A stretch of 64,000 bases of DNA, taken from the NCBI RefSeq assembly GCF_009689585.1, contig NZ_AP018694.1, forward strand, positions 4,703,501 through 4,767,500, given 5' to 3'. The position numbers were made by a program, and so were the translations under genes. Under the pieces are notes generated by a model. It saw only the letters and a list, made by a program, of their open reading frames with translations. It was not told the origin of the DNA and did not search any database. Positions 1 to 64,000 of the stretch are shown here, in pieces. Source of the stretch: Aquipluma nitroreducens. GTDB lineage: Bacteria; Bacteroidota; Bacteroidia; Bacteroidales; Prolixibacteraceae. Numbering within the stretch: position 1 is the first letter of the stretch; every line of letters starts with the position of its first letter.

Positions 1-717
1 ATTTTGGTGTTTTCATTCTTTCTGGTTTGTGTTATTATTCTGGTTTTTATTAAAAGCCCCGGAAAAGTTATTCAGGAAGAGAAACGTGACGATCACATCT
101 TCACAAGTATAGGCGAAGGAATCAGATATGTGTTTAAAAATCAGGTGTTACTTGGAGCTTTTTCGCTTGATATGTTTGCTGTTTTATTTGGTGGGGCAGT
201 GGCAATGCTTCCGGTTTTTGCTTCCGATATTCTTAAAGTTGGTCCTGAAGGTTTGGGCTTGCTTCGAGCCTGTCCGGCTATTGGAGCGATTTTAATGTCA
301 GTATATTTAACCTTTTATCCGCCAGTTAAACATTCAGGCAAGTTGATGCTTTACAGCGTTGCAGGGTTCGGTCTGTGCATGATCGTATTTGCTATTTCGA
401 AGAATTTTTACCTTTCAGCCGCTTGTCTGTTTTTAAGCGGATCGTTCGATTTTGTGAGTGTTGTTGTTCGTGGCAGCATCCTCCAATTATTTACTTCCAA
501 CGAAATGAAAGGACGCGTATCTTCAGTCAACAGTATTTTTGTCGGTTCGTCAAATGAGCTGGGAGCATTCGAATCGGGGACGGCAGCCAGCCTTATAGGC
601 TTGGTACCATCGGTCATATTTGGCGGAGTAATGACATTGATCGTGGTCTCCATTGCCGCGGTTTCTTCACCCAGGCTTCGAAATTTATCGCTCCGAGAAG
701 TTGCAGAAAATCAATAG
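1..717 (+). CDS. MFS transporter, C-terminal part (left edge truncated)
   Basis: The reading frame is open to the left edge, so the true start lies outside the window; about 238 codons remain. The visible part has about six hydrophobic helices and ends in a short basic tail. The stretch RGSILQLFTSNEMKGRVSSV followed by a Gly-rich helix is typical of the EntS/MFS_3 branch of the major facilitator superfamily, which moves small molecules across the inner membrane by proton exchange. The substrate cannot be read from the sequence. It converges with the MATE gene across a strong shared hairpin terminator. Confidence 0.85.
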   Translation: MLVFSFFLVCVIILVFIKSPGKVIQEEKRDDHIFTSIGEGIRYVFKNQVLLGAFSLDMFAVLFGGAVAMLPVFASDILKVGPEGLGLLRACPAIGAILMSVYLTFYPPVKHSGKLMLYSVAGFGLCMIVFAISKNFYLSAACLFLSGSFDFVSVVVRGSILQLFTSNEMKGRVSSVNSIFVGSSNELGAFESGTAASLIGLVPSVIFGGVMTLIVVSIAAVSSPRLRNLSLREVAENQ

Positions 718-723
718 AAAATG

Positions 724-764
724 GTCATTAGTCATTAGAAGAAATTTTTCTAATGACTAATGAC
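724..764. terminator. Bidirectional hairpin terminator between MFS and MATE genes
   Basis: A perfect 17-bp inverted repeat (724-740 and 748-764, 7-nt loop) is followed by six T on the plus strand; the other strand has an A/T-rich flank. It sits between convergent genes and should stop both transcripts. Confidence 0.85.
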
Positions 765-770
765 TTTTTT

Positions 771-2198
771 CTAAACTTTTACAGTCTTCCATTTTCCTTT
801 TCTGAAGAAATACCAGGCAGTCAGTGTCAATGCGGTTTCGGCAGCCACAATTGCTATCGAAATACCATAAATTTTCAGGTCGAATACAATTGCCAGCAAA
901 TAGGCGAGTGGTATTTCGAACAGCCAGAAACAGAAGAAATTGATTCGGGTTGGTGTCACGGTGTCGCCACTGCCATTAAAAGCTTGAGTCATGACCATTC
1001 CCATGGCGTACGAAACAAATCCGATGCTAATTATTCGCAAACTAACGGCTCCATTGCTTATAACATTCGGATCATTAATGAACAGTCGAATAAATGCTTC
1101 TGGAAAAATGATCAATACGATGCCGACCAACCCAAGTAAAATCATGTTGGCATACGCAGTGATCCAAACGGTTCGCTCAGCCCGATCGGGCTGTTTGGCA
1201 CCCAGATTTTGACCTACCAATGTAGAAGCGGCATTACTAAGTCCCCACGAAGGAAGCAGAACAAAAACCACAATACGGATTGAAATTGTATAACCAGCCA
1301 TAACTTCAGAACCTAAAATGGCAATAATCCGGTAAAGAGCTATCCAGCTTGAAGTTGCAATGATGTATTGTAAGATTCCTCCAGCGCCTAATTTGAAAAG
1401 TTGAAACATCACCTTCAATTTTATTTTCAGGTGATCCAGTTCGAGCCTGATTCGTTTGTGACCATTGAATAACAGGTAAAACTGATAGCAAACAGCAATT
1501 GCACGTCCGATAGTTGTTGCTACTGCCGCACCTTTTAAGCCTAATTCGGGAAACGGACCGATACCGAAAATCAACAGCGGATCGAGAACGATATTGATGA
1601 GATTTGCGACAATTAAGACCCGCATTGAAATGGCAGCATCTCCGGAACTCCGGAAAACAGCGTTGATAATGAACAAAAGCATAATGACTGCATTTCCGCC
1701 AAACATGATAGCCGGAAACAAATATCCGGTTTCGGCCATTTCTTCGGAAGCGCCCATTAGCAAAAGAAAATCTTTGGCATAAATGATTCCAGGAATGGCG
1801 ATTAGGATAGAAACAATGAATCCCGATAGAATTGCCTGAAACGCAATGATTCCAGCTTTTCCGGCTTTTTTCTCGCCAATACGCCGGGCAATCAGGGCGG
1901 TAGTGGCTGTGCTCAATCCCATGCCAATGGCATAAACTATCGTCATTGATGATTCGGTAATTCCTACTGTTGCTACTGCATCGGCGCCTAGTTTCGACAC
2001 AAAAAAGATGTCGACAACGGCAAAGATCGATTCCATGATCATTTCCAAAACCATTGGAATCGAAAGGATAAGCAGTGCTTTGCCAATGCTGTCGCTGGTG
2101 AAGTCGCGGTCGCTTCCGCCGATGGCTTCCTTGATGTTAATCCAAAGTGACTTGAATCGTATAGATTGAAAAAAAGATATAGCGTTTTTATCAGTCAT
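771..2198 (-). CDS. MATE family efflux transporter
   Basis: This 475-residue protein has about 12 hydrophobic segments and the internal two-fold repeat of multidrug and toxic compound extrusion proteins. Family signs include LSIPMVLEMIMESIF near the N-terminus, VDIFFVSKLG, and GLSTATTALIARRIGEKK. Members export cationic compounds by Na+ or H+ antiport across the inner membrane. The length is normal for the family. The start gives a 30-residue hydrophilic N-terminal tail before the first helix. It stands alone on the minus strand; nothing nearby indicates the substrate. Confidence 0.93.
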   Translation of the reverse strand: MTDKNAISFFQSIRFKSLWINIKEAIGGSDRDFTSDSIGKALLILSIPMVLEMIMESIFAVVDIFFVSKLGADAVATVGITESSMTIVYAIGMGLSTATTALIARRIGEKKAGKAGIIAFQAILSGFIVSILIAIPGIIYAKDFLLLMGASEEMAETGYLFPAIMFGGNAVIMLLFIINAVFRSSGDAAISMRVLIVANLINIVLDPLLIFGIGPFPELGLKGAAVATTIGRAIAVCYQFYLLFNGHKRIRLELDHLKIKLKVMFQLFKLGAGGILQYIIATSSWIALYRIIAILGSEVMAGYTISIRIVVFVLLPSWGLSNAASTLVGQNLGAKQPDRAERTVWITAYANMILLGLVGIVLIIFPEAFIRLFINDPNVISNGAVSLRIISIGFVSYAMGMVMTQAFNGSGDTVTPTRINFFCFWLFEIPLAYLLAIVFDLKIYGISIAIVAAETALTLTAWYFFRKGKWKTVKV

Positions 2199-2414
2199 GA
2201 TAAAAATGATTTAAAATGAAAAAAGAATTGGATAATTAACAAACGAAATCCGCTTTCTGCCTTGCAGAAATTACCAGATTGCGGGATAACAGACCGCCGG
2301 AGTAGATGTGATTTTCATGATTCGGTCTTTTAGTGAGCTGCAAATATAAGTAATTTTGAAGTTTAATTTTGAACCTGTTGACGATAAAAATGTTTCAGTG
2401 GTAAAAATAATGGA

Positions 2415-3209
2415 ATGAAGAGCATGCGTATTTCTGCGATTATTGGAATTGCTGTATTTATAGTTTCTTGTGCAAACGTGGACAGGGGACTGAATGTAAT
2501 CAATTCAGTGTCTTTCCCGACGAAAAATATTACGCTGGATAATTCTGTTACTCAACGGTTATTGACTGATTCGGCTGCTAATATTTCCGGACAAAATCCG
2601 CTCACAGCAAAGCTTGACGAAATGATTTCTATGGCCGAAAGTCTCCGGAAAAATCAATCGGATAGTGTTTGGAACGCACTTTCTGCAAACTGGTACGACT
2701 TTGGAAAAGGTGATGTGTCCATTTTGTCAGCCGATACTTTATCGAATTCTGAAGCATCAGCAATCCTAAGCAAGTGGGTCGATCTAAATATTACTTTGTT
2801 GAAATTATCGGGAGAAGTTAAATTTGGTGATGCGATTGAGGATTTGCTTTACAAATTTCCTAGGCTGGTTCTAACTGAAGCGCAGTTAAAATCGATCATC
2901 TACACCCATATTGACGATCAGATTTTTATTAATGTTATTGGCTCGTCGAATTTTAATTATCAGCACACAACAGGTGGAAATGTGAAGTTCACTCAACAGG
3001 CAGATTATCCGTTGGGTAATGAAATGATTTTAACCTGCGAAGTTGGAGATGTGCGCTACATGGATGTTTTTATACGCATTCCTTCCTGGGCAGTAAACCC
3101 TACAGTTACCCATGGCAATGTGAAATATGTAGCTCGTCCGGGCGAATACTGCGAGATTTATCGAAAGTGGAATAACGGTGATGAAATACAAGTGAGGTTG
3201 AAAAATTAA
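2415..3209 (+). CDS. Lipoprotein with a C-terminal GH127-like beta-sandwich segment
   Basis: A hydrophobic signal peptide ends in the lipobox-like IVSC (Cys at about residue 19), predicting a lipid-anchored envelope protein. The middle is helical and unrecognised. The last 60 residues (DVFIRIPSWAV..., then GEYCEIYRKWNNGDEIQVRL) resemble the C-terminal strand region of DUF1680/GH127 beta-L-arabinofuranosidases, where RIPxWA and R-W-x-x-GD recur. The catalytic barrel of that family is absent, so it is probably not a glycosidase by itself. It could be a binding lipoprotein or a shuffled remnant. No operon partner is visible. The GH127 resemblance is by eye. Confidence 0.6.
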   Translation: MKSMRISAIIGIAVFIVSCANVDRGLNVINSVSFPTKNITLDNSVTQRLLTDSAANISGQNPLTAKLDEMISMAESLRKNQSDSVWNALSANWYDFGKGDVSILSADTLSNSEASAILSKWVDLNITLLKLSGEVKFGDAIEDLLYKFPRLVLTEAQLKSIIYTHIDDQIFINVIGSSNFNYQHTTGGNVKFTQQADYPLGNEMILTCEVGDVRYMDVFIRIPSWAVNPTVTHGNVKYVARPGEYCEIYRKWNNGDEIQVRLKN

Positions 3210-3223
3210 TACATGAATTGTGA

Positions 3224-3312
3224 CATGTCCGTTCACTAAAGTGAACGGCAAAGTATATTGCTACCTCGATAGATGAGTTATTCTTTGCCGTTGGTTTCAG
3301 CCAACGGACATG
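3224..3312. repeat. Nested palindromic repeat (two hairpins inside an outer inverted repeat)
   Basis: Hairpin 1 (3229-3248, 8-bp arms, loop TAAA) and hairpin 2 (3288-3307, 7-bp arms) face each other. An outer pair CATGTCCGTT/AACGGACATG (3224-3233 and 3303-3312) encloses them, and CGGCAAAG/CTTTGCCG lies between. The layout resembles dispersed REP-like elements of Bacteroidetes intergenic regions. It may also terminate the lipoprotein transcript. Confidence 0.65.
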
Positions 3313-3332
3313 AATTGAACATGATTTTTTGT

Positions 3333-3715
3333 TTATTCCTTCGAATGCAGATAAATGTGGTTTCCTTCAGTATCTTCAAAAGATGCAAAGTATCCAATTT
3401 CATCGGTGATTTTTGTTTTGGGTGTTATAATTTCTCCTCCTGCTCCATTAACCCGATTTAGAACTGTAAGCAAGTCTTTCCCTCCATTCAGATAAACCTT
3501 TGCGCCAAGCGATGTTGGAGTGTATCCATTTCCCTGCACAATAGCGCCGCCAACACCTTCCTGATTCCTTTCCATCGGTAAAAATCCCATGCGATGAGCT
3601 CCCATTATTTGGTCATACATTTCGTAGTCGTAAATCCGGGAGTAAAATTCCTTCGCTCTGTCGAATTGAGTACCGGAATTTCAACCCAATTAACTGAATT
3701 TGTCATCTTTTCCAT
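3333..3715 (-). pseudogene. VOC-family (glyoxalase-like) protein, frameshifted
   Basis: The C-terminal 95 codons (from 3620) encode a glyoxalase/bleomycin-resistance fold half ending FEDTEGNHIYLHSKE, a usual VOC ending. Upstream, from an ATG at 3715, the other frame reads MEKMTNSVNWVEIPV and joins to TQFDRAKEFYSRIYDYEM if one base is restored at about 3671-3676. Together they give a normal protein of about 127 residues, so this is a single-base deletion, either a real mutation or a sequencing error. VOC proteins bind a metal and act on small molecules; the substrate is unknown. Confidence 0.75.
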
Positions 3716-3809
3716 AATCAGAGTTTTAAAAGTTTGTGGTTTATAACAAGTACTACGTATTCACGGTCTAATTTGTGATGTAGACTTATTATTTTTTTCT
3801 GAAAAAGAT

Positions 3810-3836
3810 TTTGTCAGTCACATTCATTTATCTTTG
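3810..3836 (+). promoter_or_regulatory. Candidate Bacteroidetes promoter for surE
   Basis: TATCTTTG (3829-3836) matches the -7 consensus TAnnTTTG; a TTTG lies at 3810-3813, but the 15-nt spacer is shorter than usual. The surE ATG starts 23 nt downstream. Confidence 0.45.
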
Positions 3837-3858
3837 TGTGCATTCAAAAAAGTAAGTT

Positions 3859-4620
3859 ATGAGTGAACGTCCGTTAATATTGATTAGCAATGATGATGGT
3901 GTATCAGCCAAAGGATTGAGAGAATTGACCGAAGTGATGCGCCTTTTTGGTGATGTGCTAGTTGTTGCTCCCGATGGTCACCGGTCAGGTATGTCGAACG
4001 CTATTACGGTTGATCATCCGATCCGTTTGATTAAAACAGTTGACGAAGAAGGCTATCAGGTTTATAAATGCTCAGGAACACCTGTCGATTGTGTGAAGCT
4101 GGCATTCAATCAGTTGCTCGATCGTTATCCCGATTTTGTGGTTTCCGGAATCAATCATGGTTCAAATTCATCCATCAGCGTGGTCTATTCAGGAACAATG
4201 GGTGCCGCATTGGAAGGATGTATTCATGGCATACCTTCCATTGGTTTTTCGCTGAACGATTATGAACCGGAAGCCGATTTTTCACGGGCTAAAATATACG
4301 TGGCCCGCGTTTTTCAGCAAGTGGCCGAAAACGGTTTGCCGCCATTTGTTTGCCTGAATGTGAATATACCCAAGGGAGATGTTAAAGGCGTTAAGGTTTG
4401 TCGCCAAACTTCCGGAAAATGGGTGGAAGAATTCGATAAACGGACTGATCCGCACAAACGGGAATATTATTGGATGGCAGGTTCTTTTCAGAATTTTGAG
4501 GAAGAGGTTGACGGAACCGATATTGCTGCTCTCGAAAACGGGTATGTCTCAGTCGTTCCAGTGAATGCCGATATGACTTGTTATCAGACTTTTGATAGTA
4601 TGAAATCCTGGAGATTTTAA
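3859..4620 (+). CDS. surE: 5'-nucleotidase SurE
   Basis: This 253-residue protein carries the SurE signature: metal-binding ISNDDG at residues 7-12, the SGTPVDCV motif, SGINHGSN and YSGTMGAALEG. SurE dephosphorylates nucleoside 5'- and 3'-monophosphates in the cytoplasm using a divalent metal. Length and motif order are normal. A one-base gap separates it from the next gene, and lpxB follows, so surE, the small membrane protein and perhaps lpxB may share a transcript. Confidence 0.96.
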   Translation: MSERPLILISNDDGVSAKGLRELTEVMRLFGDVLVVAPDGHRSGMSNAITVDHPIRLIKTVDEEGYQVYKCSGTPVDCVKLAFNQLLDRYPDFVVSGINHGSNSSISVVYSGTMGAALEGCIHGIPSIGFSLNDYEPEADFSRAKIYVARVFQQVAENGLPPFVCLNVNIPKGDVKGVKVCRQTSGKWVEEFDKRTDPHKREYYWMAGSFQNFEEEVDGTDIAALENGYVSVVPVNADMTCYQTFDSMKSWRF

Positions 4621-4621
4621 G

Positions 4622-4924
4622 ATGCCTGCGCGTAAACGAAATACGGCAGATCGGCTTTTGGTAGGCTGGGTGATTGGAATCGTTGTTCCTTTGCTTTTTT
4701 TCCTGGTTTTTTACCAGATGAAATATAGCGAAATGCAGTTTATGGTTTATCTGCGGAATGTCTGGGATATGAAGATTTTCCTGAAAATAATCAGTCTTTG
4801 TGTGTTCCCGAACCTGGGATTTTTCTTCCTGTTTTACCGCAATAAATACGATATGGCTGCCCGTGGCGTTATTATGGCAACGTTTATGTATGCATTCCTT
4901 GTATTGATTGCGAAAATAATTTGA
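4622..4924 (+). CDS. Small membrane protein between surE and lpxB
   Basis: This 100-residue protein has three hydrophobic segments (about residues 13-32, 52-72 and 80-99) and a basic N-terminus (PARKRNTADR). It starts one base after the surE stop, which supports co-transcription. I do not recognise a characterised family. Position next to lpxB suggests an envelope role, but that is inference only. Confidence 0.75.
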   Translation: MPARKRNTADRLLVGWVIGIVVPLLFFLVFYQMKYSEMQFMVYLRNVWDMKIFLKIISLCVFPNLGFFFLFYRNKYDMAARGVIMATFMYAFLVLIAKII

Positions 4925-4938
4925 AAACAGTGTTGCGA

Positions 4939-4984
4939 GTTACAAGTTTCGAGGTGCGGGAACACCTAAATCGAAACCTGTAAC
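4939..4984. repeat. Imperfect hairpin repeat upstream of lpxB
   Basis: Arms at 4939-4952 and 4971-4984 pair with one G-T mismatch, and an inner stem AGGTG/CACCT (4952-4956, 4963-4967) extends the structure. CCCGTAAC-type direct repeats follow up to the lpxB start. It looks like a dispersed palindromic repeat rather than a T-tailed terminator. Confidence 0.5.
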
Positions 4985-5007
4985 CCGCAGCCCGTAACCC
5001 GTAACTC

Positions 5008-6135
5008 ATGAGATATTACGTTTTAGCCGGTGAAGCTTCGGGCGATTTACACGCTTCCAACCTGATTAAAGAAATTATCCTGATTGATCCCGAAGCCGAA
5101 TTTCGTGGATTTGGCGGCGACCTGATGGAAAATGCAGGAATGACCGTTTTGAAACATTACCGCGATCTGGCTTTTATGGGGATTGTACCGGTAATTATGA
5201 ACATCCGGACGATCCAGAAAAATTTCAGGTTTTGCGAACAGGATATGCTGGCTTTCAATCCCGATGTGCTGATTTTAGTTGACTATCCAGGCTTCAATCT
5301 CCGGATGGCCAAATTCGCCAAAGCCCACGGAATACGTACCTTTTATTACATTTCACCCAAAGTTTGGGCATGGAAAGAAAAACGGGTTCACCGGATTATT
5401 GCCTATGTTGACGAAATGTTTACCATTTTGCCTTTCGAGACCGAGTTCTTCGCCAAATACAATTATCCGGTCAACTATGTCGGCAACCCTCTGCTCGACG
5501 CTATTCTGGAGAAGAAAACGGCTCCGGATTTTCCTCGTTTTATTGCAGAAAATAAGTTAACCGACAAGCCAATATTGGCCGTTTTGCCAGGTAGCCGGAA
5601 AGGCGAGATCAGCGTTTTATTACCCACCATGCTGGAGGCAGCGGCTCAATTTCCGGAATACCAATGTGTCATTGCCGGGGCTCCAAACATGGGAATTGAA
5701 TTCTATCAACCATTTATGAAGGAAAGTTCGGTTCCGGTTATTTGGGGCAAAACTTACGAAATATTGATTCACAGCCGTGCTGCGATAGTTTCATCAGGAA
5801 CAGCAACGCTCGAAACCGCTATTTTGAATGTTCCTCAGGTAGTTGTTTATCGGTTGACTCCCAGTTGGTTGTTTAACTTCCTGAAATATTTTTTCCTGAG
5901 AACTAAATTTGTTTCGCTGGTGAATATCATATTAGGGCGTGAAGCTGTTACTGAACTGATTCAGTGGAATTTTACATTGAAGAAGGTAGTTTCAGAACTC
6001 AATAAAATTCTTCACGATCCTAAAAATGAAAAGCGAATGCTCGATGATTACCGCGATATGATGATCAAGCTCGGTGATCCCGGTGCATCACAACGGGCAG
6101 CCAAATTGATGGTGGAAAAATTAAAGGTTCTTTAA
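5008..6135 (+). CDS. lpxB: Lipid-A-disaccharide synthase LpxB
   Basis: This 375-residue GT19 glycosyltransferase begins with YYVLAGEASGDLHAS, the LpxB N-terminal signature, and contains GFGGDLM, DYPGFNLR, YYISPKVWAWKEKR and LPGSRKGEI. It joins UDP-2,3-diacylglucosamine and lipid X to make the lipid A disaccharide at the inner face of the inner membrane. Late residues 320-345 include a hydrophobic patch (WLFNFLKYFFLRTKF) suited to membrane contact. Length is normal. It shows the organism makes lipid A, as expected of a Gram-negative. Confidence 0.97.
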   Translation: MRYYVLAGEASGDLHASNLIKEIILIDPEAEFRGFGGDLMENAGMTVLKHYRDLAFMGIVPVIMNIRTIQKNFRFCEQDMLAFNPDVLILVDYPGFNLRMAKFAKAHGIRTFYYISPKVWAWKEKRVHRIIAYVDEMFTILPFETEFFAKYNYPVNYVGNPLLDAILEKKTAPDFPRFIAENKLTDKPILAVLPGSRKGEISVLLPTMLEAAAQFPEYQCVIAGAPNMGIEFYQPFMKESSVPVIWGKTYEILIHSRAAIVSSGTATLETAILNVPQVVVYRLTPSWLFNFLKYFFLRTKFVSLVNIILGREAVTELIQWNFTLKKVVSELNKILHDPKNEKRMLDDYRDMMIKLGDPGASQRAAKLMVEKLKVL

Positions 6136-6144
6136 AACGATAAT

Positions 6145-6579
6145 ATGGATGTTGAAATAAGGAAATCGACAGAAAATGACTTTGAAAAGGTCTATCCTCT
6201 TTTTGAGCAACTTTGGCCGAATAAGGAACTGGATAAAAAAGAGCTCAAGGTTGTTTTTGATCGGGGCGTAAATTCTGATACCGATGAGCTATTTTGTTTA
6301 GCTTATTCTGGCGAAGTAATAGGGTTTTGCGCTTATGCAATTGTGAATAATTTGTGGCAAGCTGGCTATATATCGTACATGTATGCCATGGTTGTTGATG
6401 AAAATTACAGAGGGAAGGGATTTGGAACAATGCTTATCAATGAAGCAATTCAGGATTCGAAAAATAAAGGATTAAAACGATTGGAGTTGGATTCGGCGTT
6501 CCATCGCGAAAAGGCTCACGAATTTTACCTGAAACTTGGGTTTGAGAAACGGGCATTTTTATTTTCGTATATTCTGTAA
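6145..6579 (+). CDS. GNAT family N-acetyltransferase
   Basis: This 144-residue protein has the single GNAT fold: an N-terminal IRKSTENDFEKVYPLF strand-helix, a central YAMVVDENYRGKGFGTML with the acetyl-CoA-binding R/Q-x-x-G-x-G/A loop, and a C-terminal AHEFYLKLGFEKR. It should transfer an acetyl group from acetyl-CoA to an amine. The overall look is near the aminoglycoside 6'-type or RimI-like groups, but the substrate is not assignable. It starts 9 bases after lpxB. Confidence 0.9.
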   Translation: MDVEIRKSTENDFEKVYPLFEQLWPNKELDKKELKVVFDRGVNSDTDELFCLAYSGEVIGFCAYAIVNNLWQAGYISYMYAMVVDENYRGKGFGTMLINEAIQDSKNKGLKRLELDSAFHREKAHEFYLKLGFEKRAFLFSYIL

Positions 6580-6611
6580 TTGGTTATTTATTAGATGTTT
6601 GTTGAATTGGT

Positions 6612-6811
6612 AATCCGCCGAAGGCGGATTAATATTAATGATCCCCAGAGAATCTGGGGAAAAAGAGCGAAGAATGGATTGAGAACCCCGAAGTGGGTTC
6701 AATTGGTATATTTAAAGTTAAAATTGAACCCTTTTCAGGGTTCTGATTTTGTGGTCGGTTTCTTTCCCCCAACTTCATTGGGGTGATTAATATTAAATCC
6801 CTTTGGGATTT
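6612..6811. repeat. Array of six short palindromes in one intergenic gap
   Basis: Six separate hairpins lie in 200 bp: 6612-6630, 6642-6660, 6683-6700, 6726-6743, 6767-6783 and 6795-6811, each with 6-8 bp perfect arms and loops of 3-6 nt. The third and fourth share arms GAACCC/GGGTTC and are also joined by a longer inverted repeat (6696-6704 with 6722-6730). ATTAATATTA occurs twice. No coding signal was seen. The gap separates the GNAT gene from gldFG. Confidence 0.7.
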
Positions 6812-6854
6812 TGGTTTGAGATGAATAGGTTAATGAATTGATTTTTTGTGATAT

Positions 6855-9257
6855 ATGTTCAGTTTACTAAAGAAAGAAATTACCAGTTTTTTTGGATCGC
6901 TCACAGGCTATGTGGTTGTGTTTGTATTCCTGCTGGCTACCAGCTTGTTTTTGTGGGTTTTCCCTGGAAACTATAATGTTTTGGACGGTGGATATGCTTC
7001 GCTTGATGGTTTGTTCTCCCTGGCTCCGTGGGTTTATCTTTTCCTGGTTCCGGCGGTCACCATGCGCCTGTTTGCCGAAGAAAAACGACTTGGAACCATG
7101 GAAGTTTTGCTTACCCGGCCGCTCTCGGTGATGCAGATTGTGCTGGCTAAATTTTTGGCCGGACTGCTGCTGGTTGCCATTTCTTTGCTGCCAACCTTAA
7201 TTTATTTCTATTCGGTTTATGCATTGGGTAATCCGGTGGGTTGTATTGATACTGGCAGTACCTGGGGAGCGTACTTCGGCCTGTTTTTTCTGGCTGCGAT
7301 TTATGTAGCTATCGGTTTATTGGCTTCAGCATTGACCGACAACCAGATATTTGCCTTTATTTTAGCGCTGTTCCTTTCGTTTGTGGCATACCTTGGGTTT
7401 GATTTTGTGGGAGCCATGCAATTACCTTCGGCGCTTCAGCAGTGGATAACCGGCTTTGGGATAAATGAACATTATGCTTCCATAAGCAGGGGAGTGGTCG
7501 ATTCGCGCGACTTGGTTTATTTTATTTCAGTTGTTTTTATCTTCTTGTTCCTTACCAGTCGGATTATTCATTTCCACACCGTTAATTTCAGGAGAGAAAT
7601 TAAATCAGGAATTCTGGTTTTGATTGGCGTTCTGTTCCTGAGCATTCTTTCCGGACAATTGTTTTTTCGGTTGGATTTAACGGCTGAAAAACGATATTCA
7701 ATTACCGATGTTTCCAAAAAGCTGGTCAAAAACCTTGAAAAGCCTGTAAACATTACACTTTATCTCGATGGCGAATTACCGGCAGGTTTCCGGAAACTGA
7801 AAAAATCGATTCAGGAAAAGATCGCCGATTACAACGCTTATTCGTCGAAACTGATCAATCTGACAGTGGTTGATCCTTACGAGATTTCTGATGCCAAACG
7901 TCGTGACCAGCTTTTTGAAGAGCTTGCAGGGAAAGGACTTCAGCCCACTGATATTCGCCAGAATACCGATCAGGGAACAATAACCCGGCGCATTTTCCCG
8001 GGCGCATTGATTGAGTATGGCAATAAGATGATAAGCGTCAACTTACTGAAAAACAATCAAAATGCTCATGCTGAAGTTAATCTGAACAATTCAATTGAAA
8101 GTCTGGAATACGAGTTTTCAGCCGCTTTCGCTGAATTGATGAGTCCTGAAAAACAGTCGGTTGCTTTTTTGACCGGACAAGGAGAATTGAACGATCATGA
8201 AGTTCACGACATCGCTACCAGCCTGACTGAAAAATACAATGTTTTTAATGTCACAAGCACTGAACTGGCAACCAATGGATCACGGATAAAAGCTCTGATT
8301 GTAGCCAATCCGTCTCAGAAATTTACTGAAGGTGAAAAATTTCAGATCGATCAATATGCCATGAATGGTGGTCGAATTCTTTGGCTGATTGATCCGGTTT
8401 CGGTTAGCCTGGATAGTTTGAGCAACGGAAATATGACTTTGGCATTCCCCCGAAGCCTGAACCTGGACGATCAGTTGTTTCGCTATGGAGTTCGCCTGAA
8501 TGCGAATCTGGTTCAGGATGCTGAGTGTTTGTTGATTCCAATTATTACTGGTACTTCGTCTAAGTTTACGCCTGCGCCCTGGTATTATTCGCCATTGCTG
8601 ATTCCTTCCGAAAATCAGGTGATCAGTAAAAGTTTGAACCGGGTAAAAGGCGAATTTGTAAGCTCGATTGATACCGTTGGAAAAGGCAATCAGGTTCGCA
8701 AAACGGTTATATTGGCAACATCGGCTTATTCTTTGGTTACTGAAGCGCCTGTCGAAGTGAGCCTGGCCAGTGCGAACAATCCGATTGATCGGAATCTTTT
8801 CCGGCAGCCATCGCAAGCAGTTGGAGTGTTATTGGAAGGTACGTTTACCTCGGTATTTAAAAATCGGATGGTCGATTCGTTTGGCGTAAAATCTTCAGCA
8901 GTGAAAACCGAAAGTATGCCTACCAAAATGATCGTTTTTTCGGATGGAAATCTAATCGCCAACCAGTACCGCATTCAGGGAGGAATCCCGGAATATATGC
9001 CGCTTGGTTACGACCGCTTTTCGAAACAAACTTTCGGGAATAAAGCGTTGTTGCTCAATGCGGTGAATTATCTTTGCGATGATGAGGGCTTGATGGAATT
9101 GCGTTCGCGGGTGTTTAAAATCAGGTTGCTCGATAAAGTCAGGCTAAAGGAAGAAAAACTGACGTGGCAATTGCTGAATGTGTTGGTTCCAATTCTTTTG
9201 ATTTCGGCTTTTGGAGCTGTGTATGTGTATGTTCGCCGCCGCAAATATAAATGCTAA
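6855..9257 (+). CDS. Fused GldF-GldG gliding-type ABC transporter subunit
   Basis: This 800-residue protein joins two proteins that are separate in Flavobacterium. Residues 1-240 match the GldF permease (ABC-2 type, six helices, with EEKRLGTMEVLLTRPLS). Residues 245-800 match GldG: a helix (GILVLIGVLFLSILSGQLFF), then RLDLTAEKRYSITDVSKKL, a large extracytoplasmic domain, and a final helix with a basic tail. GldA, the partner ATPase, is not in the window. The complex is linked to gliding and type IX secretion in some members and is also found in non-gliding ones. No stop or frameshift marks the join. Confidence 0.92.
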   Translation: MFSLLKKEITSFFGSLTGYVVVFVFLLATSLFLWVFPGNYNVLDGGYASLDGLFSLAPWVYLFLVPAVTMRLFAEEKRLGTMEVLLTRPLSVMQIVLAKFLAGLLLVAISLLPTLIYFYSVYALGNPVGCIDTGSTWGAYFGLFFLAAIYVAIGLLASALTDNQIFAFILALFLSFVAYLGFDFVGAMQLPSALQQWITGFGINEHYASISRGVVDSRDLVYFISVVFIFLFLTSRIIHFHTVNFRREIKSGILVLIGVLFLSILSGQLFFRLDLTAEKRYSITDVSKKLVKNLEKPVNITLYLDGELPAGFRKLKKSIQEKIADYNAYSSKLINLTVVDPYEISDAKRRDQLFEELAGKGLQPTDIRQNTDQGTITRRIFPGALIEYGNKMISVNLLKNNQNAHAEVNLNNSIESLEYEFSAAFAELMSPEKQSVAFLTGQGELNDHEVHDIATSLTEKYNVFNVTSTELATNGSRIKALIVANPSQKFTEGEKFQIDQYAMNGGRILWLIDPVSVSLDSLSNGNMTLAFPRSLNLDDQLFRYGVRLNANLVQDAECLLIPIITGTSSKFTPAPWYYSPLLIPSENQVISKSLNRVKGEFVSSIDTVGKGNQVRKTVILATSAYSLVTEAPVEVSLASANNPIDRNLFRQPSQAVGVLLEGTFTSVFKNRMVDSFGVKSSAVKTESMPTKMIVFSDGNLIANQYRIQGGIPEYMPLGYDRFSKQTFGNKALLLNAVNYLCDDEGLMELRSRVFKIRLLDKVRLKEEKLTWQLLNVLVPILLISAFGAVYVYVRRRKYKC

Positions 9258-9401
9258 ATACTTTTGGATAAAATAATCGTTCATCAATAGGTTAAAAATG
9301 GCAAAGTTTGTATATTCGTGAGCTTCCGTTTAATTGTATAGGCAAGTGATTTCAAGGCGAATAAATTGTAAAAAGAATATAAAAACTCTAAAAAAATACC
9401 G

Positions 9402-10532
9402 ATGAAATTTGTTGTTTCAAGTACTGAATTACTTAGTCATCTTTCTGCTATCAGCAGAGTAATCAACTCAAAAAATACACTTCCAATTCTCGACAATTAT
9501 TTGTTTTTGCTGGAAGATAATCGTTTAACCGTTACCGCTTCTGATCTTGAATCAACTTTGATTACAAGTCTGGAATTGGAAAACACCAGCGGAACTGGAA
9601 CTATTGCTGTTCCGGCAAAAAGGATGAACGACACGCTGAAAGAGTTCCCGGAGCAACCGCTGACTTTCCAGATCGATCCTGAAACTTTCCAGATTGATAT
9701 TTTTTCGCAAAACGGTAAATTTAGCATTGTGGGCCAAAACGGAGAAGATTTTCCACAACAACCCATTCTGAATGAAGGTGTTGCTTCAACCATTAATGTG
9801 AATCACAGCGTGCTTCTAAGTGGTATCAACAAAACACTTTTTGCGACTGCCGATGATGAACTTCGTCCGGTAATGAATGGTATTTTTATTGAACTGACTA
9901 CCGAGGATATGAAGTTTGTAGCTTCTGATGCTCATAAGCTGGTTCGCTATAAACGTTTCGATGCTAAGGCTGAAAAAGACGCTTCGTTTATCCTTCCGAA
10001 GAAACCGGCAGCTATCCTGAAAAGTTTGCTTCCAAAAGAAGACTTTGATGTGAAACTGGAATTTGATGATAAAAATGCGTTCTTCACTTTGAGTAATTAT
10101 AAACTGATTTGTCGTTTGGTTGAAGGAAATTACCCAAGTTATAATTCAGTTATTCCACAAAACAATCCAAATAAACTGGTTATCGACCGTGTTGAATTTT
10201 ACAATACAGTTCGTCGCGTATCGGTATTCTCCAATCAGGCAAGTAATCTTGTTCGGTTGAAATTAACTGAAAACCAGTTGGTTGTTTCGGCTCAGGATGT
10301 CGACTTTGCCATATCTGCAGTTGAACGATTGAATTGCCAATACGAAGGTGATGACATGGAAATTGGGTTCAAATCAACTTTCCTTCAGGAAATTTTATCG
10401 AACCTCTCGGTTACTGATGTAAAAGTTGAACTTTCTGATCCAACCCGTGCTGGTTTACTTTTGCCTGCTGAAAATGAGAACGAAGAAGAAAACGTATTGA
10501 TGCTTTTAATGCCAATGATGATAAATGCCTGA
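9402..10532 (+). CDS. dnaN: DNA polymerase III beta subunit (sliding clamp)
   Basis: This 376-residue protein starts MKFVVSSTELLSHLSAISRV and ends ENVLMLLMPMMINA, both typical of Bacteroidetes DnaN. Three clamp domains fit the length. It forms the dimeric ring that tethers DNA polymerase III to DNA. It is followed by a terminator and then the DnaQ-like exonuclease gene, a plausible replication neighbourhood. A TATATTCG-type -7 element lies at about 9311-9319 with one mismatch to consensus. Confidence 0.98.
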   Translation: MKFVVSSTELLSHLSAISRVINSKNTLPILDNYLFLLEDNRLTVTASDLESTLITSLELENTSGTGTIAVPAKRMNDTLKEFPEQPLTFQIDPETFQIDIFSQNGKFSIVGQNGEDFPQQPILNEGVASTINVNHSVLLSGINKTLFATADDELRPVMNGIFIELTTEDMKFVASDAHKLVRYKRFDAKAEKDASFILPKKPAAILKSLLPKEDFDVKLEFDDKNAFFTLSNYKLICRLVEGNYPSYNSVIPQNNPNKLVIDRVEFYNTVRRVSVFSNQASNLVRLKLTENQLVVSAQDVDFAISAVERLNCQYEGDDMEIGFKSTFLQEILSNLSVTDVKVELSDPTRAGLLLPAENENEEENVLMLLMPMMINA

Positions 10533-10553
10533 TCTCATTTAGGCTCACAGGAG

Positions 10554-10590
10554 AAACCTAATGGTGATGAGCCGTTAGGTTTTTTCTTTT
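10554..10590 (+). terminator. Terminator downstream of dnaN
   Basis: Stem AAACCTAA/TTAGGTTT (10554-10561, 10575-10582) is followed by a T-rich tract. A second possible stem, GGCTCA/TGAGCC, overlaps the same loop and could compete with it. Confidence 0.8.
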
Positions 10591-10622
10591 CTGAATAATT
10601 ACAAAAACTTAAATTTTTAATC

Positions 10623-11429
10623 GTGAATTTGAACCTCAAAAATCCGTTGATTTTTCTTGATCTGGAAACAACAGGAATGAATATAGTGACCGACCGGATC
10701 GTTGAAATTGCCTTGATTAAAGTTCATCCGGATGGAAAAGAAGAAGAAAAGCAATACAGGATTAATCCTGAAATGCCAATTCCGGAGGTAGTGACCAAAA
10801 TTCATGGTATATCCGATGAGGACGTAAAAGACAAACCAACCTTTAAAGAAGTAGCCAAAACCATTGCCCAGTTTATGGAAGGCTGCGATTTTGCAGGATT
10901 CAATTCTAACCGCTTTGACATTCCTCTACTTGCTGAAGAGTTTTTGCGGGCCGACGTCGATCTGGATTTAAAGAAACGCAAATTCATTGATGTTCAGGCC
11001 ATTTTCCACAAGATGGAAAAACGCACTTTGGCCGCAGCTTATAAATTTTACTGCCAGAAACCATTGGAAGATGCGCATAGCGCGATGGCCGATACGAAAG
11101 CGACTTACGAAGTATTGAAAGCTCAGCTCGATGTCTACAAAGACGAGGAATACGAAGATGCACATGGTAAGACTTCGAAACCTATAGTGAATGATATTCA
11201 GGCGCTAAGCGAATTTTCGGCCTACGATACCAATGTCGACTTTGTTGGCCGTATTGTATATGACGAAAAGGGGGTTGAGATTATCAACTTCGGAAAAAAT
11301 AAAGGCATCCCAGTTGAGAAAGTTCTGCGCGAACAACCCGGCTATTACGGTTGGATTCTGAACAGCGAATTCCCGTTGTACACTAAAAAAGTGCTGACAG
11401 CGATTAAATTAAGAATGAAAGATAATTAA
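10623..11429 (+). CDS. DnaQ-like 3'-5' exonuclease (DNA polymerase III epsilon type)
   Basis: This 268-residue protein opens at a GTG with LIFLDLETTG (ExoI, D-x-E), has GFNSNRFDIPLL (ExoII) and HSAMADTKATY (ExoIII, H-x4-D): the full DEDDh catalytic set. About 90 further residues at the C-terminus, including VGRIVYDEKGVEIINFGKNK, form an extra domain found in Bacteroidetes homologues. It should proofread or trim DNA 3' ends. GTG is the only start that keeps the first strand. Confidence 0.92.
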   Translation: MNLNLKNPLIFLDLETTGMNIVTDRIVEIALIKVHPDGKEEEKQYRINPEMPIPEVVTKIHGISDEDVKDKPTFKEVAKTIAQFMEGCDFAGFNSNRFDIPLLAEEFLRADVDLDLKKRKFIDVQAIFHKMEKRTLAAAYKFYCQKPLEDAHSAMADTKATYEVLKAQLDVYKDEEYEDAHGKTSKPIVNDIQALSEFSAYDTNVDFVGRIVYDEKGVEIINFGKNKGIPVEKVLREQPGYYGWILNSEFPLYTKKVLTAIKLRMKDN

Positions 11430-11436
11430 TTGGCGC

Positions 11437-11466
11437 TGTAGAGACGCAATGCATTGCGTCTCTACA
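11437..11466. repeat. Perfect 30-bp palindrome
   Basis: Every base of 11437-11451 pairs with 11452-11466, centred on ATGCAT, with arms containing GTAGAGACGCAATG. It has no loop bases and no T-tail. The sequence type (GTAGAGACG...CGTCTCTAC) recurs as a dispersed palindrome in many bacterial genomes, to my knowledge. It lies between the exonuclease and FAH genes. Confidence 0.8.
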
Positions 11467-11482
11467 ATAAAAATAATATTGT

Positions 11483-12097
11483 ATGAAAATAATCTGTGTA
11501 GGCCGCAATTATGTGGCGCATGCCAAAGAGTTGAATAACGAAGTTCCTGCCGAGCCGGTTTTATTTATGAAGCCCGATTCGGCGTTGCTCCGGAATAATG
11601 ATCCATTTTATATTCCAGATTGGTCAAACGATGTGCATCACGAAGTTGAACTGATCGTGAAAATTTGTAAGTTGGGTAAAAACATCGAAAAAAAGTTTGC
11701 TTCCCGTTATTACAAAGAAGTTGGACTTGGTATCGACTTTACAGCACGTGACTTACAAAATGCGTTGAAAGATAAAGGATTACCCTGGGAAAAATCCAAG
11801 GCATTCGATCATTCGGCAGTGATTTGTTCAGAGTTTGTGTCTGTTGATTCATTACCTGATCGGAATGCAATAAATTTCAGATTAGATATTAATGGAAATA
11901 CTGTTCAGGAAGGAAATTCAGCTTTGATGATTTTCCCGATTGATGACATTATCGCACATGTTTCGAAATACTTTACCCTGAAAATTGGCGATTTGATTTA
12001 TACCGGAACTACTGCAGGTGTTGGAAAGGTAAATATTGGGGATCGTCTTGAAGGATATCTGGAAGGAACAAAAAAGTTTGACTTTTGGATTAAATAA
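11483..12097 (+). CDS. Fumarylacetoacetate hydrolase family protein
   Basis: This 204-residue protein is a short FAH-fold enzyme of the YcgM/FAHD1 type. It has GRNYVAHAKELNNEVP at the start, metal ligands in HHEVELIVKI and GIDFTARDLQ, and the closing FTLKIGDLIYTGTTAGVG. These enzymes use Mg2+ to cleave acylpyruvates or decarboxylate oxaloacetate. The substrate is not certain. The gene ends about 90 bp before ssrA and has no operon partner in the same direction except the upstream exonuclease. Confidence 0.92.
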   Translation: MKIICVGRNYVAHAKELNNEVPAEPVLFMKPDSALLRNNDPFYIPDWSNDVHHEVELIVKICKLGKNIEKKFASRYYKEVGLGIDFTARDLQNALKDKGLPWEKSKAFDHSAVICSEFVSVDSLPDRNAINFRLDINGNTVQEGNSALMIFPIDDIIAHVSKYFTLKIGDLIYTGTTAGVGKVNIGDRLEGYLEGTKKFDFWIK

Positions 12098-12187
12098 CTG
12101 TGGAAGCCTGAAGTCGCCTCAAAAATTAAAAGAATCAGATATTCCTGAATTGGCATAAAAAAGTGTATTTTTACAGTCCTTAATACC

Positions 12188-12583
12188 GGGGCTGACTGGT
12201 TTTGACAGCGGGTAGAAGAGGTATGTAAGCATGACGGGCCTTGATCGCACAGCCCGTAAATCTGGGCGTTCAAAATTCAATTGGCGAAAATAACTACGCT
12301 CTTGCTGCGTAATCAACTTAAAGTAGATTACACTTTATTCCGGTACTAGGTGCTGGAACGAGACATTGCCCGGGTGCTACTTCCCTGAAGCGGCCCGATC
12401 AGGCGGTGCAAATAAATCGGGGATAGTGGAAGTTGTGCTTCGGAACTTCTGCAAAATTAAGAAGCTAAGGTAAAAGTCGGTGGCCCTGATCCAGCTTTTA
12501 TTCGAAAATTAAGTCTGGGGATAAGCATGTAGAAAGCATATTGCTTCCTCGTTTGGACGCGGGTTCGATTCCCGCCAGCTCCA
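12188..12583 (+). ncRNA. ssrA: Transfer-messenger RNA (tmRNA)
   Basis: The 5' end GGGGCTG (12188-12194) pairs with CAGCTCC (12576-12582) to form the tRNA-like acceptor stem, with discriminator A at 12583 and no encoded CCA. The TTCGATTCCCGCC arm is near the 3' end. The tag ORF at 12283-12312 reads GENNYALAA then TAA, the usual Bacteroidetes tag ending. tmRNA with SmpB rescues stalled ribosomes and marks the peptide for proteolysis. Confidence 0.97.
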
Positions 12584-12585
12584 CT
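12550..12585 (+). other. Candidate attachment site (attL) in the 3' end of ssrA
   Basis: A tyrosine integrase begins 240 bp downstream in the same direction, and the tRNA-like 3' end of tmRNA is a common integration target. I looked for a second copy of the TTCGATTCCCGCCAGCTCC string and did not find one in the window, so attR is outside it or lost. Confidence 0.4.
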
Positions 12586-12607
12586 TTTTCAAGAAGCATA
12601 TCAAAGC

Positions 12608-12650
12608 AAACTCCTGTAAATGCCACATTTACAGGAGTTTTTTATTTTTA
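12608..12650 (+). terminator. ssrA terminator
   Basis: A perfect 14-bp stem (12608-12621 with 12627-12640, loop GCCAC) is followed by a T-rich tail. Confidence 0.9.
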
Positions 12651-12824
12651 GCTCCTGCAAATAAATGCAAAAAAAAGCATATGCAAAGGGGGCAAAGAGG
12701 GGGCAGCACCTTTTCACTCAATTGCCCCCTTTTAAGAGCGCATTTCTTTAATATGCAGTACTTTGCGTTTCGGGTTCTTCCATTGCTAAAATACTTTTAC
12801 AAACAAAAATTAAATTTATTTGCA

Positions 12825-13634
12825 ATGAAAAAACAAGAAACTTTTTCGGTTCGCTTTTTTGTAAGAAAAAGCAGAGTAACAAATGAAGAATTTGGTCCTC
12901 TATTTGTCAGAATTACAGTTAATTCAAGTCGAATTGAAATTTCATTGGGCAAAAGTGTAGCAACAGAAATCTGGCATGAGAAACTACAAAAATGTAAAGG
13001 ACAAACGAGAGAAGCCAAACAAATAAATGATTTTTTGGAGTTGACTACTTTCAAGATTAATGAAATTAGGCATCGACTGATTATTGAAGGAAAAGAAATC
13101 ACTGCTGACCTGCTTAAAACAAGGTATAAAGGACTACCAGATGCAGATGAAATCCATAAACCCACTATTCTGGAACTCTATGAAATTCATAATAATAAAT
13201 TAAAAGAACTGGTTGATATTGATATTGCAAAAGCTACTTACAAAAGACACAATACCTCAAAAAGTCATATTGCAACTTTTATAAAATACCAGTTTGGGCA
13301 AGATGATATAGTACTTGACCGAATAGATTATAAATTCTTAAATGACTATGAGCATTATTTTAAAGTTGTAAGAAAATGTAATCACAATTCAACAATGAAA
13401 TACATCAAAAATTTAGGGAAAGTGATTCGCCTAGGCCTGGCTGAAGGTTATATGAATAAAAATCCATTCGACAAATTCAAGCTTACCTATAAAACGGTTC
13501 AACGGGATATTTTGACAATTGAAGAGGTTGATAAACTGGTGAAATTGAAGATTCCGGAAGAGCGTTTGGATCGTGTTCGTGATCTTTTTGTTTTTTGCAT
13601 TTATACCGGGTTGGCATTTGTTGATGTGACTAAT
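12825..13634 (+). pseudogene. Tyrosine integrase, truncated by the IS21-family element
   Basis: From the ATG at 12825 the protein reads MKKQETFSVRFFVRKSR, an Arm-DNA-binding domain typical of Bacteroidetes integrases. It continues through a SAM-like core-binding domain (about residues 110-210) into the first part of the catalytic domain (RVRDLFVFCIYTGLAFVDVTN). The frame then runs into the IS end, so the catalytic R-H-R-Y residues after the first helix are missing. I could not find the lost C-terminus after the right IS end at 16324. The element therefore probably cannot excise by itself. Upstream in-frame starts exist (12681), but 12825 begins at the conserved domain. Confidence 0.88.
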
Positions 13635-13772
13635 TGGATTTGCCGGTTAAATTGACCAGTCCGCGCCGTTTTATATTGACCACCTTTCGCCGGAGTAAAT
13701 TGACCACCTATTTTCAATATTGAGAACGATCATTTCCTTGTTTTGATTAGAGTTATACAAAATTAGATTTAT

Positions 13773-14552
13773 TTATTCTGATTCAACAGTTTCTACGATT
13801 TTGTTTCGTTGTCTTCTTCGTATTGATTCTCCTACAAGTTCCATTCGATGAGCATCATGAACAATGCGGTCAAGTATTGCATCCGCTATTGTTTGTTCTC
13901 CGATAACCTCATACCATTGTGCCACTGGCAACTGAGAGGTTATAATGGTTGAACGGTTTCCGTGACGATCTTCCACGATTTCCATAAGTACCGACCTGTT
14001 TGATGCATCAAGCGGCTGCAAGCCAAAATCGTCCAGAATCAAAAGATCCTGTCTTTCTATCTTTGCAACTTCTCTGATGTACGAACCATCTGCTTTGGCC
14101 ATTTTTAATCTTGTAAACAGCTTTGTAGTGTTGGCATAAAGTACTTTGAACCCAAGGGTACAGGCTTGATTTCCGATAGCAGAAGCAATGAAGCTCTTGC
14201 CTATTCCGGTACTCCCGGTGATCAGAAGATTCTCTTTTCTTCCGATAAAAGTACACTCAGCCATACGCATGAACTGATTTTTGTCCAGGTTGCGATCTAT
14301 ATCAAAGTGCAACTGCTCAATGTTGGCTTTATAACGGAACTTTGCATTGCGCATTTGCCTCTCTATGCGGCGATTGTTACGATCATCCCATTCGGCATCA
14401 ATAAGCATCGATACCATTTCATCGCCTGTCATTTGAATCATGCTGCCATTCTCGATGCTTGTTCTAAAGGCACGAACCATACCGAAGAACTTCATCTGTC
14501 TCATTTTTTGAAGCGTTTGCTCATTCATTTTATTCGATTTAAGGTTAAACAA
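13773..14552 (-). CDS. istB: IS21-family helper ATPase IstB
   Basis: This 259-residue DnaC-like AAA+ protein has Walker A GSTGIGKSFIAS, Walker B LLILDDFGLQPL and sensor TSQLPVAQWYEVIG. It helps IstA choose and capture target DNA in an ATP-dependent way. An internal ATG at 14528 (MNEQTLQKMRQMKFFGM) is the likelier start because homologues begin there; the 8 extra residues are uncertain. It follows istA with a 42-bp gap. Confidence 0.95.
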   Translation of the reverse strand: MFNLKSNKMNEQTLQKMRQMKFFGMVRAFRTSIENGSMIQMTGDEMVSMLIDAEWDDRNNRRIERQMRNAKFRYKANIEQLHFDIDRNLDKNQFMRMAECTFIGRKENLLITGSTGIGKSFIASAIGNQACTLGFKVLYANTTKLFTRLKMAKADGSYIREVAKIERQDLLILDDFGLQPLDASNRSVLMEIVEDRHGNRSTIITSQLPVAQWYEVIGEQTIADAILDRIVHDAHRMELVGESIRRRQRNKIVETVESE

Positions 14553-14594
14553 TACCCGGAGGGGTAGCCGTTACAGCTTTCCTCCGGGGAGATA

Positions 14595-16133
14595 TTACCG
14601 GTAATAGTTTTTACCACGTATGTTCAGGTGAGGGGGCATTGACTGATCAACATGCTGCTGATCATCAACGTTTCGGTCAAGTCCTTTTTCAAGGATTACC
14701 CGGATGGTCTGATAGCTGTAATCGCCATATTGAAGTGCACGCAGACAAGCATTGTTAAGCCGCTCTTTTCCGGCACGTACCGAAAAACTTAAAACTCCCT
14801 GGCAGGATCGATAGGTCTGCTCCGGATGCTGCCGGGCATTTAGCAACTGGATAATATATTCTTTTGTTTGAGGGCCTACCTCTGCGGCTCGTTCGATAAA
14901 TTTATCGGGGTTCCAGTCGCTCATGAAGCGGTGCTGCGAGGCCAGATGATCTGTTATTGTTGTGTGTCCAAAAAGGTGCCTGTTCCTTTTGTGCACTGCA
15001 ATTCGCTCGTAGCGGTGATAAATTTCAACCTCAGATTGGCTGTAAAGCAAGGTTACCTTCTTGCCGATAAAATGGTAAGGAACACTGTAATAATGCTTAT
15101 CCTCGGCAAGGCAGACGTAATTGTTCTTCATCACAGAAGCGATATAGCGTCGCTTCAACTCATATCTCTTTTCAGGTAAAGGGTGCAAAAAGTGTCGTTC
15201 AGTATCTTCGAATAACTGTCGCCTGCTGAATGGCCTTCCTGTAAGCGGCCTGTTATTATGAGCTTCCAGTGCCTCCCTGATCGCGCTATTTAGCAGTTCA
15301 ATGCAAGAATATACATTACCCTTTAAAATGCTGTAAATCGAACGGTAAATGATTTTGACGGCACCTTCTACCAACGCTTTGTGTTTGGGTTTATACGGAG
15401 CTGCCGGTAAAGCCGCCATCGAATAATAGCTTACGAAGTCACGAAAAGCCTCATTAAGTGTTGGCTCATAACGATTACTCTTGATTACCGCCGATTTTAA
15501 GTTATCCGTAACGATGGCATTAGGAACACCTCCGAAGTAATGTAATGCATTTTCGCAGGAGTTGATGAAGTCTTCCTTCTGTTGGGTATAACTGGCCTCT
15601 ACGTAGGTCAACTGGCTTGCACCCAGTATGGCGACAAAAACCTCTACCTCTGTGATGTCTAATGTTTCCGGATCTAAAACCTTGAGTTTTTCGCCTGCAT
15701 AATCAACATACATCTTCTCCCCGGCCTTATGCTCAATGTGCATAACCGGATTACGAACCTTCTTCCAGAGAAGATAATAATGCTTGAACTGTGAAAACCG
15801 ATAGCCTGCAGGATGCTGTTCAAAATATTGCTCCCAAAGCTTCTCCTTGGTGTTTCCCCGGATCTTCAATGCTTTTTCCATGGTGGGGAAAAATGCTTCC
15901 AGAGATTGATAACGCAGATCATTCTCAATATGATTGCGTGGAACCATATCCAGAAACATCTGCTCAAGTTCAGTGTCACTCATCAGTTGAATCTCCTGGG
16001 GCGATTTGCCCGAAGCCAGGAACAACCTGATATACTTCTTAACACTATTGCGGGGAAGACCTGTCCGTTCCCCGATGGACTGTTTACTTACACCCTCGGT
16101 GTAAAGCCTGATAATGCTTCTTACCTTGCTCAT
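14595..16133 (-). CDS. istA: IS21-family transposase IstA
   Basis: The protein starts with an HTH (MSKVRSIIRLYTEGVSKQSIGERTGLPRNSVKKY) and carries an rve/DDE core: MYVDYAGEKL (D), AIVTDNLKSAV (D), then KHKALVEGAVKIIYR (E). A Mu-type C-terminal domain follows. It cuts and joins the IS ends. The frame is open further upstream, with starts at 16154 and 16187, but those add hydrophobic residues foreign to the family, so 16133 is chosen. Confidence 0.93.
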   Translation of the reverse strand: MSKVRSIIRLYTEGVSKQSIGERTGLPRNSVKKYIRLFLASGKSPQEIQLMSDTELEQMFLDMVPRNHIENDLRYQSLEAFFPTMEKALKIRGNTKEKLWEQYFEQHPAGYRFSQFKHYYLLWKKVRNPVMHIEHKAGEKMYVDYAGEKLKVLDPETLDITEVEVFVAILGASQLTYVEASYTQQKEDFINSCENALHYFGGVPNAIVTDNLKSAVIKSNRYEPTLNEAFRDFVSYYSMAALPAAPYKPKHKALVEGAVKIIYRSIYSILKGNVYSCIELLNSAIREALEAHNNRPLTGRPFSRRQLFEDTERHFLHPLPEKRYELKRRYIASVMKNNYVCLAEDKHYYSVPYHFIGKKVTLLYSQSEVEIYHRYERIAVHKRNRHLFGHTTITDHLASQHRFMSDWNPDKFIERAAEVGPQTKEYIIQLLNARQHPEQTYRSCQGVLSFSVRAGKERLNNACLRALQYGDYSYQTIRVILEKGLDRNVDDQQHVDQSMPPHLNIRGKNYYR

Positions 16134-16323
16134 AATGATTAGTTTATTTGACATTTTGATTATATTGAACAAAGCCAACTTAATCATAAATGCCCGCTAA
16201 TCAACAAGGATAAATCGTTCTTAGAGGGTGGTCAATTTGCTCCGGCGCAACCCAACCATTTTGACCGGCGGAAGGTGGTCAATTTGTTCCGGCGAACACT
16301 GGATATTTTATCCGGCGTGTCCA

Positions 16324-16878
16324 CTTGTCTCATAGAATAAATTTTTAAAATGAACAAATAAAACACAGATTGAATAACTTCTATCGCATTAACAATTAGT
16401 CAAATATCAATTTGGGTAAATTGTAATATCTACAATTTGGCACATGAACGGAAACATAGATTTATGCCAGCGTTATAGTCTTAATTGCATTTATATATTA
16501 TGATGAGGATTTAGGATCTTTCGACCCAAGTTCTGAGGATGGCTGATTTTTTTACCAAAACGTAATTTGATATTGTTTGGTTCACATTTCGTTGATTATT
16601 GTTTCATTTTTATTGCCAGGATTATTTTGCCAGAACTCCGACTGTCACTGTTGTGTTTTCTTTATTTGATCAAATTCTTTCGAATGTTGTTCGCTGATTT
16701 GCCTTGCTTAAAATTTTGTCTATTTGCCTGCATAAAAATCCGCAAGGATTGCTTTACCTTTGGTTTTGTGATAATTTTATGGTGTCTGGTTAAAAATATA
16801 TGACAAACAGATTGTTAAGTTTATTGCATTGAAAATTTAATTTTACTATCACTCGTATTTCACCAAATGTTTTAAATA
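16324..16878. other. AT-rich stretch without a recognised gene
   Basis: This 555-bp segment follows the right IS21 end. It does not continue the integrase in any frame. A 78-codon hydrophobic ORF at 16567-16803 has no family resemblance and looks like chance in AT-rich DNA. No hairpin with a T-tail was seen. It may be the scar of a deletion. Confidence 0.5.
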
Positions 16879-17541
16879 ATGACTCAAAGACTTTTTGCTA
16901 TTGGAGACATACACGGATGTTTTGATTCATTTCGAACAATGATAGAGCAGAAAATCCAAATTCGAAAGGATGACAAAATTGTACTTCTTGGAGATTATAT
17001 TGATCGTGGAACTCACAGTAAAGAAGTTGTTGATTACATCATCGACCTGCAAAATAGCGGGTTCGATGTTGTTGCTCTGATTGGAAATCATGAATCTATG
17101 TTACTGGATACGATTTACAATAATGAGTATATTTCAACTTGGATTCAAAACGGAGGCTCCGAAACACTCAGGAGTTTTGGAATCAGTTCATTGGGAAAGC
17201 TTGCACCTCGATACATTGATTTTTTCAAAGGGTTGATTTATTATTATGAGTTTGAGGATTACCTTTTTGTACATGCTGGCTTTAATGATGCAATAAATAA
17301 TCCATTTGAAGACCGGTATTACATGATTTGGAGGTGTAGAGAAAAATACGGGCATCCATTGTTAAAAGATAAAATCATTGTTCACGGGCATCGTCCCATT
17401 TCAATAGCTGTCTGCACGGATAATATACAAAGTCAGAACAAGTTGATTAATCTTGATACTGGGTGTGTTTATACTGATAGTGATGGTCATGGAAGTCTTA
17501 CTGCACTTGAATTATATACAAAGTGTATCTATTTTGCTTGA
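16879..17541 (+). CDS. PPP-family serine/threonine protein phosphatase
   Basis: This 220-residue metallophosphoesterase has the three PPP motifs: AIGDIHGCFDSF (GDxHG, residue 9), LLGDYIDRGTHS (GDxxDRG) and IGNHESMLL (GNHE), followed by VHAGF and IVHGHRP. It should remove phosphate from Ser/Thr proteins or small phosphoesters using two metals. Such single-domain phosphatases are common on phages and mobile elements. It is the first cargo gene after the IS and precedes the winged-helix/nucleotidyltransferase pair. Confidence 0.93.
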   Translation: MTQRLFAIGDIHGCFDSFRTMIEQKIQIRKDDKIVLLGDYIDRGTHSKEVVDYIIDLQNSGFDVVALIGNHESMLLDTIYNNEYISTWIQNGGSETLRSFGISSLGKLAPRYIDFFKGLIYYYEFEDYLFVHAGFNDAINNPFEDRYYMIWRCREKYGHPLLKDKIIVHGHRPISIAVCTDNIQSQNKLINLDTGCVYTDSDGHGSLTALELYTKCIYFA

Positions 17542-17583
17542 GATGATAATATAGTTATATTTGCAATTCGCGAATCGCGAATT
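17533..17583 (+). promoter_or_regulatory. Promoter with an overlapping palindromic operator
   Basis: TTTG (17533-17536), a 19-nt spacer and TATATTTG (17556-17563) match the Bacteroidetes sigma consensus exactly. A perfect palindrome with 9-bp arms AATTCGCGA/TCGCGAATT and one central base follows at 17565-17583, where transcription should begin. It ends 13 bp before the ATG of the winged-helix gene, so autorepression is likely. Confidence 0.75.
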
Positions 17584-17596
17584 AATAATATTATAT

Positions 17597-18118
17597 ATGA
17601 AGAAGCACAACGGAATGCGGCCACAGGACATAGTCGTGTTATTGAAGATCGTGTCAATTCACAATCAACAGTGGCGTAATATTGATATTGCCAATGCACT
17701 TCAGGTGAGTCCTTCAGAAGTATCTGAAGCATTAAACCGATGTAGAATTGCTGGTCTGATTGACAGTAAGAAAAGAAGTGTCCATATCAATTCGTTTAAG
17801 GAGTTTCTTATATATGGACTAAAGTATGTATTTCCTGTTGAGCCAGGAGCTGTTGTTAAGGGCATTCCAACTGCACATTCAGCATCACCAATAAATGAGC
17901 ATATCGCATCAGGTGGCGATGTTTATGTATGGCCTTATGCCAAAGGCACCCAAAGGGGACAATCAATTGAGCCACTTTATAAAACCTTACCGGCAATTAT
18001 TCAAGAGGATAAATTGTTTTATGAACTATTGGCAATTATAGATACGATAAGGGTTGGCCGTGCAAGAGAACTGAAAATTGCCATTGAGGAACTTGAAAAA
18101 CGATTAGAATATGCCTAG
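17597..18118 (+). CDS. Winged-helix regulator / putative antitoxin of a nucleotidyltransferase pair
   Basis: From the ATG at 17597 the protein has 173 residues. Residues 1-65 form a winged HTH (RPQDIVVLLKIVSIHNQQWRNIDIANALQVSPSEVSEALNRCRIAGLI, here in parts). The C-terminal half is unfamiliar and ends in a charged helix (RARELKIAIEELEKRLEYA). A TTG at 17561 would add 12 residues but would overlap the operator palindrome. The gene overlaps the nucleotidyltransferase by 8 bp. This order, HTH then NTase, resembles AbiE-type systems, in which AbiEi represses its own promoter. The specific family is not proven. Confidence 0.75.
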   Translation: MKKHNGMRPQDIVVLLKIVSIHNQQWRNIDIANALQVSPSEVSEALNRCRIAGLIDSKKRSVHINSFKEFLIYGLKYVFPVEPGAVVKGIPTAHSASPINEHIASGGDVYVWPYAKGTQRGQSIEPLYKTLPAIIQEDKLFYELLAIIDTIRVGRARELKIAIEELEKRLEYA

Positions 18119-18752
18119 TACAAATATCAACATGCTGCAAACGGTGGCAAATGGTTTGGGTGAATTGAAAAATGACATGGTATTTGTGGGTGGGGCAGTA
18201 GCTGAACTTTATGCCAACGACCCGGCTGCATCCGATATTCGCCCAACATTGGATGTGGATTGTGTGATCGGATTAAGCACCAGACTTGAATTTTACAGAT
18301 TGGAAGAAAATCTTCGTGCCAGAGGATTTGCAAACGATACTTCTTCAGGAGCTCCAATCTGCCGATGGATTTATAACGATATAAAGGTTGATGTAATGCC
18401 AACCAACGAGAATATCCTTGGGTTTAGCAATAAATGGTATGTCGAAGGAATTGAAAACGAAATTCAAAAGATACTACCCGACGGAACTGAAATATTTGTT
18501 TTCCCTCCAGAATATTATGTGGCGACAAAATTGGAAGCGCACAAAGGCCGAGGTGGTGAAGATTTAAGGCAAAGTCATGATTTTGAAGACATTATTTATA
18601 TTCTCGACAATTGCCCGGATTTATTGAAAGATATTGTGATCGCCAACCCAACTGTTAAGGCGTATCTTAAAATCGAATTCAAAAGCTTATTGCAAAATAA
18701 AGGTTTAGTAGAAGGTATTGAAAGCGCTTTACCTTATGGCTCAGGCGTTTAG
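18111..18752 (+). CDS. Nucleotidyltransferase, AbiEii-like putative toxin
   Basis: This 213-residue protein has the NTase signature MVFVGGAVAELYA followed by RPTLDVDCVI, that is GG-A and then R-x-T-x-D-x-D, as in AbiEii and MNT-like enzymes; WIYNDIKVDVMP supplies the third acidic residue. Motif EYYVATKLEAHKGRG matches the K-x-x-A helix of the family. AbiEii enzymes transfer nucleotides to targets such as tRNA and stop growth during phage infection or loss of the system. It overlaps the winged-helix gene by 8 bp and lies next to a type I RM locus, so a defence or stabilisation role is likely. Confidence 0.82.
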   Translation: MPSTNINMLQTVANGLGELKNDMVFVGGAVAELYANDPAASDIRPTLDVDCVIGLSTRLEFYRLEENLRARGFANDTSSGAPICRWIYNDIKVDVMPTNENILGFSNKWYVEGIENEIQKILPDGTEIFVFPPEYYVATKLEAHKGRGGEDLRQSHDFEDIIYILDNCPDLLKDIVIANPTVKAYLKIEFKSLLQNKGLVEGIESALPYGSGV

Positions 18753-18799
18753 GGCACTGAAATTATTTATGAATTGATCCGGAATATTGCAGAAATTGA

Positions 18800-18901
18800 A
18801 TGATTCTTATGTCCAAAACAGGATATCGATACAAGGAATTCCATTCATCGGTTGTCGATGAAGAAGTTTATTCCTGTAAAGACAATCCATACTATGGATA
18901 A
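18800..18901 (+). CDS. Possible 33-residue small protein
   Basis: An ATG-started frame, MILMSKTGYRYKEFHSSVVD then EEVYSCKDNPYYG, runs to TAA just before a terminator. It is hydrophilic and follows the nucleotidyltransferase by 47 bp. No family is recognised. It could be the tail of the same transcript or chance. Confidence 0.3.
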   Translation: MILMSKTGYRYKEFHSSVVDEEVYSCKDNPYYG

Positions 18902-18906
18902 GGTTG

Positions 18907-18928
18907 AAAGAGGCTTAACCTCTTTTTT
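18907..18928 (+). terminator. Terminator after the winged-helix/NTase unit
   Basis: Stem AAAGAGG/CCTCTTT (18907-18913, 18919-18925), loop CTTAA, followed by T residues. Confidence 0.8.
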
Positions 18929-18991
18929 AGTAGCCATTTTCCCGTTCTCTTTAACATTATTATTACATTTGAAAAATCAATCCAATCAACG

Positions 18992-21829
18992 TTGAAAAAC
19001 GAAAAACTGACACGGAAAGAAATCATTGATCACCGACTTAAACAAGCCGGGTGGAATGTTACCGACTGTACTCAGGTAATTGAAGAATTTGACATTATTA
19101 TTGACAAAAATGTGGCAGAGGAAGCTTCAACTCCATATGCTGGTCACCAATTCAGCGACTATGTTTTATTGGGCAAAGACGGCAAGCCATTGGCAGTAGT
19201 GGAAGCTAAAAAAACTTCGGTTGATGCAGCCATCGGGCGCGAACAGGCCAAACAATACTGCCACCATATTCATAAATCTACCAATAACGGATTGCCATTT
19301 TGTTTTTACACCAACGGGCACGACATCTATTTCTGGGATTTGGATAATTATCCACCGAAAAAAGTTTACGGTTTCCCGTCGCGTGACGATTTGGAGCGAT
19401 ACGCCTACATTCGAAAAGCACGGAAAGCCCTGGCTGGTGAACTCATCAATACCAAAATAGCCGGACGTGATTATCAAATCCGTGCTATTCGTGCAGTGAT
19501 GGAAGCTATTGAAAAACGCAAACGCATGTTTTTACTCGTCATGGCTACCGGAACTGGAAAAACCAGAACCTGCATTGCCTTGGTTGATGCATTGATGCGG
19601 GCTGGTTGGGCTGAGCGGATTTTATTCCTGGTTGATCGGATTGCCCTGCGTGATCAGGCATTGGAAGCATTCAAAGAACATTTACCCAACGAACCGCGCT
19701 GGCCCAAACAAGGAGAAAAGGAAATTGTATCGGATCGGCGAATTTACATTTCAACGTATCCGACTATGTTGAATGTGATCCGTGATGAAGAAAATTCGCT
19801 TTCGCCTCATTTCTTTGATTTGATTGTAGTGGACGAAAGCCACCGGAGTATTTACAATACCTATCAGGAAGTGCTTACCTACTTCAATACCATTACCTTA
19901 GGCTTAACAGCCACTCCAACTGATGTGATCGACCACAACACGTTTCAGTTGTTTGAAACCGAAGATGGAGTTCCAACTTTTGCCTATTCGTATGACGAAG
20001 CAGTGAACCATATACCGCCCTACTTGTGCAACTTCCAGGTCATGAAAATCAAGACCAAGTTTCAGGATGAAGGAATCAACAAGCGAACCATTGCACTGGA
20101 AGATCAGAAAAATTTGATTCTGGAAGGAAAAGAAATTGAGGAAATCAATTACGAAGGCACTGAACTGGAAAAGACGGTAATTAACCGGGGAACAAATGCT
20201 TTGATCGTTCGCGAATTCATGGAAGAATCGATCAAAGACAGCAACGGTGTTTTGCCTGGAAAAACAATCTTTTTTTGCATCACCAAAGCCCATGCACGGC
20301 GTATCGAAGAAATTTTCGATTCGCTTTATCCTGAATACAAAGGCGAATTAGCCAAAGTTATCGTGAGCGAAGATCCGCGTGTTTATGGCAAAGGCGGGCT
20401 TTTAGATCAATTTAAACATAACGATATGCCTCGTGTGGCTCTGAGTGTGGACATGCTCGATACGGGTATCGACATCCATGAAATCACCAATCTGGTATTT
20501 GCCAAGCCGGTATATTCTTACACCAAATTCTGGCAAATGATTGGCCGTGGAACCCGATTGCTCGAATGCGCTAAAATAAAACCCTGGTGTACCCAAAAAG
20601 ACGAATTCCTGATTCTGGATTGTTGGGATAATTTCGAATATTTCAAGCTAAATCCGAGAGGTAAAGAGCTAAGACCTCAGATTCCTCTACCTATTCGGTT
20701 GTTTGGGTTGAGGCTTGAAAAAATTGAAAAGGCAATTGAATTAAACCTTGCTGAAACAGCCGGAAAGGAAACTCAAAAACTGAAAACGCAAATCGACACT
20801 TTGCCCAAAACTTCAGTAGTAATTATGGAAGCCCGGAATGAATTGCGAAGTTTAGAGGATGAAAATTTTTGGATCAATCTGACCAGCAACAAACTGGAAT
20901 TCCTGAAAACATTAGTAAAACCATTGTTCCGGACGGTTGCCGATACCGATTTTAAAGCCATGCGGTTTGAAAAAGATATTGTTGAAGTTTCGCTGGAACG
21001 ACTAAAGGGAGACAATGCTCCCTATTCGAAACCGTTTTCACCGAACGATGTGATTTCTTCGAAATACGAAACCCTCAAATTAAGCATCATTGAGGAAATC
21101 GGGGAACTTCCGTTAAGTGTGAATGTGGTTGCCAAACAGGAATACCTGATCAGGCAGGCGCAAACCAACCATTATTGGGCGACCATTTCAGAAGAAAAAT
21201 TCGATGACTTAATTGAAAAACTGGCTCCGCTGATGAAATACAGAGAATCGGTTATTCCGCTTGGCCCCGAAAAATTCAATCTGAAAGACCTAATCAGCAA
21301 AAAAGAATATGTGGAATTTGGGCCACAGCATGAGGCTTTGAGCATTGCCAAATATCGCGAATTGCTTGAGCAAAAAATCAACGAGCTGGTATTGGCCAAT
21401 CCGATTTTGCAAAAGCTGAAAGAAGGTCAGGAAATCAGCGAAGCCGAGGCCGAACAGTTGTCGGAGGAATTGCACGATGAACATCCGCACATTACCATCG
21501 ACTTGCTGCGCCGGGTTTACAATCACCGGAAGGCGGTGTTTGTACAATTCATCAAACACATTTTGGGAATCGAGATTTTGCAATCGTTTCCTGAAACCGT
21601 TTCAAAAGGCTTCGATGAATTTATTGCCGCACATTCCTACCTTTCGAGCCGTCAATTGCAGTTTTTAGACTTACTTCGCACCTTCATCATCGAAAAGGGT
21701 GAGTTGACACGGAAAAATCTGATTGAATCACCTTTTACCTTGCTTCACCCGGAAGGGATTCGGGGCATTTTCAATCCGAATGAGATTAATGAAATATTAA
21801 AATTGACCGAAAAATTAATTGCAGCATAA
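18992..21829 (+). CDS. hsdR: Type I restriction endonuclease, R subunit
   Basis: This 945-residue protein starts at a TTG. The N-terminal nuclease domain has D...VVEAKK (PD-(D/E)XK, residues about 54-72). Two RecA-like motor domains follow, with MATGTGKTRT (Walker A, about residue 184) and VVDESHRS (DEAH-type, about residue 278), and QMIGRGTRL (motif VI). The C-terminal 250 residues match the EcoEI-type R-subunit tail. HsdR translocates DNA and cuts unmodified DNA far from the site, together with HsdM and HsdS. It is separated from hsdM by two unrelated genes, which is unusual. Confidence 0.95.
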   Translation: MKNEKLTRKEIIDHRLKQAGWNVTDCTQVIEEFDIIIDKNVAEEASTPYAGHQFSDYVLLGKDGKPLAVVEAKKTSVDAAIGREQAKQYCHHIHKSTNNGLPFCFYTNGHDIYFWDLDNYPPKKVYGFPSRDDLERYAYIRKARKALAGELINTKIAGRDYQIRAIRAVMEAIEKRKRMFLLVMATGTGKTRTCIALVDALMRAGWAERILFLVDRIALRDQALEAFKEHLPNEPRWPKQGEKEIVSDRRIYISTYPTMLNVIRDEENSLSPHFFDLIVVDESHRSIYNTYQEVLTYFNTITLGLTATPTDVIDHNTFQLFETEDGVPTFAYSYDEAVNHIPPYLCNFQVMKIKTKFQDEGINKRTIALEDQKNLILEGKEIEEINYEGTELEKTVINRGTNALIVREFMEESIKDSNGVLPGKTIFFCITKAHARRIEEIFDSLYPEYKGELAKVIVSEDPRVYGKGGLLDQFKHNDMPRVALSVDMLDTGIDIHEITNLVFAKPVYSYTKFWQMIGRGTRLLECAKIKPWCTQKDEFLILDCWDNFEYFKLNPRGKELRPQIPLPIRLFGLRLEKIEKAIELNLAETAGKETQKLKTQIDTLPKTSVVIMEARNELRSLEDENFWINLTSNKLEFLKTLVKPLFRTVADTDFKAMRFEKDIVEVSLERLKGDNAPYSKPFSPNDVISSKYETLKLSIIEEIGELPLSVNVVAKQEYLIRQAQTNHYWATISEEKFDDLIEKLAPLMKYRESVIPLGPEKFNLKDLISKKEYVEFGPQHEALSIAKYRELLEQKINELVLANPILQKLKEGQEISEAEAEQLSEELHDEHPHITIDLLRRVYNHRKAVFVQFIKHILGIEILQSFPETVSKGFDEFIAAHSYLSSRQLQFLDLLRTFIIEKGELTRKNLIESPFTLLHPEGIRGIFNPNEINEILKLTEKLIAA

Positions 21830-21930
21830 AGAAATAAGTGACCTTTTTAGGTTGTCATCTTACTTCTACTTGTTGACGTGTTGTTTCTAAATCTAGTCAT
21901 AGAGTTAATGATGAGCTTATAGGTGATAGA

Positions 21931-21995
21931 ACCGATATTGATTGAATATGTGTTAATTAACCGATAAATACTATTTATAGATGTTATTACCGATA
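21931..21995 (+). promoter_or_regulatory. Three ACCGATA iterons with exact 29-bp spacing
   Basis: ACCGATA occurs at 21931-21937, 21960-21966 and 21989-21995, so start-to-start spacing is 29 bp twice. They fill the gap between hsdR and the cyclase-like gene, ending 32 bp before its ATG. Even spacing suggests binding of an oligomeric protein. The adjacent gene product has a C-terminal HTH-like segment and is the obvious candidate. No consensus promoter was found beside them. Confidence 0.5.
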
Positions 21996-22027
21996 GAAGT
22001 ATTACATTTACTTCAAAATATACTCAT

Positions 22028-22720
22028 ATGAATAGAGCAGTTATTTCCGGAGATGTTATTGCATATACTAGTCTTAGTGATGCAGATAAGCCTAAAATTG
22101 AAAGTTCAATTGGTCAATTGTTTCAGGAATTAGGGGCTAGGTTTGATGTGTTTTCCCGTATGATTAAAGGTGATTATCTGGAATGTTATATTCCTGATCC
22201 TGCAAATGCACTTCGGGTTGCCTTATTAATAAAAAGTCGAGTTAAAGCCTGTGCTCTTGAATTAGAGGATTCGCATGACAAGAGATTAAGTGCATTTAAA
22301 ACCTACGGCATTAGATTAGCAATTGGTATTGGCGAAATAACCCGATTTGATCGTGATAAAGGAATTATTGATGGAGAAGCGATCTACTTTTCAGGAAGAA
22401 CGATTAGTGATATCAGTGCCACATTTGATAAAGAAAGGATTGTAATAAAAAACACCTTGTTTATTAAAACGAATGATGAACAACTTACCAGCGAACTGGA
22501 GCCGTTATTGGCCTTGCTGGATGTATTAATCAGTAAAGCCACGGCAAAGCAATCGAATATTCTCTACCTGAAACTATTGGGAAATAGCGAAGATACCATT
22601 GCGAAAGAATTGAAATTATTTCAATCAACGGTGAATGAACATTCAACAAGCCTTGGTTGGAATGCTATTGAGAAAGCTGTCTTGTATTTTGAAAAATTAA
22701 TGAAATCTAAATCAGAGTAA
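22028..22720 (+). CDS. SatD-like protein with class III cyclase-like domain and C-terminal HTH
   Basis: In this 230-residue protein, residues 1-130 read like a class III nucleotide cyclase: VISGDVIAYTSLS with Asp9, then FSRMIKGDYLECYIP with Gly48-Asp49, the two metal-binding Asp positions 40 residues apart. ALRVALLIK, RLAIGIGEI and DGEAIYFSGRT follow in the order seen in cyclases. Residues 175-230 contain an HTH-like segment (GNSEDTIAKELKLFQSTVNEH). SatD-family proteins share this size and sit beside DUF3307 proteins. Whether it makes a cyclic nucleotide or only senses one is unknown. It is the first gene of an apparent unit with DUF3307, hsdM and hsdS, each 1-2 bp apart. Confidence 0.7.
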   Translation: MNRAVISGDVIAYTSLSDADKPKIESSIGQLFQELGARFDVFSRMIKGDYLECYIPDPANALRVALLIKSRVKACALELEDSHDKRLSAFKTYGIRLAIGIGEITRFDRDKGIIDGEAIYFSGRTISDISATFDKERIVIKNTLFIKTNDEQLTSELEPLLALLDVLISKATAKQSNILYLKLLGNSEDTIAKELKLFQSTVNEHSTSLGWNAIEKAVLYFEKLMKSKSE

Positions 22721-22721
22721 C

Positions 22722-23444
22722 ATGATGACCTTTGCTCAAATCTTGATTTTGCAAATAATTGCCCATCTGCTTGCTGATTTTACCTTCCAAAGCCATGATA
22801 TGGCTAAAGAGAAATTAGATAGTGGGTTTGCATCAAAGATGCTTAAATGGCACATTCTAATCGTTTTCATCCTTTCGTGGATACTCTCTTTTCAATGGGA
22901 ATTTGTAGTTGTTTCTGCAGCTATAGCCTTGCTACATTGGTTAATTGATGGATTTAAGAAAATACTTGCCTCAAAAAATAAGATTGCGAAATACTCTTTT
23001 TTTATTGATCAGACATTGCACATGCTTGTAATAATAGGTAGTGTATTTCTTTTTGATCATTTTTTCGATATTCATACAAATCTACAACTGTCATGGTCTA
23101 CTCATGAGTTGCTTATCGTTCTTGGATTCCTTTTATGTACAAAACCTGCCAATATTTTCATCGGGGAAGTGATGAAAGTTTATAATATTAAATTCACTGA
23201 CAGTGAAAGCATTCAAAATGCCGGTAAACTCATCGGCAATTGCGAACGCATTATTTCACTGGTATTGATTTTAAATGGACAATTTGAAGCGGTAGGATTT
23301 ATACTTGCCGGCAAATCAATATTACGTTACAAAGAAACTGAAACTCCGAAAACAGAATATGTTCTCATTGGTACATTATTGAGTTTCGGAATTGCAATTA
23401 TTATAGGCGTAGGAATCCCATTTTTAGAAAAACTTATAAATTAG
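22722..23444 (+). CDS. DUF3307 membrane protein
   Basis: This 240-residue protein has about seven hydrophobic segments. It starts with ILQIIAHLLADFTFQSHDMA, the His/Asp-bearing signature of DUF3307, and contains ALLHWLIDGFKK and LHMLVIIGSVFLFDHFF. The conserved H and D residues lie in or near helices. It starts one base after the SatD-like stop and ends one base before hsdM, so it is translated in the same unit. The molecular role of DUF3307 is not established. With the cyclase-like partner it could be an integral-membrane effector or receptor. Confidence 0.85.
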   Translation: MMTFAQILILQIIAHLLADFTFQSHDMAKEKLDSGFASKMLKWHILIVFILSWILSFQWEFVVVSAAIALLHWLIDGFKKILASKNKIAKYSFFIDQTLHMLVIIGSVFLFDHFFDIHTNLQLSWSTHELLIVLGFLLCTKPANIFIGEVMKVYNIKFTDSESIQNAGKLIGNCERIISLVLILNGQFEAVGFILAGKSILRYKETETPKTEYVLIGTLLSFGIAIIIGVGIPFLEKLIN

Positions 23445-23445
23445 C

Positions 23446-25041
23446 ATGTTACAAAATAACTCCAGCATAAAATCGCTCATCGACAAACTTTGGAACAACT
23501 TCTGGAGTGGCGGAATCAGCAATCCGCTTACGGCCATTGAGCAGATCACTTATTTAATTTTCATGAAACGGCTGGACGATCTGGAAGCCAAACGTGAACG
23601 TGACGCCGAATTTACAGGCGAGAAATACGTGTCGCGTTTCAGCGGAAAGTATAAAGTGCCAGGCAGCAGCGACGAAATTGACAAAGGCGAATTGCGGTGG
23701 AGCAATTTCAAACGCCGCCCTGCCGACGAAATGTTGCTGCATGTGCAAACTAAGGTTTTCCCGTTTCTGAAAGAATTTCAATCGGAAAGTAATTCTCCTG
23801 CCACGCTGAATGCCGCCGAGGGGCTTTTTACTAAACACATGGCCAATGCCGTGTTTATTATGCCAAAAGCTTCGTTGCTGGTCGAAGCAATCAATATTAT
23901 TGAGCAGCTTTTTACTGAAATAGAAAAAGATGCCAGCGAAGGCGGACAGGCTTTTCAGGATATACAAGGCGATGTGTACGAATTACTGTTGAGCGAAATT
24001 GCCAGTGCCGGTAAAAACGGACAATTCCGCACGCCGCGCCACATCATTAAACTGATGTCGGAACTGGTTGCGCCGCAATTGGGGCAGCGCATGGCCGATC
24101 CAAGCAGCGGAACCGGCGGTTTTATCCTGGGCTATTACCAGTATATTCTGACCGATTTGGTTGGCAAAGCCGATCAAGCGAAATTGGTGGTTGACGAGGA
24201 TGGTTTTGAACGGGCCACCATGAGCGCATTTCTGACTGAAGAGGTGAAACAAATACTGGAGAAAAGCATGTTTGGTTTCGACATCGATACCACCATGGTA
24301 CGCCTCGGGCTGATGAACCTGATGATGCACGGCATTGACGAACCACGGATTGATTATAAAGACACGCTGAGCAAGAGTTTCAATGAGGATGCGCAGTATG
24401 ATATCATCATGGCCAACCCGCCATTTACGGGTAACATCGACAAAGGCGACATCAATGCCAGTTTAAAATTGCCGACTACCAAAACCGAATTGCTTTTTGT
24501 GGAACGCATTTTTACCATGCTGAAAATGGGTGGTACTTCTGCCGTAATTGTACCGCAGGGCGTTTTGTTTGGAAGCGGCAATGCCTTTGTAGCGCTTCGG
24601 AAAATGCTGATTGAAAAAGCAGAACTAAAAGCCGTGATTGCCATGCCAAGCGGCGTATTTAAACCATATGCTGGGGTAAGTACCGCCATTTTGATATTTA
24701 CCAAAGGCGGAGAAACCAATCGGGTTTGGTTTTACGATATGCAGGCCGATGGCTACACGCTGGACGACAAACGAAATAAAATTGACGCCAGCGATTTGCC
24801 CGACATTGTTGTGCAATTCAAAGCACGAAACAATCAAAAAGAAAACGACAGAGAGGCCAAATACTTCTTTGTTCCCAAAGCCGAAATTATTGAAAATGAA
24901 TATGATTTAAGCATCAGTAAATACAAGGAAGAAGTGTACGAAGAGGTGGTTTATGAAAGGCCGAAAGCTATTATTGTAAAATTGGAAAGCATAGAAAATG
25001 GTATTCTGAGCGGAATTGCTGAACTAAAACAGTTCGTATAG
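23446..25041 (+). CDS. hsdM: Type I restriction-modification DNA methyltransferase, M subunit
   Basis: This 531-residue N6-adenine methyltransferase has an N-terminal HsdM domain (SLIDKLWNNFWSGGISNP), the SAM-binding motif ADPSSGTGGFILG (about residue 218) and catalytic IMANPPFTG (about residue 322, NPPF). It methylates adenine in the target picked by HsdS and forms M2S1 or R2M2S1 complexes. It starts one base after the DUF3307 gene and ends two bases before hsdS. Confidence 0.97.
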   Translation: MLQNNSSIKSLIDKLWNNFWSGGISNPLTAIEQITYLIFMKRLDDLEAKRERDAEFTGEKYVSRFSGKYKVPGSSDEIDKGELRWSNFKRRPADEMLLHVQTKVFPFLKEFQSESNSPATLNAAEGLFTKHMANAVFIMPKASLLVEAINIIEQLFTEIEKDASEGGQAFQDIQGDVYELLLSEIASAGKNGQFRTPRHIIKLMSELVAPQLGQRMADPSSGTGGFILGYYQYILTDLVGKADQAKLVVDEDGFERATMSAFLTEEVKQILEKSMFGFDIDTTMVRLGLMNLMMHGIDEPRIDYKDTLSKSFNEDAQYDIIMANPPFTGNIDKGDINASLKLPTTKTELLFVERIFTMLKMGGTSAVIVPQGVLFGSGNAFVALRKMLIEKAELKAVIAMPSGVFKPYAGVSTAILIFTKGGETNRVWFYDMQADGYTLDDKRNKIDASDLPDIVVQFKARNNQKENDREAKYFFVPKAEIIENEYDLSISKYKEEVYEEVVYERPKAIIVKLESIENGILSGIAELKQFV

Positions 25042-25043
25042 AT

Positions 25044-26885
25044 ATGAAATTCAGAAAATACAAATTGGAAGATGTTTGCAACATTCAAATTGGCAAAACA
25101 CCTCGAAGAGAAGTCAAAGAATATTGGGGAAAGGGTTATAGCTGGGTAAGTATTTCTGATCTGAAGTCGAGGATAATAACTACTACCAAAGAAGAAATAA
25201 CAGAATCAGCGATTAAAGAATGTGGCTGCAAACTTATTCCAAAAGGAACCATCCTGATGAGTTTTAAGCTGAGCATTGGCAAACTTGCCTTTGCAGGAAA
25301 GGATTTATATACTAATGAAGCAATTGTTGGTTTAGAGATCAAGGATAAAAAGCTATTACATCCTGATTATTTGCTTTATGTGTTGAAAATTATCCCTTTA
25401 GTCGGTTCGAATAATGCTGCAATGGGCGCAACGCTGAACAAAGAATCTTTGAAAATATTGCAGCTTCCAATTCCGTCTCTCTCCGATCAACTCCACATTG
25501 CCAACCTTTTAAGCAAAGCCGAAAACCTGATAACCCAGCGCAAACAAAGCATTGCCTTGCTTGATGAGTTTTTGAAAAGCACGTTTTTGGAGATGTTTGG
25601 TGATCCTGTTAGGAATGAGAAAGGTTGGGGAAAAAATACCTTAAATACTGTTATAAACGGAATTGATAGCGGTTGGAGTCCTGTATGCCTAAATAAACCA
25701 AGAAACAATGAATCAGAATGGGCAATTCTGAAACTTAGTGCTGTTACATATAGGAAATTTAATCCTCTTGAAAATAAGCTTTTAGACCAAAGTATATCAA
25801 TTAAGAAAGGGATAGTCCCACAAAGTGGAGATTTACTTTTTTCAAGAAAAAACACTTATCAATTAGTTGGTGCAGCAGCATTTGTTTTTGAAGACCACAA
25901 GAGACTTTTATTACCTGATACTATTTTCAGAATTAATTATAAAAAAGATAAAATTGATGGACTTTATCTTTGGTTTCTGCTCAATGATTTTACATTTAGA
26001 AATGTAATTCAGTCACTTGCTTCTGGAGCATCTGGGTCAATGCCAAATATTTCAAAAGAGAAACTCAACAGACTAAAAATATCAATTCCACCCATCAAAC
26101 TCCAAACCCAATTCGCCCAAATCGTGGAAAAAACAGAAGCGCTCAAAGTGCAATATCAAAGCAGTTTGCAGGAGTTGGAGAATTTGTACGGCAGTTTAAG
26201 CCAGCGTGCGTTTCGGGGAGAATTAACCCTAAACCAGGCAGAACAACAGGTTTTAATGGCAGCAGAACCGGAGGCTAAATATGGGAAAGTGATTGAATTC
26301 ACACCAAAGAAATGTGACTCAACCGAAAGAGCTATTCTTGCCGGTCATATTATAAACAAGACGAATAAAGAGGATTTTGGCCGTGTTAAATTCCAAAAGC
26401 TTTTGCACCTGACAGAATACTTTTGCAAAATAGATATTGATTCCAACTTTTCGAAGAATGTAGCTGGTCCTCACGATAGGCTATTAATTAACGAAATTGA
26501 ATCCACATTAGAACGTTATCGGTTTTACGATATCAATCAATCTTGCAAAGGCAATCATAAAGTCAATTACAGGGCGCTGAGTTCGGTTGACGAACTGGAA
26601 GATATTTTTAACACCACTTTTGAATCGGAAAGAGAAAGAATTGATGCATTTCTGTCAAAGTTCAGGAAATCATCGTGGGAACAATGCGAAATTGTTTCAA
26701 CCCTTTATGCCGTTTGGAACAACAGACTGATTATGAATCAAGAAATTACAGACGACTTATTGAAACAGGACTTCCTGAATTGGGATGTTCAGAAAATAAA
26801 ATACCTGGATCGAATGGATGGCGCACTGCAATGGATGAAAGATAAGGGAGTAGTTCCCGACGGTTGGGGTAAGCTGATTGAATAG
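25044..26885 (+). CDS. hsdS: Type I specificity subunit HsdS with an extra C-terminal SocA/Panacea-like domain
   Basis: Residues 1-405 are a standard HsdS: two target recognition domains (KYKLEDVCNIQIGKTPRREV and NTVINGIDSGWSP), each followed by a coiled-coil spacer (LSKAENLITQRKQ and QIVEKTEALKVQYQSSLQELE). Residues 425-613 are an addition. Its FGRVKFQKLLHLTEYFC and later NVAGPHDRLLINEIESTL resemble the K-x-Q-K-L-L-Y ... G-P pattern of the SocA/DUF4065 (Panacea) fold used in proteolysis-linked antitoxins. The HsdS part chooses the DNA site; the added domain may bind a partner or regulate restriction. The domain match is by eye. Confidence 0.88.
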   Translation: MKFRKYKLEDVCNIQIGKTPRREVKEYWGKGYSWVSISDLKSRIITTTKEEITESAIKECGCKLIPKGTILMSFKLSIGKLAFAGKDLYTNEAIVGLEIKDKKLLHPDYLLYVLKIIPLVGSNNAAMGATLNKESLKILQLPIPSLSDQLHIANLLSKAENLITQRKQSIALLDEFLKSTFLEMFGDPVRNEKGWGKNTLNTVINGIDSGWSPVCLNKPRNNESEWAILKLSAVTYRKFNPLENKLLDQSISIKKGIVPQSGDLLFSRKNTYQLVGAAAFVFEDHKRLLLPDTIFRINYKKDKIDGLYLWFLLNDFTFRNVIQSLASGASGSMPNISKEKLNRLKISIPPIKLQTQFAQIVEKTEALKVQYQSSLQELENLYGSLSQRAFRGELTLNQAEQQVLMAAEPEAKYGKVIEFTPKKCDSTERAILAGHIINKTNKEDFGRVKFQKLLHLTEYFCKIDIDSNFSKNVAGPHDRLLINEIESTLERYRFYDINQSCKGNHKVNYRALSSVDELEDIFNTTFESERERIDAFLSKFRKSSWEQCEIVSTLYAVWNNRLIMNQEITDDLLKQDFLNWDVQKIKYLDRMDGALQWMKDKGVVPDGWGKLIE

Positions 26886-26908
26886 AATGCCAAATAAATT
26901 CTTTTACT

Positions 26909-27403
26909 ATGTCGAACCATTGGAAACAACAAGGCATACCACACAAGGGTTGGCAATTGCAGGATGTAATTGATGTGAGGGAAGATGGTCAAACCGAATG
27001 GGAAACGAATTATGAAACCTGCATGATGTGCGGGAACGAGAAAATCAGATACGTTCATGTTGTATATCATCGTGAAATTAACGAAGAATATCGGGTAGGT
27101 TGTGTTTGTGCTGAAAAGATGACCAATGATTATGTGAATCCAAAGCTAAGAGAAAAAGAACTACGAAACCGAACAAATAGGCGGATCAACTGGACTAAAA
27201 AACCTTGGAAGGTCAATAAAAACGGGAACTTTTATTTGAAGTTTGAAGAACATCTTCTCCTGATCTACCGTGATAAGAAAACTCAAAAATTCAAGGCTAA
27301 AATCGGAGAAACTTTTGGTGCCAAATCTTTCGACACCGTCGAGAGAGCAAAAGTTGCTGTTTTTAATGGGATCGAATATTTCAAAAACAAAGGACAATGG
27401 TGA
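26909..27403 (+). CDS. Putative zinc-binding protein at the end of the RM locus
   Basis: This 164-residue protein has Cys pairs CMMCG (about residue 37) and GCVCAEKM (about residue 64), spaced like a zinc ribbon, then a basic middle (REKELRNRTNRRINWTKKPW) and a beta-rich C-terminus. It begins 24 bp after hsdS in the same direction, so it may share the transcript. I do not recognise a named family. Binding of nucleic acid is a reasonable inference from the zinc-ribbon and basic residues. Confidence 0.7.
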   Translation: MSNHWKQQGIPHKGWQLQDVIDVREDGQTEWETNYETCMMCGNEKIRYVHVVYHREINEEYRVGCVCAEKMTNDYVNPKLREKELRNRTNRRINWTKKPWKVNKNGNFYLKFEEHLLLIYRDKKTQKFKAKIGETFGAKSFDTVERAKVAVFNGIEYFKNKGQW

Positions 27404-27453
27404 ATTACCGCAACAAGTTCCGGAAAACATTGAGTCAATTTTTTAATTAGTGT

Positions 27454-27484
27454 AAAAAAACAGCCCCACCGCAAGAGCAGGGCT
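27454..27484 (-). terminator. Terminator of the minus-strand 60-residue gene
   Basis: Read on the minus strand, AGCCC (27484-27480) pairs with GGGCT (27466-27462) and is followed by seven T (27460-27454). Confidence 0.65.
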
Positions 27485-27508
27485 ATAAAGCAATTTTGGG
27501 AAATTCTA

Positions 27509-27691
27509 TTACTTTTCCCTGCGCACACCTTTGTGAGGCTGTCCCTTTTGGTTCACATCAATAAACTGCCCAGTGTTGGAGTCACGTTTCACCCACTGTT
27601 CGGTTTTAGGATTGAAAACCTGCGAACGTTCCTTAACAGCACCATTGCGTTGGCCGTCTTCGTTTATTCCATTTTCTTGCCATGGGTTCAA
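27509..27691 (-). CDS. Small conserved protein of about 60 residues
   Basis: The product is short, hydrophilic and repetitive in style: KERSQVFNPKTEQWVKRDS followed by TGQFIDVNQKGQPHKGVRREK. I know this NPKT-x-x-WVKR ... F-x-DV ... KGVR pattern from widespread small bacterial proteins of unknown function. The start used is a TTG at 27691; an ATG at 27683 is in another frame and would read MARKWNKRRR, so the exact N-terminus is unsure. A minus-strand terminator follows. Confidence 0.6.
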   Translation of the reverse strand: MNPWQENGINEDGQRNGAVKERSQVFNPKTEQWVKRDSNTGQFIDVNQKGQPHKGVRREK

Positions 27692-27732
27692 ATTTTTGGT
27701 TCAAAAACTATTTAACACTATATATAGCGTAC

Positions 27733-28017
27733 TACTCTCACTCAATTCCTCACCAAAGTTATTTACGCATTCCGGAAAAGTCAAGGGTGGCTTCGGTAAT
27801 CCTTTTCCCTTCGATATGCCTATCGGCTACTCAGGGAACGGATCACCTCGCCACACTTCGTGCTCGGTCAAAAACCGAACGCTCTTCGACTGTTTCACGC
27901 TCAGGGATCGTTCGGTTTTGTGACATTCGCCCTTGACTAGAATCCGGTCTGCTCAATGGTTCACGGTTCAAAATTAACCGGCGAGCCAGAAGCCAAAATA
28001 AGTCTTCAGGGCAGGAG
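27733..28017 (+). promoter_or_regulatory. Structured leader, family A copy 1
   Basis: This 285-bp non-coding module is shared with 32877-33125 and 34455-34706. It begins TACTCTCACTCAATT, has CATTCCGGAAAAGTCAAGGG, a long inner hairpin (GTCAAAAACCGAACG with CGTTCGGTTTTGTGAC), an outer pair GTCAAGGG/CCCTTGAC, then CCGGT...ACCGG, and ends in a small hairpin CTTC-AGGGCA-GGAG (28004-28017) 9 nt before the ATG at 28027. Confidence 0.8.
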
Positions 28018-28026
28018 CAAAATCAA

Positions 28027-28461
28027 ATGAAAGATTCAAATGGATGGAAAATTGTTTCCACGTATTCAACCAAACAAGCTGTTGATGACGGGTTTCTTGT
28101 AAAGGTTGATAGTGAAGCCTCGAAGGAAGCAGGAATTAAGTTTCCGGTTTACCTGACTCGTGCTGCATGGGACAAGTACGTTGAAGTTCCGAAAGGTATG
28201 GAGCAGGTTCAAAACCTTTCAGGACGCCTTTGGGACGTGATGTTCATGTTTGCTTTTCAAGCCCGGAAAGTTTCTTCCAACTTTTTACAGTTTGATTTTA
28301 TCAGCTTTTTGCCTGATGAAGGTAATTGGGAACCCAATGAAAAGCTTGAATCTCCCGAAAATCGACTCAACAGACTGGTTACCCTCAAAGCCGTGATTCA
28401 GGCACAGGATTTCGACGATCCGTCACCGGCTATTTTCATTATGAAGCCAAACGAAGACTGA
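28027..28461 (+). CDS. DUF6573-like mobile-element protein
   Basis: This 144-residue protein reads STYSTKQAVDDGFLVKVD, then AGIKFPVYLTRAAWDKYVEVP and SGRLWDVMFMF. The Y-T/S-x-x-A-x-x-DG-x-LVDV, P-V-x-LTRA-W and GRLWDV order matches DUF6573 proteins, found on plasmids and conjugative elements. The function is unknown. It is headed by a family A leader and is followed after 2 bp by another small gene, so it opens a short operon ending at the 28841 terminator. Confidence 0.78.
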   Translation: MKDSNGWKIVSTYSTKQAVDDGFLVKVDSEASKEAGIKFPVYLTRAAWDKYVEVPKGMEQVQNLSGRLWDVMFMFAFQARKVSSNFLQFDFISFLPDEGNWEPNEKLESPENRLNRLVTLKAVIQAQDFDDPSPAIFIMKPNED

Positions 28462-28463
28462 TT

Positions 28464-28733
28464 ATGGCAACAAACAAATCTTCAGAAAACTTCCTCCAAT
28501 CGGGGGAAGTTTCTTTTAAGGGCTTTATTGCTGGCCTTGCTGAATCGAAAGATAAGTACAACCGGCACAAAAGTATGATACTGTATGGTTCCACATTTAT
28601 TATTTCAGCATATCGAACCGGCGAAAAGCTTTTAGTGAAACAGGAGTTCAATATTGACGAACTTACTAAAGCCAGAAAGTTTTACCGGTCTATCCGCTTT
28701 TTTAAGACACATTCATCCTGGTTACAGGAATAA
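28464..28733 (+). CDS. Hypothetical mobile-element protein (89 residues)
   Basis: The protein starts MATNKSSENFLQSGEVSFKG and ends KARKFYRSIRFFKTHSSWLQE; it is basic with no membrane segment. It sits 2 bp after the DUF6573-like gene and 11 bp before the next small ORF. I do not recognise a family. The tight spacing supports it as a real gene of the leader-headed unit. Confidence 0.65.
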   Translation: MATNKSSENFLQSGEVSFKGFIAGLAESKDKYNRHKSMILYGSTFIISAYRTGEKLLVKQEFNIDELTKARKFYRSIRFFKTHSSWLQE

Positions 28734-28744
28734 ATATCAGAATT

Positions 28745-28843
28745 ATGGAAAAACACTGGACAGCTTATCTGCCGGAAGCCGGTAGGATAAAAAGAAAAGG
28801 CGATGATTTCATGTTCTTTTTACGAATTCCTCATATGATCTAA
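28745..28843 (+). CDS. Possible 32-residue small protein
   Basis: The frame MEKHWTAYLPEAGRIKRKGD then DFMFFLRIPHMI runs from an ATG 11 bp after the upstream gene to a TAA embedded in the terminator stem. The close spacing argues that it is translated. No family recognised. Confidence 0.5.
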   Translation: MEKHWTAYLPEAGRIKRKGDDFMFFLRIPHMI

Positions 28844-28872
28844 GCCCTGTGGTTTATCCACAGGGCTTATTT
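28841..28872. terminator. Bidirectional terminator
   Basis: A perfect 12-bp stem (28841-28852 with 28858-28869, loop TTTAT) has T on one side and A-rich flank on the other, between convergent genes. Confidence 0.88.
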
Positions 28873-29372
28873 TAAGTTCAATTACTTTACTTTCGACAAT
28901 TCCGCAATTTTATCATTAAGAATCTTACACCACTTTTCTGATAATTGAACTTCACCGGTTAAAGTTAAACGGTCATAATCAGCATTATAAAACTCAACTT
29001 TAGTGTCGGGTTTGTTTTTATCAGGATTGACAAATGACAATTCAATCTTATCAACAACTTTTAAGCTGCCTTCTTTCGTACTAACGGACCTACTGGATTC
29101 AATTACACGGCATTTCAGAATATCTGCAAGATCTATTTGTTGAGATGATTCAATGCTATTTACATTACTTACTACAAATACAATATTGGCCACTTCGTCA
29201 ATTCCTATAAATGAATTGTTTAAGCGCTCATACTTTGAAATCTTACAATTATTTTTTCCTGCCAGCTCGAAAAGTGGTTGTAAGAGTTGTGCTTCTTTTT
29301 GTTTTTTCTTTCTGCTCTGTAATACAAAAAGTACGATACAGAAAAGTATTATGGCTATTGTAATTATTGTTG

Positions 29373-30580
29373 CTTAGTACATGACAAAAACATAAACAAT
29401 TGATTATCAACAAAATAAGCATTAAAATATTTGCATAAAACCCTGAATATCATTATCTTACAAGGGATTACCACATCACTTAGTAAGAAATATGACACCC
29501 AGGGTAGATGCTAAAAGTAGTGAATTAGTTTCCATTTTCCATAAGCAATCAGGTTGGAATCTGGCACGAGTAAAGTTCTTTGTTTTCATGATCAGTGCAC
29601 TATGTAAGGTGCAAACAGTTGGTTTTGAGAAGTTGGCTACAGCTTTTGACAGTAATGCCAGTACCAGTTCCTCTCTGAGGAGAATACAGCGGTTTATGTC
29701 TGAATATCTACTTGATACAGATTTGATCGCCAAATTAATATTCAGACTATTACCTCATGAACCACCTTTCCGTCTGGCAATGGATAGGACAAATTGGAAG
29801 TTTGGACAGCAGAATATCAATGTATTGGTAATTGCAGTTGTTTATCATGGAGTTGCTTTTCCGCTGTTGTTTAAGTTGTTGCCCAAGTTTGGTAATTCAA
29901 ACACCAATGAACGCATTGAATTGATTGAACGGTTTATCCGTCTTTTTGGATCTGCTTCGTTGGATTGTTTGACCGCAGATCGGGAGTTTGTTGGAGAACG
30001 ATGGATCAAGTATCTGAATGAGAACCGGATTCGTTACTATATCCGCATCCGCGAAAACTTTTGGGTTTTGCAACCTCACAATGGCAAACGAGTTAAAGCC
30101 AGTTGGCTGTTTGCCGATTTGCCGCTAAATGGTTGCCGAGTGAACCACCGTATTATTTATCTGAACGATCAACTGTGTTATCTGTCAGCCTCTAAAGTAA
30201 AGAACAAAGATGGAAAGCCTGAATTGCAGATTGTTATCTCATTCAACAAGCCAGAAGATGCACTTTGTATTTACAAAGAACGATGGCAGATTGAAACTGC
30301 TTTTAGAGCTTTAAAAACAAGTGGCTTTAATATTGAAGATACACACTTGACTGAAATTGGAAGAATTGAAAAACTGTTTGCATTGGTGATAGTAGCTTTT
30401 ACATGGGCATACCTTGTCGGTGATTATTTGCACAGATACATCAAACCAATCCCGATCAAGAAACATGGAAACAAAACTAAAAGTCTATTCAAATATGGTC
30501 TAACATATATTGCAACTGTTCTTTTAAACGCTTTCTTTCAAGATGATATCGATATTTTTAAATTTTTGTCATGTACTTAG
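29373..30580 (+). mobile_element. IS4-family insertion sequence with target duplication
   Basis: The ends are CTTAGTACATGACAAAAA (29373-29390) and, on the other strand, CTAAGTACATGACAAAAA (30580-30563): 18 bp with one mismatch. TTATTGTTG is repeated directly outside them (29364-29372 and 30581-30589). One transposase gene fills the element. It interrupts a minus-strand gene near its start. Confidence 0.92.
29492..30580 (+). CDS. IS4-family transposase
   Basis: This 362-residue DDE transposase has LAMDRTNWKFG (first D), CLTADREFVGERW (second D) and YKERWQIETAFRALKTSG, the Y-(2)-R-(3)-E-(6)-K signature of IS4. The stop codon TAG lies inside the right terminal inverted repeat. The first 110 residues form the N-terminal DNA-binding part. 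It appears intact. Confidence 0.95.
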   Translation: MTPRVDAKSSELVSIFHKQSGWNLARVKFFVFMISALCKVQTVGFEKLATAFDSNASTSSSLRRIQRFMSEYLLDTDLIAKLIFRLLPHEPPFRLAMDRTNWKFGQQNINVLVIAVVYHGVAFPLLFKLLPKFGNSNTNERIELIERFIRLFGSASLDCLTADREFVGERWIKYLNENRIRYYIRIRENFWVLQPHNGKRVKASWLFADLPLNGCRVNHRIIYLNDQLCYLSASKVKNKDGKPELQIVISFNKPEDALCIYKERWQIETAFRALKTSGFNIEDTHLTEIGRIEKLFALVIVAFTWAYLVGDYLHRYIKPIPIKKHGNKTKSLFKYGLTYIATVLLNAFFQDDIDIFKFLSCT

Positions 30581-30704
30581 TTATTGTTGTTAAGTCCATT
30601 TTTAGATGTATTAATATGATTTATAATAGAAGTTCAGTCATTGATATAGCTGAACAACCTGTAAAAATAAAATTGTTGGGATATATTGAAGGCTTAAAAA
30701 TGGA

Positions 30705-31073
30705 TCACCAGAAGTAATGGAAAGGGAAAATAATATCGGTTTTTTTGAACCGAACTACTATATTTTCCGAATAAAAAAAGTATGTAGAGTATGAATTACG
30801 AAGCAAATGAATCGCTGCTAAAGAAAAAGCTGAAAACTGGTTGAAAGAGTTTTTAAGGCTGGTACGAGATATGTTATTATGTAAGCTAACGGAACTTTCG
30901 GATTGTTCAGTATGGCAAAATAAGTTGGAAGAAACTATCGAAGAACGGTATTCGGAATCGGAGTTCTTTGAGTAATCTGTATAATTCACAGCATTTCCGC
31001 TGTAAAAGCTTATGCTTAAGCAATACAGTGCTAAAATGGTAAGAAATCCAGTTATTTTTAATAGCTTTTTCAC
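30705..31073 (-). CDS. Small secreted or periplasmic protein ending IIFPFHYFW
   Basis: From a GTG at 31073 the 122-residue product has a clear signal peptide (MKKLLKITGFLTILALYCLSISFYSG region), then a Ser/Asn-rich part with FCHTEQSESSVSLHNN, and the conserved tail KKTDIIFPFHYFW. I recognise this tail from Bacteroidetes proteins of unknown function that often lie beside metal-efflux or TolC-type genes; no such gene is adjacent here. The GTG start places the signal peptide at the very N-terminus. Confidence 0.65.
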   Translation of the reverse strand: MKKLLKITGFLTILALYCLSISFYSGNAVNYTDYSKNSDSEYRSSIVSSNLFCHTEQSESSVSLHNNISRTSLKNSFNQFSAFSLAAIHLLRNSYSTYFFYSENIVVRFKKTDIIFPFHYFW

Positions 31074-31824
31074 ATCACAAAGGTATAATTTTTAGATGAC
31101 TACTACCGACCATCCAAGCATCACTCTAATTTCCCTAATATCTGATTTGATCCGTCTTTTAGACATTTTAGTTGAATTTCACAAAGCTACCTGCATGTGT
31201 GATAGAAGGGTAGGCTCCTTGCCTGCGGCCAGTAGCTTTCCACCGTCCATGGTTCACAAGCTCACGCTCCACTTCGTCCCACCTTATTTGCTCTCCGGCC
31301 ACTGTCATCCACCAGCCTCGGCACCCCGCGCATGAGTGGCTGCTTCCATTTTATTTCATCTACCACACTCGCTTTAGCCTTTCCCACACGAAACAGAAAG
31401 TGTGACATAAACCAATCCCCAAAAGTGGAACCCGTTTCTATTATGAAGGCGGTTTTTACTTCCCAATGATAAGCCTTTGGGCTTTTGAGTTTAGAAAGTC
31501 AATTTCCATTTCGCCATTCTTTATATTCTCTTTAGGCATTTTTTTACAGTCTGTGCCATGCAATCTTTATTAAACTTGGGTATTGTCAGTTGAATTGCCG
31601 AATTAGTGCAATTCATAGGCCCTCAGAAACCGGTATTAAATCTGTTCGAGGAATTGCATCGCTTAGCTTCCGATAAAAACTTCCGGGTTCAAGCCTAAAC
31701 TTTCGCATGCCTTTCCGGTAATGGCTTTTCGGGTCAAGCAGGTCATAACTAATTTTTAAGGTCAGTTAGATTTATCTGCAAAGGTTGGACACGTTTTTGT
31801 CGTTCGGTCCCCTCAATCAAGGAT
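31074..31824. other. Non-coding stretch before the SSB-tailed gene
   Basis: About 750 bp without a convincing gene. A 79-codon frame at 31096-31335 is rich in Pro, Ser and His and is not family-like. The segment 31200-31400 is richer in G+C than its surroundings and resembles the variable parts of the family A leaders in style (CCACTTCGTCC, CTCACGCTCC), but I could not align it as a full copy. Confidence 0.45.
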
Positions 31825-31942
31825 TTTCCCGGCATATCCTTGTTCTAATTCTCACCCGGTTGGTGAGCCTGTCGAACCACGGTATTCCAGTTCCTCCATG
31901 ATTGCGCCAAAATCCGCGTCCTGTTCACCTGGCATATAATTT
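31825..31942 (+). promoter_or_regulatory. Structured leader, family C copy 1
   Basis: Shared with 32485-32584: both have TTTCCnGGCATATCCT, then a strong hairpin (here CTCACC-CGGTT-GGTGAG), then CGGTATTCC, GTTCCT and GGCATATAATTT. The start codon of the SSB-tailed gene follows after about 20 nt. Confidence 0.65.
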
Positions 31943-31962
31943 TAACTTTAAAAATTTACGTT

Positions 31963-32271
31963 ATGACAACTTTTGAAAAACATTACATTGGAAAAGGAAC
32001 TCAAGTAGCAGATCTTAACATCGTTAAAGTAGTTCTACCAGTTGAAGGAATCGAAGCAGCAATATTCGAAAAGGAAGGAATCAAATACATTGGTTTCGAA
32101 GTGGCTAAAATGAAAACTCCTGACAAATTCGGCAGAACACACACCTGCTACTACCAAACCAAAGTTTACACCGAAGATGCACCTGCTGCACAGCCAGAAA
32201 AGCAAAAAAAGGCAAAGAAAGCTTCTAAGAAAGAACCAGCGGTGCCAGAAGAGGATGATCTGCCGTTCTAA
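31963..32271 (+). CDS. Small protein with an SSB-type acidic C-terminal tip
   Basis: This 102-residue protein has a compact N-terminal domain of about 70 residues (EKHYIGKGTQVADLNIVKVV ...), a Lys/Ala-rich linker (QKKAKKASKKEPA) and ends EEDDLPF. The DDLPF tip matches the C-terminal peptide of single-stranded DNA-binding proteins, which recruits repair and replication enzymes. The N-terminus does not look like a standard OB fold by eye. A role on incoming single-stranded DNA of the element is a fair inference. Confidence 0.75.
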   Translation: MTTFEKHYIGKGTQVADLNIVKVVLPVEGIEAAIFEKEGIKYIGFEVAKMKTPDKFGRTHTCYYQTKVYTEDAPAAQPEKQKKAKKASKKEPAVPEEDDLPF

Positions 32272-32278
32272 AACTTTC

Positions 32279-32300
32279 AAAAAAGCCGAAAGGCTTTTTT
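32279..32300 (+). terminator. Terminator after the SSB-tailed gene
   Basis: AAAAAAGCC-GAAA-GGCTTTTTT, a 9-bp stem ending in T. Confidence 0.85.
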
Positions 32301-32484
32301 GTTGGTCACTCAACAAATGGGACTTTATTTGAAATTCCAGATTCAAACTTACCACAATACCCCAAACGACTGATTCCAATAATTTTTTTAGCTGATCAGG
32401 TAAGAATTTCATTGCTTGTTTTTATGAAATTATACGCGAAGATGTAGGGCCAATTCGGAACTGCTTCGCAGGCTACACAAAGAA

Positions 32485-32584
32485 TTTCCGGCATATCCTA
32501 CCCCCGAATGCTCGGGGGCTTAACGGTATTCCGTTCCTGTTTGTGTATTCCGAAGTGGTCCCAACGGCGAAAGGCATATAATTT
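32485..32584 (+). promoter_or_regulatory. Structured leader, family C copy 2
   Basis: It repeats the landmarks of the copy at 31825. Its hairpin is CCCCCGA-ATGC-TCGGGGG, different in sequence but equal in position, so structure is kept. TTCGGAA...TACACAAA upstream also pairs with TTTGTGTATTCCGAA downstream. The next ATG is at 32599. Confidence 0.65.
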
Positions 32585-32598
32585 CTAAAAACTATCGC

Positions 32599-32769
32599 AT
32601 GAAAACTTACACTTCAAAATCAGCCAAAGACAATCAGGATAACAGTTCAGTTTGGGAAGCATTTACGGAGTATTTAAATTCAGTTTATTTCGAAGGTGCA
32701 ACAGAAACCCTTGAAGAAGAACTAGTAAAATTTGAATATGCAGTTTATTTAAGTTGTTACGGGAATTAA
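32599..32769 (+). CDS. Small acidic protein (56 residues)
   Basis: The frame MKTYTSKSAKDNQDNSSVWE continues with AFTEYLNSVYFEGATETLEE and ends YAVYLSCYGN. It is acidic and mostly helical. It is headed by a family C leader and followed by a terminator 28 bp after the stop, which supports expression. No family recognised. Confidence 0.7.
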   Translation: MKTYTSKSAKDNQDNSSVWEAFTEYLNSVYFEGATETLEEELVKFEYAVYLSCYGN

Positions 32770-32796
32770 CCGTAACAACTTAACTGAATAATCCCC

Positions 32797-32819
32797 AGAG
32801 GCGAAAGCCTCTTTTTTAT
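32797..32819 (+). terminator. Terminator after the 56-residue gene
   Basis: AGAGGC-GAAA-GCCTCT followed by TTTTTT. Confidence 0.88.
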
Positions 32820-32876
32820 GCCCAATTAATTGCTAGTCAACTATAACAAATCAATTGTCATTAATTAGAGGAGGTG

Positions 32877-33125
32877 TACTCTCACTCAATTGTTGAGCAA
32901 AGTTATTTTCGCATCCCGGAAAAGTCAAGGGTGGCATTTCCTCTCACTATTCCCATCTAAGCCACACTTCGTGCTCGGTCAATAACCGAACGCCCTTCAA
33001 CTGTTTCACGCTCAGGGAACGTTCTGTTTTATGACATTCGCCCTTGACTAGAATCCGGTCTGCTCAATGGTTCACGGCTCAAAATTAATTGGAGAGCCAG
33101 CCCAAATAAATCCGCAGGGCAGCGG
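32877..33125 (+). promoter_or_regulatory. Structured leader, family A copy 2
   Basis: It has the same landmarks as 27733-28017, with GTCAAGGG/CCCTTGAC outer arms and an AACCGAACG/CGTTCTGTT inner stem. The terminal hairpin CCGC-AGGGCA-GCGG (33112-33125) lies 8 nt before the ATG at 33134. Confidence 0.8.
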
Positions 33126-33133
33126 TAAATCAG

Positions 33134-33619
33134 ATGTTGAAGTTTTTTGAAAATGTGACAACGCTAAACGAACTTCGGAAAGAGTACCGGAGATTGGCAT
33201 TTATCTACCATCCAGACAAAGGTGGTGACACTGTGCTGATGCAGATTCTGAACGACAGGTACGAACGCCTATCTGAAAAGTTTATTAAAGAAAATGTAGA
33301 TTTTTCAGAAGGACGTAAGGAATATGAGATGCAGGTTTCCGAAGAAATCCGGGATATGTTAGACCGCATCATGTTTCTCAAAGGTGTGGATATTGAAGTT
33401 ATTGGCGGATGGATCTGGATTACCGGAAATACGTTTGCCATCAGGACAACATTGAAAAGCCTGGGATTCTTGTTCAGCCATCCGAAAACAGCGTGGTACT
33501 GGCACAAAGGTGAATATCGAAAGAAAAGCGGAAAGATTCAATCCATGGATGAAATGAGAGATTTCTGGGGTTCTCAGAAGATGGAAACTCAACCCGAAAC
33601 ATCGAATCAATTAAATTAA
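33134..33619 (+). CDS. J-domain protein
   Basis: This 161-residue protein opens with a short J domain: LNELRKEYRRLAFIYHPDKGGDTVLMQILNDRYE in parts, with the HPD tripeptide at residues 29-31. The rest (GVDIEVIGGWIWITGNTFAI, then HPKTAWYWHKGEYRKKSGK) is a small beta-rich domain common to element-borne J proteins. HPD stimulates the ATPase of a DnaK chaperone. What it delivers to DnaK is unknown. It is headed by a family A leader. Confidence 0.85.
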   Translation: MLKFFENVTTLNELRKEYRRLAFIYHPDKGGDTVLMQILNDRYERLSEKFIKENVDFSEGRKEYEMQVSEEIRDMLDRIMFLKGVDIEVIGGWIWITGNTFAIRTTLKSLGFLFSHPKTAWYWHKGEYRKKSGKIQSMDEMRDFWGSQKMETQPETSNQLN

Positions 33620-33626
33620 TCAACAG

Positions 33627-33687
33627 GGCGTGCCAGACCATACCTGAGTTTACCAAAGGTTGCCCAAATAAGTCCGCAGGGCAGCGG
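33627..33687 (+). promoter_or_regulatory. Short leader, family B copy 1
   Basis: GGCGTGCCAGACCA, CCTGAGTT and TGCCCAAATAAGT are followed by hairpin CCGC-AGGGCA-GCGG (33674-33687), 8 nt before the ATG at 33696. It shares the 3' hairpin with family A. Confidence 0.75.
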
Positions 33688-33695
33688 CATTTCAC

Positions 33696-33890
33696 ATGAA
33701 TATAGAATTAGATATTGCAACAATCGATAGGCTTCTCAATGCCATCATGTTCTGTTTAGGTCCTTCATTAGACGACAACAGCATCCGGGAATCACCTTGG
33801 TTACTTGAACTGGCCGAGTCTTACAACGAAATCGTTGCTCAGTTGCCAGTCGGATGGAGATTAGATCATCATCAGCTTATCCATTTTTAA
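33696..33890 (+). CDS. Hypothetical mobile-element protein (64 residues)
   Basis: The product reads MNIELDIATIDRLLNAIMFC, then SPWLLELAESYNEIVAQLPVGW, and is acidic and helical. It has its own short leader on each side and no recognised family. Position between two leaders with matching spacing supports it as a real gene. Confidence 0.65.
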   Translation: MNIELDIATIDRLLNAIMFCLGPSLDDNSIRESPWLLELAESYNEIVAQLPVGWRLDHHQLIHF

Positions 33891-33897
33891 TTCACAC

Positions 33898-33958
33898 GGC
33901 GCGCCAGACCAGCCCTGAGTTAATCGAAGGGTGCCAATATAAGTCCGCAGGGCAGCGG
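33898..33958 (+). promoter_or_regulatory. Short leader, family B copy 2
   Basis: It aligns over its length with 33627-33687: GGCGCGCCAGACCA, CCTGAGTT, TGCCAATATAAGT, then CCGC-AGGGCA-GCGG (33945-33958), 8 nt before the ATG at 33967. Confidence 0.75.
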
Positions 33959-33966
33959 CAATACCT

Positions 33967-34374
33967 ATGGATTATTTAGTAGTTGGTTCAAACGGTTTTG
34001 CACAAGTTGGTGATCTGGATTATTTTACCAAAGCGAAAATCGAACTTCGAGTTTTACTTGATTTTTTGCAAAGAAATTATCCTGTTCCTGATGAATTTGC
34101 CTCAAAAGCCTATTACTACATCAAAGCTTTCAACCATGATTTTGGAACCTACCATGAAGTTGTTGTCATCTTCGATGATCAATATCTTTCCGCTCTGGAG
34201 GATTCCGGACTTGAACCAGATACGGAGTTGTTTGGTAAGTTCTGGAACTGGTTTAATTCGGTTGAGTTCGTTGATTTGGAATCGGAAGAGCTGACCGGGC
34301 AAATACGGCATGCTTACCTGAATACTCTGGACATTGAAAAAGGTGATCATCTGAAAGTTATTCGTGTAGCCTGA
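33967..34374 (+). CDS. Hypothetical mobile-element protein (135 residues)
   Basis: This acidic protein reads MDYLVVGSNGFAQVGDLDYF and later HEVVVIFDDQYLSALEDSGL and KFWNWFNSVEFVDLESEEL. Its low pI and leading-region position would suit a DNA-mimic or antirestriction protein, but I see no ArdA/KlcA motif, so this is speculation. It is headed by a family B leader and followed by a terminator. Confidence 0.65.
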   Translation: MDYLVVGSNGFAQVGDLDYFTKAKIELRVLLDFLQRNYPVPDEFASKAYYYIKAFNHDFGTYHEVVVIFDDQYLSALEDSGLEPDTELFGKFWNWFNSVEFVDLESEELTGQIRHAYLNTLDIEKGDHLKVIRVA

Positions 34375-34378
34375 ATTT

Positions 34379-34405
34379 CAAAAAAGGGTGAAAAACCCTT
34401 TTTTT
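34379..34405 (+). terminator. Terminator after the 135-residue gene
   Basis: AAAAAAGGG (34380-34388) pairs with CCCTTTTTT (34396-34404), continuing in T. Confidence 0.85.
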
Positions 34406-34454
34406 TTCGTTCATGGGTTTTCGCCAGTTCCGTAATGCTGTTTTTTAAGTTTTT

Positions 34455-34706
34455 TACTCTCACTCAATTTTAGCGCAAAGTTATTTACGCATTCCGGAAA
34501 AGTCAAGGGTGGCTTTTCCCTCCTCACTTTCCACCAGCGCCACGCTTCGCGCTTGGTCAAAAACCTAACGCCCCTCGACTGTTTCACACTCAGGGGACGT
34601 AAGGTTTTATGACATTCGCCCTTGACAAGAATCCGGTCTGCTCAATGGTATTCGGCTCAAAATTAACCGGCGAGCCAGAAGCCAAAATAAGTCCGCAGGG
34701 CAGCGG
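34455..34706 (+). promoter_or_regulatory. Structured leader, family A copy 3
   Basis: It has the family A landmarks, with inner stem variants (AACCTAACGCCCCT and AGGGGACGTAAGGTT) and outer GTCAAGGG/CCCTTGAC. Terminal hairpin CCGC-AGGGCA-GCGG (34693-34706) ends 9 nt before the ATG at 34716. Confidence 0.8.
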
Positions 34707-34715
34707 TCAAGAACA

Positions 34716-35165
34716 ATGAAAACGTATAAGAAAATTCTTCCATTAATCACTTTGAAGAAAACCAAGTCAGATTTTCCATGTGCAAAGATTGTAACATCAG
34801 CCGATGCTAATGAATTCATCCGCAATTTTTACTCGGATGATATTGGAATCTTTGAAAGTTTTTTCATCCTGTTGCTCAACCGAAACAATACAACTATTGG
34901 ATATGCCAAGATTTCACAAGGTGGAATTATTGGAACTGTTATCGATGCCACCATTATTGCTAAGTACTGCGTTGAAGCTTTGGCAAAATCAGTAATCCTT
35001 GCTCACAATCATCCTTCCGGCGGACTTGTTCCCAGTCAGGCAGATAAAGATATCACACGGAAAATAACAGATACCCTAAAGATTTTCGATTGCACAGTTC
35101 TTGACCATGTTATCCTTACGGAAGAGTCTTACTTCTCCTTTGCCGATGATGGATTGATGTATTAA
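34716..35165 (+). CDS. RadC-like JAB/MPN-domain protein
   Basis: This 149-residue protein contains the RadC core: ILAHNHPSGGLVPSQADKDI (H-x-H-P-S-G ... S ... D) with TVLDHVILTEESYFSFADDG. The N-terminal helix-hairpin-helix of chromosomal RadC is missing, as in the short RadC versions carried by mobile elements. The JAMM residues are intact, so metal-dependent hydrolysis is possible, but the reaction is not known. It is headed by a family A leader and followed by a terminator. Confidence 0.9.
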   Translation: MKTYKKILPLITLKKTKSDFPCAKIVTSADANEFIRNFYSDDIGIFESFFILLLNRNNTTIGYAKISQGGIIGTVIDATIIAKYCVEALAKSVILAHNHPSGGLVPSQADKDITRKITDTLKIFDCTVLDHVILTEESYFSFADDGLMY

Positions 35166-35169
35166 AATG

Positions 35170-35190
35170 AGCCCTTCGGGGCTTTTTTTT
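35170..35190 (+). terminator. Terminator after the RadC-like gene
   Basis: AGCCC-TTCG-GGGCT followed by a run of T. Confidence 0.88.
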
Positions 35191-35191
35191 A

Positions 35192-35482
35192 TCATTTGCC
35201 ATTGCCCAGCATATTCAGCTTTTCGCTTAATTCAATAAGTCCGGCTTTCTGTAAGCAGTCGCTGGCCATTGCCCTCAGTTCTTTCAAATTCTCTTCAGGA
35301 ACATTGTTCAGAAGGTTGGATGATTTATCATCATCCTTTGCTGTCAGCCCCCGCTCAATAACACTATTGAGCAGTAATACATTTTTACGCGACATTTTCA
35401 AATCAATCTTCACCGTTTCATTCATGCCAGGGATACTCAAAATGGTATCATAAACCTTGGCCACATCATTTGTTGTCAGCAT
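35192..35482 (-). CDS. Hypothetical mobile-element protein (96-104 residues)
   Basis: From the ATG at 35482 the product reads MLTTNDVAKVYDTILSIPGM and later RKNVLLLNSVIERGL and LRAMASDCLQKAGLIELSEKL; it is helical and soluble. A start at 35506 would add eight residues (MSNFKRVI). It is convergent with the RadC gene and divergent from the primase gene. No family recognised, though the setting (next to the element primase) suggests replication or transfer control. Confidence 0.6.
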   Translation of the reverse strand: MLTTNDVAKVYDTILSIPGMNETVKIDLKMSRKNVLLLNSVIERGLTAKDDDKSSNLLNNVPEENLKELRAMASDCLQKAGLIELSEKLNMLGNGK

Positions 35483-35616
35483 AATTACACGTTTAAAATT
35501 AGACAAAATTTACGCTGTAAAAGTAATGAGCCATTTTCAAACCATCCCAGTCAAAATATAGTGAGGATAGGTAAAGCCCATACCGCTTATTTACCTTCGT
35601 ATCATTGAACTGAATA

Positions 35617-36540
35617 GTGAACTTGAAAATGTGCGGTATGGATTTCAGGAATCAAGTGCTTTCCATTAGCGAAGCAAAAGAAATGGACATGGTAAATTAC
35701 CTGTCCGCATTGGGCCACGAGCCAGCAAAGATCAGGAACAATGACTATTGGTATTTATCTCCACTTCGGGAAGAAAAAACACCATCATTTAAGGTAAACA
35801 GGAAGCTTAACCGGTGGTACGATCATGGTCTGGGCAGAGGGGGTAACCTGATTGATTTCGGTATAGAATATCACCATTGTACTTTTGGCGAATTGCTTAA
35901 CAAACTAAGTGGTAATCTTTCTTTTCAAAAGCCACATGCCCAGATGGTGAAAAGTGTGTATGAGCAGGAGCCTAAGATTAAAGTTTTGAGCGATTTTGAA
36001 CTCACTTCATATGCCTTATTAGGGTACCTGGAACAAAGACATATCCCAATAGAAATTGCCCAAAAGTATTGTCGTGAAATTCGTTATGAATTGAACGGTA
36101 AAACCTACTACGGCATCGGTTTTAAAAATGATTCAGGAGGATGGGAAATTCGCAATCCTTACTTCAAAGCAAGCAGTTCGCCAAAGGATATCACCACCTT
36201 AAAAAATGGTTCGGATGAGGCAGTCGTATTTGAAGGTTTTACCGATTTTTTATCCTTCCAGTTTCTCCAAAAAAACCTTCCTGAAAACAGTCAGGATTTT
36301 GTGGTTTTAAATTCGGTTTCCTTTTTTGAAAGAGCACGATTATTTATGGAACAACACCAGTTGATTCGACTTTACCTGGACAGGGATGCTGCCGGACTAA
36401 AATACTGTCGGCGCGCACTTTCAATGAGTACTAAATATACCGATGAAAGCAAGCTATACAAAAAACATAAAGACCTTAATGACTGGATTGTAAATTTTGA
36501 CAAGTTGCAGAAAATGCGATTAAGGCAAAAGTTAAGATAG
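35617..36540 (+). CDS. Primase-like protein with a Toprim domain
   Basis: This 307-residue protein has an N-terminal region laid out like a CHC2 primase finger (NNDYWYLSPLREEKTPSFKVNR, then YDHGLGRGGNLIDF) but without the Cys residues. A Toprim domain follows: EAVVFEGFTDFLSF (Glu) and RLYLDRDAAGLKYC (D-x-D). It could make primers for the element's single strand after transfer. The frame opens at a GTG (35617); ATGs at 35629 and 35638 are close alternatives. It lies just before the oriT-like region. Confidence 0.88.
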   Translation: MNLKMCGMDFRNQVLSISEAKEMDMVNYLSALGHEPAKIRNNDYWYLSPLREEKTPSFKVNRKLNRWYDHGLGRGGNLIDFGIEYHHCTFGELLNKLSGNLSFQKPHAQMVKSVYEQEPKIKVLSDFELTSYALLGYLEQRHIPIEIAQKYCREIRYELNGKTYYGIGFKNDSGGWEIRNPYFKASSSPKDITTLKNGSDEAVVFEGFTDFLSFQFLQKNLPENSQDFVVLNSVSFFERARLFMEQHQLIRLYLDRDAAGLKYCRRALSMSTKYTDESKLYKKHKDLNDWIVNFDKLQKMRLRQKLR

Positions 36541-36646
36541 TTCTGAAATTTAATTGAATCAATCTGGAAGTGCCTGAAAGCGGTAAAAGACATTTATAGG
36601 TCTGACAGACGTTCGAAGGGCTGGGAGATTGCCACGTTCCTGCAAT

Positions 36647-36685
36647 CGGCAAGATGTCCGTTTGTCCGACAAACGAATCTTGCCG
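36647..36685. other. oriT-like nested hairpin upstream of the mobilisation genes
   Basis: CGGCAAGAT (36647-36655) pairs with ATCTTGCCG (36677-36685), and inside it GTTTGTC/GACAAAC (36660-36666, 36668-36674) forms a second stem. A third pair CCCAC/GTGGG follows at about 36687-36708. It lies in the 219-bp gap before mobC, the usual oriT place for this type of module. The nick site cannot be read. Confidence 0.55.
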
Positions 36686-36759
36686 CCCCACACTCGGAAC
36701 TCGTGGGCGGGGGACACTGATAAGATCAGATGAGTTTGAAAACGATAAAATGAGAAGAG

Positions 36760-37149
36760 ATGGGAAGAGAAAATTCAAACAGGACACGAAAAATCAGCCT
36801 ACGGTTAACTACTGCTGAATACTTGAAAGTTGAACGAAAATGGAAGACCAGCACTTGTCGAAAGTTAAGCGATTATGTGCGGCATAACCTTTTTGATAAA
36901 CCAGTAACCAGTTATTACCGGAACCAATCTTTGGATGATTTTATGGAAGAAATGATACTCCTCAGAAATGAGCTGAACCACATCGGGAACAACTTCAACC
37001 AGACAGTAAAACGACTGCAAACACTTAGCCAGATTGCTGAATTCAGAAGCTGGCTGATCGCTTATGAGGTTGAGAAAAAGACACTCTTTAACAAGGTGGA
37101 CGAGATCAAAAAGCATATTCAAAAAATAGCTGAATCATGGTTACAGTAA
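36760..37149 (+). CDS. MobC-like relaxosome accessory protein
   Basis: This 129-residue basic protein starts with a ribbon-helix-helix segment (RTRKISLRLTTAEYLKVERK) and continues with LRNELNHIGNNFNQTVKRL, the conserved core of bacterial mobilisation proteins of the MobC type. Such proteins bind oriT and open it for the relaxase. Its stop overlaps the relaxase start by 13 bp, so the two are made together. Confidence 0.88.
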   Translation: MGRENSNRTRKISLRLTTAEYLKVERKWKTSTCRKLSDYVRHNLFDKPVTSYYRNQSLDDFMEEMILLRNELNHIGNNFNQTVKRLQTLSQIAEFRSWLIAYEVEKKTLFNKVDEIKKHIQKIAESWLQ

Positions 37150-38441
37150 TCAAAACAGGAAACTCCATTCACCGTATTTTTAACTACAATGAGAATAAGG
37201 TAAAAGAAGGAGTGGCGGAGTGCATTGGGGCCGAAAATTATCCAATTGATGCGAATAAAATGAACCTTTCGATGAGGCTGAATCGTTTCCTGAAACAGAT
37301 TGAACTCAACGAAAATGTAAAGCGTAACAGCGTGCATATTTCTCTGAATTTTCATCCTTCAGAAAGCCATTTGTCCAAAGAGAAATTACTTGAAATCGCA
37401 GCGACTTATATGTATAAGATCGGCTTCGGGAAACAACCGTACATGGTATACCAGCACCATGATGCAGCGCATCCGCATATCCACATAGTATCCATTAAAG
37501 TGCGTCCGGATGGCAGCCGGATTGATATGAACAACATTGGCCGCAACCAATCGGAACAGGCACGAAAAGCCATCGAAAAGGAGTTCGGACTAGTCAGTGC
37601 TGAAGCACAGAAAAAACAGGAACAATATCGCTTAAACCCAGTATCCGCGGCAAAGGTGTTGTACGGTAAGACGCAAACCAAAATGGCCATACAAAATGTA
37701 TTGGAGGCGGTGTTAAACCAGTACCGCTATACCAGCCTTCCTGAGTTAAATGCAGTACTCAGACAATACAACGTAATTGCAGAAAGGGGCAACCAAGATT
37801 CGAAGGTTTATCAGCACAAAGGTTTGCTGTACCGGATACTGGATGCTGACGGAAATCCAGTTGGTGTGCCGATCAAAGCGAGCCTGTTTTATAACGATTC
37901 AACACTTAAATTTTTGGAAGAGAAGTTTAAGGAAAATGAAGCAAAGCGGATACCTCACAAGTTACGGGTTAAGAATGCCATTGATATGTTCTTAACGGGA
38001 AAAAAAGCAACACTTCAGGATTTGATAAAAGCATTGGAAAAGCAGGGTATTCATGTCGCCCTGCGCCAAAATGATACCGGTTTGATGTACGGTATCACTT
38101 ATGTGGATCACCAGACCAAATGCGTGTTCAACGGGAGTGTATTGGGCAAACAATACAGTGCAAAAGCCATTCAAGAACGTTGCCAGCATAAAGCAGTACC
38201 TGAACAGAAGTTGCCTCCGCATTCAGCCCAGGAACCAACTGGGTTACAGCCTCAGGCTACCGCCGTTGAGGCAGAAACCAAAGCGTATCCAAATGCTATG
38301 CAGATGACCGGACCTTTCAAAGAAATTGAAAATTTGTTGGATACTCTGATACAAACGGAACATACATCGAATTATCTGCCTTACCAATTAAAAAGGAAAA
38401 GGAGAAAAAGGAAAAGAAAAAACCTGAATAACAATCAATAG
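37137..38441 (+). CDS. Relaxase / mobilisation nuclease (MOBP type)
   Basis: This 434-residue protein has an N-terminal relaxase domain with the three-His motif in YQHHDAAHPHIHIVSIKVRPDG and an upstream NSVHISLNFHPSE segment; a candidate catalytic Tyr lies near the N-terminus. Relaxases cut one strand at oriT and stay bound to its 5' end during transfer. The C-terminus ends in a strongly basic tail (KRKRRKRKRKN). It overlaps mobC and precedes the coupling protein. Confidence 0.93.
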   Translation: MVTVIKTGNSIHRIFNYNENKVKEGVAECIGAENYPIDANKMNLSMRLNRFLKQIELNENVKRNSVHISLNFHPSESHLSKEKLLEIAATYMYKIGFGKQPYMVYQHHDAAHPHIHIVSIKVRPDGSRIDMNNIGRNQSEQARKAIEKEFGLVSAEAQKKQEQYRLNPVSAAKVLYGKTQTKMAIQNVLEAVLNQYRYTSLPELNAVLRQYNVIAERGNQDSKVYQHKGLLYRILDADGNPVGVPIKASLFYNDSTLKFLEEKFKENEAKRIPHKLRVKNAIDMFLTGKKATLQDLIKALEKQGIHVALRQNDTGLMYGITYVDHQTKCVFNGSVLGKQYSAKAIQERCQHKAVPEQKLPPHSAQEPTGLQPQATAVEAETKAYPNAMQMTGPFKEIENLLDTLIQTEHTSNYLPYQLKRKRRKRKRKNLNNNQ

Positions 38442-38472
38442 CAACAAATAACAAACAAAAAATCTTAAAGCT

Positions 38473-40464
38473 ATGGCAATGCAGACAGGTGAGAATGAAC
38501 AGGCGATGAGGAAAATTCTGGATATGACTAGGCTGATTAGCATTATAATATTAGTGATCCATTTTTATTATTACTGTTACGGTGCTTTCCAGGAGTGGGG
38601 ATTGAGCAGTGCACTGAGCGATCGCTTACTGGGCAATATTTACAGAACGGGATTGTTTGGAAATTTTCATAAATCCAAGCTAATTGCCTTGGGCTTTCTG
38701 TTTATCTCCCTGTTGGGTGCAAGAGGCAGGAAAGACGAAAAGCTGAATCATAAAACAGCCTTTGCATATATCATCACCGGACTGTTAATTTATTTTACAA
38801 GTTACCTGGCCTTGCTGGTGAAAATAAAGACAACGAAACTGGCAATGGTTTATATCGGCCTTACTTCAATTGGTTTTTTGCTCGTGCTATCGGGCGGTAC
38901 ATTGTTATCGAGGATTATCAGTAATAAGCTCAATAATAAAGATATTTTTAACCGTGAGAACGAGACGTTTCCGCAGGAAGAACGTCTGTTGGAGAACGAA
39001 TATTCAATTAATCTACCTGCCCGATACCATCTTAAAGATAAGGTATGTGAAAGCTGGATCAACATTATTAATCCTTTTCGTGGAGTAATGGTGTTGGGGA
39101 CTCCCGGTTCTGGAAAATCTTATTTCGTGATACGCCACATCATAACACAACATATCCGCAAAGGCTTTACGATGTTTGTGTACGATTTTAAGTTTGACGA
39201 CCTTTCAAGAATTGCATATAATACATGGCTGAAAAACAAACATAGGTACCCAAAACCGCCGACATTTTATGTGATCAATTTTGACGACCTGACCCGCAGC
39301 CACCGCTGTAACCCACTGGAACCTTCGGCCATGACCGACATTACCGATGCGGCAGAATCTGCCCGTACCATCCTGATGGGATTGAACCGGGAATGGATCA
39401 AGCGTCAAGGTGATTTTTTTGTGGAATCGCCAATCAACTTTCTGACGGCGGTAATATGGTATTTACGAAAGTATAAGGATGGTGAATTTTGTACCCTGCC
39501 ACACGTCATTGAGCTGATGCAGGTGGACTATGATAGTCTGTTTACACTACTCAGGATGGAGAAAGAAATTGAGGTACTGATCAATCCTTTTGTGAATGCA
39601 TACCTCAATGATGTGATGGAGCAACTGGAAGGCCAAATTGCTGCTGCAAAAGTGGCCATGGCCAGGCTTTCTTCGCCACAATTGTACTACGTTTTATCCG
39701 GCAACGACTTTACGCTTGATATCAATAATCCAGATGATCCTAAGATTGTCTGCATGGGCAATAATCCGCAAAAGATACAGATTTACGGGGCTGTATTATC
39801 TCTCTATGTAACCCGTTTGGTGAAGTTGGTGAACAAGAAAGGTAAACAAAAGAGCAGCCTAATTTTTGATGAATTCCCAACTATTTACCTCAATAATATG
39901 GACAGCCTGATTGCAACGGCAAGAAGCAACAAAGTGGCAACCTGTCTGGGTATTCAGGACTTTAGCCAGCTCCGTAAGGATTATGGCAGGGAGCAGGCAG
40001 ATGTGATCATGAACATTACCGGAAACATAGTTAGCGGACAAGTTACGGGCGATACGGCCAAACAATTATCAGAACGCTTTGGCAAGATTATGCAGGATCG
40101 GGAAAGCCTTTCCATTAACGCTTCTGATACTTCCATCAGCCGTTCCAAACAATTGGAATCTGCGGTACCACCCTCTAAAATTTCTACACTTAGTTCCGGG
40201 GAGTTTGTAGGCATGGTGGCCGATGATCCAGACTGTAAAATTGACCTGAAAACTTTCCATTGCGAGATATTGAACGACCATGCAGCGCTGAAGAAAGAAC
40301 AGGAAGCTTACAAGGATATTCAGGTCATACGCAAGCTGGACAATACCATGGTGCAACGCAACTATTTGCAGATAAAACAGGATGTTCAGGATATAATTCA
40401 TTCCGAAATGGAACGATTGCTGAATGACCCTGGGCTAGCACATTTGGTTGTGAGAAAGGTGTAG
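38473..40464 (+). CDS. Type IV coupling protein, VirD4/TraG family
   Basis: This 663-residue ATPase has about four N-terminal membrane helices (residues 15-145), then MVLGTPGSGKSYFVIRHI (Walker A, about residue 210) and SSLIFDEFPTIYLNN (Walker B, about residue 460), and TARSNKVATCLGIQDFSQL. It links the relaxase-DNA complex to a type IV secretion channel. No channel genes follow, so the element probably borrows a channel from another conjugative element. Confidence 0.92.
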   Translation: MAMQTGENEQAMRKILDMTRLISIIILVIHFYYYCYGAFQEWGLSSALSDRLLGNIYRTGLFGNFHKSKLIALGFLFISLLGARGRKDEKLNHKTAFAYIITGLLIYFTSYLALLVKIKTTKLAMVYIGLTSIGFLLVLSGGTLLSRIISNKLNNKDIFNRENETFPQEERLLENEYSINLPARYHLKDKVCESWINIINPFRGVMVLGTPGSGKSYFVIRHIITQHIRKGFTMFVYDFKFDDLSRIAYNTWLKNKHRYPKPPTFYVINFDDLTRSHRCNPLEPSAMTDITDAAESARTILMGLNREWIKRQGDFFVESPINFLTAVIWYLRKYKDGEFCTLPHVIELMQVDYDSLFTLLRMEKEIEVLINPFVNAYLNDVMEQLEGQIAAAKVAMARLSSPQLYYVLSGNDFTLDINNPDDPKIVCMGNNPQKIQIYGAVLSLYVTRLVKLVNKKGKQKSSLIFDEFPTIYLNNMDSLIATARSNKVATCLGIQDFSQLRKDYGREQADVIMNITGNIVSGQVTGDTAKQLSERFGKIMQDRESLSINASDTSISRSKQLESAVPPSKISTLSSGEFVGMVADDPDCKIDLKTFHCEILNDHAALKKEQEAYKDIQVIRKLDNTMVQRNYLQIKQDVQDIIHSEMERLLNDPGLAHLVVRKV

Positions 40465-40859
40465 CTGGAAATGAAATTTTTATTTAATGGCTCTTTATGT
40501 TCGGCAAGGCCTTTAGGAAGTATAACTTAATAATATATTGACATTTAAATAATTAGAGTATTATCTTATTGAAAGGCACCTAATTTTATTTAACATTGTT
40601 ATTACTAAACTATTCGACTAAAAATAGTTTTAGGAAGGAAAAGCGGATGATAAAGAAAAGGAGAGCGGATAAAGAAAGTGGTAATCTCCTTACGTTCCAA
40701 TGACGGATTTATGGTCGAAAATCAAAATTTCACTGTGTATTGATAACTCAGGGAGAAATTGATTTTAGGACTGCAGTCGAATAATATATTCAAAATTGAG
40801 GTATAACATGAAACTTATTTCTGTCGAACATAGTTCCACGAAATTTTTCGTAATTTTTA
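40465..40859. other. Non-coding gap after the transfer module
   Basis: AT-rich with no convincing gene. GCGGATnAAGAAA-type direct repeats occur at about 40643-40670. No tmRNA-end repeat (attR) was found here, so this gap cannot be shown to be the element's right edge. Confidence 0.45.
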
Positions 40860-40888
40860 TTGTTTATAAAATTCTATTCGTAATTTTG
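40860..40888 (+). promoter_or_regulatory. Bacteroidetes promoter of the flavin-protein cluster
   Basis: TTG (40860-40862), an 18-nt spacer and TAATTTTG (40881-40888) fit the consensus. A small inverted repeat CGAAA/TTTCG lies just upstream (40839-40850). The first ATG is at 40931. Confidence 0.6.
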
Positions 40889-40930
40889 GCAATGACATAA
40901 TTGAATATGTAAATAAATTATAGAAAAGAC

Positions 40931-41329
40931 ATGCCAATATTGACACAGGAAATGAAAGACATGATTGCAACACAGCAATGTTTTGTGGGAACAGTTAATG
41001 CAGATGGAACACCAAATGTAGCACCAAAGCGGTCAACCCGAGTACTATCTGACGATTCTCTTATTTTTACTGAAGGTACTGGTGGTGCAACTTACGCAAA
41101 TATCAAAAGAGGATCAAAAGTTTCTATTTCTATTGTAAATCGCGAAATTTTAGATGGATATAGATTTGTTGGAAATGCTTCATTGCAGGAAAGTGGAGAA
41201 TTATTTGAACAGGCGGCTGCAATGTCTGCACAATTAGGGAGGCCTAAACCATTTGCTGTTGTTATAATTCATATAACTGAAATTCATTCACTTAAACCAG
41301 GTCCTTCTGCCGGTAAAAAAATAGCTTAA
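40931..41329 (+). CDS. Pyridoxamine 5'-phosphate oxidase-like FMN-binding protein
   Basis: This 132-residue protein has the split-barrel fold signs: QQCFVGTVNADGTPNVAPKR and ANIKRGSKVSISIVNRE, then GYRFVGNASLQESG. Such proteins bind FMN or F420 and reduce small substrates or bind heme-like ligands; the reaction is not assignable. It is 17 bp upstream of the metallo-beta-lactamase-fold gene and probably shares its transcript. A second protein of the same fold lies at 42103. Confidence 0.85.
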   Translation: MPILTQEMKDMIATQQCFVGTVNADGTPNVAPKRSTRVLSDDSLIFTEGTGGATYANIKRGSKVSISIVNREILDGYRFVGNASLQESGELFEQAAAMSAQLGRPKPFAVVIIHITEIHSLKPGPSAGKKIA

Positions 41330-41346
41330 GCTTAAATTCTATAAAG

Positions 41347-42015
41347 TTGGAAATAAAGAAAGGAATTAATTACATGACAATCATTGACCAAGATTTATAT
41401 CAATTTAGTACCTACGTTCAGCCAATTAACCTTTCATTTCACCAATATTTACTAGCGAATGAAGAACCACTTCTGTTTCATACAGGTAATATTCAACAAG
41501 CAAAAGTCTTAGTACCGCAGTTGAAAGCAGTTCTCAATGATAAAACCCTGAAATACATCTTTGTTTCTCACTTTGAATCTGATGAATGCGGTGGATTGTC
41601 CCATATACTGGAACATTTTCCTGGTGTCAAACCCATTTGCTCCGAAGTGACAGCCCGTCAGCTAACCGGATTCGGACTTGCCAGCGAGTTGATTGTTAAG
41701 AAACCTGGCGAGAGACTCCTTACAAAGGACTATGAACTGGAATTCTTTAATTACCCCTGCGAAATGCATCTTTGGGAGGGTTTATTGGTCATGGAAACCC
41801 GACGCAGGATTTTCTTTAGCAGTGACCTGATGATGCGGTTTGGGGAAGCGAATGGTACTCATATAGAATCCAATTGGCAAATGGAAATTGAAAATATCAG
41901 GCTGGAGCAGGTTCCGGATCCTGAGCGCCGCCTACAGTTGCAAAAGACATTGATGCAATTAAACCCCGGGTTTGTGGCTACCGGCCATGGTCCCTGCCTT
42001 AAATTAAATAAATAA
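41347..42015 (+). CDS. Metallo-beta-lactamase-fold, FprA-like di-iron protein without flavodoxin domain
   Basis: This 222-residue protein begins at a TTG; MEIKKGINYMTIIDQDLYQF aligns with the first strand of flavo-diiron proteins (I-x-x-GI-x-x-x-x-x-D-x-DL-x-x-F), which supports that start over the ATG at 41374. The metal motif reads SHFESDECGG (H-x-E-x-D-E), followed by HLWEGLL, SSDLMMRFG (Asp) and TGHGP (His). Related ODP proteins bind O2 or reduce NO or O2 at a di-iron site. The C-terminal flavodoxin part of FprA is absent, so an electron donor must be separate, perhaps the neighbouring FMN proteins. Confidence 0.83.
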   Translation: MEIKKGINYMTIIDQDLYQFSTYVQPINLSFHQYLLANEEPLLFHTGNIQQAKVLVPQLKAVLNDKTLKYIFVSHFESDECGGLSHILEHFPGVKPICSEVTARQLTGFGLASELIVKKPGERLLTKDYELEFFNYPCEMHLWEGLLVMETRRRIFFSSDLMMRFGEANGTHIESNWQMEIENIRLEQVPDPERRLQLQKTLMQLNPGFVATGHGPCLKLNK

Positions 42016-42102
42016 TTCAGAGAGCCGACGACATAAATATCTGTAAATTAATAAATCAGATAACCCTATATTGTGAATTAACTAATTAAAAGGAGATATA
42101 AA

Positions 42103-42480
42103 ATGTTGAACGAAAAACTATTGGAAATTTTGTCCCATCCTGCTGATGGGGAGGTAGCAATTGTAACTAAGGGTACAGATGGAGCTCATGTTGTAAATAC
42201 CTGGAATAGCTATGTCAATATTACGTTGGATGGGAGAATGTTAATTCCCGTGGGGGGAATGAATAAAACAGAAAAAAATGTTGAAGAGAATCAGTTGGTT
42301 AAACTGACCATTGGAAATCGCGAAGTTCAGGGGCTAAATTACAAGGGAGCAGGCTTTCTGATTACCGGAATAGCAAGATTTATAAAGGATGGCCCCGATT
42401 TTAATTTGATCAAAGCTAAGTTTCCATGGGCCAGGGCAGTACTCGAAATAACAATCAAAACTGCTGTACAAACCCTCTAA
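42103..42480 (+). CDS. Pyridoxamine 5'-phosphate oxidase-like FMN-binding protein
   Basis: This 125-residue protein has PADGEVAIVTKGTDGAHVVNTW, LIPVGGMNKTEKNVEENQLV and GFLITGIARFIKDGPDF, a split-barrel flavin-binding layout seen in small FMN proteins of anaerobes. An AAGGAGATATAAAATG context gives an unusually clear ribosome site for this genome. It probably passes electrons or reduces a small molecule beside the di-iron protein. The substrate is not known. Confidence 0.82.
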   Translation: MLNEKLLEILSHPADGEVAIVTKGTDGAHVVNTWNSYVNITLDGRMLIPVGGMNKTEKNVEENQLVKLTIGNREVQGLNYKGAGFLITGIARFIKDGPDFNLIKAKFPWARAVLEITIKTAVQTL

Positions 42481-42578
42481 AATTAGTTAATAGCCTCTTG
42501 CTTCCCAGGTAGAAATCGGTTGTTTTAGTTTGAAAATATCATTTGTTTTGGTGGTGAAAATTTCTCCTTTGCTGAACT

Positions 42579-43709
42579 ATGAAATATTTCTTTTTAATAG
42601 CAGCTTTCAATGCCTTCTTTTTCGCTGTTTTACTTTTTCAGAAAAAACCGAAGGCGGTACACGATAAGATACTTATTTTCTGGCTAGCTTTTTTGGGCTT
42701 ATATACAGGAGTATATGGCCTTTTTTCAAATGAATTGTTCACGTACTTTCCACTTTTGTCGGCCAGTTTTATTTCACTACTTTTATTGCATGGCCCTTTT
42801 CTATATTTCTATATTTCCTCCCTGGTAGTTAACTCAAATAAATTTAGAACCAAAGACCTGCTCCATTTTACCCCATTTCTCCTGTTTAACCTTTATCTGA
42901 TCATTGTATCTTATTTACCGAGAGTATCGGAGCGAATCAGTTTAAGCCATGTAGCAAGTGAACATGAATCGCCCTTATTGTTTCAGCTGTTTTTAATGCT
43001 GGTTGTCTTATCGAGTCCTGTATATTTTGTGTTTTCAATCCGGCTATTTAAAAGCCTGGATATTCAAATTTTTAATAATTTTTCAAGTGCTGAAAATATA
43101 AATCTCGACTGGCTGCGGAAGTTGGTGTACATATTTGGATCCGTATGGACTTTATTGATGGTTGTTGCTACCATTCACCACGTGTTTCATCTTTTTTCGT
43201 GGATTTTTTGCACTGATGGAATTTCGCTTTCATTGTCGATTTTTATCATCCTTATCGGTTATTATGGGTTAAAACAGAAAGAACTATTTTCATTTCCCGA
43301 AAAGGAATCTTTTATTCTGGAACAGAAACCTGAAAAGTATTCAGGCTCAAGGCTAAAAGAGTCGGAAGCCGGATTATACCTGGAGAAACTGAACCGTTTT
43401 ATGGAAGAAGAAAAACCTTACCTGAATCCGGATTTAAATCTTCCACAATTGGCTAAAGAAGTGGAAATCCCATCACATTATTTATCACAGGTGATTAATG
43501 AAAATATTGGACTGAACTTCTTTGATTTTATTAACCGTCAACGTGTGGAAGATGTGAAAAATAAAATGTCAGATCCACGGTACAATAACTTTTCAATCCT
43601 GGGGATTGCCTTTGAATCCGGATTTAATTCCAAGTCGGCTTTTAATCGGGTGTTTAAAAATATTACTGGAATTACTCCCAGCGAATATAAAAAGACGCTT
43701 TCTGTTTAA
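42579..43709 (+). CDS. AraC-family regulator with an N-terminal membrane domain
   Basis: Residues 1-240 contain about seven hydrophobic helices (FFLIAAFNAFFFAVLLF first). Residues 275-376 are an AraC/XylS DNA-binding domain: LNLPQLAKEVEIPSHYLSQVINE (first HTH) and SILGIAFESGFNSKSAFNRVFK (second), closing ITPSEYKK. Such proteins likely sense a signal at the membrane and act on nearby promoters. Its place between the flavin cluster and DUF6448 makes those genes plausible targets, but no operator was found. Confidence 0.92.
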   Translation: MKYFFLIAAFNAFFFAVLLFQKKPKAVHDKILIFWLAFLGLYTGVYGLFSNELFTYFPLLSASFISLLLLHGPFLYFYISSLVVNSNKFRTKDLLHFTPFLLFNLYLIIVSYLPRVSERISLSHVASEHESPLLFQLFLMLVVLSSPVYFVFSIRLFKSLDIQIFNNFSSAENINLDWLRKLVYIFGSVWTLLMVVATIHHVFHLFSWIFCTDGISLSLSIFIILIGYYGLKQKELFSFPEKESFILEQKPEKYSGSRLKESEAGLYLEKLNRFMEEEKPYLNPDLNLPQLAKEVEIPSHYLSQVINENIGLNFFDFINRQRVEDVKNKMSDPRYNNFSILGIAFESGFNSKSAFNRVFKNITGITPSEYKKTLSV

Positions 43710-43869
43710 ATCGGTACAATTACTTCTTATCCCACGTATCGTTTTATAAATCGGGACTTCCCGGTTCAATAAAATGAGTGCCACTTTAGAAAGTAGGTCG
43801 CACAGGCTGTTTGCTCTCTGTATTTTTGCTTCTGAAATGAATTTTATAAATCTTTTAAAAATCAGAAAA

Positions 43870-44508
43870 ATGAAAAACACAGAAAAGAATGTCGGACAGA
43901 AAAACAGAGGCAAAAAAAACATCTTTAAGTTAACAGGCGCTGCCTTTCTATTATTTATGTTGACTCTATTTGCCGGTACACCTGCGTCAGCGCATTGTGA
44001 TTCGTATGATGGCCCTGTTATCAAAGATGCCACCAAAGCGCTCGAAACAAACAATGCCAATTTAATCCTGAAATGGATTACTCCGGAACAGGAAAAGGAA
44101 ATTATTCTTTTATTCAAAAAAACCTATCAATTGAGGGGTGGTGATAAAGAGGTTTACGCAATTGTTGAAAAACACTTCTTCGAAACCCTTGTCCGTTTGC
44201 ACCGTGAAAAAGAAGGCGCACCTTACACTGGGCTAAAACCTGCCGGAACCACAAAACAAATTATCCAAATGACTGACAAAGCGCTTCAGGAAGGCAATGT
44301 GGATGATTTCCTGGTAAAATTTAATAGCCACATTAATAAGGTAATCCGCGAAAAATATCAAAAAGTTTCGGAACTGAATAAAGTAAAAGATAATTCAACA
44401 GAGCTAGGCCGGGAATTCGTAGAAGCTTACGTTGATTACACGCATACTGTTGAAGCATTGCACGATATTATTGAACACGGCGGTGGACACGCAGGTCATA
44501 AGGAGTAA
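43870..44508 (+). CDS. DUF6448 family exported protein
   Basis: From the ATG at 43870 the 212-residue product has a basic N-terminus and signal peptide (FLLFMLTLFAGTPASAHC), then SYDGPVIKDATKALETNNAN and LRGGDKEVYAIVEKHFFETLVRLHREKEGAPYTGL, the DUF6448 pattern with many conserved His and Glu. The tail HDIIEHGGGHAGHKE is His-rich and may bind metal. An upstream in-frame ATG at 43774 would add 32 residues before the signal peptide, so 43870 is preferred. The role is unknown. Confidence 0.85.
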   Translation: MKNTEKNVGQKNRGKKNIFKLTGAAFLLFMLTLFAGTPASAHCDSYDGPVIKDATKALETNNANLILKWITPEQEKEIILLFKKTYQLRGGDKEVYAIVEKHFFETLVRLHREKEGAPYTGLKPAGTTKQIIQMTDKALQEGNVDDFLVKFNSHINKVIREKYQKVSELNKVKDNSTELGREFVEAYVDYTHTVEALHDIIEHGGGHAGHKE

Positions 44509-44544
44509 TATAATACAATCCTTTTGAAGTAGCTGAATCTCTTG

Positions 44545-44712
44545 GGAAACAGACATTGTAGGAGTCCATATTGCATATGCTTACATACAAAACAGGCGAT
44601 GAGGAAAGGAACAAGCAAGGAAGAAATTATTGAAGTGATATGGATTGCTTCCGAAATGCGAGAAGTAGCAGCATCTGAACATGCTGCTGCTGCTCTGGAC
44701 GAAATGATATAA
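44545..44712 (+). pseudogene. Carboxymuconolactone decarboxylase fragment, frameshifted
   Basis: One frame reads DIVGVHIAYAYIQ and another, from 44599, reads KGTSKEEIIEVIWIASEMRE then VAASEHAAAALDEMI. Joined, they match the second half of a CMD/AhpD-like protein (VHIAYA-x-x-x-x-AT-KEEIIEVIWIA-x-EM). The N-terminal half is missing. An intact CMD gene starts 10 bp later. Confidence 0.6.
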
Positions 44713-44722
44713 TATTAAAATC

Positions 44723-45172
44723 ATGGAAGAAAGATTAAACTATTCAATGGTGGCTCCTGATGCCATAAAAGCCATGTATGAACTCGAGAAATATGTACAT
44801 GATTCGGGGCTCGAACACTCGCTTTACGAGTTGGTGAAAACTAGGGCATCCCAAATAAACGGCTGTGCCTATTGCATCGACATGCACACAAAGGATGCCC
44901 GCAAGGCAGGCGAGACAGAACAACGTTTGTATGCCTTAGATGCCTGGCGGGAAACTCCATTTTATACCCAACGTGAGCGGGCTGCATTGGCTTGGACAGA
45001 AGCATTAACATTGATTTCAGAAAATGATATGTCTGATTCATTATATGAATCTGCCCGGAAACATTTTGATGAAAAAGAAATGGTAGCGCTCACCATGGCT
45101 ATAGTTGCTATTAACGGATGGAATCGTTTGGCAATTGGATTTCGTGCTGTTCCTGGCAGTTATGAATCATAA
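44723..45172 (+). CDS. Carboxymuconolactone decarboxylase family protein (AhpD-like)
   Basis: This 149-residue helical protein has the AhpD-type redox pair in NGCAYCIDMHTKDARKAG (C-x-x-C then H), plus TRASQ and AALAWTEALT. Such proteins act as peroxide or disulfide reductases, often for peroxiredoxins. It stands between a broken CMD remnant and the DUF2249 genes and fits an oxidative or nitrosative stress cluster. Confidence 0.92.
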   Translation: MEERLNYSMVAPDAIKAMYELEKYVHDSGLEHSLYELVKTRASQINGCAYCIDMHTKDARKAGETEQRLYALDAWRETPFYTQRERAALAWTEALTLISENDMSDSLYESARKHFDEKEMVALTMAIVAINGWNRLAIGFRAVPGSYES

Positions 45173-45229
45173 TAAATCTCAATAGCAAAGGAATTGTCAG
45201 GGTTGTATCTATAAAAATTGCCTCCTTTT

Positions 45230-45282
45230 ATATTCCATAAAAAGACATCAATGTCTTTTTATGGAATATTTTTATATATTTG
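45230..45282 (+). promoter_or_regulatory. 18-bp palindrome and promoter upstream of the DUF2249 gene
   Basis: A perfect inverted repeat has 18-bp arms (45230-45247 and 45252-45269, loop TCAA) with core AAAAAGACAT/ATGTCTTTTT. TATATTTG (45275-45282) follows at once as a -7 element, with no TTTG at -33. The layout fits an activator or repressor site, though the stem could also end the upstream transcript. Confidence 0.6.
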
Positions 45283-45320
45283 CAATATTAAAAGATTTAA
45301 AAACCTTTAAATATTAAATT

Positions 45321-45551
45321 ATGAAAACGTTAGATGCAACGAAAATTGAACCCAGGTACAAACACCCCACCATCTTTCAAGCCTACGAAGATTTGGCTGT
45401 AGGAGAATCTTTTATCCTTCATAACGACCACGATCCAAAACCGCTTTACTATCAGTTTACCGCAGAAAAAGGGAAAGAATTTGGTTGGGAATACCTTCAA
45501 CAAGGTCCAGATGTGTGGGAAGTAAAAATCAGTAAAATGAAAGTTGAATAA
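45321..45551 (+). CDS. DUF2249 domain protein (76 residues)
   Basis: The protein reads LDATKIEPRYKHPTIFQAYE, then EDLAVGESFILHNDHDPKPLYYQF and ends with GPDVWEVKISKMK. The LDxx-hPRxKHxxIFxxFxxLxxGxxhxLxNDHDPKPL pattern is DUF2249. Members sit beside NO and nitrite genes in many bacteria and are thought to be small partners of that metabolism; the molecular function is not known. Confidence 0.92.
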   Translation: MKTLDATKIEPRYKHPTIFQAYEDLAVGESFILHNDHDPKPLYYQFTAEKGKEFGWEYLQQGPDVWEVKISKMKVE

Positions 45552-45632
45552 AGGTTATGGATTGGATCAACTGGCGCTTGATCATTTAAATTTCATAATT
45601 TCTGAAACAATCCTAATGCATTAGTAAATCGA

Positions 45633-46109
45633 ATGACAACAAATTATTTTATTTCGATTTTTGTACATGTGATTTGTGCAGCATTTTGGATAGGCGGTAT
45701 GCTGTTTATCCCCCTTGTTTTAGTGCCAGGCATAAAAAATCAACCCAACCGTGTGTTGTTACTCCATAAAACCGGGATTAAATTCCGGTTTTATGGTTGG
45801 CTGGCAGTCATAATCCTGATTATAAGCGGAGTTTTAAACATCTATTTCAGAGGACTTCCCTTTACAGTCGAATTTTTCATTAACACAAGCTACGGAAAAT
45901 TACTAAGCTTGAAATTGGCCCTTTTCGTGGTTATGCTACTAGTTGGTGGAATTCATGATTTTTATTTTGGCATGAAATCGATTGATGAAATGCAACAATC
46001 ATTAGGAAAGAAATTCAAAATGTTAGCACGGTGGACCGGAATGCTTAATCTGTTGCTGGCCTTAATTATTGCCTTTCTGGGCATTGCGATATCGCGAGGT
46101 GGATTCTGA
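45633..46109 (+). CDS. CopD-like four-helix membrane protein
   Basis: This 158-residue protein has four to five helices with His in the first (SIFVHVICAAFWIGGMLFIP), FRFYGWLAVIILIISGVLNI and KLALFVVMLLVGGIHDFYFG. The H-x-x-x-AAFWIGGM start is shared by CopD-type and related heme-binding membrane proteins. It lies 27 bp before the DUF1858/DUF2249 gene. A fragment of an identical copy occurs at 63238-63440. Confidence 0.82.
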   Translation: MTTNYFISIFVHVICAAFWIGGMLFIPLVLVPGIKNQPNRVLLLHKTGIKFRFYGWLAVIILIISGVLNIYFRGLPFTVEFFINTSYGKLLSLKLALFVVMLLVGGIHDFYFGMKSIDEMQQSLGKKFKMLARWTGMLNLLLALIIAFLGIAISRGGF

Positions 46110-46135
46110 AGTTTTGATAAATAAATTCTGGAAAA

Positions 46136-46951
46136 ATGAAAATTAACAGCGAAACAAAAATATCAGTTCTAATTAAAGAAAACTCAAACGCAATTGAAGC
46201 TATCGTTTCTGTCAACCCTCATTTTAGCAAATTAAGAAATCCATTGCTCCGTGGAATATTAGCTTCAAGAACCAGTATTGGAGATGCTGCCCGAATTGGA
46301 AAATGTGACATTGAGGTTCTTTTTAAATCACTTGCTGAAATAGGTTTCGAGATTGAAAAAGATGCGATTTTGAAAGAAGAGAAAATAGAGCAATCTGCAA
46401 ATTCCGAAATTTTAAACGCCATTAAATTGGCCAAGGTGACCTCGTTGGATGTCAGGCCAACTTTGGAAAGAGGTGGAGACCCATTCAATGAAATAATGGG
46501 CGAACTAATGAGGCTTCAGGATGGATACGCATTGGAAGTTATCAATACGTTTGAACCAACGCCACTGATTAAAATAGCGAATGCCAGAGGATATTCGAGT
46601 AGGATTGAAACAAAAGAAGATGCCGTTTACACTTATTTCTTTAAAGTGGGCGAAGCCAAAGAAGAAGCCCGTTCCAGCAACCTGGTTTTCCGGGTTTCTG
46701 TGTCAGAACATGAAGAAAGAAGGGCCAAATGTAAAAAGGATATTCGTGAAATTGATGTTCGCGACTTAGAGATGCCATTACCCATGGTCACTATTTTAAA
46801 AGAGTTAGAAGAGTTGAAAGAAAACGGTGCACTCTATGTGCATCATAAAAAAGTGCCTCAATATTTATTACCCGAATTGGCTGAACGGAATTTTAAGACC
46901 TGGATTGCCGAGGTGGACGAAAACAACGTTAAACTTTTAATTCATAAATAA
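46136..46951 (+). CDS. DUF1858-DUF2249-DUF2249 protein
   Basis: This 271-residue protein has DUF1858 at residues 5-75 (VNPHFSKLRNPLLRGILASR), a first DUF2249 at about 100-175 (SLDVRPTLERGGDPFNEIM) and a second at about 200-270 (EIDVRDLEMPLPMVTILKEL). DUF2249 proteins cluster with NO-handling genes. Its stop abuts the next start with no gap, so the two are translated together. An almost identical copy of its first 178 codons is at 63467-64000. Confidence 0.9.
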   Translation: MKINSETKISVLIKENSNAIEAIVSVNPHFSKLRNPLLRGILASRTSIGDAARIGKCDIEVLFKSLAEIGFEIEKDAILKEEKIEQSANSEILNAIKLAKVTSLDVRPTLERGGDPFNEIMGELMRLQDGYALEVINTFEPTPLIKIANARGYSSRIETKEDAVYTYFFKVGEAKEEARSSNLVFRVSVSEHEERRAKCKKDIREIDVRDLEMPLPMVTILKELEELKENGALYVHHKKVPQYLLPELAERNFKTWIAEVDENNVKLLIHK

Positions 46952-48229
46952 ATGAACCAGATAGCCAGCCAAAATGCCCCATCACCAAAGGTAGTTATTC
47001 CCCATTATGCTTTCGGGGGACTGACCTGGCTCGTGGTAACCCTGCTAATCGTATTTAATCCTGAAGCTTTCACACAACATTTTTTTAATCCTGAATTACT
47101 TGCCATAACCCACTTGTTGGTGTTGGGTTGGATTACCATGATTATTTTTGGAGCCTTGTACCAGTTGCTTCCGGTCATTATGGAAGTGAAATTATACAGC
47201 GAGCCATTTGCAATAGCTTCATTTATCTTGCTGGGCTTGGGTACTATTTTGCTGGCTTTCTCTTTCTGGCAATTTTCATTTGGTGCCATCATGTTTGTTG
47301 CGGCAACATGTGTTGTTGTGGCTGTTGGATTTTTTGTTGCCAATGTATTGTTTACTGCACATTCTTCCACTAAAAAAGTGATTGATAGAACCTTCATCAT
47401 TACTTCAGTAATATGGCTGTTATTCACGGTGTTGGCCGGTTTAGCCCTGGCCATTAACCAGGTTCACCCGTTTTTGAAAACTTCGCAAATCGAACTGTTA
47501 AAACTGCATTCCCACGCCGGGATTGTTGGATGGTTTATTCAGTTGATTATTGGCGTCAGCAGTAAATTGTTGCCTATGTTTATGGTGTCTCACCACGTAA
47601 ATACCAAGAAGTTAAGTGTTGCTTATTACGCTATTAATATTGGGCTGATTGCAGGACTCGTGTCGTTGTTTCTGCAGATGAAATTTGGTATCGTAATGAG
47701 TGCGATTATCATCGTGCCGGGTATTTTTAGTTACCTGTCATTTATTTATGAAGCCTATACAAAAAGGGTGAAAAAACAACTTGATATCGGGATGAAACAA
47801 ACGGCCTTTTCCTTTTTGATACTGGTTATTCCATTCTTCCTGATTTTCACTCTTCTGTTTAATTTCGAATTCCTGAACAACCTGACGCTACCCCTTTCAG
47901 TGGCTTATGGAAGTGCAATTGTAATTGGGTTTATTACTTCACTGGTCATGGGGCAAACATACAAAACCTTGCCTTTTATTGTCTGGCTGAAAGTCTATCG
48001 GGGGCGGATTGGGAAAGTGGTATTGCCCTTACCGAAAGACCTTTATTCTGAAAAAGTAGCCATTGCCCAGTTATGGCTTTTTGCTGCAGGGTTTGTTTTA
48101 TTACTTCTCGGAATTTCAACAACTATTGTTAATCTATTGATTATGAGCGGTATTAGCCTGTTTTTGTCGGCCGCGCTTTATAACTTTAATCTGTTCAAAA
48201 TCATATTTCATAAACCAGAAAATAAATAG
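46952..48229 (+). CDS. Heme-copper oxidase-like polytopic membrane protein
   Basis: This 425-residue protein has about 12 helices with paired His in ITHLLVLGWITMIIFGALYQ and LLKLHSHAGIVGWFIQLIIG, plus SKLLPMFMVSHH. The pattern resembles a reduced subunit-I or NnrS-like heme protein. In many bacteria such proteins accompany DUF2249 and NO genes. Whether it binds heme or copper cannot be shown from sequence by eye. It is directly coupled to the DUF1858/DUF2249 gene, and a DUF59 gene follows after 7 bp. Confidence 0.78.
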   Translation: MNQIASQNAPSPKVVIPHYAFGGLTWLVVTLLIVFNPEAFTQHFFNPELLAITHLLVLGWITMIIFGALYQLLPVIMEVKLYSEPFAIASFILLGLGTILLAFSFWQFSFGAIMFVAATCVVVAVGFFVANVLFTAHSSTKKVIDRTFIITSVIWLLFTVLAGLALAINQVHPFLKTSQIELLKLHSHAGIVGWFIQLIIGVSSKLLPMFMVSHHVNTKKLSVAYYAINIGLIAGLVSLFLQMKFGIVMSAIIIVPGIFSYLSFIYEAYTKRVKKQLDIGMKQTAFSFLILVIPFFLIFTLLFNFEFLNNLTLPLSVAYGSAIVIGFITSLVMGQTYKTLPFIVWLKVYRGRIGKVVLPLPKDLYSEKVAIAQLWLFAAGFVLLLLGISTTIVNLLIMSGISLFLSAALYNFNLFKIIFHKPENK

Positions 48230-48236
48230 TTTCATT

Positions 48237-48545
48237 ATGAATACGGAAGAAAAAAATATTTTTGAATTGCTCAAAGGAGTTGTTGATCCGGAATTAATGG
48301 TAAACATTATTGATCTGGGATTAATTTATGGCGTGACTTATAATGAGCCGGAACATAAAATCGATATAGATTTAACCCTCACCTCGCCCGGGTGCCCGAT
48401 GGGCGGCTTGATCATTGAAGATGCCCAACAGTTGATCGAATCCAGTTATCCCAATTTTGAAGTCAAGATTAATCTTGTATGGGAACCCATGTGGTCAATT
48501 GAAAATCTTACAGAGGCAGGTAAAGAAGCTTTAGGCCAGATATAA
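48237..48545 (+). CDS. DUF59 (MIP18/SufT-like) protein
   Basis: This 102-residue protein reads LLKGVVDPELMVNIIDLGLIYGV and LTLTSPGCPMGGLI with the conserved Cys of DUF59, closing VWEPMWSIENLTEAGKEALG. Members of the PaaD/SufT/Fam96 group help place Fe-S clusters. It is the last gene of the plus-strand cluster and converges with narI 6 bp away, and may help load nitrate reductase or the neighbouring metal proteins. Confidence 0.92.
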   Translation: MNTEEKNIFELLKGVVDPELMVNIIDLGLIYGVTYNEPEHKIDIDLTLTSPGCPMGGLIIEDAQQLIESSYPNFEVKINLVWEPMWSIENLTEAGKEALGQI

Positions 48546-48551
48546 GATGCT

Positions 48552-49253
48552 TCAGGCTGGCCGTTTTGTAAATCCGCGCCTTACCAGTTGATAACCCGAT
48601 CTGAAAAAATAAGCAAGCGGCATCACAAACATGTGCATGAGTTTCGTGTAGGGGAAAATCATAAAAATGAAAAGTCCCGTTACTATGTGCAATTTGTAAA
48701 TAAGGCTATGTCCTGCAATTACTACACCTGCATCTGGTTGAAAAGTAATAACCTTTTGCGCCCATTCACCTAAAGCGGCATAGTTTTCAACGGAAGATCC
48801 GGCAGAAATGGCTACAGAGATCAACCCCAGTCCCATTTCAAATAAAAGCAAAGCGATCAAGAGGATATCCGCAATTGAACTGTTTATTCTGATCCGTTGG
48901 TCCTTAAGTCGCCTGACGAGAAGTATCGTTATTCCGACCACGGCGGCGGTGCCAAAAACAGACCCCATTATAACTGCCAATATCTTTTTTGTTGCAGTGG
49001 TCATAAACAGGTGATAAAAATGTTCAGGAGTAAAAAGGCCCATAAAGTGTCCGATAAAAACCAGGATAATGCCATAATGAAACAAATTGCCTCCCCATCG
49101 CTGGCCTTTCTTCGAGAGAAACTGGCTCGATTCAGCTTGTAATGATTTTGATGTTTTTACTATTCGAGTGATAACACCAAACCAGAAAAGAGTCATGGCG
49201 ATGTGTGGCAAATAGGTGAATAACAGGTTGTTGATATAATTATCCATAAACAT
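48552..49253 (-). CDS. narI: Respiratory nitrate reductase gamma subunit (cytochrome b)
   Basis: This 233-residue membrane protein has five helices and the His residues of NarI: FHYGIILVFIGHFMGLFTPE, IAGHSLIYKLHIVTGLFIF. It carries two b-type hemes and takes electrons from menaquinol to NarH. It starts inside the narJ stop (TAATG overlap), so translation is coupled. Confidence 0.95.
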   Translation of the reverse strand: MFMDNYINNLLFTYLPHIAMTLFWFGVITRIVKTSKSLQAESSQFLSKKGQRWGGNLFHYGIILVFIGHFMGLFTPEHFYHLFMTTATKKILAVIMGSVFGTAAVVGITILLVRRLKDQRIRINSSIADILLIALLLFEMGLGLISVAISAGSSVENYAALGEWAQKVITFQPDAGVVIAGHSLIYKLHIVTGLFIFMIFPYTKLMHMFVMPLAYFFRSGYQLVRRGFTKRPA

Positions 49254-49882
49254 TATGATTTACAATTTAAACAAGCATTTTCGTCTCCGAATGTTACGGG
49301 CTCTTCTTCGTAAGCTTCATCAATACTGATTTCAGGCATTTCTGTTTCCATTTTTTCAATCCGGGCTTCGGCGGGTTTGCGGCCAGATAATTTGATGATG
49401 GCAGATAAAAGATATTTATATGGATTGTCCTTATCTTCCAGCTTTTTGTGAATAAAGCCTACAATATCAATAATCTCAGAAAGATAATCCATAGCCTTTG
49501 ATTGCGTTTGCATGGCAAGGAATTCGAGAAATACAGGCAGATAATCAGGTAATTCCGGACGGTTTATATTTAATCCATTTTCATTGTAAAGACCGATCAG
49601 GTCAACCATGGCCTGACCGCGGTCTTTTGAATCGCCATGTACATGCTCAAACAGGTAAAGAGAAACCGAGCGCGAATAATCGAACAGTTGAACATAGTGC
49701 TCTTGCCAAAATGTCAGTGGCTTTTTTGCAAAAAAGTCAACAAAAATGTCTATTCCGGAAATGGCTTCGGCGTTCATCAAATTCTCCTCCTTAAGTGAAG
49801 AATTAACCTGAGGTAAAAAGTCATAAATTTCCTCGTTGGGATAAGTAATCAACAGCGAAATTATTTTATAAGTTTTCAGCAT
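49253..49882 (-). CDS. narJ: Nitrate reductase assembly chaperone NarJ
   Basis: The 209-residue product is a TorD/NarJ-type helical chaperone: SLLITYPNEEIYDFLPQV at the start and LFDYSRSVSLYLFEHVHGDSKDRGQAM with DYLPVFLEFLA. It guards insertion of the molybdenum cofactor into NarG. The ATG at 49882 has GGAGG 8 nt upstream, formed by the last codons of narH, so it is preferred to a TTG at 49897. Confidence 0.95.
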   Translation of the reverse strand: MLKTYKIISLLITYPNEEIYDFLPQVNSSLKEENLMNAEAISGIDIFVDFFAKKPLTFWQEHYVQLFDYSRSVSLYLFEHVHGDSKDRGQAMVDLIGLYNENGLNINRPELPDYLPVFLEFLAMQTQSKAMDYLSEIIDIVGFIHKKLEDKDNPYKYLLSAIIKLSGRKPAEARIEKMETEMPEISIDEAYEEEPVTFGDENACLNCKS

Positions 49883-49883
49883 T

Positions 49884-51374
49884 TTACATTCCTCCAAATA
49901 AGTTTTTCAAACGACTTTCCATGCTGCCGCACCCTTCTCCATCACTGAACCCACACTCAGCCTTATCGCCAAAGGCATCAATAGCATATTCCTTATGTGA
50001 CACGGGAATTACAAAGCGGTCTTCGTAATCGGCAATGGCCATGTAGCGGTACATCTCTTCGACCATTTCAGCCGTCAGGCCTGTACCAGATAATACCCCT
50101 TCATCTTCACTGTTTTCAACAGTTTTACTCCTCATGAACGCACGCATGGCCAGCATTTTTACCAATGCTTCCCTTACCGGCTTTTCATCGCCTGCAGTGA
50201 ACATATTGGCCAGATATTTAACAGGGATACGCAGCATATCTACATCCGGAATAATGCCATTGAAACCCAGTTTTCCACTTTCAACTTCTTCCTGGATAGG
50301 CGATAAAGGCGGGGTGTACCAAACCATCGGTAAAGTTCGGTACTCGGGATGAAGTGGAAAAGCTACTTTCCACTCGACTGCCATTTTGTAAACAGGCGAT
50401 TTTTGAGCTGCATCGATAAAATTATCGGGAATGCCTTGTTTGCGGGCTTCTGCTATAATTTCAGGATTATGGGGATCAAGGAAAATACCGATATGGGATT
50501 GATACAAATCAACCGGATTTTCGGAAGAGGCTGATTCCTTGATTTTTTCGGCATCGTAAAGCATTACGCCGATATACCTGATTCTTCCAACGCAAGTTTC
50601 GCTACAGATAGTTGGTTCCCCGTTTTCAATCTTCGGATAACACAGCGTGCATTTCTCAGAACGTTTGGTTTTCCAGTTGAAATAGATTTTTTTGTATGGA
50701 CAGGCGCTCACGCACTGACGCCATCCCCGGCAACGATCCTGGTCGATGAGCACAATGCCATCATCTTCACGCTTGTAAATGGCACCTGAAGGGCAGGCCG
50801 CCACACAGGTCGGATTGAGGCAATGTTCGCACAGGCGCGGCAAATACATCATGAAGGCGTTCTCGAACTTGCTGTATATCTCTTTGTCAATGTCATCAAA
50901 ATTCTTCTCTTTACTGCGTTCTTCAAATGCACCCCCCAGATCGTCTTCCCAATTTGGACCTTTCTCGATCTTCTCCATCGGAAGTCCGGTAATCATTGAA
51001 TGAGGCCTGGCTGTAGGTGGTGTAGCAAACTTTCCAGATGAATGTAAAATACTGTAGTTGAAGGTGAACGGTTCGTAATAGTCATCGATCTGAGGTAAGT
51101 ACGGATTTGAAAAAATGTTTTTCATGATACCTGTCTTATTCCCCATACGCGGACGAAGCTTCGATTTATCGAGTACCCAGCCACCCTTCCATTTGTCCTG
51201 ATTTTCCCAGTCGGTGGGATAACCCTGTCCTGGTTTAGTTTCAACATTATTAAACCAGGCATATTCCATCCCTTTGCGGGTTGTCCATACGTTTTTACAG
51301 GTAACCGAACAAGTATGACAGCCAATACATTTGTCGAGGTTTAATACCATTGCAATTTGAGCCTGTATTTTCAT
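49884..51374 (-). CDS. narH: Respiratory nitrate reductase beta subunit
   Basis: This 496-residue iron-sulfur protein has four Cys groups: CIGCHTCSVTCKNVW, CEHCLNPTCVAACPSGA, CRGWRQCVSACPYKK (with Trp in place of a Cys, making the [3Fe-4S] site) and CTLCYPKIENGEPTICSETC (split here). This is the NarH set. It passes electrons from NarI heme to NarG. It follows narG by 22 bp. A short His/Asp-free tail EGCGSMESRLKNLFGGM ends it. Confidence 0.97.
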   Translation of the reverse strand: MKIQAQIAMVLNLDKCIGCHTCSVTCKNVWTTRKGMEYAWFNNVETKPGQGYPTDWENQDKWKGGWVLDKSKLRPRMGNKTGIMKNIFSNPYLPQIDDYYEPFTFNYSILHSSGKFATPPTARPHSMITGLPMEKIEKGPNWEDDLGGAFEERSKEKNFDDIDKEIYSKFENAFMMYLPRLCEHCLNPTCVAACPSGAIYKREDDGIVLIDQDRCRGWRQCVSACPYKKIYFNWKTKRSEKCTLCYPKIENGEPTICSETCVGRIRYIGVMLYDAEKIKESASSENPVDLYQSHIGIFLDPHNPEIIAEARKQGIPDNFIDAAQKSPVYKMAVEWKVAFPLHPEYRTLPMVWYTPPLSPIQEEVESGKLGFNGIIPDVDMLRIPVKYLANMFTAGDEKPVREALVKMLAMRAFMRSKTVENSEDEGVLSGTGLTAEMVEEMYRYMAIADYEDRFVIPVSHKEYAIDAFGDKAECGFSDGEGCGSMESRLKNLFGGM

Positions 51375-51396
51375 AATCTAATGAGTATTAAACGTG

Positions 51397-54300
51397 TTAA
51401 TGTTTTACTTCTTCGTCTTTCCATTCCACTTTCTTCAGTTTGCGGACGACCACAAACTCGTCACGGTTTGATCCGATGGTTCCGTAATAATTGAATCCAT
51501 ATGACAATTGAGCATATCCGCCAATCATGTGTGTTGGCTTCAGGCATAATCGCTCTACGGAGTTATGCACACCGCCGCGATTACCCGTTAACTGACTAAT
51601 CGGCATATTTACAGTTCGTTCCTGGTTGTGATACATGATCAGTGCACCGACAGGAATCCGCTGAGATACAATCAGCCTAGCTACGGATGCTCCGTTGCTG
51701 TTAAAGACTTCAATCCAGTCATTGTCTTTGAGTCCAATGCTGGCGGCATCTGTTTCGCTCATCCAGGCTACCGGACCTCCGCGGCCTAGTGTGAGCATGA
51801 CTAAATTGTCAGACCACGAAGAATGGATGGTCCATTTATTATGAGGTGTCATAATGTTTATGACCATGTACTCGTCCTCCTTTTCCGCTTTACCTAGTAC
51901 TTCAAGAATTGATTTGGTGTTGATAGGCGGTTTGTAAGTGACCATATTCTCCCCAAATGCAATCATCCACGGATGATCCTGATAAAGGGTTTGCCGTCCG
52001 GTGAGTGTTCGCCACGGGATCAGTTCATGCACATTGGTATAACCAGCATTGTACGATACCTTTTCGGAATCGATGCCGCTCCATATAGGAGAAGTGATGA
52101 TCTTTCGAGGTTGCGAAAGCAGGTCGCGATAACGTATTTTTTCCTCCTCGCGGCCTAAAGCCAGATGCGTGTGTTTGCGTCCTGTAATTGCTTCCAGCGC
52201 TTTCCAGGCTTTCATGGCAACCGCGCCATTGGTCTCAGGAGCCAGAGAAAGAATAACCTCAGCAGCCTGAATGTCCGTTTCAATCTTCGGAAGACCTTTG
52301 GTTTCACCTTCTTCACTTTTGGTATTATTAAGGAGTGCAAGCAGGTCTATTTCGGCCTCTGTGTTCCAGTTAATTCCTTTACCACCATTGCCCAGAGTCT
52401 TCATCAGTGGCCCCAGACTGGTGAACCGATTGTAAGTTTCCGGATAATTACGTTTCAGAGTGATTATTTTTGAGAAGTTGATTCCGGGCTTTATTTCTAA
52501 ATCCGAATTTTTCCAATCTTTTGCGTCGGTAGTCTCCGATAACTCCATCGGAGTATCGTGTTGAAGCGGAAGCAATACAATGTCAGTCTCGTTGTCAAGA
52601 TGTCCTTTAGCCAGTATTGAAAATTTTTCTGCCAACCCTTTAAATATATCCCAATCTGTTCGGGATTCCCATACAGGATCAACTGCCCGTGAAAATGGAT
52701 GAATAAATGGGTGCATGTCGCTGGTACTCAGATCGTTTTTTTCGTACCACGAAGCGGCCGGAAGCAAAATGTCTGAATGCAATCCGGTGGTTGACATCCT
52801 GAAATCGAGGCTTACCAGCAGATCAAGCTTTCCTTCCGGGGCATCGTCGTGCCATTTGACTTCGGAAGGTAAGGTCTGTCCCAATTCTTTCAGATCGTTG
52901 CCCTGAACGCTATTTTGTGCTCCCAGCAAGTGCTTCATAAAATATTCCATTCCTTTTGCGCTTGACCCCAACAGGTTCGATCTCCAAACAAAAAGGTTGC
53001 GCGGGAAGTTGGCTGGATTGTCGGGATCTTCGGAGGCCAAAGTCAGTTTCCCGCTTTTTAATCGCGAAACCACATATTCTTCTGAAGTCACACCTGCAGA
53101 TTCTGCTTCTTTGGCAATTGTTAACGGATTTTTGCTCAGTTGCGGAGCACTCGGTAACCAACCCATGCGCTCTGCGCGAACATTGCAATCGATGAGTGAA
53201 AGATTTTCCCATTCCGACTTATTGGTAAGAGGAGAAAGCAATCCGTTTAGTTTCACTTTCTCATACCTCCATTGGTCAGTGTGCATATACATGAATGAGG
53301 TGGTATTCATTTGCCTTGGCGGACGGTTCCAGTCGAGGGCAAATGCCAGTGGTAACCAACCTGTCTGAGGCCTGAGTTTTTCCTGACCAACGTAATGAGA
53401 CCAACCACCGCCCGACTGGCCGACACAACCACAAAATACCAGCATGTTGATAGCGCTCCGGTAAATCATATCAGTATGATACCAGTGGTTGACTCCGGCC
53501 CCGATAATAATCATTGACTTTCCTTCGGTAGCCGCCGCATTCTCAGCAAATTGTCTGGCGGTAGAGATGATGTGTTGAGCTGGAACTCCGGTAATTTTTT
53601 CCTGCCATTTTGGAGTAAAAGGCAGGTCCTCGTCATAGCTTTTTGCTGAATTCGGGGCATCAAAACCACGGTCAATTCCATAGTTGGCAACCATCAGGTC
53701 GAATACAGTGCAGGTATAAATTTCACCCTGAATGGTTTTGATTTTTCTGACCGGCACTTTGCGTTCAATAATATCGTCGTGGCCTGTTGCCGAAAAATGT
53801 TCGTGTTTAAAAGTCGAGCCTCCAAAATAAGGGAACTGCACATGAATCACTTCATCATGCTTTTCAAAAAGTGAAAGTTCAGGAATAATATCGGCGCCGG
53901 TTTTGCTGTCCTTTAGCTCGAGATTCCATTTTTGTTTTTTCTCCCATCGCGATCCGATCGTCCCGTTTGGCACCACATAGTTGCCCGACAGTTCGTCGAG
54001 TAAAACAGGTTTCCATTCCGATTTTTCACCTATAACGGGCATATTTTTAAGATCACTGGCCCTGAGAAGAGTTCCACTCATATATTTCCCGTCTTTTTTC
54101 TCAATCTTAACCAGAAAAGGCAAATCAGAATATTGACGGGCATATTTCTCAAAATAGGGTGTTTTTTTATCCAGATAAAACTCTTTCAGGATCACATGTC
54201 CCATGGCCATACCCAAAGCAGCATCGGTGCCTTGTTTGGGTTTCATCCATAAATCGGCAAATTTAACGGCATCGCTGTAGTCGGGGGCAATAACGATCGA

Positions 54301-55128
54301 TTTTGTCCCTTTATAGCGAACCTGAGTATAGAAAGGAGAATCAGGTGTGCGTGTAAGCGGAACATTAGATCCCCAGAGCATCAGGAATGATGAGTTGTAC
54401 CAATCAGCGCTTTCAGGAACATCGGTTTGCTCTCCCCATGTTTGTGGCGATGCCGGTGGCAGATCGCAATAGAAATCATAGAAACTTAGCACGGTTCCTC
54501 CGATTAGGCTCAGGTAGCGCGTGCCGGCCGCATAAGAAACCATCGACATGGCAGGAATAGGGGAGAACCCTGCAAGTCGATCGGGACCATAAGTTTTTAT
54601 CGTATAAATATTTGCAGCTGCAATGATTTCGTTTACTTCATCCCATTCGGCACGAATAAAACCTCCCAGACCACGTGCTGCTTTATACTGCTTTGAAATT
54701 ACCGGGTTGCTGACTACTGCTTCCCAGGCTTTTACCGGGTCGGAGAGGCGAGCCTTTGCTTCCTTATATGCAGTCAGCAATTCTCCGCGGATCATGGGAT
54801 ACTTAACCCGGTTTGCACTATATAGGTACCATGAATAACTGGCGCCCCGAGGACAACCGCGCGGTTCGTGATTGGGCATTCCCGGCCGTGTACGTGGATA
54901 GTCGGTTTGCTGGGTTTCCCAGGTCACAAGCCCATTCTTTACAAATATTTTCCACGAGCAGGATCCTGTACAGTTTACTCCATGAGTGGAGCGAATAACC
55001 TTATCGTGCTGCCAGCGATTACGGTACATACGCTCCCAATCGCGATTTTCACTTGTAATTGCGAGGTGTTTGTCTTTGGTTTTTTCTACTTCTTTGCTGA
55101 AATAAAAAAGTTTATTTAACAGGCTCAT
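51397..55128 (-). CDS. narG: Respiratory nitrate reductase alpha subunit
   Basis: This 1243-residue molybdoprotein has the NarG N-terminus STHGVNCTGSCSWKIFVKNG (FS0 cluster: H-x3-C-x3-C) followed by EPRGCPRGASYSWYLYS (last Cys). ADWYNSSFLMLWGSNVPLTR contains the region of the Mo ligand Asp. It reduces nitrate to nitrite in the cytoplasm with a Mo-bis-MGD cofactor. No twin-arginine signal beyond the usual vestige is seen. Length is standard for NarG. Confidence 0.97.
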   Translation of the reverse strand: MSLLNKLFYFSKEVEKTKDKHLAITSENRDWERMYRNRWQHDKVIRSTHGVNCTGSCSWKIFVKNGLVTWETQQTDYPRTRPGMPNHEPRGCPRGASYSWYLYSANRVKYPMIRGELLTAYKEAKARLSDPVKAWEAVVSNPVISKQYKAARGLGGFIRAEWDEVNEIIAAANIYTIKTYGPDRLAGFSPIPAMSMVSYAAGTRYLSLIGGTVLSFYDFYCDLPPASPQTWGEQTDVPESADWYNSSFLMLWGSNVPLTRTPDSPFYTQVRYKGTKSIVIAPDYSDAVKFADLWMKPKQGTDAALGMAMGHVILKEFYLDKKTPYFEKYARQYSDLPFLVKIEKKDGKYMSGTLLRASDLKNMPVIGEKSEWKPVLLDELSGNYVVPNGTIGSRWEKKQKWNLELKDSKTGADIIPELSLFEKHDEVIHVQFPYFGGSTFKHEHFSATGHDDIIERKVPVRKIKTIQGEIYTCTVFDLMVANYGIDRGFDAPNSAKSYDEDLPFTPKWQEKITGVPAQHIISTARQFAENAAATEGKSMIIIGAGVNHWYHTDMIYRSAINMLVFCGCVGQSGGGWSHYVGQEKLRPQTGWLPLAFALDWNRPPRQMNTTSFMYMHTDQWRYEKVKLNGLLSPLTNKSEWENLSLIDCNVRAERMGWLPSAPQLSKNPLTIAKEAESAGVTSEEYVVSRLKSGKLTLASEDPDNPANFPRNLFVWRSNLLGSSAKGMEYFMKHLLGAQNSVQGNDLKELGQTLPSEVKWHDDAPEGKLDLLVSLDFRMSTTGLHSDILLPAASWYEKNDLSTSDMHPFIHPFSRAVDPVWESRTDWDIFKGLAEKFSILAKGHLDNETDIVLLPLQHDTPMELSETTDAKDWKNSDLEIKPGINFSKIITLKRNYPETYNRFTSLGPLMKTLGNGGKGINWNTEAEIDLLALLNNTKSEEGETKGLPKIETDIQAAEVILSLAPETNGAVAMKAWKALEAITGRKHTHLALGREEEKIRYRDLLSQPRKIITSPIWSGIDSEKVSYNAGYTNVHELIPWRTLTGRQTLYQDHPWMIAFGENMVTYKPPINTKSILEVLGKAEKEDEYMVINIMTPHNKWTIHSSWSDNLVMLTLGRGGPVAWMSETDAASIGLKDNDWIEVFNSNGASVARLIVSQRIPVGALIMYHNQERTVNMPISQLTGNRGGVHNSVERLCLKPTHMIGGYAQLSYGFNYYGTIGSNRDEFVVVRKLKKVEWKDEEVKH

Positions 55129-55199
55129 GATGGTAGTTGTAAATGAAATAATTATAAACCGAATCTTTGACCATACTAATGTACAAAAACCCTATCTGA

Positions 55200-56264
55200 C
55201 TACGAATGTATTTTTGCAGGAATATAATCCCGTATGATTGCATAAAACATACCTATTGTACATATACTCCATGTGACAAGTGCAACGTAAACAAAAACAG
55301 AGGGAATCTTCATCAAGAAAGGTAGGTCAAGCGCCTGCGAAAGTCTGTAAGTGCATACGGTGTACATACCCAAAGGGAAGATCATTCCCCAGTATTGTGG
55401 ATGATATTTAATAGGAAAATGTTTAAATATATGACGCCAGATACCTAAGATGACTATAAGCGGAATCCACCAGGTACCTATTGCCCAGAAGAAGAGAGTG
55501 AATCCCTTTAAAAATGGAAGTATAGAGGTTAGAAAATTCATTTTGAAAGCATTTAAAATAAGCATCGATCCTGCCAGTGTTGATATGGCCACGGCTCCCA
55601 TATTAATCCAGTAAGGAGGAGCAAACTCTTCGGCTTTCATTTTGAAAAACGACATCCGATAAACAATCAGTGTTATCACGATGATATAAAACATACAGCC
55701 ACAAAGAAACATGACAAGTGAGAAAAAGAATACTTCTTCATACCCAAACGGCAGATAACCTGCCAGTTGGGTCCCCAAAATAGAAATTGATTGTGTGGAT
55801 ACAATGAATAACAGCCACACCCCGCTGATTGCATCGTTGATAGCAGGTTTTCCTCCATTGACGGTAATAATAGTGAATATTAGATACATGAGAATGAACC
55901 AGGCAACGGTACCCGTATAATACAAAAGAGAAGCAATGTGCAGATTGCCTGAGATCAGTACAAATTGGGTCCCGAGAACACAACTACCGGCTACAAAAGT
56001 AAGTAAACCCGGACCTTTTGCATGGTCACTGGTATCGGCCTTAAACTCTGGGAAATAGATGATTATCCTCAATAAGTACATGATGCAAAGAAAAATGTAG
56101 GCCGCCATATTGAAGTAAAAGAGCAGCTTGGCAATGAGATGGAAACTAAATAGATGAGCAGCAATAGAAACAATACCCGTAGCCATTACAAGTGCAAAAT
56201 ATGCAATATGCATATTCTTTAAGCCGGATAGAAATGTATTGGTAAAAGGCGTAGTTTTATTCAA
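55200..56264 (-). CDS. TDT/SLAC1-family channel or transporter
   Basis: This 354-residue protein has ten helices and the family N-terminus [20 protein letters not shown], with [20 protein letters not shown] and [20 protein letters not shown]. The TDT family includes TehA, malate permease and the plant anion channel SLAC1. Between an Rrf2 regulator and narG it might pass nitrate or nitrite; no NarK-type transporter is in the window. The start used is a TTG; an ATG 18 codons later (56210) is an alternative. Confidence 0.88.
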
Positions 56265-56307
56265 TTTGAAAAATTTGATTAAAAGTGGATGTATTGATTA
56301 ACTGTGT

Positions 56308-56742
56308 TTATATCAACTTAAGATTTTTCGAAAGATCCATCTGATATTTTTCTTTGAGATCAGCAAATGTTGTATTTGTGAGAGTCTCAATCATTTTTGA
56401 ACGTGCTTCCCTCCATGGTTCATGCATAATACATGGTTTATCAACAATACAGCAACTGAAGCCAAGAATACAGTTACATATTGCATCAATTCCTTCCAGT
56501 TTATTAATAACAAGGGCCAGATTTATTTCCTTCAACTCTTGGGCAAAAACAAAACCACCATTTCGTCCTGATGAACTTTTAAGAAATCCATGCTTCGATA
56601 AATCGGTTAACAAGCTTCTGAGATAGCGACGAGGAATATTTAATTGCTGGTGAAGGTATTCTGCAGAATACATATTCTCATTCCGGGTTGCCATAAACCC
56701 GAGAACAGTAAGTGCATACTCTGTGGTTTTATTAAGAATCAT
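56308..56742 (-). CDS. Rrf2-family regulator
   Basis: This 144-residue protein has a winged HTH (MILNKTTEYALTVLGFMA, LHQQLNIPRRYLRSLLTDLSK, SSSGRNGGFVFA) and a Cys-rich loop ICNCILGFSCCIVDKPCIMH able to hold an Fe-S cluster. NsrR and IscR of this family sense NO or Fe-S status. It is the first gene of the nar-side unit on the minus strand, so it probably controls nar genes and itself. Which signal it senses is inference. Confidence 0.92.
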   Translation of the reverse strand: MILNKTTEYALTVLGFMATRNENMYSAEYLHQQLNIPRRYLRSLLTDLSKHGFLKSSSGRNGGFVFAQELKEINLALVINKLEGIDAICNCILGFSCCIVDKPCIMHEPWREARSKMIETLTNTTFADLKEKYQMDLSKNLKLI

Positions 56743-56749
56743 ATATTAC

Positions 56750-56793
56750 TACCTTTTTATAGTATTTAATTCAAAGTTAAAAATAAAAAGGTA
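56750..56793 (-). promoter_or_regulatory. Rrf2 promoter flanked by 11-bp inverted arms
   Basis: On the minus strand, TAACTTTG (56779-56772) is a good -7 element for the Rrf2 gene. TACCTTTTTAT (56750-56760) and ATAAAAAGGTA (56783-56793) flank it as perfect inverted arms, a layout suited to autoregulation. Confidence 0.6.
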
Positions 56794-56906
56794 TTTCAGA
56801 GTTTATCTACTTATAAATCTCAGCAAACAATTTCATTTCAAACAAGTAATAATATGTCTTTATAAAATAATAAAGATATCTCTTGCACATTAATAATTTT
56901 TAATCT

Positions 56907-56929
56907 TATCTTTGTGTGTGAATATTCAC
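56907..56929 (+). promoter_or_regulatory. Cupin promoter with a TetR-type operator
   Basis: TATCTTTG (56907-56914) is the -7 element. The palindrome GTGAATATTCAC (56918-56929) follows directly at the expected transcription start. The same palindrome recurs at 58353-58370. Confidence 0.7.
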
Positions 56930-56967
56930 TAACTACATAATCTATAGATAATATAAAATTTTAAGTT

Positions 56968-57306
56968 ATGAAGATTATTAAATATCATGATCAAGTGGTC
57001 AAAGAAACGCCACACAAAGTTGACGTAAGAGAGATGTATAGTACGGAATCAGCAACCGCTACGATTATCACATTAAGATCTGGAGAAAGTTTAAAACCTC
57101 ACAAAACACCGGTTGATGTATTTTTCTTTATTTTTGAAGGATATCCAACAATTCATATTGGTGAGGAAAGCGAAGTTTGCGAGATTGATTCTCTTGTTGA
57201 AAGTCCTGCTAACGTTGTACATTTTCTCAGTAATAATTCGGATAAAGTAGCCCGGATTCTGGTAGTAAAAGCGCCAAGGCCCAAGATTTTAAGCAAAGTT
57301 CTTTAA
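56968..57306 (+). CDS. Small cupin-domain protein
   Basis: This 112-residue protein has one cupin barrel: TIITLRSGESLKPHKTPVDVFFFIFEGYPTI (in parts), EESEVCEIDSLVESPANVVHFLSNNS. Metal ligands expected of the fold are partly present (His in PHKTP, Glu in FEGYP, His in VVHFL). Its function is unknown; such proteins often bind metals or small ligands. It precedes the first TetR gene by 19 bp and shares the operator-controlled promoter. Confidence 0.85.
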   Translation: MKIIKYHDQVVKETPHKVDVREMYSTESATATIITLRSGESLKPHKTPVDVFFFIFEGYPTIHIGEESEVCEIDSLVESPANVVHFLSNNSDKVARILVVKAPRPKILSKVL

Positions 57307-57325
57307 CTAATACCTGAATATCAAC

Positions 57326-57915
57326 ATGGAAATTACATCCCGTCAATTGGAGATTATTGAGGCAGCTGGAAAAATACTAACATCATCAGGTGTTAGTGGG
57401 TTGACCATAAAAATCTGGCTAAAGAAATGGATTTTTCTGAAAGCGCAATTTACAGGCACTTTACCAGTAAAGAGGAAATAATCTTAGCGATGCTGGAATA
57501 TCTGGCAAGAACAATCGATGAGCACCTACAGAATGCTATTCCAATTACTGATGATCCGAAAGCGAAATTTGTTGCCATGTTCCAAAGTCAGTTTGCGTTT
57601 TTTGAAAGTCATCGACACTTCGTTGTGGTTGTTTTTTCCGATGGCTTATTGAAAGAAAGTCAAAGTATTAATGAAGCGATCCTTAAACTGCTCGGGATTA
57701 TTGTGAAAAATTTATTTCCGATATTGCTTGAAGGACAGAATAAAGGAGTGTTTTCAAATAGTGTTCCTTTGGAGGATCTGATGTACATTTTAATGGGGGC
57801 ATTCAGGTTACAGATGTTCAGATGGAGATTAGAGGATTTCCAGTTTGATATAATTGAAGCAGGAAACAAAATGATTCAATCTGTGCTTACATTAATTCAA
57901 TCCCAAAAATTATGA
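57326..57915 (+). pseudogene. TetR-family regulator, frameshifted in an A-run
   Basis: From the ATG at 57326 the frame reads MEITSRQLEIIEAAGKILTS and GVSGLTIK; the HTH then continues in another frame as NLAKEMDFSESAIYRHFTSK. Restoring one A in the run at about 57408-57412 gives a normal TetR protein of about 196 residues. The C-terminal ligand domain is intact up to 57915. Whether the loss is real or a read error is discussed separately. It overlaps the next gene by 4 bp (ATGA). Confidence 0.85.
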
Positions 57916-58322
57916 AAGAGGTATTCTCATTCCTGGCCGCTGGAATCTTGGCTGCATTTGGCTTTCTGGCCCTATTTCTCAGTATCTCTGTGATATTTGA
58001 TTTATTTGACTTTAGATCACAAGAAGGCAATTATGTTCTGTTTATAGGTTGGATAAATTTCATTAGTAGTTTGTTCTATCTATTTGCTACTTATGGATTC
58101 ATAGAGAGCAAGAAATGGACAGCAAATCTCATGGGTATTTCCTCCGTTATGATCATTCTTGTTTTTTTAGGGTTGCTATTTCACATCAACTCTGGATGTA
58201 TACATGAAAACAAAGTTATTGGGGTTATGACCTTCAGGATTATCGTTTCAATAGTTCTTACAATATTTGCTCATTATTCAATAAATGAATACAGTAAGCT
58301 TGAAAGCCATAAAGCACAATAA
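57912..58322 (+). CDS. Four-helix membrane protein in the TetR/cupin unit
   Basis: This 136-residue protein has four hydrophobic segments (FLAAGILAAFGFLALFLSIS first) and a charged C-terminus (NEYSKLESHKAQ). Its ATG overlaps the TetR stop, so it is co-translated. No family recognised. Confidence 0.7.
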   Translation: MKEVFSFLAAGILAAFGFLALFLSISVIFDLFDFRSQEGNYVLFIGWINFISSLFYLFATYGFIESKKWTANLMGISSVMIILVFLGLLFHINSGCIHENKVIGVMTFRIIVSIVLTIFAHYSINEYSKLESHKAQ

Positions 58323-58352
58323 ACGTTTTTCTATTTTTTTACCTATTAAGGT

Positions 58353-58370
58353 TAGTGAATATTCACTAAT
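58353..58370 (+). promoter_or_regulatory. TetR-type operator palindrome
   Basis: TTAGTGAATATTCACTAA is a perfect 18-bp palindrome ending 9 nt before the ATG of the second TetR gene. Its core equals the palindrome at the cupin promoter (56918-56929). Confidence 0.75.
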
Positions 58371-58379
58371 GTCTAAAGT

Positions 58380-58910
58380 ATGGATATCAATAAAAGTAAT
58401 ATTGTAGAAATAGCAGGAGCAATCATTAACGAGGCAGGAATAGATGCTTTATCGGTTGATGCCTTAATAAAGAGGATTGGGATTTCGCGTAACGATCTTT
58501 TAATTTATCTAGGAGCGGATGATGATATCTTAAAATTCATGTCCTTGAGCCTGGAAGATGAAATACAGCAATTGATTAAAAATGTGGCAGCTATGAATCT
58601 CTCACCTGAAAAAGAGCTTGAGAATTTATTTAAAAGTCTTTATGAATTCTTTGGTCAGAAATCATATTATCTGCATGTGCTGTTTTCTTCAGAAATAACT
58701 GAAAATGATGTTGCTATTCAAAGGGTATTACAAAGAATAAAGCATAATGTTAAAGCTTATTTGTCAACAGTTTTAGATAGGGGTAAGAAAATAAGAGTCT
58801 TCAATAATAAGGTAGAGACGAGATATCTGGTCGAAAATATTCTGGGCCGCTTTCGTTTGTTCATGAGCGACCAACAGCTGACAAACAAAATGATTCGAGA
58901 TCTAAATTAA
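58380..58910 (+). CDS. TetR-family regulator
   Basis: This 176-residue protein has an N-terminal HTH (IVEIAGAIINEAGIDALSVD, LIKRIGISRNDLLIYLGADD) and a helical ligand domain. It lies just after an 18-bp palindrome and before the TolC/adaptor/RND genes, so it probably represses them and itself. The recognition helix is diverged (RNDLLIYLG in place of the usual YYHF), so DNA contact may differ. Confidence 0.85.
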   Translation: MDINKSNIVEIAGAIINEAGIDALSVDALIKRIGISRNDLLIYLGADDDILKFMSLSLEDEIQQLIKNVAAMNLSPEKELENLFKSLYEFFGQKSYYLHVLFSSEITENDVAIQRVLQRIKHNVKAYLSTVLDRGKKIRVFNNKVETRYLVENILGRFRLFMSDQQLTNKMIRDLN

Positions 58911-58952
58911 TAAGAGCCAATAAGGAATAAATACGAATTAAAATAATTAGAA

Positions 58953-60295
58953 ATGATTACATCAAGGGAAAAGCTATCAAGATTTAATTTACTAAAAGTT
59001 CTGCTATTGGGGATTATCCTGTTTATAGGTTTTCTAACAAAAGCTCAAACGTTTACACTGGAGCAATGCATCGACACTGCATTGCAGTATAACCGAACCA
59101 TCAAACTATCACAGCAGGATGTTTTTCAGGCCAATGAGAAAAACAAGGAAACCAAAGGCAATCTGTTTCCAAAACTGAATGGGATAACTGATTATCGCTA
59201 TTATACCGACTTACCTTATCAGCTGATGCCTGCTGATGCTTTTGGAGGTCCTGCCGGAACTTATAAGGAAGTACAATTTGGTGTGCCGCAAAGCCTGAAT
59301 ACCAATCTGCAACTAACGGTGCCCATTTACAACCCAACAGCTTTAGGTGCGATAAAAACTACCCGGATAGCCAGTGAACTTTCTGAAGTTCAGAAAAGGA
59401 AAACAGATGAAGATGTGGTGCTGGAAGTTTCAAATGCTTACTACAACGCACAGATTCTATTGAATCAACTGGCTTTTTTGGACAGCAACATGATCAATAC
59501 CAATAAACTACTGCAAACAACCACGTTGCTGCACCAACAGCAGATTGCAAAAGGAACTGATGTGGACAGACTCCAATTACAGTTGGATCAGTTAGCCAAT
59601 CAAAGAAAAACCGTTTTTTCGCAGCAGCAGCAAGTGTTAAATGCACTCAAATTTCTGATGGGAAAACCAATTTCTGATTCCATCCAGGTTGCAATAACTG
59701 AAAACACTTTGGTTCAATTGGATCCTCAGATTCAAGCGACTACAGACATGAAGTTGATTGATAAAAATTACAATTTAATTACGCTGAACTTAAAGGGCTT
59801 CGTAATTCAAAATTGCCTTCGTTGGGTGCTTACGGAGTTTATGGTACGACTGGCTATGGCAATACTGGCGCCAATAGCTTTTTCAATTTTCATCCAATCG
59901 GTTATGTTGGCGCTCAACTGTCGATCCCACTGTTTAATGGCACGATTACAAAACACAAGATTGTACAAAAAAAGATAGATATACAGAAAACAAATATTCA
60001 GAAAGAACTGGTATCAGAAAAATCGAAACTCGACCTGATTAATGCCGAAATGCAATATACGCTTGCAAACCAAAACATTGCAACAGTTAATGATCAAATA
60101 AAACTGGCAAAAAAGATTTACAACAATACCGTGCTGCAAAACAAACAAGGAATGGCAACCATTACTGATTTGCTACTGGCCGACAATTCATTACGCGAAG
60201 CACAGCAAAACTACATCGTTGCAATGGTAAATCTTCGAAAGGCTGAATTGGAATACAAACGGGTAACAGGAAACCTTATGGCAATTAAAAATTAA
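58953..60295 (+). pseudogene. TolC-family outer membrane efflux protein, frameshifted
   Basis: The N-terminal part (58953 to about 59800) has a signal peptide and TFTLEQCIDTALQYNRTIKL, and the C-terminal part (to 60295) reads LPSLGAYGVYGTTGYG and IPLFNGTITKHKIVQKKIDI, both TolC-type. They join in frame if one base is restored near 59799 (LKG-x-RNSKLPSLGAYG). The full protein would be about 447 residues. It forms the outer membrane duct of a tripartite pump. Confidence 0.88.
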
Positions 60296-60320
60296 AAATC
60301 ACGAATTAAAAATCAAGGAA

Positions 60321-61374
60321 ATGAAAAAAACGATCATTTATATAATTGTGGCATTGGCTTTAATCTCCATAGTGGTAATTCGCCTGAAGACCAACAAGAA
60401 ACCACTGTAAACAGGGTTTATCAATACAACAAAGAACAGGCAATTAATGTGCAGGCCATCACGCTGAAGCTTGAAAGTGTTAAAAATGATATTTCTTACA
60501 CGGGAACCTTTGAACCCAACAAAGAAACAAGAATAAGCGCGGATATTCAGGGAAAAATTAATTCGGTTTTGGTGGATGTTGGAAGTGCGGTCCGAAAAGG
60601 TCAGGCTTTAGTTCAACTGGACAACTCCTTACTGGAACTGCAATTACAAACCATTGAAATTCAGATTGAAGGATTGGAAGCGGATGTAAAACGATATACC
60701 GTACTTGCCAATGCCGATGCCATTCAAGGTGTTCAGCTGGAAAAGACCGAATTGTCCTTTAAATCAGCTAAAGTACAGAAGGCTACTCTAACGGAGCAAA
60801 TCAATAAAACGATTATTACAGCGCCATTCAGCGGAATTGTTACCGCGAAACTAACAGAAGAAGGAGCCTTCTCGGCACCAGGTATTCCTTTACTCCAAAT
60901 CACAGATATCTCAAGCCTGAAGTTTACTGTAAATGTTCCCGAACAGGAGTTAAGTCAGTTCGAAACCAATCAACAATACGCTCTTTCCGCAGATGCTTAT
61001 CCGGAAACGGTGTTGTCGGGAAAGGTGATCATGACAGGCAGCAAAGCCAATATGGGGAATAGTTTTCCGGTACAATTTCAGTAAACAACACCGCCGATTT
61101 AAAAATCAAATCAGGAATGTTTGGAAATGTACAGTTGAAAAACAAGGCAGAAGAAAAGTTAATCATTATCCCGGCATCTGCAATCGTTGGAACAAACATT
61201 CAACCACAAGTTTTTCTGGTCAAAAATGGTAAAGCCATTCTTCAAAATATCACCACTTCAAACCGGTTTCAAAATAAAGTACAGGTTTCAAGTGGGTTAA
61301 CCGAAGGCGATGTAATTATAACCAACGGGTTTATCAATCTTTTTGATGGCGCAAATGTGACAATTAGCAATTAA
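60321..61374 (+). pseudogene. RND efflux adaptor (HlyD/AcrA type), frameshifted twice
   Basis: MKKTIIYIIVALALISIVVI is the membrane anchor; the frame breaks near 60398 and continues as ETTVNRVYQYNKEQAIN. The lipoyl and barrel parts follow (DIQGKINSVLVDVGSAVRKG, ITAPFSGIVTAKLTEEGAFS). A second break near 61078 leads to VNNTADLKIKSGMFGNVQL. Both need one base restored. The protein links the RND pump to TolC. Confidence 0.88.
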
Positions 61375-61379
61375 GTATC

Positions 61380-63236
61380 ATGAACATTACAAAAATAGCA
61401 ATCAATCGTCCATCGCTGATCATCGTTCTTTCAGCGTATTCGCCCTGTTGGGGATCATTGGATTTACAAACCTGGGTATGAACTGTTGCCAGACTTCAAC
61501 CAGCCGGTGGTAGTAATAAAAACAATGTATCCGGGTGCCGAACCCAATGAAGTAGAAACCTCTGTTTCCAGAAAAATAGAGGACGCCTTATCGAATCTCG
61601 AAGGTGTCGATTATTTGGAGACCAAGTCGATGCCCAATGCTTCCGTTATTATTGCCAACCTAAAATACGGAACGAACCTGAGCATTGCCATGCAGGATGC
61701 CCAGCGGTATATCGACAATATTAAAAAAGATCTACCGGCAGACATTTTGAGTCCGGTGATGACCAAGGTTTCGCCCAACGATTTACCCATTATATCGATC
61801 AGCGCAACAAGTCGCTTGCCTGCTACAGAGTTTTATCAAAAATGAAAGATGAGTATCTTCCACAAATTCAGCAATTGAAAGGGGTGGCAGAAATTACTCT
61901 GCTTGGCGGAGAAGAACGGGAAATTCAAGTGAAGGCTGATCAGGATAAACTGAAACTGTACAAAATATCACTATATCAGGTTGTAGAGGCCATTAACCGC
62001 TCAGGAATTGATTTGCCTGCCGGTAAAGCGCAAACTGATAAAGAAAGTAATTCAGTTCGTCTGACAGGAAAGTTTTCGAACGTAAATGATATCATGAATG
62101 TTCAGGTAGCTATGCCTGGGCCGGGAATGCCGGTTTATGTAAAAGATGTGGCAACTGTTATTGATGGGGTAAAAGAAATAAGTTCGGTTAGCCGTTACAA
62201 TGGCGTAAACGGAATAGGTCTTTTATTGAAAAAACAAGGCGATGCCAACGCGGTAGAAGTTTCAAAATTAGTCACACGAAACTCAAACAAATTGAAAGTG
62301 CAAACTCCAACTACGGGGTGAAATTTGATGTTGCCGATGATTCAACCGACATGACCATTGCGGCAGTAAATTCAGTAGTCGATGACCTGATTCTGGCTGT
62401 AATCCTGGTTTCATTGGTTATGTTCCTGTTTTTACGAAGCTACCGGAACTCTTTGATCGTATTAATTGCAATCCCGACCTCATTAATTACCGCGTTTGCA
62501 GTTATGTGGCTGATGGGCTTCACCTTAAACCTGATGACCTTGCTGGCCATGTCGTTAATTATCGGAATCCTGGTGGATGATGCCATCGTAATTCTGGAAA
62601 ACATTCAGCGACACCTCGATATGGGAAAAGACAAGGAAACCGCGGCATTGGAAGGGCGTATGGAAATTGGATTTCAGCCATTTCAATTACGCTGGTCGAT
62701 GTGGTTGTATTCTTACCGATTCTGTTTTTGCAGGTATTTGTAGCCGATATGCTGAAACAATTTCAATCGTTGTAATAACATCAACACTTACCAGCTTATT
62801 GGTGGGTTTTACCTTGGTGCCATGGCTAGCTTCACGAATAGGCAAAAAGGAAGATTTACAACGACCAACTTCATGAACCGTTTTTGCTTTGGTTCGAAAA
62901 CAATTAACAACATTCATCGATTGGTACGGACGTCAGTTAGAATGGGTTCTTAGCCATAAACTTATTTTTTCCGGAATCGTTATTTTCCTTTTGGTAATGA
63001 CGGGGGTGATGATGAAACAAGGCATTATCGGAAAAGAAATGATGTCGACCGGAGATCAGGAAAGTTCGTTGAATCTGGAATATGATAAAACTACAACCGT
63101 TCAGGAAAACAATATCAGAACGCAACGAGTTGAAAACTTTATCCTTCAGCAACCTGAAGTAGCTACACTTTTCAGCAACATTGCCGGGCCAAGCACAGGT
63201 ATCGGAAGTTTAGGGGTGGGCTCTGCCAATATCTCG
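61380..63236 (+). pseudogene. RND (AcrB/HAE1-type) efflux permease, frameshifted many times and truncated
   Basis: MNITKIAINRPSLIIVL starts the first helix. Later pieces show VVVIKTMYPGAEPNEVETSV, DLPIISISATSRLPATEFYQ, FKLNLM-like helix runs and ILVDDAIVILENIQRHLDMG (the AcrB GILVDDAIVVVEN motif). At least eight breaks occur, e.g. near 61425, 61475, 61841, 62279, 62657, 62760, 62870 and 62885; those I could resolve are single-base losses in A or T runs. Only about 620 of 1000+ codons are present, since the sequence changes abruptly at 63237. Confidence 0.88.
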
Positions 63237-63237
63237 T

Positions 63238-63440
63238 AAGCTTGAAATTGGCCCTTTTCGTGGTTATGCTACTAGTTGGTGGAATTCATGATTTTTATTT
63301 TGGCATGAAATCGATTGATGAATGCAACAATCATTAGGAAAGAAATTCAAATGTTAGCACGGTGGACCGGAATGCTTAATCTGTTGCTGGCCTTAATTAT
63401 TGCCTTTCTGGGCATTGCGATATCGCGAGGTGGATTCTGA
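63238..63440 (+). pseudogene. C-terminal fragment of the CopD-like protein (copy)
   Basis: It duplicates the last 68 codons of the gene at 45633-46109. Two single-base losses break its frame. It has no start and is part of the duplicated segment. Confidence 0.85.
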
Positions 63441-63466
63441 AGTTTTGATAAATAAATTCTGGAAAA

Positions 63467-64000
63467 ATGAAAATTAACAGCGAAACAAAAATATCAGTTC
63501 TAATTAAAGAAAACTCAAACGCAATTGAAGCTATCGTTTCTGTCAACCCTCATTTTAGCAAATTAAGAAATCCATTGCTCCGTGGAATATTAGCTTCAAG
63601 AACCAGTATTGGAGATGCTGCCCGAATTGGAAAATGTGACATTGAGGTTCTTTTTAAATCACTTGCTGAAATAGGTTTCGAGATTGAAAAAGATGCGATT
63701 TTGAAAGAAGAGAAAATAGAGCAATCTGCAAATTCCGAAATTTTAAACGCCATTAAATTGGCCAAGGTGACCTCGTTGGATGTCAGGCCAACTTTGGAAA
63801 GAGGTGGAGACCCATTCAATGAAATAATGGGCGAACTAATGAGGCTTCAGGATGGATACGCATTGGAAGTTATCAATACGTTTGAACCAACGCCACTGAT
63901 TAAAATAGCGAATGCCAGAGGATATTCGAGTAGGATTGAAACAAAAGAAGATGCCGTTTACACTTATTTCTTTAAAGTGGGCGAAGCCAAAGAAGAAGCC
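63467..64000 (+). CDS. DUF1858-DUF2249 protein, copy cut by the right edge
   Basis: The first 178 codons match the gene at 46136 base for base as far as I compared; the frame is open to the window end. It covers DUF1858 and most of the first DUF2249 domain. Because of the HindIII junction it may not be an independent gene. Confidence 0.75.
   Translation, partial: MKINSETKISVLIKENSNAIEAIVSVNPHFSKLRNPLLRGILASRTSIGDAARIGKCDIEVLFKSLAEIGFEIEKDAILKEEKIEQSANSEILNAIKLAKVTSLDVRPTLERGGDPFNEIMGELMRLQDGYALEVINTFEPTPLIKIANARGYSSRIETKEDAVYTYFFKVGEAKEEA

Follow-up and report, generated by a model that had tools for sequence, protein, structure and literature searches.

Modules and genes in the window

The window, a stretch of 64,000 nucleotides from the genome of Aquipluma nitroreducens, holds three long modules (starting at 27733, 32877 and 34455) and two short ones (33627 and 33898). 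The initial annotation had described them as non-coding modules before five plus-strand genes, ending in a 4-bp stem with the loop AGGGCA 8 or 9 nt before ATG, and both the positions and the description held: the loop was found in 5/5 modules, and the gap from stem to ATG, counted from coordinates, was 9, 8, 8, 8 and 9 nt. The stem changes while the loop is kept, as had also been noticed (CCGC/GCGG in four modules, CTTC/GGAG in module 1), and the arms GTCAAGGG/CCCTTGAC are common to 3/3 long copies. Repeat family D1 has three copies of 224 nt, two of them 68 and 84% to the reference copy, while D2 has five copies of 37 nt, four of them 65-86% to the reference copy; D4 consists of the two short copies. 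The bare string AGGGCA-N8..16-ATG was not above chance in the window (6 matches versus 4.27 expected); the case for the modules rests on the stem, its flanks and recurrence elsewhere.

Each long module consists of two separable parts, a 5' promoter hairpin (putative) and a 3' mRNA leader, and a short module is part of the leader alone. The initial annotation had not included the candidate promoter in the long copies, the leader hairpin lying between it and the last hairpin (A and B, respectively), or the additional R-Y pair that the last hairpin forms across a bulged T.

In long module 1 the putative single-strand promoter hairpin lies on the minus strand at 27754..27958 (arms 27754-27787 and 27930-27958). 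Its candidate -7 box is the reverse complement of 27754-27761 (TAACTTTG), and a -33 TTG lies in the reverse complement of the GTCAAGGG arm. Leader hairpin A (27965..27987, plus strand, GGTTC/GAGCC) is followed by hairpin B (28002..28018, plus strand, CTTC/GGAG with an outer G-C across the bulged T), 9 nt before the ATG at 28027 of a DUF6573 protein gene (28027..28461, plus strand; PF20213, E 2.2e-15). To the left of this module, where a duplex promoter would point, there is a minus-strand frame of about 60 codons.

Long module 2 has the same plan, with a putative promoter hairpin at 32898..33069 (minus strand, arms 32898-32931 and 33041-33069), a candidate -7 box in the reverse complement of 32898-32905, and plus-strand hairpins A (33076..33098, GGCTC/GAGCC) and B (33110..33126), the latter 8 nt before the ATG at 33134. 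Its gene (33134..33619, plus strand) encodes a DnaJ-like protein at E 2.1e-5, a match below the Pfam cut-off (25 of 27.8 bits). The two short modules have hairpin B on the plus strand without the promoter hairpin, each 8 nt before an ATG: module 3, operon-internal, at 33672..33688 before a gene of 64 aa (33696..33890), and module 4 at 33943..33959 before a gene of 135 aa (33967..34374), both plus-strand genes with no Pfam or NCBIfam match. In long module 5 the putative promoter hairpin is at 34476..34647 (minus strand, arms 34476-34509 and 34619-34647), with the candidate -7 box in the reverse complement of 34476-34483. Hairpin A (34654..34676, GGCTC/GAGCC) and hairpin B (34691..34707, outer pair G.T) follow on the plus strand, 9 nt before the ATG at 34716 of a RadC-like JAB domain protein gene (34716..35165, plus strand; PF04002, E 2e-31).

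An oriT-like inverted-repeat region (36622..36728) precedes a mobC-like gene (36760-37149, plus strand) and a relaxase (37137-38441, plus strand; Pfam Relaxase, nearest NCBIfam Bacteroid_MobB with 301 of 400 bits needed). The region was matched in eight places, window included; the alignments showed a conserved inverted repeat and did not favour either strand for the nick. A primase-like gene with CHC2 and Toprim matches lies beside it.

Collection, spread and direction of the modules

Patterns that did not include the promoter gave 129 distinct hits in the collected loci, the own genome and the window, 102 with the second arm and 27 without. The 102 long modules are all distinct over the stretch compared and come mostly from one family. 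Inspected by eye, 16 of the 27 hits without the second arm appear to be unrelated, L050 runs off the end of its stretch, L044, L049 and L104 look like true modules outside the second-arm pattern, and L036, L060, L061, L072, L076, L087 and L113 look truncated.

The same-family search found modules in 54/140 genomes (own included) and 10/23 genera, and the own genome holds four more module groups and one truncated relic (L012). Class-wide, the promoter model matched 2/395 genomes (the own genome and one weak match, L161, which was not credited) and the hairpin B model 1/295, the own genome; with 9 and 22 candidates scored per genome and strict filters, members can be missed in these searches. 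Module 5 had no match among PLSDB plasmids. With E values up to 5 allowed, Rfam release 15 matched nothing between 27300 and 36800; at gathering scores it gave tmRNA only in the rest of the window. Our literature searches returned no description of these modules and no single-strand promoters described for Bacteroidota.

Genes behind 89/102 long modules were clustered, with cluster names taken from one representative each. The largest clusters were RadC (20) and DUF6573 (20), followed by ArdC (11), a protein of 120 aa without assigned function (11), DnaJ-like (8), a small protein with a weak zinc match (6), N6-methylase (4), SymE-like (3) and others (6). The initial annotation had named, as evidence against itself, modules lying mostly away from start codons and mobile elements; the modules stand before start codons and, where checked, in mobile elements.

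At six of the nine strong mobC places, modules lie no more than about 14 kb upstream of mobC, and in 6/6 they point to it. At a seventh, at 227 kb, the nearest modules are about 50 kb away; the neighbourhood check covered these seven, the remaining places being on short contigs (3.3 and 3.6 kb). The other groups of the own genome are more varied: that at 5,208 kb points away from the only nearby relaxase (5,180 kb), that at 278-287 kb has a relaxase also 15 kb behind it, and that at 4,475 kb lies between two relaxases. One module group of this genome is not upstream of a relaxase. The relaxase side 'typically' enters last according to the available part of PMC11541004, and for this reason the relaxase side of this element is taken to enter last.

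The putative promoter hairpin on the minus strand

The promoter hairpin is imperfect and its arms covary; the minus-strand 3' arm carries TT[G/T]-N20/21-TAnnTTYG. The minus-strand box TAnnTT[TC][GA] was present in 101/102 long modules (TAnnTTTG in 80), and the spacing from TT[GT] to TA was 20 or 21 nt in 101/102 and 19 in one. The two n positions are the most variable of the box, and conservation falls directly after the G. The accessible text of PMC7366714 gives the Bacteroidota consensus as -7 TAnnTTTG and -33 TTTG, and the module boxes fit it, with TTG or TTT at -33. The same motif was rarer than expected on the plus strand (TAnnTTYG in 5/102 modules versus 17.0 expected from letter shuffles).

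Covariation was measured on 93 model matches, 89 of them distinct. In the distinct sequences 11/20 pairs were changed on both sides, with 110 two-sided cells versus 31.5 in shuffles and at most 25 in slid versions; all five covariation measures were reached in 0/500 shuffles. Pair 24-257 was unpaired in 39/89. The lack of significant covariation in homologues had been named beforehand as a ground for rejecting the modules, and the covariation proved strong. Wobble cells in the plus reading were A.C in 54 cases and G.T in 9, which places G.T on the minus strand; three pairs give 36 of the 54 A.C cells, and cells are not independent. A second wobble count, by pairwise alignment of 97 modules, showed no strand bias (17 plus versus 21 minus).

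In minus-strand DNA folding, mean pairing was 0.83 for the -33 arm and 0.64 for the spacer; for the -7 box it was 0.26/0.08/0.14 at T, A and n. The predicted fold resembles a pre-opened promoter, with most of the -33 box and spacer in pairs and the -7 box single-stranded. A lower duplex received support from the flap-leader match, which was 7.78 within modules versus a re-dealt mean of 6.49 and a highest value of 6.69 (30 rounds, 99 modules). In best folds the -33 hairpin did not form in L010 5511; the lower duplex was absent in L010 5511, L011 6044 and L103 and was 4 bp only in module 1 of the window, and the -7 box paired locally in one fold of module 5. By fold, consensus and covariation it is the minus strand that can rebuild the promoter boxes, and we infer that it is also the transferred strand.

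Leader hairpins on the plus strand

Hairpin B is a covarying 5-bp hairpin with a bulged U and the loop NRGGCA, 8-9 nt before ATG; this distance is kept in 82/85 long modules that have it. In a set of 38 sequences, compensatory changes were found in 5/5 pairs. The observed pairing, the number of two-sided cells and the covariation score were each reached in 0/500 shuffles, two-sided pairs in 5/500 and pair types in 332/500. At each of the five positions 119 or 120 of 120 sequences were paired, in a set preselected for at least 3 of 4 pairs. Wobble on the plus strand was G.T in 17 cells versus A.C in 1. By the test used, hairpin B was not detected in 17/102 long modules. In several of these the module runs into a contig end, or the stem is displaced or disrupted; L013, L015, L028, L031 and L064 are without it. 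It also stands alone before operon-internal genes, in the short modules.

For hairpin A, 75/96 distinct leaders were matched, with 392 standard pairs, 42 G.T, 1 A.C and 3 other mismatches, in a count that leans towards G.T because the patterns allow C/T changes and few others. Among the 21 unmatched leaders one A.C was seen by eye (L094). A looser anchor matched 2/96 leaders and was unusable. The pattern of changes in the leader half is that of a covarying plus-strand RNA.

A pseudoknot of GCC with the GGC of loop B was also considered and rejected, as two of its three pairs are invariant and the third departs only by unpaired cells.

Comparison with known systems

Single-strand promoters are known from enterobacterial plasmids. 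In the Frpo/ssi type, the folded transferred strand rebuilds promoter boxes before leading-region genes (available parts of PMC9849209 and PMC11541004). As far as these sources could be consulted, Frpo1/Frpo2 of plasmid F and ssi of ColIb-P9 are, like the modules, repeated non-coding hairpins before genes, which in these plasmids are those of the leading region. Their regions likewise hold anti-defence and methylase genes, lying in the plasmids on the first-transferred strand (PMC9849209, PMC11541004). The modules differ in that their boxes are of the Bacteroidota sigma factor type, their -7 box is predicted to be left unpaired, and they are usually followed by a covarying RNA hairpin before the start codon. 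F Frpo2, taken from the available part of PMC9849209 to be the region before ssb of pOX38, showed no similarity beyond 14 nt (blastn E 0.14, that region only). The word 'bacteroid' has 0 occurrences in the text of PMC11541004 at hand. Ordinary Bacteroidota primary promoters are duplex, whereas the module promoter would face the gene only in a folded single strand.

Two structured candidates in the portion of PMC2864571 at our disposal are also comparable. The STAXI motif also recurs as a structured element close to genes for anti-restriction and SSB, and its authors weigh single-stranded DNA versus RNA for it; unlike the modules, for which the pseudoknot test gave no support, it is mainly a tandem pseudoknot, listed for Enterobacteriales. 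The radC RNA motif (RF01754) is likewise a structured candidate, named after radC, but is listed there for Proteobacteria and was not matched in the window region with E values up to 5 allowed.

Discussion

The initial annotation had left open whether the modules are single-strand promoters or RNA elements. The first alternative is supported for the 5' half, by the minus-strand sigma consensus, fixed spacing, covarying hairpin and wobble in one of two tests; the second is supported for the 3' half, which covaries as plus-strand RNA and also occurs alone before operon-internal genes. The long modules are probably Frpo/ssi-like single-strand promoters written for the sigma factor of Bacteroidota, each joined to an RNA element for translation. 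What the sequence itself shows is the repetition, the covariation, the promoter consensus with its spacing, the genes behind the modules and the direction that the modules share; strand transfer, single-strand transcription, silence in duplex form and the role of hairpin B are inferred. The probabilities that we attach to this and the other readings are not mutually exclusive.

One alternative, which seems quite improbable, is that each long module is in its entirety a structured 5' leader, riboswitch-like or protein-bound, whose transcript starts from an ordinary promoter further upstream. Such a leader would suit the plus-strand wobble of hairpins A and B, the short modules as leader elements only, and the neutral wobble count of the promoter hairpin (17 plus, 21 minus), and the large hairpin would form in RNA too; it does not account for a minus-strand sigma consensus kept at fixed spacing within that hairpin, the minus-strand preference in the 54 versus 9 count, or the rarity of TAnnTTYG on the plus strand. 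It is very unlikely that the boxes form an ordinary duplex promoter for transcription in the upstream direction, antisense or divergent, and that the hairpin is a terminator or protein site. TT[GT]-N20/21-TAnnTTYG is plausible in the minus direction, and beyond the frame at module 1, minus frames of at least 50 codons starting within 250 nt were found at 37/92 modules versus 21.0 expected from letter shuffles, a count to which antisense frames of plus genes add; but 55/92 modules are without such a frame, and the covarying second arm, unpaired -7 box, following leader and constant place before plus-strand genes would be left unexplained.

We consider it unlikely that the main role of the folded minus strand is to bring in RNA polymerase or primase for complementary-strand priming, with expression secondary. 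A Frpo paper whose title, in the references of PMC11541004 as available, names transcription and primer synthesis favours such an initiation site, as does the primase-like gene beside the oriT-like region, whereas the presence of several modules per element immediately ahead of start codons, in most cases together with a leader element suited to translation, speaks against it. An initiation site is compatible with the single-strand promoter reading rather than exclusive of it.

Under the reading of a single-strand promoter coupled to a leader, the minus strand would enter the recipient during conjugation with its 5' end (oriT) first and fold into the long imperfect hairpin. The stem would offer the primary sigma factor of Bacteroidota a duplex with the -33 box and a 20-21 nt spacer. 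The -7 box TAnnTTYG, carried by the 3' arm of the same strand, would stay unpaired, and in several copies a second duplex would close below it. RNA polymerase could then start with little melting and transcribe the 5' arm in the direction of the gene and oriT. After synthesis of the complementary strand the promoter would face away from the gene, so that the genes would fall silent. The transcript would carry hairpins A and B. Hairpin B stands immediately ahead of the start codon and recurs inside operons; most likely it is bound by a protein (or contacts the ribosome), which would control translation of the gene set together. In this way the element would make protective proteins at the moment of entry into a new cell.

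We put forward more tentatively, as a possibility, that the modules are a natural pre-opened, strandedness-switched promoter joined to an RNA regulon through one hairpin before start codons. In the fold, two duplexes would flank a bubble at the -7 box, an arrangement like that of an open complex, so that RNA polymerase would need hardly any melting. In duplex DNA the arm would face away from the gene and may serve a divergent gene, and strandedness alone would set the switch. The shared-hairpin regulon would form a second layer of zygotic control above the Frpo principle.

If the single-strand promoter reading is true, a very different sigma factor has come to use the principle, either by independent origin or by rebuilding. 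A -7 box left unpaired leads to a concrete prediction about melting, and hairpin B is a candidate RNA operator common to many genes. Other elements of the phylum can be searched by a rule that asks for TAnnTTYG on the minus strand where a covarying hairpin has its base, ahead of genes on the plus strand. Such promoters would explain how Bacteroidota mobile elements express anti-restriction genes before the recipient can cut.

Modules in the window and in other genomes

The three long modules (27733, 32877 and 34455) and two short modules (33627 and 33898) of the initial annotation were recovered at the positions claimed, and all five finish, as it had described, in a 4-bp stem with the loop AGGGCA, 8 or 9 nt 5' of an ATG. 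The string AGGGCA with ATG by itself was no more frequent in the window than expected by chance; the repeats, the stems and the recurrence of the modules are not chance. Further copies were found in the same genome at 278-287, 480-483, 4,475-4,478 and 5,208-5,210 kb, with one truncated copy at locus L012, and all 20 matches of a hairpin-B model in this genome (E up to 0.1) fell inside those four groups or the window.

Two scans of sequence collections used patterns from one arm only, with the -7 motif and the leader outside the query. Over the loci collected by then, 129 distinct pattern matches were obtained, and both arms were found by pattern in 102. Genome records with true modules were mostly titled Prolixibacteraceae or Sunxiuqinia, Mangrovibacterium and Mariniphaga, which we take to be genera of that family. 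Some module-bearing MAGs were titled Odoribacter, Porphyromonadaceae, Bacteroidia or Bacteroidetes, and the other records were IMG/VR contigs with the host not given. Modules were present in most of the viral-collection stretches found (L013-L037), and some IMG/VR records may therefore be mobile elements other than phages. The promoter hairpin occurred in 54 of 140 whole genomes of the window's family; beyond the family, a sample of 395 genomes (own genome included) gave a single weak, unconvincing match. Positions 1500-1600 of locus L161, from a genome of another family, hold GTCAAGGG/CCCTTGAC as part of an inverted repeat, with the rest of the module absent.

Putative promoter boxes and predicted fold of the minus strand

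On the plus strand the 5' arm of the module reads CAAAGTTATT..CGC.T..CGGAA..GTCAAGGG, which on the minus strand becomes CCCTTGAC, a spacer and TAACTTTG, in agreement with the Bacteroidota consensus quoted in PMC7366714. The -7 box TAnnTT[TC][GA] was kept in 101 of 102 modules (the remaining one is TTCCTTTG), and the TTG or TTT of the -33 box stood 20 or 21 nt before the TA, likewise in 101 of 102. Information content was 0.97 and 1.18 bits at the two n positions of the -7 box, 1.31-2.00 bits at the other six and 0.05-0.27 bits at the four positions directly past it. The string TTK-N19..21-TAnnTTYG occurred 22 times on the two strands of the window; the promoter string alone is not rare, and its location and conservation carry the argument.

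Folding of the minus strand with DNA parameters gave a long hairpin in most copies whose folds were inspected. Mean pairing in 102 modules was 0.83 over the -33 arm and 0.26, 0.08 and 0.14 at the T, A and n of the -7 box. With longer flanks (100 modules) the values were lower and the shape alike: 0.61-0.78 at -26 to -19, 0.06-0.12 at +1 to +5 and 0.27-0.40 at +7 to +17. Among 12 longer-flank folds inspected, a clear second duplex under the bubble was seen in loci L013, L015, L016 and L023 and was absent in L010 (5511), L011 (6044) and L103. For this lower duplex, the flap matched its own leader at 7.78, versus a mean of 6.49 when flaps were re-dealt among modules (highest of 30 rounds, 6.69) and 5.69 against leaders with shuffled letters (99 modules).

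Covariation and the folding strand

Covariation among relatives, the check named in the initial annotation, was found in the promoter hairpin, with two-sided changes in 11 of 20 pairs, and in hairpin B, with two-sided changes in 5 of 5 pairs across 38 sequences. Several genera contributed to the promoter-hairpin alignment, which comprised 93 model matches, 89 of them distinct, and was fitted to the structure. It showed 110 cells with two-sided changes; shuffling gave 31.5, and sliding the structure gave no more than 25. The first 18 sequences were nearly invariant (two-sided change in 1 of 20 pairs).

Wobble pairs reveal which strand folds. Read on the plus strand, 88 rows of the promoter hairpin (duplicates and one poor opposite-strand match removed) gave 54 A.C cells, 9 G.T cells and 152 other mismatches, which places G.T mostly on the minus strand; 36 of the 54 A.C cells come from three pairs, and cells are not independent. 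A cruder count in 97 modules gave 17 for plus and 21 for minus. The 88-row, model-based count was given the greater weight, since any preference of a model derived from the plus strand should be for plus-strand G.U.

Hairpin B was retrieved through its flanks and loop as 136 strings, 118 with all four pairs, 3 with three and 15 with fewer. Among the 15, only that of locus L094 stood in the right context, with its stem broken; the others look unrelated. A set of 120 strings, each with three or more of the four pairs by selection and one of them a look-alike from L143, was taken further. At each stem pair, and at an outer R-Y pair that spans a bulged base, 119 or 120 of these strings were paired, and shuffles gave lower values throughout. 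The outer pair was G-C in 61 and A-T in 55. For three of five measures, none of 500 shuffles reached the value of the 38 sequences; 5 of 500 did so for the number of two-sided pairs and 332 of 500 for the pair types. These statistics also took in three pseudoknot pairs.

Stem wobble on the plus strand was G.T 17 versus A.C 1 in hairpin B and 42 versus 1 in hairpin A, where the patterns used lean towards G.T; the leader thus folds as RNA. Together with the 88-row count, this suggests that leader and promoter hairpin fold on opposite strands. The switch of strand was located between CTCAATG and hairpin A, and by our own reckoning transcription would be expected to start there, ~11-15 nt past the T of the -7 box.

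Genes behind the modules and direction of reading

A readable frame followed 89 of 102 long modules. With clusters named after one representative each, these were RadC (20 long modules), DUF6573 (20), ArdC with a zincin domain (11), a 120-aa family with no credible match (11), DnaJ-like (8), a small protein with a weak zinc-ribbon match (6), N6-methylase (4), SymE-like (3), a 96-aa family (3) and singletons (3, one transposase-like by eye). Leading regions are reported to hold anti-defence genes, methylases and SSBs, and the relaxase to be typically in the lagging region (PMC11541004).

The modules in the window face the oriT-like repeat, as had been claimed, and the relaxase, and direction was uniform within every locus (76 loci, 17 with at least two modules, 0 mixed). 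Nine mobC places were strong (E below 1e-40), two of them on short contigs. Of the seven checked, six had modules within ~14 kb upstream; all six sets, in the window, at 470-483 kb and on four contigs of related genomes, face mobC. The 40 kb next to the mobC place at 227 kb held no modules by patterns (L147, L148), so the 278-287 kb group has that relaxase ~50 kb ahead; another lies behind. Two relaxases flank the 4,475 kb group. For the 5,208 kb group, there is a relaxase 28 kb behind but none in front. Integration could have separated such contrary or ambiguous groups from their oriT.

In duplex DNA the promoter would point leftwards. Left of the first module, a minus-strand frame of ~60 codons (27517-27694) has no ATG and TTG as a possible start. 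Minus-strand frames of at least 50 codons were found to the left of 37 of 92 modules, where letter shuffles expect 21.0; given this excess, a divergent gene may also be served by some copies when the DNA is duplex. Part of the excess comes from frames antisense to plus-strand genes.

Other features of the island

An insertion-sequence-like unit (29373-30580), with a DDE transposase gene (29492-30580) inside 37-nt inverted ends (76%), separates the genes of the first module from the rest. Conserved leaders of another type, CCCGGCATATCC ... GGTATTCCAG, were seen at 31760-31962 and 32440-32598. One precedes a 102-aa protein ending in DDLPF, an ending shared with SSB tails; a similar leader precedes the next gene, and relatives were found. 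This leader could be a further single-strand element. In the window copy, the 330 nt upstream of the 102-aa protein contained no TAnnTTYG on the minus strand.

At 12188-13655, a tmRNA gene precedes an integrase-like frame that matches arm and SAM-like domains and gave no catalytic-domain match. The tmRNA gene is perhaps the island's integration site; no 12-nt repeat of its end was found at 40.3-42.2 kb. The island also carries a type I restriction-modification system (18992-26885; HsdR, HsdM and HsdS matches). A TraG-like coupling protein (38473-40464) is followed by non-transfer genes at the places checked (40931, 42579 and 46952), and the island may therefore be mobilizable and not self-transferring.

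Relation to known single-strand promoters

Early expression in transconjugants depends on both Frpo1 and Frpo2 of F (PMC9849209), and the same DNA-or-RNA question was raised earlier for STAXI (PMC2864571). As to membership of the Frpo sequence family, no similarity was found to the F Frpo2 region, the one compared. Among the titles and abstract openings listed by the literature searches, several of which gave the top of longer lists and all of which were without preprints, none described such promoters in Bacteroidota. The modules likely work like Frpo, and we class them as a separate, putative form of single-strand promoter, coupled to a covarying RNA leader element that matched nothing in Rfam.
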